Source of the DNA: Cystobacter fuscus
Lineage (GTDB): Bacteria; Myxococcota; Myxococcia; Myxococcales; Myxococcaceae
NCBI RefSeq assembly: GCF_002305875.1
Contig: NZ_CP022098.1
Coordinates: 4,526,001 to 4,590,000 of the forward strand
Direction: 5' to 3'
Length of the DNA stretch: 64,000 bases
In this document: in pieces, positions 1 through 64,000 of the stretch
Layout of the letters: every line of letters starts with the position of its first letter
How positions within the stretch are numbered: the first letter of the stretch is position 1
Notes under the pieces: generated by a model
The model's database searches: none
The model's input: the letters and a program-made list of their open reading frames with translations, nothing else
What the model was told of the DNA's origin: nothing
Made by a program: the position numbers and the translations under genes

Positions 1-246
1 GACACCGCGACCAGCCCCTTCATCGAAGGTTCGAAGTGTCCCGAGGTCATCCGAGCCAAGATTCGCAAAGAGGTGAGCGATGAATTCGAAAGATACGCAG
101 CCATCCTCAAGGATCCCGTGACTCCGGCAGCGGGCCTCGAAGTCATTACCAACAATGCGGAGGCCGCGAGCTATTTCGTGTCTCTCATGAAGCTGTTCAA
201 CATTCCGGGAAGAGTCCGCATCATCACGGGAGGGACGGCTCCATGA
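1..246 (+). CDS. 3' end of a probable polymorphic toxin (SitA-type, REase-fold tip), partial
   Basis: An open frame runs from the first base to a TGA at 244-246 (81 codons) with no plausible start inside the window, so the gene begins upstream. The visible part is a charged helix (IRKEVSDEFERYAAIL) followed by GLEVITNNAEAASYF and a closing IPGRVRIIT strand. From memory, this ending resembles the tips of restriction-endonuclease-fold toxins on myxobacterial SitA lipoproteins; that is family recall, not a search result. The stop overlaps the next start as ATGA, the usual toxin-immunity arrangement. It could instead be an unrelated hypothetical protein. The lipoprotein half and catalytic residues are not visible. 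Confidence 0.5.
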   Translation, partial: DTATSPFIEGSKCPEVIRAKIRKEVSDEFERYAAILKDPVTPAAGLEVITNNAEAASYFVSLMKLFNIPGRVRIITGGTAP

Positions 247-977
247 AATACTTCCTCATCACTCTTTCGGATTGGCGATTCTCCGCCGAGGATCTTACCC
301 GGAAGATGCTCGCACGTTGGCCCGGCGCCATCTTCCAGGAGACGAATCCCGAGAGCATCTCTTGCTTCGAGTTCGAGCTACCCATGGCTCATTCCACGCT
401 TCACGGCGCCATGCACCGGGATGGCGAGTGCATCCCTTTCAGCGCGGACATTCGTGACATCGCCGAGTTCTCGCTTTGGGTCCGCTCCTTTGTTCCCGAG
501 GCCGAGCGCCTCCACTTCTGTGACGAGGGGGGGAGCGGTCAGCTCGATTTGCGGCCTGACACCTCGTCTTCCGACATCCTCCGCCTGTTCGACTACGTCC
601 CTCCTCCCCCAGGGTGGAAGAACTATTCTCTCATCGCCAGGCCTCAATGGACACTTGCCGCCCACGAGCTCGCTCGACTCCTGCTTCTTCGTTGGCCCAG
701 CGCCCAGGTCCAACTCAAGACGGAGAGCCACGAGCCCAGGCCTGTCTCCTTCCAGGTGCCGATGAAGCACTCCACCCTGACCGGCTCCCTCTACCGCCCG
801 GTGCCTGGCCTCGACTTCACGGGGGATTCGCGCGACTGCGCTGAATTCTCGCTCTGGTGCCGCTCCATCTTGGTGGCCGAGCAAATCTCCGTCTCCGGTG
901 ACAACCACTTCATCACCCTTCATCCCACCACCACGGTGGAAGATTTCCTCCGGACCCTTGGTGCACCACCCTCCTGA
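243..977 (+). CDS. Putative immunity protein with two tandem copies of one domain
   Basis: This 244-residue protein has no signal peptide. It is made of two homologous halves, about residues 3-116 and 127-241. Matching pieces are PMAHSTLHGAMHR with PMKHSTLTGSLYR, DIAEFSLWVRSFV with DCAEFSLWCRSIL, and RKMLARWPGA with RLLLLRWPSA. It overlaps the preceding toxin-like gene by four bases and is probably translationally coupled to it. Position and cytoplasmic character suggest a cognate immunity protein (SitI-like). I do not recognise a named immunity family. The duplication may reflect duplicated specificity or two-site binding; that is inference. Confidence 0.6.
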   Translation: MKYFLITLSDWRFSAEDLTRKMLARWPGAIFQETNPESISCFEFELPMAHSTLHGAMHRDGECIPFSADIRDIAEFSLWVRSFVPEAERLHFCDEGGSGQLDLRPDTSSSDILRLFDYVPPPPGWKNYSLIARPQWTLAAHELARLLLLRWPSAQVQLKTESHEPRPVSFQVPMKHSTLTGSLYRPVPGLDFTGDSRDCAEFSLWCRSILVAEQISVSGDNHFITLHPTTTVEDFLRTLGAPPS

Positions 978-1173
978 CAGCACCTGAGCAGGGGAGCCGT
1001 GGCCTTATCTGGTTCTCCGCCACGCGAGCTGTGGGGATTCAACCCGGGCCCGTGAGCCGCGTTACAGCACTCGGTGCCGTTGTCCCACGTGACTTCCGGC
1101 ACATGCGCTCCTGGCGTCGGCCGGCCTACTGTTCGCGGCGTCACCGGGGCTCACCCTCTTCGAGGTCACATCC

Positions 1174-1833
1174 ATGCACGGACTCGGAAAGATTGTCATT
1201 GGAATGGTCACGTTGTTCGGCTCGTCGGCGCTCGCCGACCTTCCCCCCGTCAAACAAGCCAGCACCGTCTTCCAAGGCTGCAATTACTCGATCAAGTCGC
1301 AGCCCTACGAGGGAGTCGGGCCGGGAGGCGCGATCCTGGTCTATTACAAGATCATCCTTCAGCGTGAGCAGGGGCCCTACAACCTGTGCTGGTTTCCGCC
1401 AGCGACCCGGGAACTGCTCGACACGGGCTACGAGCCGGAGCTGGCGATCACGGCCAATTTCAACGGGATCGTGGCGGCCTACGGCTGGACGACGTTCAGC
1501 CGGAGCACGGGCCTCTCGACGCGGATCAGCGTCCAGCAGCTCAACCCCTACTCGCCGAACCCGGATGTCCTGGAGGTCTCGAGGGAGTCGACGCTGGTGG
1601 CCTATCAGTTCGCCTCGCCCAGCTCCGGCGGAATGCCGTCCTCGCTCTTCCTGGACGGGCTCAAACTCCAATCGGGCAACCTCGAGGTGCGGGGCCGCCT
1701 GGCGGGCAACTGGGTGACGGCCGAGGAGGCTCCCTCCTCGGGGCCCATCGAGCTCTACGAGGGAGGCCACTTCATCGCCCTCTATCCTGACATCTTCAAC
1801 ACGGTGCAGCGGCCCCTCTTCGTCACCTACTGA
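1174..1833 (+). CDS. Secreted hypothetical protein
   Basis: This 219-residue protein starts at ATG 1174 and has a clear Sec signal peptide (about residues 1-21, ending SALA before DLPPV). The mature part is beta-rich with two cysteines (GCNYS near the start, NLCWF in the middle), which could form a disulfide. It ends with a short repeated-strand region. No catalytic motif is visible and I do not recognise the family. It stands alone on the plus strand, with about 196 bases upstream and 86 downstream. A periplasmic or extracellular location is the only inference I make. Confidence 0.7.
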   Translation: MHGLGKIVIGMVTLFGSSALADLPPVKQASTVFQGCNYSIKSQPYEGVGPGGAILVYYKIILQREQGPYNLCWFPPATRELLDTGYEPELAITANFNGIVAAYGWTTFSRSTGLSTRISVQQLNPYSPNPDVLEVSRESTLVAYQFASPSSGGMPSSLFLDGLKLQSGNLEVRGRLAGNWVTAEEAPSSGPIELYEGGHFIALYPDIFNTVQRPLFVTY

Positions 1834-1919
1834 GGGAGGCATTGGAAAAAACGGCCCCACCTGGACGACACTTCTCGCGATGACCTTGGGGAGCCGGGCT
1901 CGTAGACTGGGCGCCCCCC

Positions 1920-3053
1920 ATGCGGTTGCCCACGGCCTTCCATCCGCTCCTGTTTGTCTCCGCGCTCCTCACCTGGAGCGTGGTGGGAGTGCAGGGGCTC
2001 GTGTTCATGAACCTCACGTCTCAGCACCTGACCAGCGCCTCCGTGCTCGTGTGGTTCGTCGCCTTCGTCTCCTTCGGCGTGGCTTTCTGGCTCAAGGTGC
2101 GCGGGGAGGGCCGTCCCGGGGCCTCCCTTCTGGGCACCCAGACGGTCGCGGCACTGGCGGTGATCGCCACCGGCACCTCGGGCTTCGAGGGGGCGCTGCT
2201 CGCCATCATCTCCGGACAGGTGCCCATGTTCCTGTCCTCGCGCTCCACCCTCCTGTGGTGCGCGGGGCTGGTTCTCGCGAGCCTGGCCGTCTACCTCTTC
2301 CTGTACCCGCCCCTGGACGCGCTGGCGTCGGCGGGCGGCTACGCGGGCTTGCTGGTGTTCACCGCCACCGCGGCCCACATCCAGCAGCGGGAGTTGGACG
2401 GGCGCCGGGAACTGGCCCGGCTGCATGCGCGGCTGGAGGCCGCCCAGGCGCTGCTCGCCGAGCGGGAGCGCGAGCAGGAGCGGCTGCGCATCGCGCGGGA
2501 GTTGCACGACTCGCTCGGCCACCACCTCACGGCCCTTTCTCTCAACATCGAGGCGGCCTCGCACTCCATGGAGGGCCCGGGTCTCGAGCACGTGCGCCGC
2601 GCACAGAAGGTGGCCCGGACACTCCTGCGCGAGGTGCGCGAGGTGGTGTCCTCCCTGCGCGAGGGACCGCTCCAGCTCGGCCCCGCCCTGGCCGATCTGA
2701 CGCGCGAGGTGCCCGGGCTCCAGGTGCACCTCCAGGTGGCGGAGGGACTCTCCATCACCGAGCCCGCCGCGGCCCACTGCCTGCTGCGCTGCGTCCAGGA
2801 GGTCATCACCAACACGCTGCGCCACGCCTCCGCGCACCATCTGTGGATCGACGTTGTCTCCACCGGAGAGGGCGCGCTCCGGCTCCATGCGAGGGATGAT
2901 GGCGTGGGCGCGGTGGCGCTCGAGCCCGGCGCGGGGCTCACGGGCATGCGCGAGCGCTTCACCCAGCTCGGCGGAAGCCTGGAGTGGCGTCTGGTGGCCC
3001 GGCGGGGCGTGGAACTGGTGGCGTGGTTGCCCACGCGAGGAGCCCAGGGATGA
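1920..3053 (+). CDS. Membrane sensor histidine kinase, NarL/HisKA_3 type
   Basis: This 377-residue protein has an N-terminal module of about four to five membrane helices (residues 8-165) with no large periplasmic domain. A coiled-coil linker follows, then the HisKA_3 dimerisation helix RIARELHDSLGHHL with the phosphoacceptor His196. The HATPase_c domain shows the N box (VITNTLRHASA), G1 (DDGVGA) and GLTGMRER. This is the class that phosphorylates LuxR-type regulators. It overlaps the downstream response regulator by ATGA, so the two are an operon and cognate pair. The ligand is unknown; the compact membrane sensor suggests an envelope or small-molecule stress signal. Confidence 0.9.
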   Translation: MRLPTAFHPLLFVSALLTWSVVGVQGLVFMNLTSQHLTSASVLVWFVAFVSFGVAFWLKVRGEGRPGASLLGTQTVAALAVIATGTSGFEGALLAIISGQVPMFLSSRSTLLWCAGLVLASLAVYLFLYPPLDALASAGGYAGLLVFTATAAHIQQRELDGRRELARLHARLEAAQALLAEREREQERLRIARELHDSLGHHLTALSLNIEAASHSMEGPGLEHVRRAQKVARTLLREVREVVSSLREGPLQLGPALADLTREVPGLQVHLQVAEGLSITEPAAAHCLLRCVQEVITNTLRHASAHHLWIDVVSTGEGALRLHARDDGVGAVALEPGAGLTGMRERFTQLGGSLEWRLVARRGVELVAWLPTRGAQG

Positions 3054-3691
3054 TCCGCATCGTCCTGGCGGATGACCATACGCTGGTGCGCGAGGGCATT
3101 CGCAGCCTGTTGGAGTTCACCCCGGACCTGCGGATCGTGGGGGAGGCGGCCGATGGGAACGAGGCCCTGCGGCTCGTGGCCGAGCTGGATCCAGACGTCG
3201 TGTTGATGGACGTGCGGATGCCGCGGATGAGTGGACTGGAGGCGTTGCGCGCGCTGCGGCGCACGGATCCGCACCGGCGCGTGGTGTTGCTCACCACGTT
3301 CGATGAGGACTCGGTGTTGCGGGAGGCGCTGCGCGTGGGGGTCCAGGGCTTCCTGCTCAAGGACGTGACGCGGGATCAGCTCGCCGAGGCGCTCCATCGG
3401 GTGGCGGCCGGGGAGACGTTGCCCCTGCCCGGGCTGCATGGACAGGTGTCGCGTGGAGTCGCGGAGCTGCCGCGGGACTTTCCGCACGCGGAGCAACCCG
3501 AGTGCCTCACCCGCCGGGAACTGGAGGTGCTGCGCCTCATCGCCCGGGGCCTGAGCAACCGGGAGATCGCCGAGGCGCTGGGCACCGCCGAGGGCACGGT
3601 GAAGAACCAGACGTCCAACATCCTCGCCAAGCTGGGAGTCCGGGATCGCACCCGGGCCGTGCTCCGGGGCATGGAGCTGGGCTGTCTTTGA
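3050..3691 (+). CDS. Response regulator, receiver plus LuxR-type HTH
   Basis: This is a 213-residue NarL/FixJ regulator. The receiver has the acidic pair ADDH near the N terminus, the phosphorylated Asp in VVLMDVRMP, and conserved Thr and Lys (LLTTF, LLKDV). The C-terminal LuxR HTH begins LTRRELEVLRLIARGLSNRE and ends near residue 205. I chose ATG 3050, not the further-upstream GTG, because it overlaps the kinase stop as ATGA and starts directly at the receiver strand. The partner is the preceding kinase. A hairpin just after the stop probably ends the transcript. Targets cannot be read from the sequence. Confidence 0.92.
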   Translation: MIRIVLADDHTLVREGIRSLLEFTPDLRIVGEAADGNEALRLVAELDPDVVLMDVRMPRMSGLEALRALRRTDPHRRVVLLTTFDEDSVLREALRVGVQGFLLKDVTRDQLAEALHRVAAGETLPLPGLHGQVSRGVAELPRDFPHAEQPECLTRRELEVLRLIARGLSNREIAEALGTAEGTVKNQTSNILAKLGVRDRTRAVLRGMELGCL

Positions 3692-3695
3692 GCCA

Positions 3696-3723
3696 GGGCG
3701 GGCCCCGGGGGTCGGGCCCGCCC
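3696..3723. terminator. GC-rich hairpin between convergent genes
   Basis: A perfect 10-bp stem (GGGCGGGCCC / GGGCCCGCCC) with an 8-base loop sits in the 39-base gap between the response regulator stop and the convergent chitinase stop. It lacks a long U tract, but its position fits a bidirectional terminator. Confidence 0.55.
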
Positions 3724-3730
3724 TCCATGC

Positions 3731-5317
3731 CTACTTCAGCGAGTCGAGGTAGGGGCGGTGGCTGTTGGTGAACTCGTAGTTGGCGAAGGCATCCCAGTTC
3801 ACCGACCAGGACATGAGGCCGCGGAAGCTCTTGTTGTTGGCGGGCGAGCTGCGCACGGTGTACGTGCCGATGGAGGTGCCCTTGACGAGGGCGTCCACGG
3901 CGCGCTGGACCTCGGCGGGCGTCGTGTAGCCGCCGCCCGCGTTGCCATTGGCGGGCAGGCCGATGACCACCTGATCCGGGCGGAGCGCGGGGAAGACGTT
4001 GCTCGCGTTGCGCCCCACGGGGAAGCCCGTGAGCAGCATGTCCGTCATGGCCACGTGGAAGTCCGCGTTGCCCATGTTGTGGTACTGGTCATCCAGCCCG
4101 GTGATGGGGCCGGAGTTGTAGTCCTGGACCTGGAGCCAGCTGAGGATGTCGCGCACGGCGTAGAGCACGGGCAGGTAGGCCCCGGCGCGGGTGTCACAGC
4201 CGGAGCAGGTGCCGCCGTAGAACGCGTAGCCGAGCTGCACGAAGAACGTCTCGGGCGCCATGGTGAGCAGGAACTTCGTGCCGAAGTGGTTGCGCAGGGT
4301 GCGGATGGCGGAGATGAGGTTGACCACCACGGGCGTCTTCGGGTTCTTGAAGTCCGCGTCCCCGGGGTTGATGGACAGCGAGTGCCCCTCGAAGTCGATG
4401 TCCATGCCATCGAAGCCGTACTTCTCGATGATGGAGCGCATGGAGTTGACGAAGGCGTCGCGCGCCGCGGTCGTCTCCAGCCGGACCTGGCCGTTGGCGC
4501 CGCCGATGGAGATGATGACCTTCTTGCCCAGGCTCTTGAGGTAGGCGACGTCCGCCTTGAAGTCCGCCTCGGAGGTGCCGTAGGGCGTGAAGCCGATGGT
4601 GCCGCCGGTGGAGCCATTGGTCGGCTCGGCGAAGGAGACGTTGATGACGTCCCACCTGGTGGAGACGTTGCGCAGCCGGATGAAGCCCGAGCCGTTGTCG
4701 AAGTTGTGCCAGTAGCCCACGAGGATCTTGCTGGGAACGTCACCCGTGGGAGGCAGGGGGGGATCCGTCACCGGGGACGTCGTCGTGCTGTAGGCGGAGC
4801 TGGCGGCGGAGCGGTTGCCGGCGGCATCGCGGGCCTTCACGGTGAAGGTGTACGTGGTGTTGGCCGACAGCCCGGACACCGTCGTGCTCGTCGTGGTGCT
4901 GGTGGCGGCCCCGGACACGCCGCCGCCGCTGAAGGACACCTCGTAGCCGGTGACGCCCACGTTGTCCGTGGAGCCCGTCCACGTGAGCGACACGCTGTTG
5001 GACGTCTTGCCCGGGGAGCTCAGTCCCGAGGGCGCCGTGGGGGCCTGCGTATCCGTCGGCGGCGGGGTGCCCGTGCGCTCCAACCACAGCGCCGGGACAT
5101 TGGGCGGCTCCCAGCCGGGCAGCGACGTATGGTTTTGACGGCAGTCATAACCCTTGCCGCCATACGTCACGATGTCGCTCACCGCGTAGCTGACGTTCGC
5201 CGCCCAGGCACCGCGATCCGCCGCCTGGGACAGCGCGGGGAACAGGCACAGCAACGCGATGGCGACGAGACAATGAAACCCTGAGCGGGAGGCGCTCTCC
5301 CGGGGTGATACGGCCAT
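3731..5317 (-). CDS. Secreted GH18 chitinase with carbohydrate-binding and FN3 modules
   Basis: This 528-residue exported enzyme would hydrolyse beta-1,4-linked N-acetylglucosamine in chitin. In order: signal peptide (to about residue 33, ending SQA); a CBM5/12-type chitin-binding module with AWAANVSYAVSDIVTYGG and a trailing LWLER; an FN3 domain with SLTWTGSTDNVGVTGYEV; a proline linker; then the GH18 barrel. The catalytic DxxDxDxE motif is complete (DGMDIDFE). SIGGANG and QDYNS match the substrate-binding strands. The start is ATG 5317, with GAGGAG upstream; the GTG six bases earlier is too close to that RBS. It suits predation or chitin scavenging. Confidence 0.92.
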   Translation of the reverse strand: MAVSPRESASRSGFHCLVAIALLCLFPALSQAADRGAWAANVSYAVSDIVTYGGKGYDCRQNHTSLPGWEPPNVPALWLERTGTPPPTDTQAPTAPSGLSSPGKTSNSVSLTWTGSTDNVGVTGYEVSFSGGGVSGAATSTTTSTTVSGLSANTTYTFTVKARDAAGNRSAASSAYSTTTSPVTDPPLPPTGDVPSKILVGYWHNFDNGSGFIRLRNVSTRWDVINVSFAEPTNGSTGGTIGFTPYGTSEADFKADVAYLKSLGKKVIISIGGANGQVRLETTAARDAFVNSMRSIIEKYGFDGMDIDFEGHSLSINPGDADFKNPKTPVVVNLISAIRTLRNHFGTKFLLTMAPETFFVQLGYAFYGGTCSGCDTRAGAYLPVLYAVRDILSWLQVQDYNSGPITGLDDQYHNMGNADFHVAMTDMLLTGFPVGRNASNVFPALRPDQVVIGLPANGNAGGGYTTPAEVQRAVDALVKGTSIGTYTVRSSPANNKSFRGLMSWSVNWDAFANYEFTNSHRPYLDSLK

Positions 5318-5424
5318 GTCCACACTCCTCGGATGGGAATACCGAGGAGAGAGAGACGGGCTTCTATTTTTTCGGGTCAGTGCCCGTTCTCGGTCCTGTC
5401 CTGACTATCGGGACTTGGCCGGGC

Positions 5425-6357
5425 CTAGCGGCCCAGCTCGGCGCGCAGCTGCTGGATGGCGGCGAGCAGGGGCGGCGGGTGCATGCTGCTGGGCACCTCG
5501 ACCGCGAAGCGCTCGAAGGCCTCCAGGGCCGCGGCCTTGTCGCCCTGCTTCATGGCGAGGGCGCCCAGGAACAGCAGCCCCTCCTGCGCGTCCGGGTAGG
5601 TGTCCGACAGCCGCAGCAGCTCGCGCCGCGCGCCGGACTCGTCACCCCGCACCGCCTGGAGCACGCCCTGGTGCACGCGCAGCTCCACGTTGAAGGGATC
5701 CACCGCCAGGGCGCGCAGGGTGACGCGCTCGGCCTCCTCGTACATCTGATTGCGGATGAGCTCGTGGCTCACGATGGACGCGGACTCCAGGTCCGCGGGA
5801 TTCTTCTGCAACTTCTCCCAGGCCTGTTGCAGCTCCGCGTCCATCTGGGGCGCGCCCTGCTGCTGCGCGTCCGCCGAGCCCATGGCCCCCGGAGGCACGC
5901 GGCCCGTGGCCGCCTCGTTCTCGCCCCGCGGGTGCTGCTCGGACACGAGCGTGTAGCCCAGCACGCCGAAGAACAGCACGATGCCACCGCCCCACAGCGC
6001 GCCCTTGAACTGTTGCGACAGGAAGCCGGTGAGGGCGGGAGCGGGCGCGGAGGGAGCGGGCGCCTTGTCGCGGGCCTTGAGGTGCTCGTCCCGGGCGCGC
6101 AGCGCGGCCACGGCCTCCTGCTCCAGCCGGGAGCGCTCCGCCTCGTAGCGCTCGGGCGCCAGGGCGTGCTTGTCCGCCGCGAGCTCCTTGAGCTGCTCGA
6201 TGCGCGACTGGTAGCGCCGCTCCAGGTCCTCGAGCACGTCATCGCGCGAGGAGGAGGGCGCGCCCTTGCGGCGCTGGGTGAGGAGGAAGAGCACCGCGGC
6301 GATGACGCCCACCGCGAGCACGGCGAGGCCAGGAGTCCAGTTGGTGGGAGGGTTCAT
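5425..6357 (-). CDS. CcmI-like TPR protein, cytochrome c maturation
   Basis: This 310-residue membrane protein carries TM1 at about residues 9-26, then a charged coiled coil (LEDLERRYQSRIEQLKEL onward). TM2 (ALWGGGIVLFFGVLGYTLV) leads into C-terminal tetratricopeptide repeats (about 180-305). This layout is that of CcmI/CycH, which presents apocytochrome c to the haem ligase. The start ATG 6357 overlaps the upstream ccmH stop. A much longer upstream frame exists, but it only reads through ccmH in the wrong frame. No other ccm genes are in the window, so this may be a split locus. Confidence 0.82.
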   Translation of the reverse strand: MNPPTNWTPGLAVLAVGVIAAVLFLLTQRRKGAPSSSRDDVLEDLERRYQSRIEQLKELAADKHALAPERYEAERSRLEQEAVAALRARDEHLKARDKAPAPSAPAPALTGFLSQQFKGALWGGGIVLFFGVLGYTLVSEQHPRGENEAATGRVPPGAMGSADAQQQGAPQMDAELQQAWEKLQKNPADLESASIVSHELIRNQMYEEAERVTLRALAVDPFNVELRVHQGVLQAVRGDESGARRELLRLSDTYPDAQEGLLFLGALAMKQGDKAAALEAFERFAVEVPSSMHPPPLLAAIQQLRAELGR

Positions 6358-6842
6358 TGATCCATCTCCCGGCGCACGGCCGCGAGGTACGGGTCCACGG
6401 AGTCGTCGGAGGGGGCGGGGCTGGAGGGGGCGGGCGCGGCCGGCGAGGGGGCCGGAGAAGGCGCGTGCCGCACCTGCCGGAAGATGACGAAGCCGCCGCC
6501 CACGAGCAGCACGAGGGGGCCCAGCCACACGAGCAGGTTGACGCCCTCGGCCTTGGGCTGCAGCAGCACCCACTCGCCATAGCGGGCGACGAAGTAGTCG
6601 CGCACCTCCTGGTCCGTCTTGCCCTCGGTGACCAGCTCGCGAATCTTGTCGAGCTGGGCACGCGCCATGGAGGAGGGGCTGTCGGCGACGGACAGGCCCT
6701 GGCACACCGCGCAGCGCAGCTCCTTGCCGAGCACCTGGACGCGCGCCTCCAGGCGCGGCTCGAGGGGTTCACTTCCAGCCTGCTGGGGCGCGTACTGGCC
6801 CGAGGCGAGCAACAGGGTGAGCGAGAGAAGGGCGGCGGTCAT
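6354..6842 (-). CDS. ccmH: CcmH, cytochrome c-type biogenesis thiol oxidoreductase
   Basis: This 162-residue protein has an N-terminal signal segment (to about residue 15). The CcmH signature follows: LRCAVCQGLSVADSPSSMA, with the redox CxxC, then QEVRDYFVARYGEWVLLQP. A C-terminal helix (LLVWLGPLVLLVGGGFVIF) anchors it. CcmH keeps the apocytochrome CXXCH thiols reduced before haem attachment. Its final residues overlap the start of the CcmI-like gene by four bases, so the two form a translationally coupled operon. An acidic, proline-rich tail of about 35 residues follows the anchor. Confidence 0.9.
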   Translation of the reverse strand: MTAALLSLTLLLASGQYAPQQAGSEPLEPRLEARVQVLGKELRCAVCQGLSVADSPSSMARAQLDKIRELVTEGKTDQEVRDYFVARYGEWVLLQPKAEGVNLLVWLGPLVLLVGGGFVIFRQVRHAPSPAPSPAAPAPSSPAPSDDSVDPYLAAVRREMDQ

Positions 6843-6979
6843 GGCGGTTCCTGGGGGCCGAGCCTACCTATCGTCCCGGACCGGGTGTTGCCCAGTGAAA
6901 CCGGGGACGGCGGGCGGGCATGGCCCCTGGCCGTCCGGCCGCTGCCCGGGCGCGAGCCCCGGTAATGGGGCCCTCCTCC

Positions 6980-7399
6980 TCAAGAAGGGCGGGGGGGACC
7001 GGCGGCGGGGCGGCCCTGGCGTATGAGCCGCAGGCGCAACAGCCCGGTGGCGATCAGGCTGAGCAGGCGGAACTCGGCGGGCTCCAGCTTCTTCACCGTG
7101 CGCACCAGGCGGCGGATTTCCGCGGGCTCCTCGGTGGGCCGGGCGGGGGCCTCCTTCGTCCAGAAGTTCTCCTGCGCGGGCGTCAGCCCCAGCAGCACGT
7201 CCGAGGGGATGCGGAGGATCTCACACAGCTTCTTCAAGGTGGGCACGCTCGGCAGCATCCCGCCGCGCTCCAGCCGTCCGTAGACCTCGGTGGCGAGTCC
7301 CACCCGCTCGGCGACGTCTTCCTGGGTGAGATTGGCGCGGACCCGAGCCGCCCGGGCCGCGGTCCCGATGGTCGATGCCAGTCCTCGTGGGAGTGCCAT
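6980..7399 (-). CDS. XRE-family transcriptional regulator
   Basis: This 139-residue protein has a classic XRE helix-turn-helix at about residues 12-68 (RVRANLTQEDVAERVGLATE, then LERGGMLPSVPTLKKLCEIL). The C-terminal half is helical and charged, with a leucine-rich end that could support dimerisation. It diverges from the kinase gene at 7644. The shared 244-base region holds TGACT/AGTCA dyads that are candidate operators. No phage or toxin-antitoxin partner sits beside it, so I infer a chromosomal regulator, probably autoregulated. Confidence 0.85.
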   Translation of the reverse strand: MALPRGLASTIGTAARAARVRANLTQEDVAERVGLATEVYGRLERGGMLPSVPTLKKLCEILRIPSDVLLGLTPAQENFWTKEAPARPTEEPAEIRRLVRTVKKLEPAEFRLLSLIATGLLRLRLIRQGRPAAGPPRPS

Positions 7400-7460
7400 G
7401 CCGTGCGGTCCTGATTGAGACGAGTGGAAGCCGTCCGGCCCGGTGCATCCGGGCCTCGGG

Positions 7461-7535
7461 TGACTTCTAAGATAGCTGGAAAAAGAGTGACTTCAAGAGT
7501 CATTCCACGAGCCAGGCCCGACTTTCGAGGTCGGG
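7461..7535. promoter_or_regulatory. Candidate operators between the XRE regulator and kinase genes
   Basis: A dyad TGACT-TCAAG-AGTCA lies at 7488-7502. The related half-site TGACTTCTAAG lies at 7461, 27 bases away. A second hairpin (CCCGAC-7-GTCGGG, 7517-7535) sits closer to the kinase gene. Paired, regularly spaced dyads in a divergent region beside an XRE gene suggest an autoregulatory operator; binding is not shown. Confidence 0.45.
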
Positions 7536-7643
7536 AGGTGGGGGTCGGCTCCCCCGGAAGCGTCATCGTTCTTGGTCCTTCGCGGTCCGCATGTTTACCT
7601 TTGGAGTCATCTGGCGGATACCCCCAAAAAGGAGCGCGTCATC

Positions 7644-8822
7644 ATGTCGAATCGGCAGAATCCGGATTCCTCCCTCAAGCCGTCCCCCCCGGTGGTGATC
7701 GAAACCGGAATGGCGAGTTTCGAACTCGTGCGTTCGCTGGGGCAGGGGCACCATGGAGAGCTGCTGCTCACGCGTCAGCGCTACGCGGGGGGGCTGGGGG
7801 GCTACACGGTGGTCAAGCGGCTCAACCGCGTGGTGCGCCAGGAGGACTACCAGCGGCTGGTGGAGGAGGCCCGCCTGGCGGGGCAGCTGCGCCACCCCAA
7901 CATCCTGGCGGTGCAGATGCTCGGGGGCAGTGCGGCCGAGCCCCTGCTCTTCGTGGAGTACACCGAGGGCCAGCGCCTGGGAGACGTGATGCGCCGGGCC
8001 GAGCGCGCCGGCCGCGACTTCTCCGAGGCGTTCGCCTGCTACGTGACGGCCGAGGTGGCCGAGGGGCTGCACTACGCGCACACCCTGGTGGACGACAGAG
8101 GCCGGCACCTGGGCATCGTCCACCGGGACGTGACGCCCCAGGGCATCCTCCTGGGCCGGGAGGGCGAGGTGAAGCTGGTGGACTTCGGGGCGGCCTGGTC
8201 CCGGCTGGAGGGGCGCATCTCCACCGAGGGTGACAGTGACCTGGGCAACGTGTCCTACAGCTCGCCGGAGCGGGCCAACCTGGATCAGCTCGACGGGCGC
8301 TCGGATCTCTTCTCCCTGGGGCTCGTCTTCCTCCAGCTGCTCACCGGCCGGCACCTGCTGGACGCCGAGCAACGCCACGAGGCGGAGCTGCTCGGCCGCC
8401 AGTTGCGCGCGCGGGGCGAGTCGGGTTGGGGGGGCCTGGAGGAGCTGAGCGCGCCGCGCACCGCGGACCTGCTCAAGCGCATGCGGGAGCTGCGCTCCGA
8501 GCAGGTGGAAGAGGCCATCCAGGGGCTGTCCGAGCTGCCCCGGGCCGTCCTCCGCCGGCTGCTCGCTCCCCGGCGCGAGGAACGCTTCGCCACGGGGGCG
8601 GAGCTGGCCCGGGTCCTGAGGGATCATGTGTGGTCCAAGGGATGGCGCTATGGGCGCCCCGAGCTGGTGGCCGAGGTGGCGGCCCTGGAGGGGCCCGTGC
8701 CGGGCGATCTGGAGGACTCGGGGGACGAGGCCCGCCGGGGGAGGGGGGAGGGAAGGAGCGCCCGGGGGGAGGGGGGCCTAAAGGACCCTGAGCCCTTGGC
8801 CCCGGGGTACGGGCCGTGCTAG
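7644..8822 (+). CDS. Ser/Thr protein kinase-like protein with altered catalytic loop
   Basis: This 392-residue soluble protein is of the eukaryotic-like kinase class abundant in myxobacteria. Visible elements are the glycine loop GQGHHGELL, the lysine VVKRL, a C-helix glutamate (VEEARLAGQLRHPN), HRDVTPQGIL, DFG (VDFGAAW) and SPERANL. The catalytic-loop asparagine, which helps bind the second metal, is replaced by glycine (HRDVTPQG instead of HRDxxxxN), so activity may be low or absent. Start ATG 7644 follows an AAAAAGGAG RBS; an upstream in-frame start would add 24 unconserved residues. The C-terminal 45 residues are low-complexity and acidic/arginine-rich. There is no membrane segment. Confidence 0.85.
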   Translation: MSNRQNPDSSLKPSPPVVIETGMASFELVRSLGQGHHGELLLTRQRYAGGLGGYTVVKRLNRVVRQEDYQRLVEEARLAGQLRHPNILAVQMLGGSAAEPLLFVEYTEGQRLGDVMRRAERAGRDFSEAFACYVTAEVAEGLHYAHTLVDDRGRHLGIVHRDVTPQGILLGREGEVKLVDFGAAWSRLEGRISTEGDSDLGNVSYSSPERANLDQLDGRSDLFSLGLVFLQLLTGRHLLDAEQRHEAELLGRQLRARGESGWGGLEELSAPRTADLLKRMRELRSEQVEEAIQGLSELPRAVLRRLLAPRREERFATGAELARVLRDHVWSKGWRYGRPELVAEVAALEGPVPGDLEDSGDEARRGRGEGRSARGEGGLKDPEPLAPGYGPC

Positions 8823-8870
8823 TCCGCCGCCTTCCTCTTTAAATCTACTGGTGTCAGAAGGAGTCGGGAG

Positions 8871-9278
8871 ATGGCTCGCCGTCACATCCGCGTCGTCGGC
8901 GCGATGCTGCAAAACGCCGAGGGGCGCTACCTCATCACCCAGCGTCCCCCCAAGGCGACGCTGCCGCTGTTGTGGGAGTTCCCGGGTGGTCGCGTCGAGG
9001 AGGCGGAGTCCGATGAGGAGGCGCTCGCCCGGGAGATCCGCGAGGAGATGGGCGTGGAGGTGGAGGTGCTGGAGCAGGCCCTGCACACCCACCACGAATA
9101 TCCCTCCTATGACATCGACTTCCGGGTGTACCGCTGTCGGCTCGCCAGCCCCGAGTCGGAGATCAAACACCTGCGCGTGCATGACCACTGTTGGGTGAAG
9201 CTCGAGGACATGTCGAAGTACCAGTTCCCCGACGCGGACGCGAAGACGCTGGCCAAGCTGCTGGGTCTGGAAGCCTGA
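8871..9278 (+). CDS. Nudix hydrolase, MutT-like
   Basis: This 135-residue enzyme carries a complete Nudix box: GRVEEAE, seven residues, then REIREEMGV. It starts at the first strand (RRHIRVVGAML) and its size is typical of MutT-type NTP pyrophosphohydrolases, which clean oxidised nucleotides such as 8-oxo-dGTP. The substrate is inferred, not proven. An AAGGAG RBS precedes ATG 8871. The stop is one base before the GTG of the lipoprotein gene, so the two are probably co-transcribed. Confidence 0.9.
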   Translation: MARRHIRVVGAMLQNAEGRYLITQRPPKATLPLLWEFPGGRVEEAESDEEALAREIREEMGVEVEVLEQALHTHHEYPSYDIDFRVYRCRLASPESEIKHLRVHDHCWVKLEDMSKYQFPDADAKTLAKLLGLEA

Positions 9279-9279
9279 C

Positions 9280-10230
9280 GTGCGCCGGGCCCTCGCCCTG
9301 GTCCTGCTCGGGGGGCTGCTGGCGGCCTGCAGGGCGCCCAAGCCCTCCAACCTGGAGGCGTCCGGCTCCGCGCTCTCCTCGCGTTATGCCCCCGCCGAGG
9401 GCGTGCCGGGGTGTCGCCTCTATGGCGAGCCCCAGGCCGTGGGCCGCGTGCCGCTCGTGCTCGCCGAGATGTCCGGGCTCGTCGCGAGCGTCCGGCATCC
9501 GGGCGTGCTGTGGGCGCACAACGACTCGGGCAACGCGTTCCAGGTCTTCGCGATCGACGAGACGGGCAAGCTGCTCGCCACGCTGACGCTCACCGGCGTC
9601 GAGTCCGAGGGCATGGATCTCGAGGACATCGCCCTGGGGCCGTGTGCGCCGGGAGACGCGCGCACGTGCGTGTACCTGGCCGACACGGGGGACAACTTCG
9701 AGCGCCGCGAGCAGGTGCGTCTCTTGCGCTTCCCCGAGCCGGAGCAGGTGGCCGATGCCACGCTGGCCGTGGAAGAGCTGCCCTTCACCTGGCCGGACCG
9801 GGCGCACGACTGCGAGTCCCTCGTCATCGAGCCGGGCACGGGCCGGCCGGTGCTCATCACCAAGGAGGGCGACTCGCTGGGCGAGGTCTTCGCGCTGCAG
9901 GGGCTTGCTCCGGGCTCGGTGGCCAGGGCCTCGCACCTGGGGACGTTGCACTCGCCGGGCAATGCCGACAGGCGCACCACCGCCGCGGCGCTCCACCCCT
10001 CGGGGCAGCGCCTGCTGCTGCGCACCTATACCCGGGTGTGGGAGGTGCGCCGCCCCGGAGCCTCGCGCATGGAGGAGCTGATCCAGGGCCCGGTCGTCGA
10101 GGTGCCCGGCGCGAGCCAGGCCCAGTCCGAGGCCATCACCTGGCTGCCCGGGGACGGGGGCGTGGACCGCTCCTACCTGATCGGCTCCGAGTTCGCCGGA
10201 CAACGCCTGTACCGGACGGACTGCCGCTGA
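9280..10230 (+). CDS. Lipoprotein, predicted beta-propeller
   Basis: This 316-residue protein begins at GTG 9280 with a lipoprotein signal (LLGGLLAAC, lipobox LAAC). The mature part has propeller-like strands around EMSGLVASVRHPGVLWAHND, GMDLEDIALGP and YLADTGDNFERR. The SxGMDxEDIA style resembles bacterial extracellular esterase/phytase-like propeller lipoproteins, but no enzyme motif is certain. It directly follows the Nudix gene. There is no Asp at the +2 sorting position after Cys (it is Arg), which would normally favour the outer membrane. Confidence 0.7.
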   Translation: MRRALALVLLGGLLAACRAPKPSNLEASGSALSSRYAPAEGVPGCRLYGEPQAVGRVPLVLAEMSGLVASVRHPGVLWAHNDSGNAFQVFAIDETGKLLATLTLTGVESEGMDLEDIALGPCAPGDARTCVYLADTGDNFERREQVRLLRFPEPEQVADATLAVEELPFTWPDRAHDCESLVIEPGTGRPVLITKEGDSLGEVFALQGLAPGSVARASHLGTLHSPGNADRRTTAAALHPSGQRLLLRTYTRVWEVRRPGASRMEELIQGPVVEVPGASQAQSEAITWLPGDGGVDRSYLIGSEFAGQRLYRTDCR

Positions 10231-10265
10231 GCGGAGCGTCTGGGGGTCAGGGGACGTCCTGGGGT

Positions 10266-10293
10266 GAACACTGTCCACCACCCGGCAGTGTTC
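10266..10293. promoter_or_regulatory. Inverted repeat in the ftsH leader
   Basis: A perfect 8-bp dyad (GAACACTG, 12 bases, CAGTGTTC) lies 36 bases after the lipoprotein stop and about 160 bases before ftsH. With no U tract, an operator or weak terminator are both possible. The rest of the 225-base gap shows nothing I can assign. Confidence 0.4.
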
Positions 10294-10455
10294 CCAGCGG
10301 AAGGGACAGGAAGTGATGCCTCGGGAGCCTTCTTGGCGGGGTGTACTCGGGATACCGGGTTGACCGCCGGGCGGCTGTGGCCATCTTTGCCCCACACGGA
10401 AGTCGTACCGCGTACCACAGGGGTGCGTGGCAGGGGGACGGGGAGTGCGCCACTG

Positions 10456-12525
<2,070 letters not shown>

Positions 12526-12620
12526 CGCGGGTGGACACGGTGGGCGCTCACCCGCCCGCCCCCTGAGCGGACCTTCGCCCCTTCTCGCCGCGTGGCCTGC
12601 GGTGGTGAAGGGGCGAAATT

Positions 12621-12893
12621 ATGTTGCATGGGAAGGAGGGAGCGTCCGTGGAAAACAGAATCGGCAAAAGCTATACGGCGCGCAAGGCACTCTTCGCCCG
12701 GGGCCTTCGGGATGGGCGGCTCACGGTCCAGGAAATCGAAGAGGCCCTGCCCGCGGGGACCCTCACGGCCGCCGAGCGCTGGCTGCTCTACTACTCGCTC
12801 CGGGCCGCCCAGGTGGAGATCATCGACGAGGTGACGGGCCAGGTAGACCACGGGTTCATGGCCGAACAGCCCTCGATACCGGCCGAACACTAG
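12621..12893 (+). CDS. Small protein resembling sigma-70 region 1.1
   Basis: This 90-residue protein has a helical core (ARKALFARGLRDGRL, TVQEIEEALP, then AAERWLLYYSL, AAQVEIIDE) that follows the layout of region 1.1 of primary sigma factors: a short opening helix, the L(T)xxEIxxALP turn, and a closing IE(I/V)ID strand. No DNA-binding sigma regions follow, so it would be a free-standing 1.1-like domain. A GTG at 12648 preceded by GGAGGGAG is an equally good start and would drop nine residues. It lies between ftsH and grpE on the same strand. The role is unknown; modulation of RNA polymerase is only a suggestion. Confidence 0.65.
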   Translation: MLHGKEGASVENRIGKSYTARKALFARGLRDGRLTVQEIEEALPAGTLTAAERWLLYYSLRAAQVEIIDEVTGQVDHGFMAEQPSIPAEH

Positions 12894-12945
12894 AAGCCCC
12901 CTGAACGGGCGTTGACTCGGGACGGGGGCTGGTTACGTTCGCCCC

Positions 12946-13566
12946 ATGAATGGCAATTCCCGGACAGACGACCGCTCCCAGGAGACGCAGGCGCAGGAGC
13001 CCGTCGTGACCTCGCCCGAGGCGGCTCCCGACGCGTCCGCTCAGACCTCCTCGCCCCAGGCCGCCTCCGAGGCCTCGGCCGAGGTGGAGCGCCTCCAGGC
13101 GGAGCTGGCCTCGACCCGGCGCCGCGTGGACCAGCTGGCGCGCGCCTACCAGGAGCTGGAGAAGGATCGCGAGGAGTTCAAGCAGCGCCTGTCGCGTGAG
13201 CGCGAGCGGATGCTCGACGTGGAGCGGGGCAAGGTGGCCACGATGCTCCTCGAGGCGGTGGACGAGCTGGATCTCAGCCTGTCCCTGGGTGGCGCCGATG
13301 CCTCTTCCGGCCTGGCCAAGGGCGTGAAGATGATCCGCGACGGACTGCTCGGCAAATTGCAGCAGGCGGGCGTCGAGCGGCTGCAGTTGGTGGGTCAGCC
13401 GTACGATCCCAACACGGCCGAGGCCACGGACATGGAGATCACCCCCAATCCCGAGGAGGATCAGCGGGTGGTGGCGGAGGCCCGGGCGGGCTACCGGATG
13501 AAGGACCGCATCATCCGCCCGGCGCGGGTGAAGGTGGCCAAGTACGTCGCTCCCGCGAAGGCCTGA
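12946..13566 (+). CDS. grpE: GrpE, DnaK nucleotide exchange factor
   Basis: This 206-residue protein has a disordered acidic N terminus (about 1-50), a long coiled coil (VERLQAELASTRRRVDQLAR onward), and the C-terminal beta domain. That domain shows GVKMIRDGLLGKLQQAGVER, a conserved YDPNTAEA stretch, and the closing GYRMKDRIIRPARVKVAK, the GrpE signature. It would release ADP from DnaK. No dnaK or dnaJ gene is adjacent; instead it sits between the 1.1-like gene and htrA. Confidence 0.92.
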   Translation: MNGNSRTDDRSQETQAQEPVVTSPEAAPDASAQTSSPQAASEASAEVERLQAELASTRRRVDQLARAYQELEKDREEFKQRLSRERERMLDVERGKVATMLLEAVDELDLSLSLGGADASSGLAKGVKMIRDGLLGKLQQAGVERLQLVGQPYDPNTAEATDMEITPNPEEDQRVVAEARAGYRMKDRIIRPARVKVAKYVAPAKA

Positions 13567-13704
13567 GCCGTTCGCCGGGAGTGGTTCCTCGAAGGAGTTC
13601 CTCCCGAGAGGGCGGGCGGCTAGGGTGGGTCGTGAGTCCCCCCGCCGCGCGAGTCCGGATTCGCCGGGAAGACGCGGGGCGGGTGGTTGTTCGCTCCTCC
13701 CGAC

Positions 13705-15159
13705 ATGACCCGAGCCGTGAACCTCCGCCCCTTCTCGCCGCATGCCTCGTGGACCGCCCTGCTGGTGCTGATGCTCGCCGCGTCGGTGGCCGATGCGCAG
13801 CAGGGACCGCTGGAGCCCTGGCTCGAGGCCCGGGCGCGCGAGCACACGGCCTGGTCGCAAGACACGGTCCGCGGGCAGGAGGGCGCCACGGGCCTGTGGC
13901 GCGAGTGGACCTCGCGCGAGCCGATGCTGCCGGGCTTCGTGCCGCCCAGCTCCCTGGCGCCGCTCATCCGGGCCGTGGAGGCGGGCGTGGTGAACATCAG
14001 TGCCTCGGGGGCGGACAACCCCGTCATGGGCGCGGCGCGCTCGGCGACCGGCTCGGGCTTCCTCCTCACCCCCGAGGGCCTGGTGGTGACGAACAACCAC
14101 GTGGTGGCGCGCGGGGACGTGGAGGCCCGGGAGATCGTGGTGCGCCTGTCCGACGGGCGGGAGTTCCTCTCCGAGGTGGTGGGGCGGGATGCGTCCACGG
14201 ACGTGGCGCTCCTGCGGCTGTTGGGTCAGGACGTGCGGGGCCTGCCGGCGGTGTACCTGGGGGACTCGGACCGGCTGGAGGTGGGCGACTGGGTGGTGGC
14301 CATCGGCAACCCGTTCGGGTTGGATCACTCGGTGTCGCACGGGATGATCTCCGCCAAGGAGCGGGTGATCGGCGTGGGCCCCTTCGATGACTTCATCCAG
14401 ACGGACGCCCTCATCAACCCGGGCAACTCGGGCGGGCCGCTCTTCAACATGCGTGGCGAGGTGGTGGGCGTGAACACGGCCATCATCAGCGAGGGGCAGG
14501 GCATTGGCTTCGCGGTGCCCATCAACATGGTGAAGGATCTGCTGCCCAACCTGAGCCGCAATGGCCAGCTGCAGCGCGGGTGGCTGGGGGTGGTGATCGA
14601 CGAGCAGTCCCAGGTGGGCACCCGCGCCGCGGTCGTCAAGCAGGTGTACCGCAACAGCCCGGCGGCGCAGGCGGGCATCCGCTCGGGGGATCAACTGGTG
14701 GGGGTGAACGGCAAGCCCGTGGACTCCTACCAGCAACTGCTGCGCAAGGTGACCATGCTGGCGCCGCAGACCCAGGTGAAGCTCACGCTGCTGCGCGAGG
14801 GCGAGTCGCGGGACGTGGTGGTGAAGCTGACCGCCCGCCCGGCGCAGGAGGTGCTGTCGGCCCTGTCGAGCGCCGGCAACCTGGGCGACTTCGGCCTGGT
14901 GCTGCGCGACGTCTCCCCCGAGGTGGCGGCGCCCCTGGGGCTGGAGCCCTACGCGGGGGTGCTGGTATCGGGGGTGGTGCCGCGCTCCGCGGCGGCCCGC
15001 GCGGGCCTGCAGCCCGGGGACGTGGTGACGGAGGTCAACCGCCGCAAGGTGAAGGACGTGGGGGCGGTGAAGGGCGCGCTGGAGCGGGGCTCGGGCGCCG
15101 CCGTGCTGCTGCGCATCCAGCGCGGCGAGCGGCAACAGTACGTCGCGCTGGATCCCTGA
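13705..15159 (+). CDS. Periplasmic serine protease HtrA/DegP family
   Basis: This 484-residue protein has a signal peptide (about 1-32, ending ADAQ), a trypsin-like protease domain and two PDZ domains. The triad is visible: His in VVTNNHVV, Asp in DASTDVALLR, Ser in NPGNSGGPLFN. PDZ1 begins near GWLGVVID and PDZ2 near GDFGLVLRDVSPE. It degrades or holds damaged envelope proteins. Start ATG 13705; a TTG 18 bases earlier is open but less likely. An extra region of about 75 residues before the protease domain (LEPWLEARAREH onward) is typical of neither DegP nor DegS. Confidence 0.93.
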   Translation: MTRAVNLRPFSPHASWTALLVLMLAASVADAQQGPLEPWLEARAREHTAWSQDTVRGQEGATGLWREWTSREPMLPGFVPPSSLAPLIRAVEAGVVNISASGADNPVMGAARSATGSGFLLTPEGLVVTNNHVVARGDVEAREIVVRLSDGREFLSEVVGRDASTDVALLRLLGQDVRGLPAVYLGDSDRLEVGDWVVAIGNPFGLDHSVSHGMISAKERVIGVGPFDDFIQTDALINPGNSGGPLFNMRGEVVGVNTAIISEGQGIGFAVPINMVKDLLPNLSRNGQLQRGWLGVVIDEQSQVGTRAAVVKQVYRNSPAAQAGIRSGDQLVGVNGKPVDSYQQLLRKVTMLAPQTQVKLTLLREGESRDVVVKLTARPAQEVLSALSSAGNLGDFGLVLRDVSPEVAAPLGLEPYAGVLVSGVVPRSAAARAGLQPGDVVTEVNRRKVKDVGAVKGALERGSGAAVLLRIQRGERQQYVALDP

Positions 15160-15173
15160 GCGCGCCGTCGCGG

Positions 15174-15812
15174 CTACTTCTTCTTCGCCTTCGCCTCGTC
15201 GGCGAACCACAGGCCGAGCGGCTCGCCGGTGCGCGCGTTCGTCAAGAGCAGCGCCTCGATGCGGGCGGACACGCCGTACTGCTTGCCGCTGCCCTGCTTG
15301 CGCTCCAGTCCCCAGAGCGTCTGCGGCGCGAAGATGACCTGGAGCCGGACCTGGCGCGAGGAGAACAGGCGCATGAAGTCGGTGGCGTTCCACCCGGGCG
15401 GCGTGGAGCCCGTGACGCGCAGGGGGGGCAACAGGGGCTTGTCGTCCGCCGTCAACTGCCCGGGCGCCCCCTGGGTGAGCACGTAGGCGCCTCCGGGGAA
15501 GGAGGGGGTGACCTCGATGACGTAGTTGCCACTGCCGGGCTGGTACGGGCCCGGGCGGACCATCGTCGCCACGTCCTCGCCGACGATCATGTACAGCCGT
15601 TTGCCCTCATACTGTTTGCGGAAGGCCTCGGCGGCGTCTCGGCAGCCCAGGCCCGCGAACAGGCCACTGCACTCCCCCACGTACTTGTCCAGGAACGCCG
15701 ACAGGCTCCCCAGGGGCTCGGCCTGATCCCTCAACCGGGCGAAGCGTGGATCCGCGTCCGCCAGGACGAGCGATGGCAGCAACAGGGCGACGGCCAGGAT
15801 GAATCGTTTCAT
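15174..15812 (-). CDS. Secreted hypothetical protein (myxobacterial family)
   Basis: This 212-residue protein has a signal peptide (MKRFILAVALLLPSLVLA) and a mature soluble domain. Two cysteines (GECSGLFAGLGCRDA) are likely disulfide-linked. Strand-rich segments follow (YVIEVTPSFPGGAYVLTQ, VRLQVIFAPQTLWGLERK) and a lysine-rich end. I recall similar uncharacterised proteins in Myxococcaceae but cannot name the function. It is convergent with htrA (14-base gap) and divergent from the PilZ gene across a repeat-containing regulatory region. I chose ATG 15812 because the signal peptide starts there; the frame is open upstream. Confidence 0.75.
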   Translation of the reverse strand: MKRFILAVALLLPSLVLADADPRFARLRDQAEPLGSLSAFLDKYVGECSGLFAGLGCRDAAEAFRKQYEGKRLYMIVGEDVATMVRPGPYQPGSGNYVIEVTPSFPGGAYVLTQGAPGQLTADDKPLLPPLRVTGSTPPGWNATDFMRLFSSRQVRLQVIFAPQTLWGLERKQGSGKQYGVSARIEALLLTNARTGEPLGLWFADEAKAKKK

Positions 15813-15895
15813 GGGGGCATCTCCAAAGGCAGGGGGCGGGAAATGGGGGCGCGCGGATGCTGCCACTCTCGGGAGCCTCCGGACACCCGCATGTG

Positions 15896-15960
15896 GGTAC
15901 GTAGCGGTACGTGTTGGTATGGGTCGGTGGAGATTTTGACTACATGTCCTCACCATGTAG
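15896..15960 (+). promoter_or_regulatory. 10-bp direct repeats plus dyad upstream of the PilZ gene
   Basis: Four imperfect direct repeats with exact 10-base period (GGTACGTAGC, GGTACGTGTT, GGTATGGGTC, GGTGGAGATT; 15896-15935) run into a TTTGAC -35-like element (15935-15940). A perfect dyad CTACATG-7-CATGTAG follows at 15940-15960. One-turn spacing puts all repeats on the same helix face, as in activator arrays. The PilZ start is 37 bases further on. Confidence 0.5.
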
Positions 15961-15996
15961 TTTCTCGCCCACTTCCACCTCCCCCGGAGACACCCG

Positions 15997-16359
15997 TTGG
16001 CACAGGTTCAGGTCCGAGAGCGCCGCGCCCATCTGCGTTTCGACAAGGTCTTCACCATCTACCTCTCCACGGAGGGGGGGTTGAGCCGGGGGATTGGCCG
16101 CAACATCAGCCAGCAGGGCCTGTTCGTGGAGACGCGCGAGCCGCTGACGCTGGGCGAGCGGGTGAAGGTGACGTTCGCGGGCGAGGACGGCACGGAGATG
16201 ACGTGCCTGTGCGAGGTGCGCTACCAGGTGGCGCTGGCGTACGGGCGCAAGGACGGGCGCGAGGGCAACAGCCGCGGCGTGGGCCTGCGCATCGTGGCCT
16301 ACGAGGTCCAGGAGGATCAGCCCCTGCTGCTGGTGGCGCGCGAGCGCGTCATGCACTGA
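15997..16359 (+). CDS. PilZ-domain protein, putative c-di-GMP binder
   Basis: This 120-residue single-domain protein has both PilZ signatures: RxxxR in ERRAHLRF near the N terminus and an (N)xSxxG turn in RNISQQGLFVE. Family barrel strands follow (VTFAGEDGTEMTCLCEVRY, GVGLRIV). The first position of the D/NxSxxG motif is Asn, an accepted variant. The start appears to be TTG 15997, preceded by CCCGGAGA; no in-frame ATG exists upstream before a stop. It may couple c-di-GMP to motility or polysaccharide output. An elaborate upstream regulatory region suggests tight control. Confidence 0.85.
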   Translation: MAQVQVRERRAHLRFDKVFTIYLSTEGGLSRGIGRNISQQGLFVETREPLTLGERVKVTFAGEDGTEMTCLCEVRYQVALAYGRKDGREGNSRGVGLRIVAYEVQEDQPLLLVARERVMH

Positions 16360-16408
16360 GCCCGGGAGGGCCGGTGGGAAGCACGCCGGGAGGAACCGAG
16401 GACATGCA

Positions 16409-16444
16409 AAGGGCACGGCCGCGTCGGGTGCGGACCGTGCCCTT
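16409..16444. terminator. Hairpin between convergent PilZ and gdh genes
   Basis: A 10-bp stem AAGGGCACGG / CCGTGCCCTT with an inner CCGC/GCGG pairing lies between the two stop codons. Only a short run of T/A follows on either strand, so termination efficiency is uncertain. Confidence 0.5.
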
Positions 16445-16470
16445 CGTGCTTCACGGCGGGAGGCGGGGGC

Positions 16471-18021
16471 CTACTGGGAGAAGCCCTCGAGGAGGTAGTG
16501 GGCCTCGATGCGCTTGAGCGCGAGGATCATCGCGGCGCAGCGCGGATCCACTTCCTTGCCGATGCAGAACGGCCGGCTGTCGTGGGAGTCCGAGCGGCGC
16601 GCCTGGTTGCGCGAGATGTCGCGGATGATGCGGTAGTTGCGCTTCATGGCGTGCTCGAGGCGCTGGTTGACCTCGGGCTCGCTCCAGCGCTCCATGCGCT
16701 TGTTCTGGATCCACTCGTAGTAGCTCACCGTCACGCCGCCGGCGTTGGCGATGATGTCGGGGATCATGTCGATGCCGCGCTTCTGCAGGACGCGGTCGGC
16801 GTCCGGGGTGGTGGGGCCGTTGGCGCCCTCGGCCACGAGCTTCACCTTGAGGCGCTCGGCCACGTCGGCGGTGATTTCGCCACCCAGGGCGGCGGGCAGG
16901 CAGATGTCGGCCTGCACCTCCCAGAAGTCCTTCTTGTCGATCTTCTGGGCGCCGGGGAAGCCCACCACGCTGCGGCGCAGGTTCTTGGCGTCGTTGACGT
17001 AGGCGAGCAGGGCGGGTACGTCGATGCCATCGCCGTTGTAGATGGTGCCGTCGGCGTCGTTCACCGCGAGCAGACGCGCGCCCATGCGCTGGAGGATGGC
17101 GGCGCCGTGGCTGCCCACGTTGCCGAAGCCCTGGAGGATGAAGCTCTTGCCGCGCAGGTTCTCGCCCTTCTCGGCGTAGTAGTCCTCGATGCAGAACGCC
17201 ACGCCCTGGCCGGTGGCGGCCGCGCGGCCCTCGGAGCCGCCGATGCGCACGTCCTTGCCGGTGACGATGCCGCGCATGCCGTGGCGGTCGCGCTCACCGT
17301 CCGAGTACTGCCGGTACATGAGCGCCATGATGTCCCCGTTGGTCCCCACGTCGGGCGCGGGGATGTCGATGTTGGGGCCGATCATGCTCTTGAGCTTGTA
17401 CATGAAGCGCAGGGTGATGTTCTCCAGCTCCTCCCGGCCGTACGAGCGCGGATCGATCTGGATGCCACCCTTGCCACCGCCGAACGGCACCTCGGAAATG
17501 GCCGTCTTCCAGGTCATCTCCGCGGCGAGCGCCTTGAACAGGTCCAGCGACACCTCCCGGTGGTAGCGGATGCCGCCCTTGTAGGGGCCGCGCGCCTGGT
17601 TGTGCTGGACGCGGTAGGCCTTGAAGCGCTGGGACTCTCCGGGAACCAGCTGGTACACGTGGCCGTCGGGAAGGCGCAGGTGACCACGGCGGATGGAGAC
17701 GTCCGAGCCGAGCAGGGCGCGGCCATTGAGGATGATCTTCCCGTCGGCCAGCCGCTCGAGGCCCTCGGGGTTGCGCACCTGGGTGGGCGGCAGGTCCGCG
17801 AAGTCGCGCGCCTGCTCCGGGGCGAGCGGCACCAGACGGTCCTTCAGCTTCGCGGTGACGTAGAAGATGTGCTCGTAGTCGGGCTCCTCGAGCTCGAGAC
17901 GGACGCGCTTGTCCAGCCCGATGAGGTCGGCGGCGCGATGGAAGATCTCCATCGCCTCCGTGTAGACGGTGCGCTTGGGCGTGGGAGCCGGGGCGCGCAT
18001 GAAGTTCTCTTCATTGGCCAT
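16471..18021 (-). CDS. Glu/Leu/Phe/Val dehydrogenase family, probable glutamate dehydrogenase
   Basis: This 516-residue cytoplasmic oxidoreductase is predicted to convert glutamate to 2-oxoglutarate and ammonia. Key parts are the substrate site QHNQARGPYKGGIRYH, the catalytic lysine motif PFGGGKGGI, DIPAPDVGTNGDIM, and the dinucleotide fold GFGNVGSHGA. The family is usually about 410-450 residues. Here an N-terminal extension of about 60 residues (EIFHRAADLIGLDKRVRLEL onward) and an insert around LNGRALLGSDVSIRRGHL make it longer. It is transcribed toward the PilZ gene; the 100-base region upstream is AT-richer and probably holds its promoter. Confidence 0.9.
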   Translation of the reverse strand: MANEENFMRAPAPTPKRTVYTEAMEIFHRAADLIGLDKRVRLELEEPDYEHIFYVTAKLKDRLVPLAPEQARDFADLPPTQVRNPEGLERLADGKIILNGRALLGSDVSIRRGHLRLPDGHVYQLVPGESQRFKAYRVQHNQARGPYKGGIRYHREVSLDLFKALAAEMTWKTAISEVPFGGGKGGIQIDPRSYGREELENITLRFMYKLKSMIGPNIDIPAPDVGTNGDIMALMYRQYSDGERDRHGMRGIVTGKDVRIGGSEGRAAATGQGVAFCIEDYYAEKGENLRGKSFILQGFGNVGSHGAAILQRMGARLLAVNDADGTIYNGDGIDVPALLAYVNDAKNLRRSVVGFPGAQKIDKKDFWEVQADICLPAALGGEITADVAERLKVKLVAEGANGPTTPDADRVLQKRGIDMIPDIIANAGGVTVSYYEWIQNKRMERWSEPEVNQRLEHAMKRNYRIIRDISRNQARRSDSHDSRPFCIGKEVDPRCAAMILALKRIEAHYLLEGFSQ

Positions 18022-18252
18022 GGGAAAAATCGCTCCTTGGGGTTGAGGCGATCGTGGGGAGAAGCAAGGCCCTTATGCGCATAGGCGCTTGCGGTGGTCA
18101 ATCTGGGCGCATCGCGGTGAAGGTGTAAAAGCCCAAGTACTTTCAGGTAGTTAGCCAACGCGGCGTGTCATGGACGGACCGTCGGAGCCCGTATGCGCGC
18201 GGGGTCCTGGAAAATTTCCGGGAGGCGGCGGAGAGGGGCCCGAAAGAAGTGC

Positions 18253-18281
18253 TTGCCGTGTCCGAATGCTCATGGTACTTC
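18253..18281 (+). promoter_or_regulatory. Probable tRNA-Thr promoter
   Basis: A TTGCCG -35 element and a TACTTC -10-like hexamer with 17-base spacing end 38 bases before the mature tRNA. The -35 is good; the -10 is weak by E. coli standards. Confidence 0.45.
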
Positions 18282-18318
18282 GCGCCCACTTTCGGTGACG
18301 CCGGAAGGGCCTCGTTGG

Positions 18319-18394
<76 letters not shown>

Positions 18395-18400
18395 GGAAAT

Positions 18401-18433
18401 AAAGGGTCGGTCACGCGAGTGACCGACCCTTTT
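18401..18433 (+). terminator. Intrinsic terminator of tRNA-Thr
   Basis: A perfect 14-bp stem (AAAGGGTCGGTCAC / GTGACCGACCCTTT) with GCGA loop is followed by a T-rich run, seven bases after the tRNA CCA. It has the full form of a Rho-independent terminator. Confidence 0.9.
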
Positions 18434-18613
18434 CCTTTTCCCCGAAGAAGAGCGCCGACGGACGGCTGCCTGGGCCATCGCCCTCCCTCCGAGCGGCCTC
18501 CAGCGCGGGAACTCCTGGCCCTGATATGGGGATGGTTTCCAGGTCGCGGAAGGCGTGGCGTACTGGTCGGGCGTCGCGTCCCCGGAGGAGCACTTGCGCG
18601 TGGTGCTGCTCAC

Positions 18614-19135
18614 CTACTTGACGAGTTCGATCCTCGCCTTCAGCGGACCGGGCTCCCTCAGGGCTTCGACGCCACCGTCGAGTTTGCCGAGCGTGACGAG
18701 CCCGCTCGAATGGCCGAAGTCCCTGTGGAACAGGGCCAGATTCCCCCAGGGGGCGTAGTAGGTGATGTCGCCGGCCGAGGCATCGGTGCCTGGAGGCGCG
18801 CCCTTCGTGGACAGCCTCCTCGGCAAGTCGCTGATCTTCTCGGTCGCCGCGTAGTCCTCGAGGGTCAGGGTCAGTGGCAGCAGGGAGACGAAGTCGCGCG
18901 TGGTTGCGTTGTCGCGCAGGGTGGCCGTCAGGACCTTCTCTCCAATCGTCAGTCGAATCTTCATGGTCTTTGCCTTGGTGGGGGCGTGCTGCTGCGCATG
19001 GGCTGGAAGCGCCGGCAGCGCGAGCGCGAAGACGAGAGAGGTGATGAAGGCCACCCCGGACTTCGCCGCCCGCGTCGCACGGACGCGAGGGGTCGTCATG
19101 GGCGACGGCGAAGGAGTCACAGACATTGGCCTCAT
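18614..19135 (-). CDS. Secreted cyclophilin-like fold protein
   Basis: This 173-residue protein has a signal peptide (hydrophobic FITSLVFALALPALPAHA) and a cyclophilin-like domain of the small bacterial family. MKIRLTIGEKVLTATLRDNATTRDFVSLLPLTLTL is contiguous in it (given here only in position, about residues 56-90), then the GDITYYAPWGNLALFHRDF strand and a closing LGKLDGGVEAL. It overlaps the upstream double-ABM gene as ATGA, which supports ATG 19135. It is the last gene of the aldo/keto reductase operon. Such proteins often accompany redox enzymes; no prolyl isomerase activity is claimed. Confidence 0.8.
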   Translation of the reverse strand: MRPMSVTPSPSPMTTPRVRATRAAKSGVAFITSLVFALALPALPAHAQQHAPTKAKTMKIRLTIGEKVLTATLRDNATTRDFVSLLPLTLTLEDYAATEKISDLPRRLSTKGAPPGTDASAGDITYYAPWGNLALFHRDFGHSSGLVTLGKLDGGVEALREPGPLKARIELVK

Positions 19136-19839
19136 CGTGGCTTCGCTCCGAGCGAGAGCGGCTCCGTCTCGAAAAGCCTGCGCGCCGTGATCATGGACCT
19201 GGTGACGTCCACGTACTTCTTGAAGTGCGGCGACTCGAGGTGCTGACGGTATGCCTTCTCGTCCGCGTAAAGCTCGAAAAACCGCAGATGGGTCGGGTTC
19301 TCTTTCAAGGCCACCGAGTAGATGGCCAGCACGCCGGCTTCGATGCGGATCGAGGTTTCGATCTCCTCCGTCACGGCGGCCTTGTAGGCTTCGAGTTGGG
19401 CCGGAGCGATCTCCAGTTCGGCGATACGCACGAGCGCTTTGGCGGGCAACCGCGGCTTCGCGCCGAGCAGGATGGGCACCGCGTCGTACATTCTGCGGGC
19501 CAACACCATCCTGGCCGTGCCAGAGCGAAACCTCTGGAAATGCGGCGTCCGCAGATGCGCTTGATACGCGCTTTCGTCCGCGTACATCTCGAACACACGG
19601 ATGCGGGCCGGGTTGCCTTTCTCTGCCGCGGCATGGAGGGCCAGCACGCCCCGCTCCATCCGAAGCGTCGCCACCGCATGCTCGCGAGCCGCCGCCTTGA
19701 AGCCTTCCAACCGCGCGGGGTCGATGTCCAGGTCCTCCAATCGCGCGAACGGGACCTGCGCTTTCTGGGCCAGGGCGGGCGGGCCAAGGCACAACGCCAG
19801 CGCCGACGCGCACACCCTCGAGAATTGCCTGAGGTTCAT
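19132..19839 (-). CDS. Exported protein with two ABM (antibiotic biosynthesis monooxygenase) domains
   Basis: This 235-residue protein has a signal peptide (to about residue 24, ALALCLGPPALA) and two homologous ABM-type ferredoxin-like domains, about 33-125 and 130-228. Paired pieces include RMERGVLALHAAAEKGNPARI with RIEAGVLAIYSVALKENPTH, and FEMYADESAYQAHLRTPHF with FELYADEKAYRQHLESPHF. Such domains oxidise quinols or aldehydes without cofactor or detoxify them. Two domains in one chain mimic the usual dimer. It is coupled to the cyclophilin-like gene by ATGA and lies 67 bases after the aldo/keto reductase stop. Confidence 0.85.
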   Translation of the reverse strand: MNLRQFSRVCASALALCLGPPALAQKAQVPFARLEDLDIDPARLEGFKAAAREHAVATLRMERGVLALHAAAEKGNPARIRVFEMYADESAYQAHLRTPHFQRFRSGTARMVLARRMYDAVPILLGAKPRLPAKALVRIAELEIAPAQLEAYKAAVTEEIETSIRIEAGVLAIYSVALKENPTHLRFFELYADEKAYRQHLESPHFKKYVDVTRSMITARRLFETEPLSLGAKPR

Positions 19840-19906
19840 GTGTATTCATTTCCAGAGATTGATGCCGAACTCCGACGTCGAGACCGCTCGCGGCACCTTC
19901 ACCCCT

Positions 19907-21221
<1,315 letters not shown>

Positions 21222-21358
21222 GGGCGGGGGGCGTTACGCCGGGCTTGCGAAGAGAAGTATGCGCCGGACTCGCCGAAGACTAGGCGTCCGGGAGCAAACG
21301 GGCTTTGAAGCTCTGCTTGATAATGTGCCCTGGTCTGCTCGATAGAGGGACACTCGCG

Positions 21359-22264
21359 ATGAAGACGGCTCTACTTCCCCAGCTCCAGGTGTTCCTCGTC
21401 GTGGCCCGCCTGCGCAGCTTCAGCGGCGCGGCGCGCGAGCTCGGCGTCTCCACGACCGCGGTGAGTCAGTCCGTGCGCCATCTCGAGGAGCAACTGAGCG
21501 TGGTGCTGCTCACCCGCACGACGCGCAGCGTGTCGCTGACGGATGCGGGCAGGCGGCTCGTGGAGGGCGCGGGCCCCGCCCTGGGACAGGCGCTCGCCAC
21601 CCTCACCGAGGTTTCCGCTCGACCGGGAGAGACGGTGGGCCGGGTCCGGCTGTCGGTGCCGCGGGCGGCGGTGCCCTACGTCATCACCCCGGTGGTCCCC
21701 ACCTTCCGTGAGCGTCACCCGCGAATCGAGGTGGAGGTCGTCATCGAGGAGCGCTTCGTGGACATCGTGGCCGAGGGCTACGACGCGGGCGTGCGGCTGA
21801 GCGAGGCCATCGAGCGCGACATGGTGCAGGTGCGGCTCACCGACGCCTTCCGCTTCGTGGTGGTGGGCTCGCCCGACTACCTGGCGCGCCACGGCACGCC
21901 CCAGCGCCCCGAGGATCTCCTGCGCCACGAGTGCATCACCTTCCGCATGCGGACCACCGGAGTGATCTACGCTTGGGAGCTGGAGCGGGGCCGCAGGAAC
22001 TGGCGCGTGCCGGTGCGCGGAGGCGTCGTCACCAACGACAACCCGCTGAGTGTGTCCCTGGCGGAGCAGGGCCTGGGGCTGGCGTACACCCTCGAGCCCA
22101 TGGTGGCGGAGCAGTTGCGCACCGGGCGGTTGCATCGGGTGCTCGAGCCCTACTCGCCCACCGTCCCCGGCTTCTTCCTCTACTTCCCCAGCCGTGCCCA
22201 GCGCTCCCCGGCCCTGCGCCTCTTCGTCGATACGGCCAGGGAGCTTGTCAGGCACGCGGTGTGA
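21359..22264 (+). CDS. LysR-family transcriptional regulator
   Basis: This 301-residue protein has an N-terminal winged HTH (LQVFLVVARLRSFSGAAREL, then TTAVSQSVRHLEEQL) and a periplasmic-binding-protein-like effector domain (about 90-295, with AEGYDAGVRLSEAIERDMV). I chose ATG 21359, preceded by a purine-rich AGAGGGA. It diverges from the aldo/keto reductase operon, so it is the natural candidate regulator of that operon. The type is the common one controlling oxidoreductases in response to small electrophiles. Confidence 0.92.
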   Translation: MKTALLPQLQVFLVVARLRSFSGAARELGVSTTAVSQSVRHLEEQLSVVLLTRTTRSVSLTDAGRRLVEGAGPALGQALATLTEVSARPGETVGRVRLSVPRAAVPYVITPVVPTFRERHPRIEVEVVIEERFVDIVAEGYDAGVRLSEAIERDMVQVRLTDAFRFVVVGSPDYLARHGTPQRPEDLLRHECITFRMRTTGVIYAWELERGRRNWRVPVRGGVVTNDNPLSVSLAEQGLGLAYTLEPMVAEQLRTGRLHRVLEPYSPTVPGFFLYFPSRAQRSPALRLFVDTARELVRHAV

Positions 22265-22336
22265 AGTTACTCGCGTCGGCTCCGCGTTGCCGGTGACGTG
22301 CTCCCCCCAGCCGACGACCTGGTTCGTCCGTTCGCG

Positions 22337-23380
22337 TCAACGAATCGTGTACCCGCCATCCACCACGAGTGCTTGACCGATCGCAAAGCCTGCCCCAGGG
22401 CCGCAAAGCCAGAGAACGGCGGAAGCGATTTCCTCCGCCCGCCCGAGCCGCCCCAGCGGAATCTCCTTCATGACCGCCTTCATGGTCTCGGGCTCGTTGT
22501 TCAGGTGGTCGACGAGCGCGCGGAGGGCAGGGGAGGCCTGCCGGCGCGTCGGGTAGTGCAGGAAGTAACCGGGGAAGGGCGTGCAGAACGCGTCCAGCAC
22601 GGACACGAGCTCCCCGCGCGCCAGTTCGTCGCGCACGCGGTCCTCGAAGGTCATCGTCAGCCCCATCCCGGCGCGGGCAAGGCGGAGGTTGAACGCCGGG
22701 TCGGTGGAGAGCACGTGCGCGGGGACCGTGACGGCGAAGTCACGGCCGCCCTCTGTGAACTCCCACCGGTACGGGGGAGCATCGGGCTCCAAGTGCCAGT
22801 TGATGCACACGTGCTCGGCGAGGTCCCGCGGGTGCCGCGGCGGCGCGTGACGCTTGAAGTAGGAGGGCGCCCCTACCACGATGAATCGCATGTCCCCGCC
22901 CACCGGCACGGCCACCATGTCCCGGTCGATGACTTCGCCAAGCTGGATTGCGGCGTCGTACCCGCCGGCCACGATGTCGACCCGCGCCTCGCTCACGTGC
23001 ACGTCGAGCTGGACGTCCGGGTACCTGGCAAGGAACTCGGCGAGGAGGGGACTGGCCAGGACGGAGTCGGCTCCGGGTGACACCTGAAGGCGAAGCATCC
23101 CGCGTGGCGCATCCCCGAGCGCACTCACGGCCGCGACCGCGGCTCGCACCCCCTCAGCGGCGGGGCGCACGGCGGCGTAGAGGCGCTCTCCTGCCTCGGT
23201 GAGCCGGACGCTGCGCGTGGTCCGCTGCACCAGCGCCACCCCGAGCCGGTCCTCCAGCCGCCGCAGGGCCTGGCTCACCGCCGAGCCGCTCACGCCAAGA
23301 CGGTCACCGGCGCCGCGGAGGCTCCGCACCTCGGCCACGGCCAGGAAGACGCTCATCCCCTCGAAGTCGTCCCGCATCAT
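22337..23380 (-). CDS. LysR regulator fused at its C terminus to the tail of a short-chain dehydrogenase
   Basis: Residues 1 to about 294 form a complete LysR regulator: HTH with SLRGAGDRLGVSGSAVSQAL and an effector domain ending FPGYFLHYPTRRQASPALRA. The last 50 or so residues (22337 to about 22498) switch abruptly to the C-terminal end of a classical SDR: IPLGRLGRAEEIASAVLWLC, then IGQALVVDGGYTI. No stop separates them. The SDR's Rossmann motif and catalytic YxxxK are absent, so the tail cannot be an enzyme. Probably a deletion joined a regulator to an adjacent SDR gene. Start ATG 23380; GTG alternatives lie upstream. Confidence 0.85.
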   Translation of the reverse strand: MMRDDFEGMSVFLAVAEVRSLRGAGDRLGVSGSAVSQALRRLEDRLGVALVQRTTRSVRLTEAGERLYAAVRPAAEGVRAAVAAVSALGDAPRGMLRLQVSPGADSVLASPLLAEFLARYPDVQLDVHVSEARVDIVAGGYDAAIQLGEVIDRDMVAVPVGGDMRFIVVGAPSYFKRHAPPRHPRDLAEHVCINWHLEPDAPPYRWEFTEGGRDFAVTVPAHVLSTDPAFNLRLARAGMGLTMTFEDRVRDELARGELVSVLDAFCTPFPGYFLHYPTRRQASPALRALVDHLNNEPETMKAVMKEIPLGRLGRAEEIASAVLWLCGPGAGFAIGQALVVDGGYTIR

Positions 23381-24797
23381 GAAGCGAGGCTTACCACCTC
23401 GCGAAGCCCCCGCTCGTGGAGAGGCGGTCCCGGCGGAAGTCGTTGGCTCCATCGGACGTCAGGACGTCGCCCCTCGCGGATGGTGGCTGGAACGACATCC
23501 GCCGCCGGGCGACGAGCGTGGTCACGCGTTGCTTGGGCTTGGGGCGGGGTGCGCGACCACTCGTGTTGTCCATCTGGATACTGGGAATGGAGAACCAATC
23601 GCCTACACGTCCGTGGGTGTCGAGCCGGTCGAGGTGAGCGAGGCCGAGTTCAAGGTGGCCCTCACGCAGCTCCTCCTCGACATGCGGATGGACGTTGCAT
23701 TCCGGGAGATTGAAGAGGCGGATGAGCGAGGGTGGGTGCGGTCCAGGACTCTGCTCGCATCCTCGAAGGGCCTCGCTGATTCGGGCTTGGGGAGTTCACC
23801 TGAATCGTTGTACACGCGCATCTGCCCCGACACGGATGACTGCTTGACCCTGGTAGGCGGGACGGGGTTGTCGTTCGGGCGGAAGGATCGGACGCTGATG
23901 GCCCTGTCCTTCGCGCTCGATACCGTCTGGGAGAGCGTCGAGGCGGAGGTCGGCAAGATGCTGAATCCGGTAGTGCTCAAGGCGATGTTGACGTCGGTAG
24001 CCCTGTCCGTGCTCCTCACGATGACCCTGCCCGAGCCCGTCACCAAGGTCCTCGCGGTCGCGTTGACGGCGGCCATGGTGGCCTACCTCGGTGTGATTCC
24101 GGTCTGGGATATTGGTCGTGGCTTCGTCCGGCTGTGGGACGATGCGGGTAAGGCGACGAGCGTCATCGAGTTGCAGGACATCGGCCACCGGTTCGGGCGG
24201 GTGTTGGGGACGAACGGCACGCGCGTCCTGGTGCTGCTCGTCACTGCGGCCCTTGGCGGAAAGAGCGCGATGGCGGCCCAGGGCCCCAAACTCCCCGGTT
24301 TCTCCCAGGCCGCACTTCGCGCGCAGGCCGAGGGGGGCTTCCAGCTTACGAGCGCCCTGAATGGCGAGGTGGGCTCGATCGCGTTGCCTGCTGCCGGTGT
24401 ACTCAACGTCGCGCTCGCTCCCGGAGCGGTTGCAGCGATTGCGATGTACTCGCAAGGGATCGTGCCGGGCGACGCAGAGGGTTCAGTTCATCACATCTGC
24501 ACCAACAAAAACACCAAATCCGCTGTGTCCGGTGGTCCTTGGACACCAATCTGCGAGGAAATCTTCGAGAAGGCAGGGATGAGCCTCGAAGATGTCGCAA
24601 ATAAAGTGCGACTCAATGGACACGAAGGACCTCATCCCGAGCGGTATCACAGAGAGGTGGCAGAGCGCCTGAAAGTGGCTGTAAGTACTTGCAGAACCAC
24701 TGATGCTTGTCGAGTTGAGTTGGTGAACGAACTCGCGAAGATCGCGGATGAGCTGCTTACGGCGGGTTCGCCGCTGCGGAGTTACATTGTGAAGTAG
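23379..24797 (+). CDS. SitA-like lipoprotein toxin with AHH nuclease tip; 5' end unresolved
   Basis: The body is a myxobacterial SitA-type toxin: a lipobox (GLGAGC, Cys codon 23550), the post-Cys TTRVVHLDTGNGEPIAY signature, and two hydrophobic segments (AMLTSVALSVLLTM; VLAVALTAAMVAYLGV). The C-terminal AHH/HNH-type nuclease has HHICTNKN, GGPWTPICEEIF, AGMSLEDVANKVRLNGH and PHPERYH. SitA proteins travel by outer-membrane exchange and kill siblings lacking immunity. The nearest in-frame ATG (23379) gives 57 odd residues before Cys and no normal signal peptide. ATG 23480, in another frame, would supply an Arg-rich n-region if two bases were restored in the CGCG at 23525-23528. Partner immunity gene is 10 bases downstream. 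Confidence 0.75.
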   Translation: MKRGLPPREAPARGEAVPAEVVGSIGRQDVAPRGWWLERHPPPGDERGHALLGLGAGCATTRVVHLDTGNGEPIAYTSVGVEPVEVSEAEFKVALTQLLLDMRMDVAFREIEEADERGWVRSRTLLASSKGLADSGLGSSPESLYTRICPDTDDCLTLVGGTGLSFGRKDRTLMALSFALDTVWESVEAEVGKMLNPVVLKAMLTSVALSVLLTMTLPEPVTKVLAVALTAAMVAYLGVIPVWDIGRGFVRLWDDAGKATSVIELQDIGHRFGRVLGTNGTRVLVLLVTAALGGKSAMAAQGPKLPGFSQAALRAQAEGGFQLTSALNGEVGSIALPAAGVLNVALAPGAVAAIAMYSQGIVPGDAEGSVHHICTNKNTKSAVSGGPWTPICEEIFEKAGMSLEDVANKVRLNGHEGPHPERYHREVAERLKVAVSTCRTTDACRVELVNELAKIADELLTAGSPLRSYIVK

Positions 24798-24807
24798 GAG
24801 GAGCGCG

Positions 24808-26073
24808 GTGGAACGTCATTTTTATTGGGTGCGAACTGCTGATGTACCTCAATGGTACATCACGACTCCTGTACCGGCAACGGGCGGAAAGTTCGAGGAG
24901 CCTTGGATGTTCGGGGAAGGGCGCCTCCTTCCGGATCCTGGGCCCATCAAAGCTCCGGTGAGGAACCAGGGCGAGAGGCGCACATTTATGTTCGTCGGCG
25001 TTGAGAGTGTCCCCATCATCAACGAAGCAGTCGCCAATGTTTTCAGGACGCTGGCACCTGATGATGTGCAGCTATTTTCGGTGACGGTGGGCGGCGAGTC
25101 CGAGCAGTACTTCATTGTTAATGCACTCAAATCCATTGACTGCATTGACGAAGTGAACTGCCGGGAAGTCCACCTATATGACCAAGACGACCCTGAACCT
25201 GCGCGCAGAGGGGCTTATCGCTGGATCTACGGCTTGCGAATTGACCCAGCGAAGACTGAAGGTGCGCGTGTCTTCAGGCCGAAGAGGTTCACTCACGCAC
25301 TCATTGTCTCCGAAGAGGTCAAGGCTGCGCTCGAAAGAGTAGGGAATCTGGGGGTTGATTTCGAGCGGGTGACGGGGCCGCATGAGCCGCTGCCACCGCC
25401 GCGCGAGGTTCCAGCTACGCTCAAGCAAGCCCGGGAGGCGAGGGCCGCCGCGTACAGCAAGCTTGGGGAGCTCTCCGAAGATGTCGTCAGACGCATCGTT
25501 CCCACGAGCGGAAACTGGCCTGGTGGTGTTCAGGCATGGCGGGTCATCAAGAGAGGCCAGCGGACCCTATTCGTGAGTGATGGGCTGTCCGACCCCTTTC
25601 CTGACGCGAGCGCGCCGTCCTTGGGATTCGGATTCGAGCTGGCAGTTGAGACGGACGAGGAACTGCCGGGGGACGACGGGTGGCCGTTGGATATGTTGAT
25701 GCGGGTCTCGGATGGCTTTGCCAACTACGCGGACACTCGGAAGCTCCTGGAGACAGGGCTAGCGTTCATAAACTTCTCTGGTAAGGGAATGCCGGAACAG
25801 CTTGTGGTGCCGCCAGATGTCTTCAAGAAGCTCCGGCCGAACGACTGGGTGTCAGAACACGGGATGTCAATGGTGCTGATCGGGTTGGAGCCGCCGACCC
25901 TGCGGACGAGCTTCCCCACGCCCGCCGGTCCAGTGCGCCTCGTTTCCACGATGGCTATGCACTCGAGCGAGATAGTCGCTTACCTGGAGCGCGGAGGAGA
26001 TGAGTTGATTCCCCTCTTCCTGAAGTGCGCCGACATGCCCCTGTCGAGCACGAAGAGGAGTCCGGTTATCTAG
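24808..26073 (+). CDS. Two-domain immunity protein (Imm11-like plus SUFU-like)
   Basis: This 421-residue cytoplasmic protein follows the AHH toxin. The first half (about 1-190) is the same family as the protein at 62412: RIDPAKTEGARVFRP and ALIVSEEVKAALERVG match IDPSKIGDAQVFRT and ALIVSEELKEALERMG, with Imm11/DUF1629 character. The second half (about 200-415) has suppressor-of-fused-like features: LGFGFELAVETDEELPGDDG, WPLDMLMRVSDGFANY and a late VRLVSTMAMHSSEIVAYLER. Each half is a known immunity fold in other bacteria, so this looks like a fused double immunity protein. Codon use is less GC-rich than neighbouring housekeeping genes. Confidence 0.75.
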   Translation: MERHFYWVRTADVPQWYITTPVPATGGKFEEPWMFGEGRLLPDPGPIKAPVRNQGERRTFMFVGVESVPIINEAVANVFRTLAPDDVQLFSVTVGGESEQYFIVNALKSIDCIDEVNCREVHLYDQDDPEPARRGAYRWIYGLRIDPAKTEGARVFRPKRFTHALIVSEEVKAALERVGNLGVDFERVTGPHEPLPPPREVPATLKQAREARAAAYSKLGELSEDVVRRIVPTSGNWPGGVQAWRVIKRGQRTLFVSDGLSDPFPDASAPSLGFGFELAVETDEELPGDDGWPLDMLMRVSDGFANYADTRKLLETGLAFINFSGKGMPEQLVVPPDVFKKLRPNDWVSEHGMSMVLIGLEPPTLRTSFPTPAGPVRLVSTMAMHSSEIVAYLERGGDELIPLFLKCADMPLSSTKRSPVI

Positions 26074-26092
26074 TCAAGACCACTGGCCCCGG

Positions 26093-26390
26093 TTACGTGG
26101 CTCTCCCGCACATTGTGATGAGGTAGGGCCTCTGCGTTGCCAAGAGCTGGTTTCCAACACGCTGGTTCGTTGCTCGGAGGCAGCCGCCGGAGGCGGCAGG
26201 CCCAGGATGAGTCCTCCTGCAATCAGGAGCGCTTTGACGAGTGCCTACAAACCATGTCTGGGTTCTCCGCGAGTTCCTGACGGAGGAATAGGACGCAGCA
26301 ACTCCAGCCCGGTGAAGAAGAGGTGCATGATGCCGTCCAGCGGCCAGTGCTTCATCCGAGTGCGAGTCATGCTCGAGCTGCAATAGAACT
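26093..26390 (-). other. Gene-free stretch with minus-strand coding debris
   Basis: Between the immunity gene and the rhodanese gene there are 375 bases without a convincing gene. On the minus strand one frame reads MKHWPLDGIMHLFFTGLELL (stop about 26251). An overlapping frame reads VKALLIAGGLILGLPPPAAA, a good signal-peptide core, then ends near 26160. These look like pieces of a decayed secreted-protein gene. I see no insertion-sequence ends or transposase motif. Confidence 0.35.
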
Positions 26391-26392
26391 GT

Positions 26393-26421
26393 ATACTAAT
26401 TCCCACTTCGCCTTTTAGTAT
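26393..26421. promoter_or_regulatory. AT-rich dyad upstream of the 24-kb operon
   Basis: A perfect inverted repeat ATACTAA-15-TTAGTAT ends 28 bases before the first gene of the operon. The left arm forms part of a TATACT -10-like hexamer (26392-26397). In GC-rich DNA this AT-rich dyad is conspicuous. It is a candidate promoter/operator for the surface-protein operon. Confidence 0.45.
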
Positions 26422-26448
26422 GAGCCGTGGTCATGAATTTGAGTTACG

Positions 26449-27333
26449 TTGCTTATCGTGACCACGCACGGCATACAGATTCCCTCCTCTGGAGCGCGCA
26501 CCGCAGGGATCGGCCTGTTGGTGGTGGCCGGGCTCTGCCATGCGCAAGGCGCGGGCTCCTCATCCCTGACGTGCCCGGCGGCTCCGCCCCCGAGTGAGCG
26601 GCCCATCGAGAAACACGTGTCGTGCCTCGTGCCGGTGGAGACCGTCCTGCGCCAGCATGAGCAGGGCAAGGTCATGCTCGTGGACGTGCGCGACGCCGAG
26701 TCGTTCAGTCGCTATCGCATTCCGGGGTCGCTCAACATCCCGCTGCACGCCGTGAAGACAAAGGCGTTCCTGCGGCCGGAGTCGATCGTCCTCGTGAATC
26801 AGGGTCATGTCACCGCGGCACTCGAGGTCGGCTGCTCCGAGCTGAAGCGCGCGGGCTTTTCGAACGTCGCCGTCCTGCAGGGAGGACTGCGTGCCTGGCT
26901 CGCGGGCCGTGGCGCGCTGGAAGGAGAGGCACGTTCGGCCCACGACCTCGACCGCCTCATGCCCGCGGAGCTCTTCGCCGAACGCATGAGGACAGACTGG
27001 CTCGTCTTGATCTTCTCGAAGGACCAGCACGCGTCACTGCGCTGCTGGCTCCCGTCGCGCGTCGAGCAGGTGACCGGCAAGAGCGCCCCGGCGATTCGCG
27101 CGATCAAGGTGGCGGTCGACCGGGCGCGACAGGCCGCTCCCGGTCTGCGCGTGCTCATGGCCAGCGACACCGACACCGAGCACGCCATGCTCTCCGCCCT
27201 GATGAAGGAAGCTGGCGTGCAGGACGCGCTGTACCTGGAGTCCGGGCTCGAGGGCTATCGAGAGTTCGTGTCGGATCAGAGCGCAATCTGGGGACGTCAG
27301 GAAAAGACGAGGGCGTCCTCATGCTGCGGCTGA
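26449..27333 (+). CDS. Exported rhodanese-like protein without the catalytic cysteine
   Basis: This 294-residue protein starts at TTG 26449 (GTG 26458 also possible). It has a hydrophobic export segment (AGIGLLVVAGLCHAQG) and a rhodanese-fold domain, about 55-150: VMLVDVRDAESFSRYRIPGS, then a GGLRAWLAGRG ending. At the active-site loop the sequence is LVNQGHVTAAL, so the sulphur-carrying Cys is absent. The C-terminal 120 residues include a second alpha/beta segment (DWLVLIFSKDQHASLRCWLP) and end in CCG. It is first in the giant-protein operon and overlaps the transglutaminase start by 13 bases. Likely a binding or redox accessory, not a sulphurtransferase. Confidence 0.7.
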   Translation: MLIVTTHGIQIPSSGARTAGIGLLVVAGLCHAQGAGSSSLTCPAAPPPSERPIEKHVSCLVPVETVLRQHEQGKVMLVDVRDAESFSRYRIPGSLNIPLHAVKTKAFLRPESIVLVNQGHVTAALEVGCSELKRAGFSNVAVLQGGLRAWLAGRGALEGEARSAHDLDRLMPAELFAERMRTDWLVLIFSKDQHASLRCWLPSRVEQVTGKSAPAIRAIKVAVDRARQAAPGLRVLMASDTDTEHAMLSALMKEAGVQDALYLESGLEGYREFVSDQSAIWGRQEKTRASSCCG

Positions 27334-28220
27334 CCTCGCTCATCGCGATGCTGGCGGCGTTCTTCGTGGGCCTGCCCCGAGTTGTCGCCATGCCCGTGAG
27401 CGAGACTGGCTCACGAGCGCCTGCTGATTACGCCATCCCCAGGCAGCTTCGCTACAGCTTCACGCTTCGCAACACCACGGCGCGGCCAATCACGAAGGTG
27501 GAATTCCTCACGCTCGCGCCGGTGCCGCGGACGTCACACCAGTGGCTCGAGAAGCTCACCGCGACACACCCCTACCGCGTGTCGCGCGATTCGCTCGGCA
27601 ACGAACTCCTCCGCTTCGAGTTCGAGACGCTTCCCCCGTACGCATCGAGGATCATCAGCATCACCGCCGACCTGAAGATGGCGGAGCGCGGCACGGAGGC
27701 GTCCGGCGGCGACGTCGCGCGCTTTACCAGGCCAGAGCGTTACATCGAATCGAGCGACCCTCGGGTGAGTGAGATCGCGCGGGCAGTGCGCGACCCGTCC
27801 GCCCTTCGCACGGTCCGGCAGGCCTATGACTGGGTGGCCGCCAACGTGCAGCCGTCCGACTATGTCCCCGACGATCGTGGTGCGCTCTACCTGCTCGAGC
27901 AGCGCCGGGGAGATTGCACCGAGTTCGCGTACCTGGTGGCGGCGCTCTCCCGAGCGAACCAGGTGCCGGCGAGGCCCATGGGTGGGTACATGCTCCACGG
28001 CAACTCGATCGTCGGGCCGGCGGACTACCACAACTGGGCGGAGGTCCTGGTCGACGGCCGCTGGCTGATCGTGGACGCGCACCAGAAGTCGTTCGCGGAG
28101 CACGAGACCGACTACGTCGCGATGCGGATCATCTCGACCGAGCCGGCGGAGGACGCTCCGGCCGTTGGGTTCAACCGTTACGAGATCAGGACGCCAGGTG
28201 TCGACGTGTCGATGAACTGA
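27321..28220 (+). CDS. Exported transglutaminase-like protease/cross-linker
   Basis: This 299-residue protein has a signal peptide (MLRLTSLIAMLAAFFVGLP) and a beta-rich N-terminal half. A transglutaminase-like core follows with the triad Cys in RRGDCTEFAYL, His in DYHNWAEVLVDG and Asp in WLIVDAH. The family contains cross-linkers, amidases and proteases acting on surface proteins. Its place in front of several giant secreted proteins suggests processing or cross-linking of those products; that is inference. The start overlaps the rhodanese-like gene. Confidence 0.85.
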   Translation: MLRLTSLIAMLAAFFVGLPRVVAMPVSETGSRAPADYAIPRQLRYSFTLRNTTARPITKVEFLTLAPVPRTSHQWLEKLTATHPYRVSRDSLGNELLRFEFETLPPYASRIISITADLKMAERGTEASGGDVARFTRPERYIESSDPRVSEIARAVRDPSALRTVRQAYDWVAANVQPSDYVPDDRGALYLLEQRRGDCTEFAYLVAALSRANQVPARPMGGYMLHGNSIVGPADYHNWAEVLVDGRWLIVDAHQKSFAEHETDYVAMRIISTEPAEDAPAVGFNRYEIRTPGVDVSMN

Positions 28221-28248
28221 AGTGAACTGAAGTAGGGGGGAGTCGTCG

Positions 28249-31200
28249 ATGAGGCCTCTGGGGGGAAGGGGTCTGAATGCAGGTGGGGGCCTCCTCGGCC
28301 TGCTGGCTTTGCTTTGTTCTGGGATTGCGCTGGCGCTCGACGTTTCTGGTCCGATCAACTCCACCACCACCTGGTCGGCCGCGCAGAGCCCGTACCGGGT
28401 CGTCGGCAGCGTCACCGTCCAGGGCGGCGCGACCCTGGTCATCGAGCCGGGCGTGACCGTGCTCATGCAGCCGGGGACGAGCCTGAGCGTCTCGTCGGGC
28501 ACCCTGCGCGCGCGCGGTACCGCCGTCCTGCCCATCGTGTTCACGGCCGAGTCCGACACGGCCGGAGGGTCGCCGGTCCCCGGCAACTGGGGCGTGCTGC
28601 GGTTCGCGAACGGGACGAATGATTCGCTCACGGTCCTGGAGTACGTCGAGGTCCGCTACGGACAGGGCGTCGTCATCGAGTCAGCGGCGCCCACGCTCAA
28701 CCACGTCTGGCTGATCAACAACAGCGGGCCGGCCGTGACCGCCGACCTCGCCTCGTCTCCGGTCGGCGTTGGGCTGCGGGCGACGGGCAACGGGGTTGAC
28801 GGCGTGCTGCTGCCGCCGGGGGAGATCACGGGGGCGGTGGTGTGGGGGTTGCGCGGCATCCCCTATGTCGTGAGCCAGGGTCTGGTGTCGGTAGGTCGCG
28901 CGCCAGCCGTGACCTCGGTGGCGCCGTCGCGGATCGCCCAGGGACAGACGGTGACGATGACGGTGAGCGGGACGCGGCTCGGCGGCGTGGAGCGCGTGCG
29001 CTTCGACAACGCCGCCCTCTCCGGAACCGTGCTCCCGGGCGGCGGCGACACGTCCTTCAGCGTCGACGTGACCGCCTCGGCGCAGGCGGCGACGGGTTCC
29101 ACCGCGCTCGAGGTGTTGGTCGCCGCGGGCCACGCTCGGCTCGAGGGCGCGGTGACGGCCGTCCCGCCGAGGCCGCCGATCGTCGTGGACGGCATGACGC
29201 CGGGCTCGCTCCGCCGCGGCGAGAGCAAGTCCTTCCAGGCGACCGGGCAGAACCTGGCGGGGGCGAACGTCACCACCACCGCCACCGGCCTCACCCTCGG
29301 CAACGTCTCGTCCAGCGCCACGTCGTTGAGCTTCACCCTGGCGGCGTCGGCGAGCGCGGCGTTGGGAGACCAGACGCTGACCTTCACGAACCCAGCCTCG
29401 GCCTCGGGCAGTGCCACGGCGGTGGTGACCGTGGTCGATCTGCCACCGACGGTGGTGACGAGCCCGGCCCCGGTCGCGGTGCCGCCGGACAACGTCGCCC
29501 GTCTTATCAAGCTGCGGCTCTCACGGCCCGACGTGGTCAATCACACCTTCGCGGTGAGCATCGGCAACACGAACATCGCCACGGTCTCACCGGCGGACGT
29601 CGCCATCTCCGCGGGTCAGACCGAGGCGAACCTGCTGGTCACCGGCCGGGTGTTGGGTCAGACGGTGCTCACCCTCGTGTCGCCGACCCTGGGTACGGTG
29701 ACCACGCCGGTCTTCGTCACCACCGAGTTCTCCGGGCTCAACACCAGCTTCGCGCTCCCCCTCGGGGTCGTGGTGACGCCCTCTCCGCTCCCGTCCTCGT
29801 CGGCGGTTGAGGTGGTCTCCAACCTGGTGGGCGTCGCGCTGGGCGATCACCTCGCCGACGTCAGCCCCCGGGTGTTCACCATCGGCACCGGCCCCGTGCC
29901 GCTCGTGATCTCCGGTAGCGGCCTGGCCTCGGTCACCGAGGTGAGCCTTTTGCCCGGGGATGGAGTGACCCTGGGCGCTCCCGCGGCGAGCCCGGACGGC
30001 AGCCAGCTCACGGTTCCGGTGACGGTCGCCGCCGACGCGCCGCTCACTGTCCGCCGGCTCGTCCTCTCCGGTGGCGGCCCCCTTCTCCCCATGCGGCCAG
30101 ACGCCGACCGGATCAAGATCGTGCGGCCGGTCCCGATCATCGACTGGATCTCCCCGCTGTTCGTGCAGACCGGCTCCAGCGGCGTCGGCCTCACCGTGGT
30201 CGGCCGCAACTTCCAGGACCTTCAGGGCGTGGGCATCATGCCCAACGACGGGATCTCGGTCGGCTCACCAGTCGTGACCCCGGATGGCACCCGTCTCACG
30301 GTAAACTTCAGCGTCGCGGCGGACGCGACGCTCGGGCCGCGGGTGGTGACGGTCTCCACGCTCGGCGGAACGTCTCCCACGATCCCATCGGCCGCCAACA
30401 CCCTCACGGTGGTCCAAGGCACGGCACAGGACATCACGCCGGTGGCCGCGGCGTCGCTTGGCGTGGTGCTCGACCAGGTGAGCCCGCCAGCCTCCCAGAC
30501 GTTCGGCGTGTGGCCGTCGAACGTGGGAGTGATCTTCGGGAGCGCGGTGACGTCGATCAGCCCGAAGGCGGGTGAGATTGGCTCGAACGTCACGCTTTCG
30601 CTCCAGGGCGCCGGGCTCGGTGGCGTCACGGCCGTGCAGCTCAGCCCCTCGACGGGCCTCACCGTGGGGACGCCGCAGCTCGCGCCCGATGGCAACTCCC
30701 TGACCGTGAGCCTGGCGATCGCGGCCGACGCGCCCCAGACGATGCGCACCGTGCAGGTGCTCGCGGGTAGCCAGCGGATCGACTTCGTGTCGGTGGCGGA
30801 CGCGCTCTTCCGCGTCACCCCACCGCCGCCCCGCATCGACTGGATCAGCCCGCTGTCGGTGCAGATCGGCGCCGCCCCCACCACGCTCACCATCGCTGGC
30901 GCCAATCTTCAGGACGCGTCGCGAGTCAGTGTCCTCCCGCCGGACGGGATGATGCTCTCCGCGCCGAGCACCAACGCCGCTGGTACGACCATCACGGTCA
31001 CCATCGCGGCCGCCGCGGGCGCGGCGACGGGGCCGCGCGTCGTGACCCTCACCACCCCGGCCGGTGAGACTCCCAGCACACCCGGCGCGGCCAACACGCT
31101 CACCGTGGCGTCGACTGCCGGGACGAGCTTCGGGCCTTTCGCGACGTCGCTGGGCGTGACCCTCCAGGAACAGGTCACGCCGTCGCCGGTGCCGTACGGC

Positions 31201-31881
31201 CCGCTCCTGTCGCCCGCGGTGGGTGTGGATGTCACGGTCGAGGCGCCGACGACCGGCACGGCCCAACTCGTGACCGGTGCGCTGGTGGGCGTGGCCTTCG
31301 GCCCCACGGCGCAGGCGCTCTCGCCCGCGGGCGTCCTCGCCGGTCAGTCCGCCACGATCACGATCTCCGGAGCGAGCCTCGATGCCGTCACCTCGGTCGC
31401 CGTTGTCCCTTCCACGGGGCTGACGCTCGGCGCGTTCACCGTGAGCGCCGACGGCACGCAGCTCTCCATCCCCGTCACCGCGGACGCCGCGGCCCCCGCT
31501 GACGCGCGGCGGTTCGTCCTGTCGGGCGCCTCCGGCTCGGTGCAGTTCAGCCAGCCAGCGGCGAACCGACTCGTCATCGTGCCGGCCCTCCCGGTCATCA
31601 GCTCCATCGAGCCGATCCTCGGCACCCAGGGGCAGGCGGGCTCGTTGCTGATCCGCGCGACGAACACGCAGTACGCGACCGGCGTGACGATCACGCCCTC
31701 TACCGGCGTGACGTTCAGTCCCACCTTCACGGTCGATGCCGCCCAGGGGCGGCTCACCATCGCCTTCAGCATCGCGCCCGACGCGCCCGTTGGCCCGCGC
31801 GTGATCCAGGTGGTCACACCAGCGGGGGCGACCCCCGCCGAGCCGTCACCCGTCAACACCTTCACCATTCGGAGTCCCTGA
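28249..31881 (+). CDS. Large secreted protein with beta-helix start and TIG-like tandem repeats
   Basis: This 1210-residue protein has a signal peptide (LLGLLALLCSGIALA). A beta-helix-like opening (about 30-190: GGATLVIEPGVTVLMQPGTS, HVWLINNSGPAV) precedes a long array of IPT/TIG-type Ig modules. From about residue 551 the protein is built of large repeats starting VPLVISGSGLASVTEV (551), VTLSLQGAGLGGVTAV (781) and ATITISGASLDAVTSV (1035). Each contains a second module (IDWISPLFVQ, IDWISPLSVQ, ISSIEPILGT). The third copy ends early. No anchor or sorting signal is visible. Likely an extracellular adhesin or scaffold exported with the neighbouring RHS protein. Confidence 0.75.
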   Translation: MRPLGGRGLNAGGGLLGLLALLCSGIALALDVSGPINSTTTWSAAQSPYRVVGSVTVQGGATLVIEPGVTVLMQPGTSLSVSSGTLRARGTAVLPIVFTAESDTAGGSPVPGNWGVLRFANGTNDSLTVLEYVEVRYGQGVVIESAAPTLNHVWLINNSGPAVTADLASSPVGVGLRATGNGVDGVLLPPGEITGAVVWGLRGIPYVVSQGLVSVGRAPAVTSVAPSRIAQGQTVTMTVSGTRLGGVERVRFDNAALSGTVLPGGGDTSFSVDVTASAQAATGSTALEVLVAAGHARLEGAVTAVPPRPPIVVDGMTPGSLRRGESKSFQATGQNLAGANVTTTATGLTLGNVSSSATSLSFTLAASASAALGDQTLTFTNPASASGSATAVVTVVDLPPTVVTSPAPVAVPPDNVARLIKLRLSRPDVVNHTFAVSIGNTNIATVSPADVAISAGQTEANLLVTGRVLGQTVLTLVSPTLGTVTTPVFVTTEFSGLNTSFALPLGVVVTPSPLPSSSAVEVVSNLVGVALGDHLADVSPRVFTIGTGPVPLVISGSGLASVTEVSLLPGDGVTLGAPAASPDGSQLTVPVTVAADAPLTVRRLVLSGGGPLLPMRPDADRIKIVRPVPIIDWISPLFVQTGSSGVGLTVVGRNFQDLQGVGIMPNDGISVGSPVVTPDGTRLTVNFSVAADATLGPRVVTVSTLGGTSPTIPSAANTLTVVQGTAQDITPVAAASLGVVLDQVSPPASQTFGVWPSNVGVIFGSAVTSISPKAGEIGSNVTLSLQGAGLGGVTAVQLSPSTGLTVGTPQLAPDGNSLTVSLAIAADAPQTMRTVQVLAGSQRIDFVSVADALFRVTPPPPRIDWISPLSVQIGAAPTTLTIAGANLQDASRVSVLPPDGMMLSAPSTNAAGTTITVTIAAAAGAATGPRVVTLTTPAGETPSTPGAANTLTVASTAGTSFGPFATSLGVTLQEQVTPSPVPYGPLLSPAVGVDVTVEAPTTGTAQLVTGALVGVAFGPTAQALSPAGVLAGQSATITISGASLDAVTSVAVVPSTGLTLGAFTVSADGTQLSIPVTADAAAPADARRFVLSGASGSVQFSQPAANRLVIVPALPVISSIEPILGTQGQAGSLLIRATNTQYATGVTITPSTGVTFSPTFTVDAAQGRLTIAFSIAPDAPVGPRVIQVVTPAGATPAEPSPVNTFTIRSP

Positions 31882-31898
31882 ACCATGCGGAGAGCGAC

Positions 31899-33374
31899 AT
31901 GAGCAGTCAACTCAAGCAGATGGGCCGGGTGATGGCATCCATGGTGCTGGTCATCTCGGGGACGGCGATGGCCTTCAACAGCGGCAGCACCGGCGCGGAT
32001 GGGGCGTTCAGCCCGACGGTGAGCACGCAGGTGCAGCTCCCGGAGAACGGCATCTTCAACTTCACGACCGTGAACATCCCCAGCGGTGTCACCGTGACGT
32101 TCAAGAGAAACACCGCCAACACACCGATTGTCATCCTCGCTACCGGCAACGTCACCATCGCGGGAGCGATCGATGTCAGTGGCTCCAGCTCGGCCAACGT
32201 CGGCGCCGCGGGCGATGGCAACCTGGGCGATGACGGGATCCCCGGCCGCGGTGGGCCCGGCGGTCAGGACGGCGGACGTGGAGGTCCGGCCGGAGCGGCG
32301 GCGACCTCGCGCGGTGGCAATGGGCTCGGGCCCGGAGGAGGCTTGGGAGGGGCCCTGGGCGGGACCGACACTGGCTGCTACTACACTAATGCGACGGGCG
32401 GCGGCGGTGCTGGCTTCGGTAACGGGGGCTCGAATGCCGTCGCGTTCGCTAGTGGGAACACGACGTATTCGCGGGGCGGCGTCGCCTACGGATCGAGCCA
32501 GCTCCTGCCGTTGATCGGCGGCTCGGGTGGCGGCGGCGGTGGCGGCAACACCGGGCTCGGTGGGTCGGGCGGCGGTGGTGGTGGTGGCGCGATCCTCATC
32601 GCCTCCTCCGAGACGCTCAATGTCACTGGTTCGATCCTGGCGAATGGAGGCGCTTCGGGCGGGACCGCCGGGGGCGAATCGGGCGGGACGGGCGGAGGGG
32701 GCAGCGGAGGCGCCATCCGATTGCTGGCGACGACCCTCTCCGGCAACGGCACGCTCAGCGCCGCCGCCGGTGCCGCCGCCGGGAACGCGAACAGCGGCTG
32801 TTTCAATGGCGGGAGCGGAGCGGTGGGTCGCATCCGGCTGGAGGCGGAGACCCTTACCCGGACGGCCGGCAGCACGCCGCCGTTCCCCGCGGCGACCGCG
32901 CCGACCACGGTGTTCGTCGCCGGGCTGCCCACGCTCCGCATCACCAGCGTCGCGGGCGTGAGCGCGCCCGCCGTGCCGACGGGCAACGCCGACATCGTGC
33001 TGCCCGCGAACACCCCGAACCCGGTCACGGTCACGTTCACGACGACGGGGGTGCCAGTCGGAAACACCGTCACCCTCACTGTGGTCCCCGCCGCGGCCGC
33101 ATCGGAGAGCGCCGTGAGCCCGGCGTTGTCCGGCTCCACCGACAGCGCTACCACCAGTGTCAACATCAACCTGCCGAGCGGTCCGAGTGTGCTGCAGGCC
33201 ACGACCTCGTACACCGTGGTCGCGGCGCTCGGCCGCGAGCTGGGCACGCGCTACGCGAACGGCGAGCAGGTGGAGCGGGTGACGCTAATCGCCAGCCTCC
33301 AGGGGCCGCCAGCGGTCATGCTCACGACGGTGTCTGGCAAGGAGTACCGGGTCGCGGCGCAGGCCCGGGACTAG
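31899..33374 (+). CDS. Secreted glycine-rich protein
   Basis: This 491-residue protein has a signal peptide (ASMVLVISGTAMA) and an opening strand region (PSGVTVTFKRNTANTPIVIL). A long Gly-rich segment spans about residues 100-300, with runs such as GGSGGGGGGG and GGTGGGGSGGAIRLLA. The periodic GNVTIAGAIDVSGS / ETLNVTGSILANGG pattern suggests a beta-helix with glycine loops. A C-terminal Ig-like half follows. It lies 17 bases after the TIG protein and 9 before the next gene, so it is operonic. No catalytic residues are seen; a matrix or adhesin role is a guess. Confidence 0.7.
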   Translation: MSSQLKQMGRVMASMVLVISGTAMAFNSGSTGADGAFSPTVSTQVQLPENGIFNFTTVNIPSGVTVTFKRNTANTPIVILATGNVTIAGAIDVSGSSSANVGAAGDGNLGDDGIPGRGGPGGQDGGRGGPAGAAATSRGGNGLGPGGGLGGALGGTDTGCYYTNATGGGGAGFGNGGSNAVAFASGNTTYSRGGVAYGSSQLLPLIGGSGGGGGGGNTGLGGSGGGGGGGAILIASSETLNVTGSILANGGASGGTAGGESGGTGGGGSGGAIRLLATTLSGNGTLSAAAGAAAGNANSGCFNGGSGAVGRIRLEAETLTRTAGSTPPFPAATAPTTVFVAGLPTLRITSVAGVSAPAVPTGNADIVLPANTPNPVTVTFTTTGVPVGNTVTLTVVPAAAASESAVSPALSGSTDSATTSVNINLPSGPSVLQATTSYTVVAALGRELGTRYANGEQVERVTLIASLQGPPAVMLTTVSGKEYRVAAQARD

Positions 33375-33383
33375 TCACGACCC

Positions 33384-44233
<10,850 letters not shown>

Positions 44234-44238
44234 ACTCC

Positions 44239-44655
44239 ATGACTTCACGACTATCATGCGACGAGAACGGTTTTTTGAAGGGATTCCCCTACCACGATGG
44301 CTTTCTCGATGGCGTGCTCGCGGGTGGAACAGAAGTGCATCTCGCACTTCGCTCCAGTCGCAGCGAGCGACGTGTTTTGACGTTACGGCGTGTTGTGATG
44401 TTCCATGTCGAGGGCTTTCGTGAGGGAAACATCGTGCTGAACTTGCGGCTATTGCGCGCCGACCAAGTGGCGAGTGACGCGGAGGTTCGACGCATCCTGG
44501 CGGACCGGCTTTTTTTTGACCCAGCGAAATTGGGTGCGGATTCCTCGGTGTTCCTGCTGGAGGCTTCATTTGGTGCTGAAGTCGTCGCGATTTGCGGAGA
44601 GGTCGAGATCAGCGAAGTTGGAGTAACGCTGGCACTGTCACGCGGTGCCTCCTGA
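44239..44655 (+). CDS. Probable immunity protein for the RHS toxin
   Basis: This 138-residue cytoplasmic protein starts five bases after the RHS stop. It opens GFLKGFPYHDGFLDGVLAGG, a beta-sandwich-like start seen in small partners of RHS genes. RRVVMFHVEGFREGNIVLNL follows, with a strand-rich end (EVEISEVGVTLALS). It has no signal peptide and is less GC-rich than the giant genes around it. Position, size and location fit a cognate immunity protein. I cannot assign a named family. A 10-bp inverted repeat begins directly after its stop. Confidence 0.6.
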   Translation: MTSRLSCDENGFLKGFPYHDGFLDGVLAGGTEVHLALRSSRSERRVLTLRRVVMFHVEGFREGNIVLNLRLLRADQVASDAEVRRILADRLFFDPAKLGADSSVFLLEASFGAEVVAICGEVEISEVGVTLALSRGAS

Positions 44656-44743
44656 GGTGGACCCCAACGGAATCGGGGCAACTTCACGTCGGCTGGGATG
44701 CAAATAACGGAGCCCTGAAACTAGTCCTAACACGGGGTCCACC
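44656..44743. repeat. Perfect 10-bp inverted repeat bracketing the immunity/PKD junction
   Basis: GGTGGACCCC at 44656-44665 and GGGGTCCACC at 44734-44743 are exact reverse complements, 68 bases apart. The left arm starts at the base after the immunity stop codon. Possible readings are an mRNA stem-loop separating the operon end from the next gene, or an insertion boundary. Confidence 0.55.
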
Positions 44744-44773
44744 CAGTAGAGGGGGTGGGTGAGGCGGAGTACG

Positions 44774-47700
44774 ATGACAATAGCCGGGACATTCCGTTGC
44801 TCATCGGTGGGGTCGATGGCGATTCGCCTGTTCGCCTGCGCTTGCTTCTTGTTTGCGGACACCGCCCTGGCCCTCGACACCATCTGCGCGCGGGTCAGGC
44901 TCCAGATCGACCAGAAGCTCACCCTCGAGCGCCAGGGCTTCGACGCGATGATGCGCATCACCAATGCGCTCGACACCGTGGAGCTGAAGCAGGTGCGCGT
45001 GGACGTACTGTTCACGGACGAGGCCGGGGCGCCGGTCCGGGCCACCTCCGATCCGAACGACACCTCCGCCAGCTTCTTCATCCGCATCGACACCATTGGG
45101 GGCATCTCGGACGTGAACGGGAACGGCACGGTCGCTCCGGCCAGCGTGGCCGAGGTGCACTGGCTCATCATCCCCAGCCCGGGCGCGGGCGGGACGGTGC
45201 CGGGGGGCAAGATCTACTTCGTCGGCGCCAACCTCAGCTACACCGTCGGCGGCGAGGCACAGACAATGAAGGTGTCGCCCGACACGGTCACCGTCCAGCC
45301 GATGCCGCGGCTGACCCTCGATTATTTCCTCACCCAGGAGGTCTTCGCCGACGACCCGTTCACGCCGCAGATCGAGCCGCAGGTGCCGTTCACCCTCGGG
45401 GTCCGCGTTCGCAACGGCGGCGCGGCGGCGGCCCGCAACGTCAAGATCGAATCCGCGCAGCCGAAGATCGTCGAGAACATCCAGGGCCTGCTCGTCGGCT
45501 TCCAGATCACCGGCAGCTACGTGAACGACTCACCCACCAGCCCCAGCCTCCTCGCCGAGCTGGGTAACATCGCCCCCTCCGCCGCGAGCACCGGCCGCTG
45601 GGTGATGACGACGACGCTCTCCGGCAAGTTCGTCGAGTTCAATGCCTCGTTCACGCACTCCGACGCGCTGGGCGGCGCACTGACCTCGCTCATCGACGCC
45701 ACCCACGCCCACCTGCTCGTCCGCGACGTGAGGGTCGATCTCCCCGGCCGTGACTCCGTGCGCGACTTCCTCGCTCGCGACGACGACGTGTTGCGCGTCT
45801 ACGAGTCGACGGGTGTGGACACGATGGTGACTGATCAATCGGAATCCTCCACGCTGTCCCCGTCCGGCGGTGACGCGACCTACCAGCTACTGGCGCCCCA
45901 GACCGCTGGCTTCATGTACGTGCGGCTCCCGGATCCCTCCGGGGGCACGAAGCAGCTCGGGCCGGTGACCCGTTCGGACGGGAAGGTGATTCCGCCGGAG
46001 AACGTCTGGTTGTCCAGGTCGCGTGCCACGCCTGGTGGCCCGTTCAGCTACTGGATCAACCTGTTCGACGCCAACACTCCCGGCACCTACACCCTGGTCC
46101 TGATGGCGCTGGCGGGGACACCGCGCCCGCCGGTGCTCCAGTCCATCCCGGACCATGTCGTCCGAGAAGGCGAGCGGGTGGAGTTCCTGGTCGAGGCCTC
46201 CGATCCGGACGGCACGATTCCGTCCATCACGACGTCACAGCTCCCGGTGGGGGCTCGGTTCACGCCGCAGGCTCCGTCGAGCGGCACGGCCCGCGGGTCG
46301 TTCGAGTGGACGCCAGCCACCGGCCAGTCGGGCCAGTATCCCATCACCTTCACCGCTTCCGACGGCAGCCTGACCGCGACGAGGACGTCGACGATCACGG
46401 TCACCACGCTGGTTCCGCCATCGGGCCCCGATACCCCGGTCATCTCCCGCCCCGCGGTGGCCTCGACGGTGACGGCGCCGCAGCCCGAGCTGGCCGTCGC
46501 CCCGACCGCGAACCCGCTCGACACCGCCGCCAGCTACCAGTTCGAGCTCTACCGGGACGCCTCGTACACGGACCGGATCGCCCAGAGCCCGGTCGTGCCG
46601 AGGACTTCGCTCGGGGCGGCGTGGCAGGTGCCAGCGCCGCTCGCCGACAACACCCTGTACCACTGGCGCGTGCGCGCCTTCGACGGCACCACGTACAGCA
46701 CCTGGACCCTCGGGCGCTTCACCGTCAACACCGCGAACGACGCCCCGTCCATCCCGGCGATCGCGGCGCCCGCTCCCGGCGGGCACGTGGACACCCCCTC
46801 GCCCACGCTGTCGATCTCCAACAGCACCGACCCCGACGGCGAGCCGGTCGTCTACCGCTTCGAGGTCTACGCCGACGCCGCGCTGAGCCAGAAGCTGCGC
46901 GAGTTCTCCAACGTCGCCGCCGGCGCCGACGGCGTCACCCACGTGGCGGTCGCGCCACCGCTGGCCGACCAGACGACGTACCACTGGCGCGCCTTCGCGA
47001 TCGACCCGCACGGCGCGATCACGGCGTCGCCGGCCGCCAGCTTCTCGATCGACGCCAGCCACCCGGCCCCCGGGGTGCCCGCGATCCTCAGCCCGGTCGT
47101 GGGGACGGTGGTGACCAGCGCCTCCGTCCCACTCCGGGTCACCCACGGCGCGCACGAGCCGGGCGTGGCCGTGAGCTACTTCTTCGAGCTCGACCGCGAC
47201 CGGGGCTTCGCGAGCTCGTCCCTCGTGCACTCGGGCGCGGTCCCGGAGGGGCAGGACGCGACCAGCTTCACCGTCACCGGCCTCGCGGAGAACGCGCGGT
47301 ACTTCTGGCGCGCGAAGAGCAGCGACGGCGTGGCGGAGAGCGCTTGGGTGTACGGCGACTTCTTCGTCGATCAGGCCAATGATCCACCCGGCGTGCCGAC
47401 GCCGCTCAACCCGGGGCAGGGCGCCTTCGTCTCGACCCGCGAGCCACTCCTGGAACTCGGGGCCTCGAGCGACCCGGACGGCGACACCGTCGTGTATCGC
47501 CTGGAGATCTACTCGGACGAGGCGCTGTCCAGCCGCGTGGCCGAGAAGCTGACGAACACCCGTACCTGGGTGGTGCAGCCGCCGCTCGTGGACGAGGCGA
47601 CCTACTTCTGGCGCGTGCGCGCCGAGGACACGCGCGGCGGTGCCAGTGCCTGGAGCGCCGTGCAGCGCTTCTCAGTCCACACCGGCACGGTCCGGCCGCC

Positions 47701-50638
47701 GGGGCTCGTGCTGGTGGAGCCGGCCGGTATCGTGACCGTGAGTGGCTCCTCGGTGCCGATCGCCTGGGAGATCGATGACCCCACGCACGCGTCGACGCTG
47801 GCGCTGTTCTCCGACCGAGATGCTCAGGGCGAGGACGGGACCCTCATCGTGCGCGACCTCGCCCAGGATCCGGCCACCACCACCGGCCGCTACACCTGGA
47901 ACGTCTCCACGCTTCTGCCCGGCACGTATTACGTGTACGCGAGCGCCACCAATCGCGCGGGGACGACGACCCGGTACGCCGCGGGCGCCTACGTGATCCC
48001 CGTCCCGCAGCCACGCGGTGGCGTCACCCTCACTCCGACGACCCAACTGGAGACGACCGAGGCTGGCGGAACCGCGACCTTCACCGTGGCGCTCACCAGT
48101 GCTCCGCGGAGCGAGGTGACCCTCGGCTTCACGGCGAGCCAGCCGAACGAGGCGCGCCTCGCGCCGTTCGCGCTCACCTTCACTCCGACGAACTGGAATG
48201 TCCCTCGCGCGGTCACCGTGACCGGGCTCCCGGATTGCGTGGACGATGGCGACCAGCCGTACCAGGTCGTCCCGGGCCGGGCCAGCAGCGCCGATCCCGA
48301 CTACAACGGTGTCCAAGCCGCGCCCCTGGCCTTCGTGAACCGGGGCTCGACGTCGGGCTGCGGGGAGAACCAGGCGCCCCAGGCGAATGCCGGCCCGGAC
48401 CAGACGGTCGGCTCGGGGAGCACCGTCGTACTGGCTGGCTCTGGCACCGACGTGGATGGCACGGTGGTCGCCTACCACTGGGCGCAGACCTCCGGTCCGT
48501 CGGTGACGCTCTCCAACGCCAGCATCGCGGCGCCTCACTTCACCGCGCCGTCGCCCGCGGCCGACACGGTGCTCGGGTTCGAGCTGACCATTACCGACGA
48601 CGACGGCGCGACTGGCCGTGACAGCGTCGCCGTCACCGTCCGCGCGCCCTCGAATCAGCCGCCGGTGGCCAACGCCGGTCCGGACCAGACGGTGACGACC
48701 GGCGCGCTCGTCACCCTCGCGGGTTCCGGCATCGACGTGGACGGCACGATCGTCACCTACGCGTGGGCGCAGGTCTCCGGCCCCGCGGTGACGCTCTCGG
48801 GTGAGACCAGCGCGACCGCGACCTTCTCCGCGCCGGCGGTGAGCACTCCCGCCAGCCTGGGCTTCACTCTCACCGTCACCGACGATCACGGCGCGAGCGG
48901 TACCGCCTCGGTCACGGTGACGGTCCAGCCCCTTCTCAACCAGCCGCCCACCGCCAACGCCGGGGCCGACCAGACCGCGATTCCCGGCACCCCGGTCACG
49001 CTCACCGGCAGCGCCACCGATCCGGACGGCACCGTGGTTGCCCTCCTCTGGACCCAGACGGCGGGGCCCACGGTGACGCTCATCGATGCCAGCACCGCCA
49101 CGGCGCGCTTCACGGCCCCGGTGGTGTCCGCCAGCACCGTGCTCACCTTCCAACTCACCGTGACGGACAACCAGGGCGCGAGCGCCAGCGCCTCGGTCTC
49201 GATCACGGTCGTTCCGAACCAGCCGCCCGTGGTCAGTGCCGGCACCGCTCAGACGGTGAATGAGCGGACGCTGGTGACGCTCGCCGGTGCCGCCTCCGAC
49301 GCCGACGGCGCGATCGCCTCCGTGCAGTGGACCCAGACGGCGGGTCCCTCGGTGGCACTCACCAACGCGAACCTCCTCACCGCCCACTTCACGGCGCCCG
49401 CGGCCAGCACCGACACCGTGCTCACGTTCACGTTGACCGCGACCGACAACCTGGGCGCCAGCAGCAGCGCGACGACGCACGTCACGATCCACCACGTCAA
49501 TCAACCGCCCACCGCCAATGCCGGGCCCAGCCAGACCGTGAACGAGAACACGTTGGTTACCCTGAGCGGAGCCGGTTCCGATCCCGACGGCAGCGTCGTC
49601 TCGTACGCGTGGGTCCAGACGACTGGCCACCCGGTGGCGCTGGTGAATGCCCGGACCGCGGTGGCGACGTTCACCTCGCCGCAGATCAATGGGCCGTCGA
49701 CGTTGACGTTCTCGCTGACCGTCACCGACAACGAGGGGGCGACGGGCACCGCGCACATCAACGTCCAGGTGCTGGACAACATCCAGAACGAGCTGCCGCG
49801 GGTGAACGCCGGCCCAAGCCAGATGGTCGACGAGGGAACGCCAGTCATCCTCACCGGCGGCGCCACCGACTCCGACGGCACCATCACTTCCCTCCAGTGG
49901 ACCCAGACCGCGGGGCCGGTGGTCGCGCTCTCCGGCGCCCAGTCCGCGGTGGCCCGCTTCACCGCGCCGGGGGTGTCCGCTCGGACGGTGCTCAAGTTCC
50001 GACTCACGGCGACCGACAACGGCGGCGCCAGTGACTCCAGCGACACCGAGGTCGTCGTGCGCGACGTCCTCGCCTCGCCGGTGGTGGACGCCGGGCCTGA
50101 TTTCGCGGTCAACGAGGGCGCGCGCGTCAACATCCAGGGCCGCGCGAACCAGAGCGGAGTCACCTACCGGTGGACCCTGGGCCCCGGTCCAGCGGTCAAG
50201 CTGAATGGCGCCAACACGGCGGTCGTGAGCTTTACCGCGCCGGCTGTGACCGCCGACTCCGTGCTGACGCTGAAGTTGACGGTTCTGGGGCAGACGGGCG
50301 CGGCGGGGTTCGACACGGTCAATGTCACCATCCGCAACGTCAACAAGCCGCCAGTGGCCGAGGTGGAGCGGCTCGAGGGCTTCGACGAGCGCACCCTCGT
50401 CACGTTGAGTGGCCGTGGCTCCAAGGACCCCGACGGAAGGATCCGCTCCTACCTCTGGGTCCAGACGAGTGGTCCGGCCGTGGCGCTGAGCAGTCCCCGG
50501 AGCGCGACGCCGAGCTTCACGGCGCCCGAGGTCACGGGAGAGACGACGTTGTCCTTCCGGGTGATCGTGACCGATGACGAGGGCTCGACCGGGAGCTCCG
50601 TCGTGAACGTCATGGTGCGCGACGTCCAGAGGCGGTGA
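44774..50638 (+). CDS. 1954-residue secreted FN3/PKD repeat protein
   Basis: The signal peptide is best seen at MAIRLFACACFLFADTALA, which also permits a start at 44816; ATG 44774 has GGAG upstream. After a unique N-terminal part (about 20-455) comes an Ig-like domain (QSIPDHVVREGERVEFLVEA) and then four FN3-like modules (YHWRVRAFDGTTYSTW; YHWRAFAIDPHGA; YFWRAKSSDGVAES; YFWRVRAEDTRGGA). A Calx-like stretch (FTVALTSAPRSEVTLGFTAS) follows. Last are eight PKD/REJ-type modules of about 93 residues (NQAPQANAGPDQTV and variants). There is no anchor. It is the last gene of the co-directional block and probably mediates extracellular binding. Confidence 0.8.
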   Translation: MTIAGTFRCSSVGSMAIRLFACACFLFADTALALDTICARVRLQIDQKLTLERQGFDAMMRITNALDTVELKQVRVDVLFTDEAGAPVRATSDPNDTSASFFIRIDTIGGISDVNGNGTVAPASVAEVHWLIIPSPGAGGTVPGGKIYFVGANLSYTVGGEAQTMKVSPDTVTVQPMPRLTLDYFLTQEVFADDPFTPQIEPQVPFTLGVRVRNGGAAAARNVKIESAQPKIVENIQGLLVGFQITGSYVNDSPTSPSLLAELGNIAPSAASTGRWVMTTTLSGKFVEFNASFTHSDALGGALTSLIDATHAHLLVRDVRVDLPGRDSVRDFLARDDDVLRVYESTGVDTMVTDQSESSTLSPSGGDATYQLLAPQTAGFMYVRLPDPSGGTKQLGPVTRSDGKVIPPENVWLSRSRATPGGPFSYWINLFDANTPGTYTLVLMALAGTPRPPVLQSIPDHVVREGERVEFLVEASDPDGTIPSITTSQLPVGARFTPQAPSSGTARGSFEWTPATGQSGQYPITFTASDGSLTATRTSTITVTTLVPPSGPDTPVISRPAVASTVTAPQPELAVAPTANPLDTAASYQFELYRDASYTDRIAQSPVVPRTSLGAAWQVPAPLADNTLYHWRVRAFDGTTYSTWTLGRFTVNTANDAPSIPAIAAPAPGGHVDTPSPTLSISNSTDPDGEPVVYRFEVYADAALSQKLREFSNVAAGADGVTHVAVAPPLADQTTYHWRAFAIDPHGAITASPAASFSIDASHPAPGVPAILSPVVGTVVTSASVPLRVTHGAHEPGVAVSYFFELDRDRGFASSSLVHSGAVPEGQDATSFTVTGLAENARYFWRAKSSDGVAESAWVYGDFFVDQANDPPGVPTPLNPGQGAFVSTREPLLELGASSDPDGDTVVYRLEIYSDEALSSRVAEKLTNTRTWVVQPPLVDEATYFWRVRAEDTRGGASAWSAVQRFSVHTGTVRPPGLVLVEPAGIVTVSGSSVPIAWEIDDPTHASTLALFSDRDAQGEDGTLIVRDLAQDPATTTGRYTWNVSTLLPGTYYVYASATNRAGTTTRYAAGAYVIPVPQPRGGVTLTPTTQLETTEAGGTATFTVALTSAPRSEVTLGFTASQPNEARLAPFALTFTPTNWNVPRAVTVTGLPDCVDDGDQPYQVVPGRASSADPDYNGVQAAPLAFVNRGSTSGCGENQAPQANAGPDQTVGSGSTVVLAGSGTDVDGTVVAYHWAQTSGPSVTLSNASIAAPHFTAPSPAADTVLGFELTITDDDGATGRDSVAVTVRAPSNQPPVANAGPDQTVTTGALVTLAGSGIDVDGTIVTYAWAQVSGPAVTLSGETSATATFSAPAVSTPASLGFTLTVTDDHGASGTASVTVTVQPLLNQPPTANAGADQTAIPGTPVTLTGSATDPDGTVVALLWTQTAGPTVTLIDASTATARFTAPVVSASTVLTFQLTVTDNQGASASASVSITVVPNQPPVVSAGTAQTVNERTLVTLAGAASDADGAIASVQWTQTAGPSVALTNANLLTAHFTAPAASTDTVLTFTLTATDNLGASSSATTHVTIHHVNQPPTANAGPSQTVNENTLVTLSGAGSDPDGSVVSYAWVQTTGHPVALVNARTAVATFTSPQINGPSTLTFSLTVTDNEGATGTAHINVQVLDNIQNELPRVNAGPSQMVDEGTPVILTGGATDSDGTITSLQWTQTAGPVVALSGAQSAVARFTAPGVSARTVLKFRLTATDNGGASDSSDTEVVVRDVLASPVVDAGPDFAVNEGARVNIQGRANQSGVTYRWTLGPGPAVKLNGANTAVVSFTAPAVTADSVLTLKLTVLGQTGAAGFDTVNVTIRNVNKPPVAEVERLEGFDERTLVTLSGRGSKDPDGRIRSYLWVQTSGPAVALSSPRSATPSFTAPEVTGETTLSFRVIVTDDEGSTGSSVVNVMVRDVQRR
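48368..50632 (+). repeat. Eight tandem PKD-domain coding repeats (about 280 bp each)
   Basis: Units begin at NQAPQANAGPDQ, NQPPVANAGPDQ, NQPPTANAGADQ, NQPPVVSAGTAQ, NQPPTANAGPSQ, NELPRVNAGPSQ, SPVVDAGPDFA and NKPPVAEVERLE. The first five are most alike at DNA level; the last two have diverged. The array can expand or contract by recombination. Confidence 0.85.
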
Positions 50639-50803
50639 GCCGAGCGCCGTTGCTTGGCTGTTCCTGATCAGGTGGCTCGCAGCGCTTCGGGTGGGTGCGT
50701 GGGCTTTCTCTCCCGTCTGGCTAGAACAGGACCGGAATCCGGGTGAACGGACTCCGTACGGGCACGGCGGAGTCCATGGCTCAAGATCGCGGCACTCGCT
50801 GAG

Positions 50804-51274
50804 CTAGACGGTTTTGTCTGGCAAGAGCGTGCGCAGCAACTCGTCGTCGGGGCCGAGCGGGCGCCAGCCAGGAGGAGGCGGCGTGGAACGGAGTGATTCT
50901 CTTGCCCGTCTGACGCGCTCCTCATGGGTTTCTGGGGTGAACGCAGCCCAAGAACCGAGCGCCATGGCAACCTTGAAACGGTTGGCGTCGTCCATCACGT
51001 CTGGCCAGCCTTCGGGGAGACATTCGGAAAGCTCGCGAACGAGCACATCGCGCACGAATCGTGTGACCTGATGGCTTCGCTCCGCCTCGGCGCGCAGCTC
51101 GCTCAACACCTGCACCCCGGCGATGTCATCCTCGCCAAGCTCATCCGCCAGCGCCACCAGTGGAACGGCAGGGCGGGCATTCGCGAAGGCGGTGAGCGAC
51201 TCATAACCGAGTTCGCGGACTCGCTCGTACAGGCGGACCTTCCAGTTACCTCGCCAGGCATGTCCGCTGCTCAT
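50804..51274 (-). CDS. Putative immunity protein for the DUF2380 toxin
   Basis: This 156-residue soluble helical protein begins SSGHAWRGNWKVRLYERV. It has VALADELGEDDIAGVQVL, RLVRELSECLPEGWPDVMDD-like helices and a C-terminal PPPPGWRPLGPDDELLRTLL. I recall close relatives beside SitA-type DUF2380 toxins in other myxobacteria. ATG 51274 overlaps the toxin stop as ATGA. It is intact over the usual length, although the toxin gene is truncated. It would bind the toxin in the cytoplasm and protect the cell. I do not name a Pfam family. Confidence 0.65.
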   Translation of the reverse strand: MSSGHAWRGNWKVRLYERVRELGYESLTAFANARPAVPLVALADELGEDDIAGVQVLSELRAEAERSHQVTRFVRDVLVRELSECLPEGWPDVMDDANRFKVAMALGSWAAFTPETHEERVRRARESLRSTPPPPGWRPLGPDDELLRTLLPDKTV

Positions 51275-52500
51275 TGTCCTCCCCACACGGTGAAGTTCAT
51301 CGGGAGCTTATAGAGCCTCATCCGATACGCGGCGATTTTGAGAATTTCGTTCCGCGTCAACATCCGCCCAGCATCGCTCTCCGCTTCGCGGAGGGCCTTC
51401 ATGAGCATCTGATTCCATTCGCCGGGCCATTGGCGACCCAGGCGCCAATCGCCACCACCATGAATCGCCTCATGGCCCGCCTGCTCCATTTTGACGCAGA
51501 ACTGATCGATGCTCATTTCGCCGGTGAAGCCGCGCTTCTCGAACCACTCGCGGAACTCGCGCGGCAGGATGTGATGTCGCGGTGTCTCGGCCATGCCGGC
51601 CCCCGCCTTGCCAGTCTGGCGCATGGCACGAACTTCTGGCCCGTCGCCGAGTGCGTCGCGCACGCCCTTGGGCAGCTCGTCGTGCGACTGCGCCATCATC
51701 ATCTGGCCAGCATGAATCCGCACGGCCGTACCGACGACGGGCAGTGAGATGATGCCTGCCTGCACGAGCCGGCGCATCATCTCCACCCACTCGGCGGAAA
51801 CGACAATCCGTGTGCCCATCATCACGTCGTTGGCGCCCATCACGAGGTTAATACCGAGCGAGGCGGGCGCGGCTGGCGGGAACTGGGGTAGTACCATCTT
51901 CATCGCCGAGGCCGTAGTGAGCATCTCGATGAGTTCCTGCACTCGCAGCATCTTCTCGAACTGCTCCGCCGCCGCGCGCACGGCCGCACGCGTCGCGGCG
52001 AACTCTCCGGTGAGGTGGCCAATCAGTGCGGGGAGATTGTTTGCGGACTGGAGCCGTGGGCCACCGAGACGTAGCAGGGCAAGCTGCATGTCTGGGTCAT
52101 CCACCTCTGACGCCGCGTTGGCCAGCCTGGTGGTGGCAGTGAGTTCGGTGTCAATCCACCGCAGTTGCTGGGCGCCATGGTTGACGGAAGGGATGAACAG
52201 GTCGGCATGTCGTCTGTAAATGCCAGTCCTGCTGTCATTGAGTCTGGAGAGTGCGCTGGAGATGCGACGGGTAGAGACGGACACTTCGCGAATGATACCG
52301 AGAAACGCGAGATGGGCCGCGATGGCGCTCTGCTTGGCTGGCTCCTCAGCCTTGCGGCGGACTTCACCCCCAACGACGCGGCGATGGTGCAGCCGCTCAG
52401 GCACCTCGGATTCAGGCGGGGAAAGAGATGGTGCGGCGAAGACATGCGAAAGCTCTTCGCTATCACCCGAGCTTCGGGCTTCGTCTCCTTCAGATGCCAC
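51271..52500 (-). CDS. SitA-type DUF2380 toxin lacking its lipoprotein signal
   Basis: This 409-residue protein has the C-terminal DUF2380 toxin module: RHHILPREFREWFEKRGF, HEAIHGGGDWRLGRQWPGEW and RMLTRNEILKIAA, an HNH-like histidine set. The N-terminal part (SEVPERLHHRRVVGGEVRRK, YRRHADLFIP, QLRWIDTELTATTRLANAAS) belongs to the same family. A complete member would begin with a signal peptide and lipobox Cys. Here the only start is GTG 52500, with a stop just upstream, and it overlaps the deacetylase 3' end by 11 bases. From memory, an internal segment after GGPRLQSA may also be missing. It therefore probably cannot be exported or exchanged. The immunity gene is coupled downstream. Confidence 0.75.
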   Translation of the reverse strand: MASEGDEARSSGDSEELSHVFAAPSLSPPESEVPERLHHRRVVGGEVRRKAEEPAKQSAIAAHLAFLGIIREVSVSTRRISSALSRLNDSRTGIYRRHADLFIPSVNHGAQQLRWIDTELTATTRLANAASEVDDPDMQLALLRLGGPRLQSANNLPALIGHLTGEFAATRAAVRAAAEQFEKMLRVQELIEMLTTASAMKMVLPQFPPAAPASLGINLVMGANDVMMGTRIVVSAEWVEMMRRLVQAGIISLPVVGTAVRIHAGQMMMAQSHDELPKGVRDALGDGPEVRAMRQTGKAGAGMAETPRHHILPREFREWFEKRGFTGEMSIDQFCVKMEQAGHEAIHGGGDWRLGRQWPGEWNQMLMKALREAESDAGRMLTRNEILKIAAYRMRLYKLPMNFTVWGGQ

Positions 52501-53524
52501 CTTCCCGGGGCGTCAGGGGGCTTTCCAGCGCGAAGCGGGCGATCTCGTCCTTGCGCATGAACACCACGCCCGGTTGTTTCTGGACGTAGGTGATGAATTC
52601 CTCCAGCGCCTTGACGCGCGAGGGACGGCCGGCGATCCGATCGTGGGTGCTGATGGACATCATGCGCCGACGCGTGGCGGCCTCGGCGTAGAGCACGTCG
52701 AACTCGTCCTTGAGTTCGCGTCCGAAGGCCTCGGCCGAGGCGTTGCGCCCCTCGAACTGGACGATGTCATTCATGCCCAGGGTATAGGGGACGACCGTGA
52801 AGGGTTTGCCTTTCACGGGGATGAGGAATGGCTCGTCCCGGCTCACGTCGTCGATGTGGTAGGTGAACCCGAGGTCCTGGAGGATCTCCAGCGTCCGGGG
52901 AGTCCCTCGCATCCAGAAGGCGTTGAAGCCCACCGGCTTCGTGCCCGTGGCGCGCTCGATGCTCCGCACGTTGGCCTCGTACGAGGCTCGCTCCTCCTCG
53001 GGACTCATCGAGAACTGGGGCGTCCAGGTCTGGCCATGGGCGGCGGCCTCGTGGCCCCGCTCGACGATCTCCTTGGCCAGCTGGGGGGTGCGGTCCACCG
53101 CCTGCCCAACCATGTGGGACGTCACCTTGACGCGCTTGCGCTCGAAGAGATCGAGCAGCCGGGGGATGCCCTCCTTGATGCCATACGCGTACCACGTGGC
53201 GGCGGGCAGATCCGGGTACTTCGGATCGATGGACGGGAAGGGGCTGCTCGCCCCTCGCTCGGGCTGTGCGCCCGCTTCGAACTGCATGGAGAGGGAAATC
53301 ACCAGTCGCGCACCGTCCGGCCAGAACTGCTTGGACGGGGATCGACCGCCTCGCGTAGGGGGTGGCTCCCGCGGGGCCGTGGGCGCCGGGCTCGCGGCCA
53401 GCGCGTCGGAGGAAGGGGCCGCCGCGATGAGTGCACTGGCGGCGATCAAGCCGGAGTGGCGCAGGAACTCGCGGCGCTCGGGAACGGCGGGCGAGGGGAA
53501 GGGCATCGGTTCGGGGAGGGACAT
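52490..53524 (-). CDS. Polysaccharide deacetylase (NodB/PuuE-like), probably Tat-exported
   Basis: This 344-residue protein has a twin-arginine-type leader (ERREFLRHSGLIAASALIAA). Its NodB-homology domain shows RLVISLSMQFEAG at strand 1, KVTSHMVGQAVDRTP, and GHEAAAHGQTW carrying the metal His pair. A late SISTHDRIAGRPSRV follows. The strand-1 motif reads SMQFEAG instead of the typical TFDDG, as in the PuuE/allantoinase subgroup, so C-N hydrolysis of a non-sugar substrate is possible. It lies 21 bases after the DoxX gene and overlaps the truncated toxin gene. Confidence 0.85.
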   Translation of the reverse strand: MSLPEPMPFPSPAVPERREFLRHSGLIAASALIAAAPSSDALAASPAPTAPREPPPTRGGRSPSKQFWPDGARLVISLSMQFEAGAQPERGASSPFPSIDPKYPDLPAATWYAYGIKEGIPRLLDLFERKRVKVTSHMVGQAVDRTPQLAKEIVERGHEAAAHGQTWTPQFSMSPEEERASYEANVRSIERATGTKPVGFNAFWMRGTPRTLEILQDLGFTYHIDDVSRDEPFLIPVKGKPFTVVPYTLGMNDIVQFEGRNASAEAFGRELKDEFDVLYAEAATRRRMMSISTHDRIAGRPSRVKALEEFITYVQKQPGVVFMRKDEIARFALESPLTPREGGI

Positions 53525-53545
53525 GACGAAGGGACCTCGCGTGCT

Positions 53546-54043
53546 TCAGGGGACCGGGGCAGGGCTGCTCGAGGAGACGGGGGCGGAGCGGCTTCGGGTC
53601 CTGGCCCACCAGGCATCGACGGAGACGTGGTTGAGGTGGGCCGTCGCCATGAGCGCGGCGTAGAGGGCCGCGTAGATCATCTGCAGTCCCGCCGTCTCCC
53701 AGTCGCTGCGCAGGGTGGTGCCGAAGATGAGGGACACCATCAGGAGGCCGCCGGTGAAGAGGGCGGTGCGCGTCAGCAACCCGAGCGTGAGCAGCACGCC
53801 GATGACGAGCTCGATGAAGGGCAGCAGCAGCGCGAAGAGACGGACCAGCGGTGAGGGAAGCCAGGTATTCGCGAAGAGCTGGACGAGCGCGTCGGCGAAG
53901 GCTCCGGGGTTGCCGATCCGGACCAGACCATGCCCGAGGAGGTTGATGCCGAGGGCGAGCCGCAGCAGGAGCTGACCCGCTACCGCGTTCGTGATGCCAA
54001 AGAAGAGGGGGGAGGCGTCCTCTGTCGAGGTCGAGGGCTTCAT
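53546..54043 (-). CDS. DoxX-family membrane protein
   Basis: This 165-residue protein has four predicted membrane helices: LLLRLALGINLLGHGLVRI, LVRLFALLLPFIELVIGVLL, LFTGGLLMVSLIFG and MIYAALYAALMATAHL. The GHGLxRI turn after helix 1 and PFIELVIGVLLTLGL in helix 2 are DoxX hallmarks. Members support redox or quinone-linked membrane functions. ATG 54043 begins the frame; the gene heads a minus-strand operon with the deacetylase. A LysR gene is divergent, with a TTGCGTCTTCGCA dyad between. Confidence 0.85.
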   Translation of the reverse strand: MKPSTSTEDASPLFFGITNAVAGQLLLRLALGINLLGHGLVRIGNPGAFADALVQLFANTWLPSPLVRLFALLLPFIELVIGVLLTLGLLTRTALFTGGLLMVSLIFGTTLRSDWETAGLQMIYAALYAALMATAHLNHVSVDAWWARTRSRSAPVSSSSPAPVP

Positions 54044-54076
54044 GGTGTCTTCCCGATGTGGAGAGGGGGGACCGTG

Positions 54077-54089
54077 TTGCGTCTTCGCA
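54077..54089. promoter_or_regulatory. Candidate LysR box (T-N11-A)
   Basis: TTGCGTCTTCGCA fits the T-N11-A LysR consensus with a TGCG/CGCA dyad. It lies in the 103-base gap between divergent doxX and lysR genes. A second partial match, TTGCGCTTCCCCGCA, follows about ten bases later. Confidence 0.5.
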
Positions 54090-54146
54090 CCCTCTACTTG
54101 CGCTTCCCCGCACAGGTTGGGAACGTGGTCCCGAGGAAAGACGGCT

Positions 54147-55076
54147 GTGCCTGAACGGAAAAAGCAGGGTCCGGTGCTGCTCGAGGGGTTGATGCCCCTG
54201 ATGGTGTTCGTGCGAGCCGTCGACAACCAGGGGTTCTCGGTGGCGGCACGGCAGCTCGGATTGACTCCGTCCGCCGTGAGCAAGCAGGTGGCCCACCTGG
54301 AGGAGCGACTCGGGACCCGGCTGCTCCGCAGGACCACCCACCATCTGAGCCTCACGGAGGCGGGAAGCATCTTCTACCAGCACTGTCAGCGGGTACTCGG
54401 GGAGTTGGAGGAGGCCCAGCTCGCGATGGCGGCCCTCGACGAGCGTCCGAGGGGCACCCTCCGTGTCTCCGCGCCCGCGGTGCTCGGCGAGGTCCACGTC
54501 GGGGCCGCCGCGGCGGCGTTCCAGGAGTCCTTTCCGGAAGTGCAGGTGGAACTCGAGGCGAGCGATCGGGTGGTGGACCTCGTGGAGGATGGCTTCGACG
54601 TGGCGGTGCGGATCGCCGGCACGTTGAAGGACAGCTCGCTGGTGGTGCGACGCCTCGCGGACGAGGAACGCGTCCTGTGCGCGAGCCCCTTCTATCTCCA
54701 GCGCGCCGGCAGGCCCCGAGCCCTGGAGGAGCTGGCCCACCACGAGTGTCTGCTCTTCAAGCCCGGCCGGGTGGTGAGGGAGTGGCAGTTCCAGGGAGAG
54801 GGGGCCTCTCGGAGCGTGAAGGTCCAGGGGCGCTTCGTGGCCAACAACCACCTCGTCCTCCGGCAGGCGGCGCTCCTGGGACGGGGCATCGCCAACCTGC
54901 CGCGCTACCTGGTGTTGGAGGAGCTGCGCTCGGGGGCCCTGGTGTCACTGCTCGCCGAGCACCCGGTGACCCAGCGCCACATCTACCTCGTGTACCCGCA
55001 CCGCCAGCTCACGCCTCCCAAGGTGCGGGCCTTCGCCGACTTCCTTGCCCGCTACTTCCAGCGCATCTTGGGGTAG
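54147..55076 (+). CDS. LysR-family transcriptional regulator
   Basis: This 309-residue protein has an HTH with VDNQGFSVAARQLGLTPSAV then SKQVAHLEERLGTRLL, and an effector-binding domain from about residue 105 (GTLRVSAPAVLGEVHVG) to the end. GTG 54147 follows an AGGAAAG RBS; an ATG 45 bases later would cut the region before the HTH. It is divergent from the DoxX/deacetylase operon and is its probable regulator. CrgA/DsdC-like subgroup by pattern; inducer unknown. Confidence 0.92.
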   Translation: MPERKKQGPVLLEGLMPLMVFVRAVDNQGFSVAARQLGLTPSAVSKQVAHLEERLGTRLLRRTTHHLSLTEAGSIFYQHCQRVLGELEEAQLAMAALDERPRGTLRVSAPAVLGEVHVGAAAAAFQESFPEVQVELEASDRVVDLVEDGFDVAVRIAGTLKDSSLVVRRLADEERVLCASPFYLQRAGRPRALEELAHHECLLFKPGRVVREWQFQGEGASRSVKVQGRFVANNHLVLRQAALLGRGIANLPRYLVLEELRSGALVSLLAEHPVTQRHIYLVYPHRQLTPPKVRAFADFLARYFQRILG

Positions 55077-55137
55077 AGGAGTTCTGGCCGCGTGGCTCCG
55101 GCACCGTCATTGATTTGTAGGGCGAGCGGCCGGGGCG

Positions 55138-56430
55138 TCACCCCGTGGGCGGGCGGACCACCAGCATGGGCCGGTCGGAGTGCGCCATGATCTCCTTGGC
55201 CACCGTACCCATCACCGTCTTCTTCAGCCCCGAGTGTCCGTGGGTGCCCAGGCAGATCACGTCCACGCTCAGGCGCTCGGCGACCTTGAGCAGCACCGGC
55301 GCCACGTCGTGGCCCGACAGCACCATCACCCGCACCTCGCGCCCCTGGGCATCCGCGTCCTTGGGCAACAACTGGCGCAGCCGCGACCGCAACTCCTGCG
55401 CCTGCTCCGTCGCATGCCGCGCCACGGTCACCAGGTACACCGTGCCCCCGTTGGGCAGCAGGGAAAAGGCATGCGGAATGGCCCGGTTGGCCGCCTCCGA
55501 GAAGTCCGTGGCCACCAGCACCGAGCGCAGCGCGGGAACCGTCACCTCCGAGCCCCGCGCCGCCCCCGCGAGCGGCACGCTCACCACCGACATGGCCGCC
55601 AGCCTCAGCGCGTGGTGCGACACGCTCCCCAGCTTGCCCAGACCCTTCCGCTGGTGCGAGCCCACCACCAGCAGGTCCACCTTCTCGTCCGCCGCCAGCG
55701 CCACCAGGTGGTCCGCGATGCGTCCCACCCCAGCTTCCAGCCGCATGCGCACCGGCGGCTGGCCCTGCGCTTCCAGCGGCGCCACCTGTGTGCGCACCTC
55801 CTGCTCCAGCGCGCGCAGCAACTCGGGCGTCACCTCCTGGTAGAACGTCGGATGCTCCAGCCCCATCCGGAAGTACTCCTCGTGGGGCCAGTAGATGCGC
55901 CCGGCCACCACCTCCACGTCGCCGTAGCGCCGCAGGCCCCGCAGCCAGTCGCGCGCCGCCTCGAAAGGCAGCGAGCGGTCCACGCCCAGCATCACCTTCA
56001 AGGGACGAGTCCCCTTCACCCAGGCCTCGAAGGACTCCGCCTCGCGCACCACCAGCAGCGGCACCGGCAGCGTCGTGGCCAGCCGGTCCACCGTGCCGCC
56101 TACTCCCAGGAAGGGCGAGGCGCTCGTGGGCCCCGCCGTCACCACCAGCCCCGCGCCCTTCTCCTTCGCGAAGCGCGCCAGCTCCTCGGCCGGCTCTCCC
56201 GTGAGCAACTGGTGGCTCGCGCGTGCCCCCAGCTTCTCCACCCGCCGCACCTCGTCCGATAGCGCCGACTGCGCCGTGTCCCGCAGCGTCTGCCCGAAGG
56301 CGCGCGCGAGGTTGCCTGGCAGCACGTGCACCAGGAAGAGGGGCTCATCCAATTTCCGCGCGAGCTGCGCGGCGGCAGTGGCCGCTCGCTGCGCGGCGTC
56401 CGAGAAGTGGGTGGCGCAAAGGATGGTCAT
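55138..56430 (-). CDS. Universal stress protein with three tandem Usp domains
   Basis: This 430-residue cytoplasmic protein starts TILCATHFSDAAQRAATAAA. Three Usp folds occupy about 1-135, 145-285 and 300-430. The third has an intact ATP-binding motif (GTHGHSGLKKTVMGTVAKEI). The second has GSHQRKGLGKLGSVS, a partial match. The first has GPTSASPFLGVGGTVD and looks degenerate. Most Usp proteins have one or two domains; three is uncommon. It is convergent with the LysR gene. An ATP-linked stress or starvation role is expected. Confidence 0.88.
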   Translation of the reverse strand: MTILCATHFSDAAQRAATAAAQLARKLDEPLFLVHVLPGNLARAFGQTLRDTAQSALSDEVRRVEKLGARASHQLLTGEPAEELARFAKEKGAGLVVTAGPTSASPFLGVGGTVDRLATTLPVPLLVVREAESFEAWVKGTRPLKVMLGVDRSLPFEAARDWLRGLRRYGDVEVVAGRIYWPHEEYFRMGLEHPTFYQEVTPELLRALEQEVRTQVAPLEAQGQPPVRMRLEAGVGRIADHLVALAADEKVDLLVVGSHQRKGLGKLGSVSHHALRLAAMSVVSVPLAGAARGSEVTVPALRSVLVATDFSEAANRAIPHAFSLLPNGGTVYLVTVARHATEQAQELRSRLRQLLPKDADAQGREVRVMVLSGHDVAPVLLKVAERLSVDVICLGTHGHSGLKKTVMGTVAKEIMAHSDRPMLVVRPPTG

Positions 56431-56721
56431 GTCGGTTCCCCGGGTTCACGTTCCTACCGGGACTACTCTAATCAGCCGGCTCCCCTCGGATGCAAGGCGC
56501 CAGGCACGCCCAGGGCCGCCCGACTCTGGAGCGCCGGGCCCCCCGGTGCGCTCCGGGGCTGCCCCTCGCGGTTCGAAGCCCCGGACCACGGGGGAGCGGC
56601 CCTCCTCTTCCTCGCCCTGCTTCTCAGTCAGGGAGGGCGAACGCATGCCTCGTCTCGCGAGTCGACGAACCCGCAGGGGAGTGCGGATCTTGCGAGAAGC
56701 CCGCTCGGAGGCGAATCCATC

Positions 56722-57255
56722 ATGAGAATCCTGGTCAGCTATGGTTCCAAGCGGGGGGGCACGGCCGAGATCGCGGGCATCATCGCGCGGACACTCGCCG
56801 CGCGAGGTTTCCAGGTCGATCTGCACCCGGCCTCCGAGGTCGAGTTCGTCGATGGGTACGATGCCGTCGTGGTGGGGGGCGCGCTCTACATGTCGCGCTG
56901 GCATCGCGATGCGAGTCGCTTCGTCAAGCAGCACACCCAGGCGCTGCGGGCCCGGCCGGTCTGGCTCTTCAGCAGCGGGCCGCTCGATGACTCGGCCACC
57001 TGGAACGAGGTGCCGCCGGTGGCTCAGGTCCAGCGGTTGATGGCGCGCATCGGAGCGCAAGGCCATATCACCTTCGGAGGGCGCCTGCTGCCCGACGCCA
57101 AGGGCTTCATCGCGAGCAAGATGGCCAGTTCGTTGGCGGGCGACTGGCGCGACCCGCGCATCATCCGGGCCTGGGCGGAGGGGATGGCGGATGCGCTGCT
57201 CACCTTCGAGCGGACTCCGTCCCGCGCCGCCGAGGACACGCCGGCCTGGCCGTAG
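56722..57255 (+). CDS. Flavodoxin-domain protein
   Basis: This 177-residue protein starts RILVSYGSKRGGTAEIAGII, where the first loop SYGSKRGGTAE binds the FMN phosphate. VVVGGALYMSRWHRDASRF and LFSSGPLDDS form the isoalloxazine loops, similar to HemG/flavodoxin-5 proteins. ATG 56722 is used because the preceding 396 open bases show no family sequence. It is preceded by 291 bases without a gene and is convergent with norR. A role in electron transfer or protoporphyrinogen oxidation is possible. Confidence 0.85.
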   Translation: MRILVSYGSKRGGTAEIAGIIARTLAARGFQVDLHPASEVEFVDGYDAVVVGGALYMSRWHRDASRFVKQHTQALRARPVWLFSSGPLDDSATWNEVPPVAQVQRLMARIGAQGHITFGGRLLPDAKGFIASKMASSLAGDWRDPRIIRAWAEGMADALLTFERTPSRAAEDTPAWP

Positions 57256-57283
57256 CCGGGCATATCGGGGAGTGACCGGCGCC

Positions 57284-58828
57284 CTAGACGATGCCCAGGC
57301 GCCGGGCCAGCCGCCGGAGGTTGGCGCGATCCATTCCCAGCTCGCGCGCCGCCGAGGCCCAGTTGCCCTGGTGCCGCTGGAGGCTCGTGTTGATCTGCTG
57401 TCGTTCGAAGCGCTCCACGGCCTCGCGCAGGTCCCCCACGGGTGTCGGCTCGGGTGGCGGTTCGGCCCGGGCCGGGGGAGGGGAGTCCCCATTGAGCGCG
57501 AAGTCCGTCGCCAACAGGGTGAGGATGCGGCTGTCATCCTGGCGCTGCCCATAGGCCTTGAGCGCGCTCCGTGCCACCAGATGCTCCAGCTCGCGCACGT
57601 TGCCGGGCCAGGAGTAGGCCAGCAGGGCGGCCTCGGCATCGTCGCTCAGGCGCAGGCTGCGCAGTCCCAGGCGCGAGCGGTTCTGCTCGAGGAAATAGCC
57701 GGTCAGCAGCAGCACGTCGTTGCCCCGCTCGCGCAGGGCCGGCACATGCAACGGAAACACGCTGAGCCGGTGGTAGAGGTCGGCGCGATAGCGCCCCTGG
57801 CGCATCTCCTCGGCCAGGTCCCGGTTGGTGGCGGCGATCAGCCGCACGTCGATGCGGTGCTCCCGGTCCGAGCCCAGGCGCTGCAACTGCCCGCTCTGCA
57901 GCACGCGTAGCAGCTTGGCCTGTACCGTCAGCGGCAGCTCGCCCACCTCGTCCAGCAGCAGGGTGCCACCGTCGGCCAGCTCGAACTTGCCCCGCCGGTC
58001 GCTGACCGCTCCGGAGAAGGCGCCCACCACATGGCCGAACAGCTCGCTCTCCACCAGCGTCTCGGGCAGGGCCGCGCAGTTGAGGCTGATGAGCGGCCGG
58101 TGCGCCCGGGGGGACGCCGCGTGGACGGCCTGCGCCACCAGCTCCTTGCCCACCCCCGTCTCGCCACTGATCAGCACGCTCAGCGGACTGGCTCCCACCA
58201 GCGCGATGTCCTCCATGAGCTTGAGGAAGGACGGGCTCTGTCCAATCAACGAGTGCGGACGCTCCCCGGCGGCCAGACGGTAGCTCTCCGCCCGCTGGAA
58301 CTCGCCCTCGGCCCGCATCACGAGCCGCTCGATGCGCTGGGCCACGCGAACGGTGGCCGCCGCCAGACTGGCGAACGCCTGCAGGGACGCCAGATCCACG
58401 GGCGCCAGCCTTCCGGGTGACAGTGCGTCCACGGTCAGCAGGCCCCAGACGTGTCCATCCACGAGCAAGGGACAGCCCAGGCAGTCATGCACCTGGAGAT
58501 CGCCTCTGGCCCCCTGCACCAGGCCATCGTAGGGATCCGGCAAGGGGCTGTCGGCGGGAAACCGGGTGGGAGTCGCGCTCGCGAGCAGGACCTGGAAGCG
58601 TGGATGCTCGCTCACCCGGAAGCGTCGCCCCAGGGTGTCCTCGGAGAGGCCATTGACCGACAGCGGTACCAACCACTCCCCCTCCAGGCGCAGCAGCGCG
58701 ACCGCGTCGCAGGGCATCAGCACCCGCAACGCCTGCAGCAGCCGCCGGTAGCGCTCGCGCTCGGGCAGCTCCCGTGACAGGTCATCCACCAGGGGGATCA
58801 ACGCGTGGAGCAGGGGATTGGGAGTCAT
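57284..58828 (-). CDS. norR: NorR, NO-responsive sigma-54 activator
   Basis: This 514-residue bacterial enhancer-binding protein has an N-terminal GAF domain (about 20-165, iron/NO sensor). The AAA+ domain has Walker A GETGVGKE, the sigma-54 loop as GAFSGA (usually GAFTGA), and LLDEVGELPL. The C-terminal Fis-type HTH ends ASAARELGMDRANLRRLARR. It diverges from the flavohemoglobin gene. Three 11-bp NorR-type sites lie between them, one over its own start codon, which predicts autorepression plus activation of hmp. ATG 58828 is the natural start; the frame is open upstream through the divergent gene. Confidence 0.93.
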   Translation of the reverse strand: MTPNPLLHALIPLVDDLSRELPERERYRRLLQALRVLMPCDAVALLRLEGEWLVPLSVNGLSEDTLGRRFRVSEHPRFQVLLASATPTRFPADSPLPDPYDGLVQGARGDLQVHDCLGCPLLVDGHVWGLLTVDALSPGRLAPVDLASLQAFASLAAATVRVAQRIERLVMRAEGEFQRAESYRLAAGERPHSLIGQSPSFLKLMEDIALVGASPLSVLISGETGVGKELVAQAVHAASPRAHRPLISLNCAALPETLVESELFGHVVGAFSGAVSDRRGKFELADGGTLLLDEVGELPLTVQAKLLRVLQSGQLQRLGSDREHRIDVRLIAATNRDLAEEMRQGRYRADLYHRLSVFPLHVPALRERGNDVLLLTGYFLEQNRSRLGLRSLRLSDDAEAALLAYSWPGNVRELEHLVARSALKAYGQRQDDSRILTLLATDFALNGDSPPPARAEPPPEPTPVGDLREAVERFERQQINTSLQRHQGNWASAARELGMDRANLRRLARRLGIV

Positions 58829-58878
58829 TTCGACCACCGGAAGTCGATTCGACTCCGCGTCCCCCAGGTCGAAATGAC
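58824..58878 (+). promoter_or_regulatory. Three NorR-type enhancer sites
   Basis: Three 11-bp dyads lie at 58824-58834 (GTCATTTCGAC), 58843-58853 (GTCGATTCGAC) and 58868-58878 (GTCGAAATGAC). The first and third are exact reverse complements of each other. Known NorR enhancers are triplicated GT-N7-AC sites; all three here fit that form. The first overlaps the norR start codon. Confidence 0.8.
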
Positions 58879-58918
58879 CTGGGCCCATCCCAACCCCTTG
58901 ATTTCCTGGTGTCCGGAA

Positions 58919-58936
58919 GTCGGCATGGAAGCTGCT
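58919..58936 (+). promoter_or_regulatory. Sigma-54 (-24/-12) promoter of hmp
   Basis: TCGGCATGGAAGCTGCT has GG and GC exactly 12 bases apart (58922 and 58934), matching TGGCAC-N5-TTGC. It lies 40 bases after the last NorR-type site and 78 bases before hmp, as expected for NorR control. Confidence 0.75.
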
Positions 58937-59014
58937 CCTATCAAAGCACGACGTCCCGGTGGTGGAGGTTTTCCCCGCTACCCGTGCCGTGAACCCCAAT
59001 CCGGAGCCCATCCC

Positions 59015-60196
59015 ATGCTCAATGCTCAGCAACGCGCCATCGTCAAAGCCACCGTGCCGCTGTTGGAGACCGGTGGCGAAGCCCTGACCACGCACTTCTA
59101 TCGCATCATGCTCGGCGAATATCCCGAGGTGCGCCCGCTCTTCAATCAGGCCCACCAGGCCAGCGGTGCCCAGCCCCGAGCCCTGGCCAATGCCGTGCTG
59201 CGCTACGCCCGCCACATCGATGAGCTGGAGCAGCTCGGCGGGCTCATGAAGCAGATCATCAACAAGCATGTGGCCCTGCGGGTCCTGCCCGAGCACTACC
59301 CCATCGTGGGCACGTGCCTGCTGCGCGCCATCCGCGAGGTGCTCGGGGCACAGGTGGCGACGGACGAGGTGATCGCCGCGTGGGCCGCCGCCTACCAGCA
59401 ACTGGCCGATCTGCTCATCTCCAGCGAGGAGCGGGTCTACGAGGAGACGGCCCAGGCGCGCGGCGGCTGGCGCGGCGGGCGCGAGTTCCGGGTCATCCGC
59501 AAGGAGCAGGAGAGCGCGGAGATCATCTCCTTCTACCTGGCGCCCGCGGATGGTGGCCCGCTGATGGACTTCGTGCCGGGGCAGTACATCGGCATGCGGC
59601 TCGTCATCGACGGCGTCGAGATGCGCCGCAACTACTCGCTGTCGGCGGTGCCCAATGGCGAGTCCTACCGGATCAGCGTCAAGCGCGAGCCGAACGGCAA
59701 GGTGTCCAACCACCTGCATGATCGGGTGGGAGTGGGGGACTCGCTGGAGCTGTTCCCTCCCGCGGGCGAGTTCACCCTGAGCCCGAGCACCAAACCCCTG
59801 GTGCTCATCAGCGGTGGCGTGGGCATTACCCCGACGCTCGCCATGCTGACGGCGGCCCTGCCCCAGGGGCGGCCCATCCACTTCATCCACTGCGCGCGCA
59901 ACGCCGGGGTCCACGCCTTCCGCGAGTGGGTGGACGCGCAGGCCGGCAAGCATCCCCACCTGCGGCGCTTCTACTGCTACTCCCAGGTCACCGAGGGGGC
60001 GCCCCAGCCGGATGCCGTCGGACTGCTGGATCGCGAGCTGCTCGCGCGATGGCTGCCCGAGGCGCGGGACATCGATGTCTATTTCCTCGGCCCCAAGCCC
60101 TTCATGGCGGCCATCCAGCGCTCCTTGAGGGAGCTGGGCGTGCCCGAGCAGCAGTGCCACTACGAGTTCTTCGGCCCGGCGGCGTCGCTGGCGTAG
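59015..60196 (+). CDS. hmp: Flavohemoglobin, nitric oxide dioxygenase
   Basis: This 393-residue protein converts NO and O2 to nitrate using NAD(P)H. The globin domain (about 1-140) has the distal HFYRIML region and proximal His in INKHVALRVLPEHYPIVG. The FAD domain has MRRNYSLSAVPNGE. The NAD domain has LISGGVGITPTLAM and YFLGPKPFM, ending with CHYEFFGP. ATG 59015 follows a GGAG RBS. Divergent norR and the intervening sites show NO-induced, sigma-54-dependent expression. Confidence 0.95.
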   Translation: MLNAQQRAIVKATVPLLETGGEALTTHFYRIMLGEYPEVRPLFNQAHQASGAQPRALANAVLRYARHIDELEQLGGLMKQIINKHVALRVLPEHYPIVGTCLLRAIREVLGAQVATDEVIAAWAAAYQQLADLLISSEERVYEETAQARGGWRGGREFRVIRKEQESAEIISFYLAPADGGPLMDFVPGQYIGMRLVIDGVEMRRNYSLSAVPNGESYRISVKREPNGKVSNHLHDRVGVGDSLELFPPAGEFTLSPSTKPLVLISGGVGITPTLAMLTAALPQGRPIHFIHCARNAGVHAFREWVDAQAGKHPHLRRFYCYSQVTEGAPQPDAVGLLDRELLARWLPEARDIDVYFLGPKPFMAAIQRSLRELGVPEQQCHYEFFGPAASLA

Positions 60197-60286
60197 CACT
60201 CCGGGTCGTCGAGCCGGGCTACCCTTCTTTGTCGGTGAGCGTTTCCCGCGTTTTCCGAGGGAAGGGTCGCCCGTATCATCCGCCGC

Positions 60287-61189
60287 ATGAATACCGGTGT
60301 CCTTCCTCCCGAGCGGCGGTCCTCCCTGCGCCTGGGCGATGGCCGCGTCCTCGCGTGGTCCGAATGGGGACCCCCCGAGGGTCTCCCCGTGCTGTTCTGC
60401 ACGGGAGCCGCCATGAGCGGCTCACTCGGCTTCGGCGCGAACCATCTCGCGGAGCTCGGCTCGAGGCTCATCGCCATCGACCGGCCCGGCCTCGGCGCGT
60501 CCGACGCGCATCCCGGCAAGACCCTGGCCTCCTGGGTGGAGGACACGCGGCAGCTCCTCTTGGCGCTGGGCTCGCTGCGGGACGTCACCGCCGTGGGTTT
60601 CTCCCAGGGCGCGCCGTTCGCGCTGGCCCTCGCGGGCCGGGAGTTCGTGAAGGCCGTGGCGATCGTGTCCGGACAGGATGACCTGGCCTGGCCGGCCCTG
60701 GCTCCCAGGCTGCACCCCGACGTGGCCGCGATGGTGCGTGCCGCGCGGGGGGATCCCCAGGGCTTCGAGCAGTCCTTCGCGGAGATGGCCACGGCGGACG
60801 GACTGTGGCAGCTCATCCTCGGAATGAGTGGCGAGCGCGATCGGGCGCTCTACCTGAGCGAGCCCTTCGGCGCGGCGTATCAGCGCTGCCTGCGGGAGGG
60901 CTTCTCCCAGGGCGCGCGCGGGTACGCGAGGGATCTCGTCAACGCGCTGGGCCCCTGGCTGGTGGAGCCGGAGCGCATCTCCGTCAAGGTGGACCTCTGG
61001 TACGGCGGCCTGGACACGAGCACGGTCCACTCGCCCGACTTCGGCGCCACCCTGGCCGCCCGCCTGCCGAACGCGACCCTCACGGTGGATCCCCACGCGG
61101 GCGGATCAATCCTTTGGACGAGGGCCCGGGACATCCTCGCGAGGCTCGAGAGCCACGTTTCGGGGAGCGCAGCGAGCGCGGGGCGTTAG
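60287..61189 (+). CDS. Alpha/beta hydrolase
   Basis: This 300-residue enzyme has an alpha/beta hydrolase core: oxyanion region FCTGAAMSGS, DRPGLGASD after strand 4, and the nucleophile elbow GFSQGA (Ser). An acid is likely in WYGGLDTSTVH, and the base His in VDPHAGGSILW. The N terminus (LRLGDGRVLAWSEWGPP) is typical of proline iminopeptidase-like and epoxide hydrolase-like members. The substrate cannot be told. It stands alone on the plus strand 90 bases after hmp, with no clear link to NO defence. Confidence 0.88.
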   Translation: MNTGVLPPERRSSLRLGDGRVLAWSEWGPPEGLPVLFCTGAAMSGSLGFGANHLAELGSRLIAIDRPGLGASDAHPGKTLASWVEDTRQLLLALGSLRDVTAVGFSQGAPFALALAGREFVKAVAIVSGQDDLAWPALAPRLHPDVAAMVRAARGDPQGFEQSFAEMATADGLWQLILGMSGERDRALYLSEPFGAAYQRCLREGFSQGARGYARDLVNALGPWLVEPERISVKVDLWYGGLDTSTVHSPDFGATLAARLPNATLTVDPHAGGSILWTRARDILARLESHVSGSAASAGR

Positions 61190-61324
61190 GCCGCGAAGCG
61201 GATGTGTGTCTGGTTACCTTCCAGGCAGCATCCGGCGGACCACTGGTTGACCCGCGTGAGGCGCCCAACCGTTGGCGTGAACACGCGGGGAGCCCGCTCC
61301 GGGCCCCCATGAGGAGGAGCGGAC

Positions 61325-61753
61325 ATGGCGAGGTTGATCCGTGAAGTGATGACGCGCAACGTGGAGGTCATCAGTCCGAACGACACCGTGCGCGAGGCGG
61401 CCCGGAAGATGCGCGACCTGGATGTGGGGCCCATTCCCATCTGTGACGGCAAGCGGGTGCAGGGGATGATCACCGACCGCGACATCGTGGTGCGCGCCAT
61501 CGCCGAGGACATGGATCCGGCCCGGACGCCCGTGTCCGCCATCATGTCCAAGGGGATCCAATACTGCTTCGAGGACGATCAAGCCGAGGACGTGCTCGAG
61601 CGCATGGAGGAGTTGCAGTTGCGCCGCTTCATCGTGGTGGATCGCGACAAGAAGCTCGTGGGCATCGTGGCGCTGGGCGACCTGGCGGGTGAGGAGAGTG
61701 GACGCCGCGTGGGCAAGGCACTCGAGGGCATCTCCGAGCCCGCGAGCCACTGA
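61325..61753 (+). CDS. Two-CBS-domain protein
   Basis: This 142-residue protein is one Bateman module: CBS1 (REVMTRNVEVISPNDTVREA to ITDRDIVVRAIAED) and CBS2 (VSAIMSKGIQYCFEDDQAED to GIVALGDLAGEE). Such proteins sense adenosine nucleotides or other ligands. A GAGGAG RBS precedes ATG 61325. It is not fused to any effector domain and its neighbours give no partner. Confidence 0.9.
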   Translation: MARLIREVMTRNVEVISPNDTVREAARKMRDLDVGPIPICDGKRVQGMITDRDIVVRAIAEDMDPARTPVSAIMSKGIQYCFEDDQAEDVLERMEELQLRRFIVVDRDKKLVGIVALGDLAGEESGRRVGKALEGISEPASH

Positions 61754-61851
61754 GCCGCGGGACACCGGAGCCCGGGTGGACCGGGCTCCGGGGCGGTTCA
61801 TGGGGTGACGAGCCCGTAGGATGGAGCCTTACTCCATCTGGAGGGCGGCTC

Positions 61852-62412
61852 ATGGCACCTCGTCTGATCGGCGTACTCTTGCTGTTGGTCCTACTGTCCG
61901 CGTGTAGCGCCACACGCGTCGTGCGCCTCGACATGGGCCGAGGCCAGACTGTCGTTCCCCTGGATGGGCAGCCCCCGGCTTCTCAATGGGCCGAGGTGGA
62001 TGCTCGAGTGACCCGGGAGTACCTGCGGTTCTGCGAGGCCATCGGGAAGCCTGGAGATTGCCGGGGGGTGCTGATGAACAGCCCTCTCCTCAGCGGGGAT
62101 AGCCGCTACGCCCTCGCCATGTCCTTCGCCATCGATGCCGTCATTCCCGAGATGATGGAGGCGTTCAAGGACATGGCCGATCCCGAGGCGATCAAGGCCT
62201 CCATCCTCTGGACGATGACCCTCTACGCTTCGATGTGGATGGCACCCGAACCCGTGTTCTCCAAGGGGATCGCGACGGTCGTGACGGCCAGTTTCATTTG
62301 TTACATCGGAGTGGATACGTTCTGGACGCTCATCCAGGGCTGGAGACGTTTGGCGAAGCTTCTCTCGACCGAGGGCACCTCACTCAACAAGTTGGTGACC
62401 CGGAGCCAGTGA
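61852..62412 (+). CDS. SitA-like lipoprotein with its toxin domain deleted
   Basis: This 186-residue protein starts with a good lipoprotein signal (LIGVLLLLVLLSAC) and the SitA-type TRVVRLDMGRGQTVV. Hydrophobic segments follow (AIKASILWTMTLYASMWM; IATVVTASFICYIGVDTFW) that align with the AHH toxin at 23.4-24.8 kb. After GWRRLAK it jumps to LSTEGTSLNKLVTRSQ. That tail aligns with the very last residues of the AHH toxin (LLTAGSPLRSYIVK). About 200 residues including the nuclease core are therefore missing, with the frame kept. A GGAGGG RBS precedes ATG 61852. It may be exchanged harmlessly or be inert. The stop overlaps the immunity start. Confidence 0.75.
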   Translation: MAPRLIGVLLLLVLLSACSATRVVRLDMGRGQTVVPLDGQPPASQWAEVDARVTREYLRFCEAIGKPGDCRGVLMNSPLLSGDSRYALAMSFAIDAVIPEMMEAFKDMADPEAIKASILWTMTLYASMWMAPEPVFSKGIATVVTASFICYIGVDTFWTLIQGWRRLAKLLSTEGTSLNKLVTRSQ

Positions 62413-62996
62413 TGGAGACGACTCGCATTCCGAAGAAGTATTTCAAGCTGTCTCAGGAGGTTGATGGCTCTGGAGGCTGGGATCTTGGCAATCCCACGGA
62501 TCCACAGGGCCGAGAGGTGGATAACCCATGGAGCTTCAGAGAAGGCCTGCCGGTCGCGGACCCGGGACGATTGACGCTTCCCGTTGGTCGCCCGGGCAGG
62601 GCTCTCGACTTCACCCTCGCGGGCTTCAGCATCCCGGTCGTTCACGCCAGGGTGGCAGCCCTGTTCAGGGAATTGGCTCCCCGTGATGTTCAGCTTCTTC
62701 CGGTGGACATCCCAGGGCAGCCAGACCCGTTCTGCATCCTCGTTGCCACACGGCTCATCCAGTGCATCGATGACCAGGCCTCCGAGGAGGTGGAGTATTG
62801 GATGCCGGAGGATGGGCGGCCCGAGAAGGTCGGACAGTATCGGGACGTGTCCGGCATGCGCATCGATCCCTCGAAGATTGGTGACGCCCAGGTGTTTCGC
62901 ACCTGGGGGTGGACCATCGCGCTCATCGTCTCCGAGGAACTCAAGGAGGCCTTGGAGCGGATGGGCGCCACGGGGGCGAAGTTCAAGGAGGTTTGA
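62412..62996 (+). CDS. Imm11-like immunity protein
   Basis: This 194-residue cytoplasmic protein starts at ATG 62412, overlapping the lipoprotein stop (TGATG). It is homologous to the first half of the immunity protein at 24808: VAALFRELAPRDVQLLPVDI matches VANVFRTLAPDDVQLFSVTV, and the C-terminal ALIVSEELKEALERMG is nearly identical. The Imm11/DUF1629 family neutralises diverse polymorphic toxins. It is full length though its toxin partner has lost the nuclease core, so it may protect against the ancestral toxin delivered by relatives. Confidence 0.8.
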   Translation: METTRIPKKYFKLSQEVDGSGGWDLGNPTDPQGREVDNPWSFREGLPVADPGRLTLPVGRPGRALDFTLAGFSIPVVHARVAALFRELAPRDVQLLPVDIPGQPDPFCILVATRLIQCIDDQASEEVEYWMPEDGRPEKVGQYRDVSGMRIDPSKIGDAQVFRTWGWTIALIVSEELKEALERMGATGAKFKEV

Positions 62997-63043
62997 CCCG
63001 CGGTCATTGGACTCCTTGCCTTCGCCCTCCGTTCACCCACGGC

Positions 63044-63739
63044 TCAGCCCAGATCGAACAGCAGGGCCTCGAGCGGCTCGGTGGCGGAGAGTTCCAGCCG
63101 AGACTCCTCGGACACGGCCACGCCGTCACCGGCCTTGAGCGTCACGCCGTTGAGCGTGCCCGCGCCGCGCGCCACCTGCAGCCACGCGTGCCTCCCCGGC
63201 GCCAGGGTGTACTCCGTCTTCTCTCCCCGGCCCAGCACGGTGCTGTACAGCCGCAGATCCTGGTGCACCTTCAACGAGCTGTCCTGTCCCTCGGGGGATA
63301 CCACCAGCCGGAAGCGGCCCTGGCGCTCCGTGAGTGGGAACTCCTTCTGCTCGTAGCCGGGCGTCAGCCCCTTGCGCTCCGGGAGGATCCAGATCTGCAG
63401 GAGGTGCACCTCCTCGTCCGAGTTGTTCATCTCGCTGTGCAGCACGCCCGTGCCCGCCGTCATCCGTTGCATCTCTCCCGCGCGCAGCACGCCCACCGAG
63501 CCCAGGCTGTCACGGTGCTCCAACTGCCCGCTGAGCACGTAGGTAATGATTTCCATGTCCCGGTGGGGGTGCGCGCCGAAGCCGCTGTGCGCGGCCACCC
63601 GGTCCTCGTTGATGACGCGCAGGGAGCGAAAGCCCATGGCGGACGGGTCGAAGTAGTCCCCGAACGAGAAGGTGTGGTGGGAGTCCAACCATCCGTGGTT
63701 CGCATGGCCGCGCGCTTCTGAATTCCGAACGATGATCAT
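63044..63739 (-). CDS. Pirin family protein (bicupin, YhaK-like)
   Basis: This 231-residue protein starts IIVRNSEARGHANHGWLDSH and has the pirin metal site: HTFSFGDYF, GFGAHPHRDMEIITYVL and a later Glu in HSEMNNSDEE. The second cupin half (about 130-231) is less conserved. Members include quercetin 2,3-dioxygenases and redox-sensing co-regulators. I chose ATG 63739, where homology begins. A LysR gene lies upstream on the same strand. Confidence 0.9.
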   Translation of the reverse strand: MIIVRNSEARGHANHGWLDSHHTFSFGDYFDPSAMGFRSLRVINEDRVAAHSGFGAHPHRDMEIITYVLSGQLEHRDSLGSVGVLRAGEMQRMTAGTGVLHSEMNNSDEEVHLLQIWILPERKGLTPGYEQKEFPLTERQGRFRLVVSPEGQDSSLKVHQDLRLYSTVLGRGEKTEYTLAPGRHAWLQVARGAGTLNGVTLKAGDGVAVSEESRLELSATEPLEALLFDLG

Positions 63740-63817
63740 GATGCCGTGTCTCCTTCGCCAGACATCATGCGAGTGGGACCCGGCCCGCGCCAGACGTGCT
63801 CCCCGGGACACACTGTC

Positions 63818-64000
63818 CTATCCACGGGACATCGGATTCCAGGTCGCGGCCCAGCGCTCGCGCGCGAGCTCCACGAAGGCCATCACCTTGGGCGCATGGT
63901 GGCGGCTGCTGGGATAGACGGCATGCACGGGTGTCTCGGCGGCGGTCCAGTCGGGCAGCAGGTGTTGCAGACGTCCGCTCGTTACGTCCTCGGCGCAGGA
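63818..64000 (-). CDS. LysR-family regulator, C-terminal end (partial)
   Basis: Sixty codons run from the window edge to TAG: EDVTSGRLQHLLPDWTAAET, PVHAVYPSSRHHAPKVMAFV, then ELARERWAATW. This is the standard end of a LysR effector domain (xLVxVLPxW, then YPxxRxxxPKVRAFVD). The start and HTH lie outside the window. Its target may be the pirin gene 78 bases downstream, although LysR genes are usually divergent from their targets. Confidence 0.85.
   Translation of the reverse strand, partial: SCAEDVTSGRLQHLLPDWTAAETPVHAVYPSSRHHAPKVMAFVELARERWAATWNPMSRG

What the first reader, a model, noticed from the sequence alone, without database searches (positions are those of the whole stretch)
26449..50638. 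A 24-kb co-directional operon of secreted giants ending in an RHS toxin: candidate new contact-antagonism system
Eight plus-strand genes with gaps of 5-28 bases or overlaps (one 118-base gap) encode exported rhodanese-like and transglutaminase-like proteins, three large repeat proteins, a Sec-signal RHS/Hint toxin, its immunity and a PKD giant. The enzymes may process or cross-link the surface proteins that display the RHS tip. The combination is not one I recognise as described.
Basis: inference. Interest (0 to 1): 0.75.

Follow-up and report, generated by a model that had tools for sequence, protein, structure and literature searches.

The report
Conserved giant-protein Rhs toxin operon
Eight neighbouring genes in this probably myxobacterial genome appear to make a surface-displayed toxin system, and some distant relatives carry the same set beside their own protein-export machine, which suggests how such giant toxins leave the cell.

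Summary
In detail: eight tightly packed plus-strand genes, 26449-50638. It is a real module. The 2084-residue giant has long matches in 31 other genome loci (a lower bound) and three plasmids. In 31 of 31 locus sets that continue past the giant, an Rhs protein follows it or is fused to it. Rhs tips are exchanged between related backbones, and 6 of 18 scanned carry known toxin domains. A transglutaminase-like protein with an invariant Cys-His-Asp triad (23 of 23) and a rhodanese-like partner without catalytic Cys (0 of 25) travel with it. The window lacks it; its genome has one canonical T2SS 1.1 Mb away. Best reading: a Sec- and T2SS-type-exported, surface-displayed Rhs contact-toxin system with stalk proteins and a periplasmic cysteine enzyme. 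Export and killing are inferred. My searches found no paper describing it. A new variant of polymorphic toxin systems.

The parts
26449..27333 (+). Exported rhodanese-like protein, probably catalytically dead (no Cys in the active loop), conserved C-terminal Cys
   Evidence: PF00581; by eye, no Cys at the loop position in 25 of 25 aligned, D79 and R81 invariant, C-terminal Cys in 24 of 25
27321..28220 (+). Exported transglutaminase-like (papain-like) cysteine enzyme with intact triad C199-H237-D252
   Evidence: PF01841, 70 bits; triad invariant in 23 of 23 aligned; homologues in other giant/Rhs loci
28249..31881 (+). TIG/Ig-like repeat secreted protein
   Evidence: homologue in 13 of 35 locus sets, window included
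31899..33374 (+). Gly-rich secreted protein
   Evidence: no Pfam match; homologue in 12 of 35 locus sets, window included
33384..39638 (+). 2084-aa giant (Big_7, FN3-like, CARDB-like, CnaB/CarboxypepD_reg-like, Gly-rich tail), proposed stalk; fused to Rhs in eight relatives' loci
   Evidence: CnaB-like fold near its C-terminus
39587..44233 (+). Rhs cocoon protein with signal-like N-terminus, HINT domain and variable toxin tip
   Evidence: RHS_repeat 285 bits, PT-HINT; sequence relatives of Rhs cocoons with solved structures
43499..43885 (+). Pretoxin HINT domain inside the Rhs gene (residues 1305-1433)
   Evidence: PF07591, 44 bits against cut-off 27.7
43883..44233 (+). Variable toxin tip of about 115 residues, no family match, low GC3
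44239..44655 (+). Putative immunity protein, 138 aa, 5 bases after the Rhs gene, GC3 0.59
   Evidence: position matches small ORFs after Rhs in relatives
44759..50638 (+). PKD giant with a strongly conserved N-terminal region of about 424 residues (44867-46138)
   Evidence: N-region 46-61% identical to the window in 20 homologues; all-beta model, pLDDT 83.5

Best explanation
This is a polymorphic Rhs contact-toxin system displayed on the cell surface. Shown: giant, Rhs, PKD giant, rhodanese-like and transglutaminase-like genes form a conserved module; the Rhs tip varies independently of the backbone; relatives in a beta/gammaproteobacterial clade carry a T2SS-like cassette, in 13 cases demonstrably in the same locus. 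Inferred: the proteins enter the periplasm by Sec. A type II secretion-type machine (dedicated in those relatives, the resident T2SS in the window's host) moves them across the outer membrane. The giant, with the TIG, Gly-rich and PKD proteins, forms a stalk or surface scaffold holding the Rhs cocoon. The transglutaminase-like cysteine enzyme, with the dead rhodanese-like protein as partner, trims or joins these surface proteins in the periplasm. On contact, the Rhs/HINT part releases the tip into a neighbour, and the small gene after it protects the producer.
For: Rhs follows the giant or is fused to it in 31 of 31 locus sets with sequence beyond the giant: fused in 8, otherwise starting within 100 bases of its end except 637 in L065 (lowest score 39 bits, a contig-end fragment). 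Eleftheria terrae plasmid: TIG, unnamed (Gly-rich homologue), giant, Rhs, ankyrin, second giant, GspG, GspF, GspE, three unnamed, cohesin-secretin, three pseudopilin-like, rhodanese, transglutaminase, one direction. Among 27 genomes, 15 have a close secretin homologue (E <= 1e-199): 12 on the giant's contig (11 same strand 14.7-21.1 kb downstream, one divergent), 3 on other contigs. Tips: Tox-REase-9, LHH, AHH, Tae4, NucA/NucB and phospholipase A2 above Pfam cut-offs in 6 of 18 relatives scanned, out of 30 with an Rhs. Tip exchange in 3 of 4 closely related pairs. Triad 23 of 23. Of G195 (Variovorax) and 100 relatives, only G195 has the giant and only G195 has a transglutaminase match above 68 bits (329 bits). 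In Motiliproteus a gspC-D-E-F operon (D, E, F above T2SS cut-offs, C just below) starts about 1.4 kb after a second Rhs gene. The window's host has one GspD and one GspE above cut-off.
Against: Nothing here shows export, surface display, killing or immunity. The window has no secretion genes in its operon. 11 of the 26 other genomes searched also lack a close secretin homologue. Relatives of the cassette occur with no Rhs homologue in the 20 kb fetched (L160, L162), so the machine is not exclusive to Rhs. The window's tip and immunity protein match no known family. The locus set was chosen by the giant, so giant-based counts are conditional. Several loci are near-copies (three Methylomonas, Mitsuaria/Pelomonas). 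G217 lacks the transglutaminase over the 42 kb examined; G211, G215 and G219 lack it in what was examined, one side incomplete. Zhang 2012 already lists 'Transglutaminase' under proteases for two Rhs toxin classes (Ntox10, Ntox13), so that association is not wholly new.
Confidence: 0.6

Rival explanations
1. The machine assembles a pilus- or pseudopilus-like fibre that carries the giant and Rhs at its tip, rather than secreting them; the T2SS-like genes are a filament, as in the Myxococcus Kil Tad pilus with exchangeable tips.
For: GspE, GspF and the secretin fall below both T2SS and type IV pilus curated cut-offs. Three small pseudopilin-like genes follow the secretin, two with the N_methyl motif. 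Precedent in abstract: PMC12075869.
Against: The major subunit exceeds the GspG T2SS cut-off (175 against 88.85 bits). The window's giant and Rhs have no pilin match and look Sec-exported by eye. The window variant has no pilin genes in the operon.
Confidence: 0.2
2. It is mainly an adhesion or matrix system (biofilm, prey or substrate binding), and the toxin tip is an accessory.
For: Most of the coding length is Ig-like, PKD or TIG repeats. The PKD N-region is the most conserved of the stretches I aligned. A periplasmic protease, LapG, controls a giant adhesin in Pseudomonas (PMC3032545, passages).
Against: Rhs is beside or fused to the giant in 31 of 31. In Mitsuaria and Pelomonas the giants are 97-100% identical while the Rhs tips differ, the mark of antagonism.
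Confidence: 0.15
3. The eight genes are a chance or functionally mixed cluster with separate expression.
For: No transcript data; 103-base gap before the PKD gene; TIG and Gly-rich genes missing from many relatives.
Against: Most of the same genes are linked in Beta- and Gammaproteobacteria, Desulfatitalea and a Planctomycetota genome.
Confidence: 0.03

Closest known systems
Large signal-peptide Rhs kin-discrimination proteins of Myxococcus xanthus (Rhs4, Rhs5; PMC10433427, passages and section 12 read)
   Same: Large Rhs with signal sequence, C-terminal toxin, strain-specific, not T6SS-dependent; presumed cell-surface
   Different: The section I read gives no export machine and no companion giants, transglutaminase or rhodanese genes; here they are co-encoded, and relatives carry a T2SS-like cassette
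Sec/T2SS class of polymorphic toxins (Zhang 2012, PMC3482391, passages read)
   Same: Signal peptide, Rhs repeats, HINT, exchangeable toxin tip, immunity genes; 'Transglutaminase' is listed under proteases for Ntox10 and Ntox13 Rhs toxins, and inactive transglutaminase domains are described in some toxins
   Different: Their Table 1 shows '-' for signature neighbourhood genes of this class, and the described fused transglutaminase domains are called inactive; here the enzyme is a separate gene with an intact triad, and a secretion cassette is a neighbour in relatives
T6SS Rhs effectors (solved relatives such as Tse5, Tse15)
   Same: Rhs cocoon core
   Different: No PAAR or VgrG match in the window protein; has a signal-like N-terminus
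LapG-LapA (PMC3032545, passages)
   Same: Periplasmic cysteine protease acting on a giant surface protein; transglutaminase-like by that paper's wording
   Different: LapA uses type I secretion; LapD controls LapG; the window enzyme matches PF01841 only
Kil Tad pilus of Myxococcus (PMC12075869, abstract and outline)
   Same: Pilus machine used for contact killing with variable tips
   Different: Tad type, minor-pilin tips, no Rhs named in the abstract
Type II secretion system
   Same: GspG meets the curated model; GspE, GspF, secretin homologous
   Different: Secretin with TPR and C-terminal cohesin; no GspC match in the cassette; unplaced platform proteins; absent from the window operon

Membership tests
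Rhs polymorphic toxin system | Conserved backbone with exchangeable C-terminal toxin | tested here: met
   3 of 4 closely related pairs drop sharply in identity at the tip, one pair is the same throughout; known toxin domains above cut-off in 6 of 18 relatives' tips scanned
Rhs polymorphic toxin system | Immunity gene directly after the toxin | tested here: inconclusive
   A same-strand ORF of 70-400 aa starts within 15 bases of the Rhs end in 16 of 22 loci listed, none within 500 bases in 3; no chance control; protection not testable
Rhs polymorphic toxin system | Rhs core, HINT or autoproteolysis before the tip | tested here: met
   RHS_repeat, RHS and PT-HINT above cut-off in the window protein
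T6SS Rhs effector | N-terminal PAAR or VgrG, no signal peptide | tested here: not met
   No such Pfam match at E 0.01; N-terminus reads by eye as a Sec signal
Tc toxin BC component | SpvB/TcdB N-terminal domains (names recalled) | tested here: not met
   No such Pfam match in the Rhs or giant proteins at E 0.01
CDI / two-partner secretion | TPS/FhaB domain and CdiB-like partner | tested here: not met
   None among Pfam matches of the eight proteins at E 0.01
Canonical T2SS (cassette in relatives) | GspC, GspD, GspE, GspF, GspG at curated cut-offs | tested here: not met
   Eleftheria cassette: only GspG above its equivalog cut-off; E, F and secretin below; no GspC match
Type IV filament superfamily (cassette in relatives) | Assembly ATPase, platform protein, secretin, pilin-like subunits (definition recalled) | tested here: met
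   T2SSE, T2SSF, Secretin, T2SSG, N_methyl matches in Eleftheria
Type IV filament superfamily (window operon) | Machine genes in the operon | tested here: not met
   No cassette homologue among window ORFs
LapG peptidase family | Peptidase_C93 (PF06035, accession recalled) domain | tested here: not met
   Only PF01841 reported for the window protein at E 0.01
Rhodanese enzyme | Catalytic Cys in the active-site loop (position recalled) | tested here: not met
   0 of 25 aligned, window included, read by eye

The most novel reading that the evidence does not exclude
A previously undescribed contact-antagonism system: a dedicated type II secretion-like machine with a cohesin-bearing secretin exports an Rhs polymorphic toxin together with a conserved set of giant stalk proteins. 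A cysteine enzyme and a dead rhodanese partner assemble or release them. The window carries a machine-less form that uses the resident T2SS.
Probability: 0.5. Interest if true: 0.85.

Novelty: new variant of a known kind. Interest (0 to 1): 0.72.

Why it matters
How large signal-peptide Rhs toxins of Gram-negative bacteria, including the T6SS-independent kin-discrimination Rhs proteins of myxobacteria, cross the outer membrane is not stated in the review section I read (PMC10433427), and the 2012 survey shows no signature neighbour genes for Sec/T2SS polymorphic toxins (PMC3482391, Table 1 passage). Linkage of such toxins to a T2SS-like machine, conserved over many genera, gives a testable export route and named genes to delete. 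It also adds a separate transglutaminase-like protein with an intact active site to this kind of system.

Tried and rejected
Chance cluster: rejected by conserved linkage. T6SS, Tc and CDI membership: rejected, no defining domain. Close relatives in the host's own group: none seen. The transglutaminase's best non-self hit was 58 bits in 195 phylum genomes, and the giant's best non-self hit was 93 bits in 59 relatives, over residues 315-548 only; these searches score only some first-look candidates per genome (up to 12 and 7). Identity of the window tip and immunity protein: no family match (one weak immunity hit, 48 bits, in a Novosphingobium plasmid). Placing unnamed platform proteins: no PDB match for the first, weak PilO (E 0.04) for the second. 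Structure models: PKD N-region all-beta with no specific relative; giant C-terminus bead-like (pTM 0.54) with a CnaB-type domain, teneurins among weak hits. Promoter and terminator scans uninformative. Rows dropped: 49 of 80 loci (L096-L144) matched the giant only in part or at low identity and were not counted or examined further.

Full report
What is there. The window (a 12.35-Mb single-contig genome; probably a myxobacterium, inferred from the SitA5 and myxo-type family hits) has eight plus-strand genes at 26449-50638: rhodanese-like, transglutaminase-like, TIG, Gly-rich, 2084-aa giant, Rhs/HINT, a 138-aa protein, PKD giant. Gaps are 28 bases or less except 103 (or 118) before the last gene; giant and Rhs overlap by 52 bases.

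Relatives. In the host's group I saw no close copy. Plasmids gave the first ones: transglutaminase relatives at 36-41% identity over 82-88% of the length in Methylomonas koyamae (two plasmids) and Eleftheria terrae; a fourth record covering 80% or more (Cupriavidus) scored 68 bits to the later family profile and showed no other module gene within 12 kb. The giant is 47.5% identical over 96% of its length in Eleftheria and about 43% over 82% in Methylomonas. In Methylomonas giant and Rhs are one protein of about 4,660 residues. A scan of one genome per species with an alignment of three giants gave 80 loci, of which I kept 31 strong ones (L065-L095; the weakest 29% identical, some short fragments) and dropped 49 weak ones.

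Gene content. With the window, three plasmid loci and 31 loci (35 sets): Rhs 31, PKD-giant homologue 27, rhodanese-like 26, transglutaminase-like 24, TIG 13, Gly-rich 12. The four sets without Rhs (L069, L077, L092, L094) end inside the giant. Rhs is fused to the giant in eight sets (L060, L063, L076, L078, L082, L088, L091, L095); elsewhere it starts within 100 bases of the giant's end, except 637 in L065. Of the 11 sets without the transglutaminase, seven (L069, L076, L077, L092, L094, G202, G209) are short contigs; G217 lacks it over 42 kb; G211, G215 and G219 lack it in what I examined, one side incomplete. The profiles behind the rhodanese and transglutaminase counts were built mostly from these loci.

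The machine. Eleftheria carries in one direction TIG, a Gly-rich homologue, giant, Rhs, ankyrin protein, second giant, GspG, GspF, GspE, three unnamed genes, a secretin with TPR and cohesin domains, three small pseudopilin-like genes (two with N_methyl), rhodanese, transglutaminase. The second giant is the homologue of the window's PKD giant (1059 bits). I searched that secretin in 27 genomes (the host and the genomes of 26 of the 31 loci; L069, L076, L077, L092 and L094 were left out). Fifteen have it at E 1e-199 or better; the host's best was 69 bits. In 12 of the 15 it shares a contig with the giant: 11 on the same strand 14.7-21.1 kb downstream, and G196 divergent. In G195 and G199 both pieces stop within the second giant at or near contig ends, as a broken locus would; in G198 the close secretin is on another contig, which begins inside the cassette. 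With Eleftheria that is 16 relatives, 13 with visible linkage. The downstream order recurs, with gaps: GspG reached 100 bits in 13 sets and the first two platform genes 30 bits in 13, and the two Xanthomonadales loci (L158, L159) lack the transglutaminase. By NCBIfam only GspG reaches its T2SS cut-off; ATPase, platform protein and secretin fall below both T2SS and type IV pilus cut-offs, so it is a non-canonical member of that superfamily. Related cassettes occur without an Rhs homologue in the 20 kb fetched (L160, L162) and once beside another Rhs gene (L161).

History. In a tree of 35 giants (midpoint root) the window is sister to the clade that holds all 16 cassette-bearing loci (support 100); one locus without a cassette (L081) and one unknown (L069) lie inside it. 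The cassette label needs two changes, and none of 500 shuffles was as low; seven rows were not labelled. So the cassette was either added after the window's lineage split off or lost from it. The giant is rare: of G195 (Variovorax) and 100 relatives only G195 has it (at most four candidates scored per genome). A transglutaminase match at E 1e-15 occurs in 49 of the same 101, but only G195 exceeds 68 bits, with 329. Patchy spread and plasmid copies point to horizontal transfer.

Toxin nature. Of the 30 relatives with an Rhs I scanned the ends of 18. Pfam finds Tox-REase-9, LHH, AHH, Tae4, NucA/NucB and phospholipase A2 above cut-off in six; two more have nuclease matches below cut-off; ten have no clear toxin family. 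Mitsuaria and Pelomonas giants are 97-100% identical per 100 residues and their Rhs bodies 82-100%, but the last blocks fall to 33% and 7%, and the next ORFs start differently (by eye). The two Hydrogenophaga, with giants 68-93% identical, fall from 72-96% to 20% at the tip; their first Rhs block (27%) also differs. A Methylomonas pair falls to 48%, 15% and 9% at the end, and also differs in its N-terminal repeats and in a middle region (40-74%). The other Methylomonas pair has the same tip. In the window GC3 drops along the Rhs gene to 0.63 near the tip and is 0.59 in the immunity gene, against 0.91-0.92 in giant and PKD genes, as expected for an exchanged cassette.

Enzymes. The transglutaminase-like proteins keep Cys199, His237 and Asp252 in 23 of 23 and are therefore probably active; the one solved relative found is 3isr, a putative cysteine protease. 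Zhang 2012 described inactive transglutaminase domains inside Rhs toxins and lists 'Transglutaminase' under proteases for Ntox10 and Ntox13; the protein here is separate and intact. The rhodanese-like proteins keep Asp79 and Arg81 but by eye have no cysteine at the active-loop position in 25 of 25; 24 of 25 have a C-terminal cysteine. I read them as a partner or scaffold (inference). LapG, a periplasmic protease that cuts a giant adhesin (PMC3032545, passages), is the closest precedent for the function, not a family relative.

Export. Signal-like N-termini (read by eye) imply Sec. The linked machine in relatives points to T2SS-type export, as does a gspC-D-E-F operon (D, E and F above cut-off, C just below) about 1.4 kb after a second Rhs gene in Motiliproteus; the latter could be chance proximity. 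The host has one GspD and one GspE above the curated cut-offs, side by side and 1.1 Mb away. None of this was tested in cells.

Known or new. Literature searches (listings, plus the passages named) gave no description of this gene set; most subscription papers and all bioRxiv preprints are outside the library. I file it as a new variant of Rhs polymorphic toxin systems.

Noticed in passing
window 23199-26073: SitA5-family polymorphic toxin (281 bits, NCBIfam) followed by a 421-aa gene with no NCBIfam match, perhaps its immunity partner, directly upstream of the operon.
   Followed up: no
window 61852-62412: Short lipoprotein-like ORF whose start resembles that of the SitA5-type gene (by eye); perhaps another Sit-like toxin or fragment.
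   Followed up: no
L168 (G212) 3325-14706: Second Rhs gene with a similar N-terminus (by eye) beside a gspC-D-E-F operon in Motiliproteus.
   Followed up: partly
L161 3-13036: Another Rhs gene directly upstream of a third, more distant T2SS-like cassette in Mitsuaria; suggests a broader Rhs-cassette link.
   Followed up: no
L063 17222-20416: Free-standing cohesin-domain protein and Ig-like protein beside the fused giant-Rhs gene in Methylomonas, where no cohesin-secretin was found nearby.
   Followed up: no
L068 and L087, 1-3302: A second, diverged secretin-pseudopilin set just upstream of TIG.
   Followed up: no
window 33375-37124 (-): 1249-aa open frame antisense to the giant; probably a GC-rich shadow frame.
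   Followed up: no
window 18319-18394: tRNA-Thr 8 kb upstream, with a GC dip at 24001-26000; a possible island edge.
   Followed up: no
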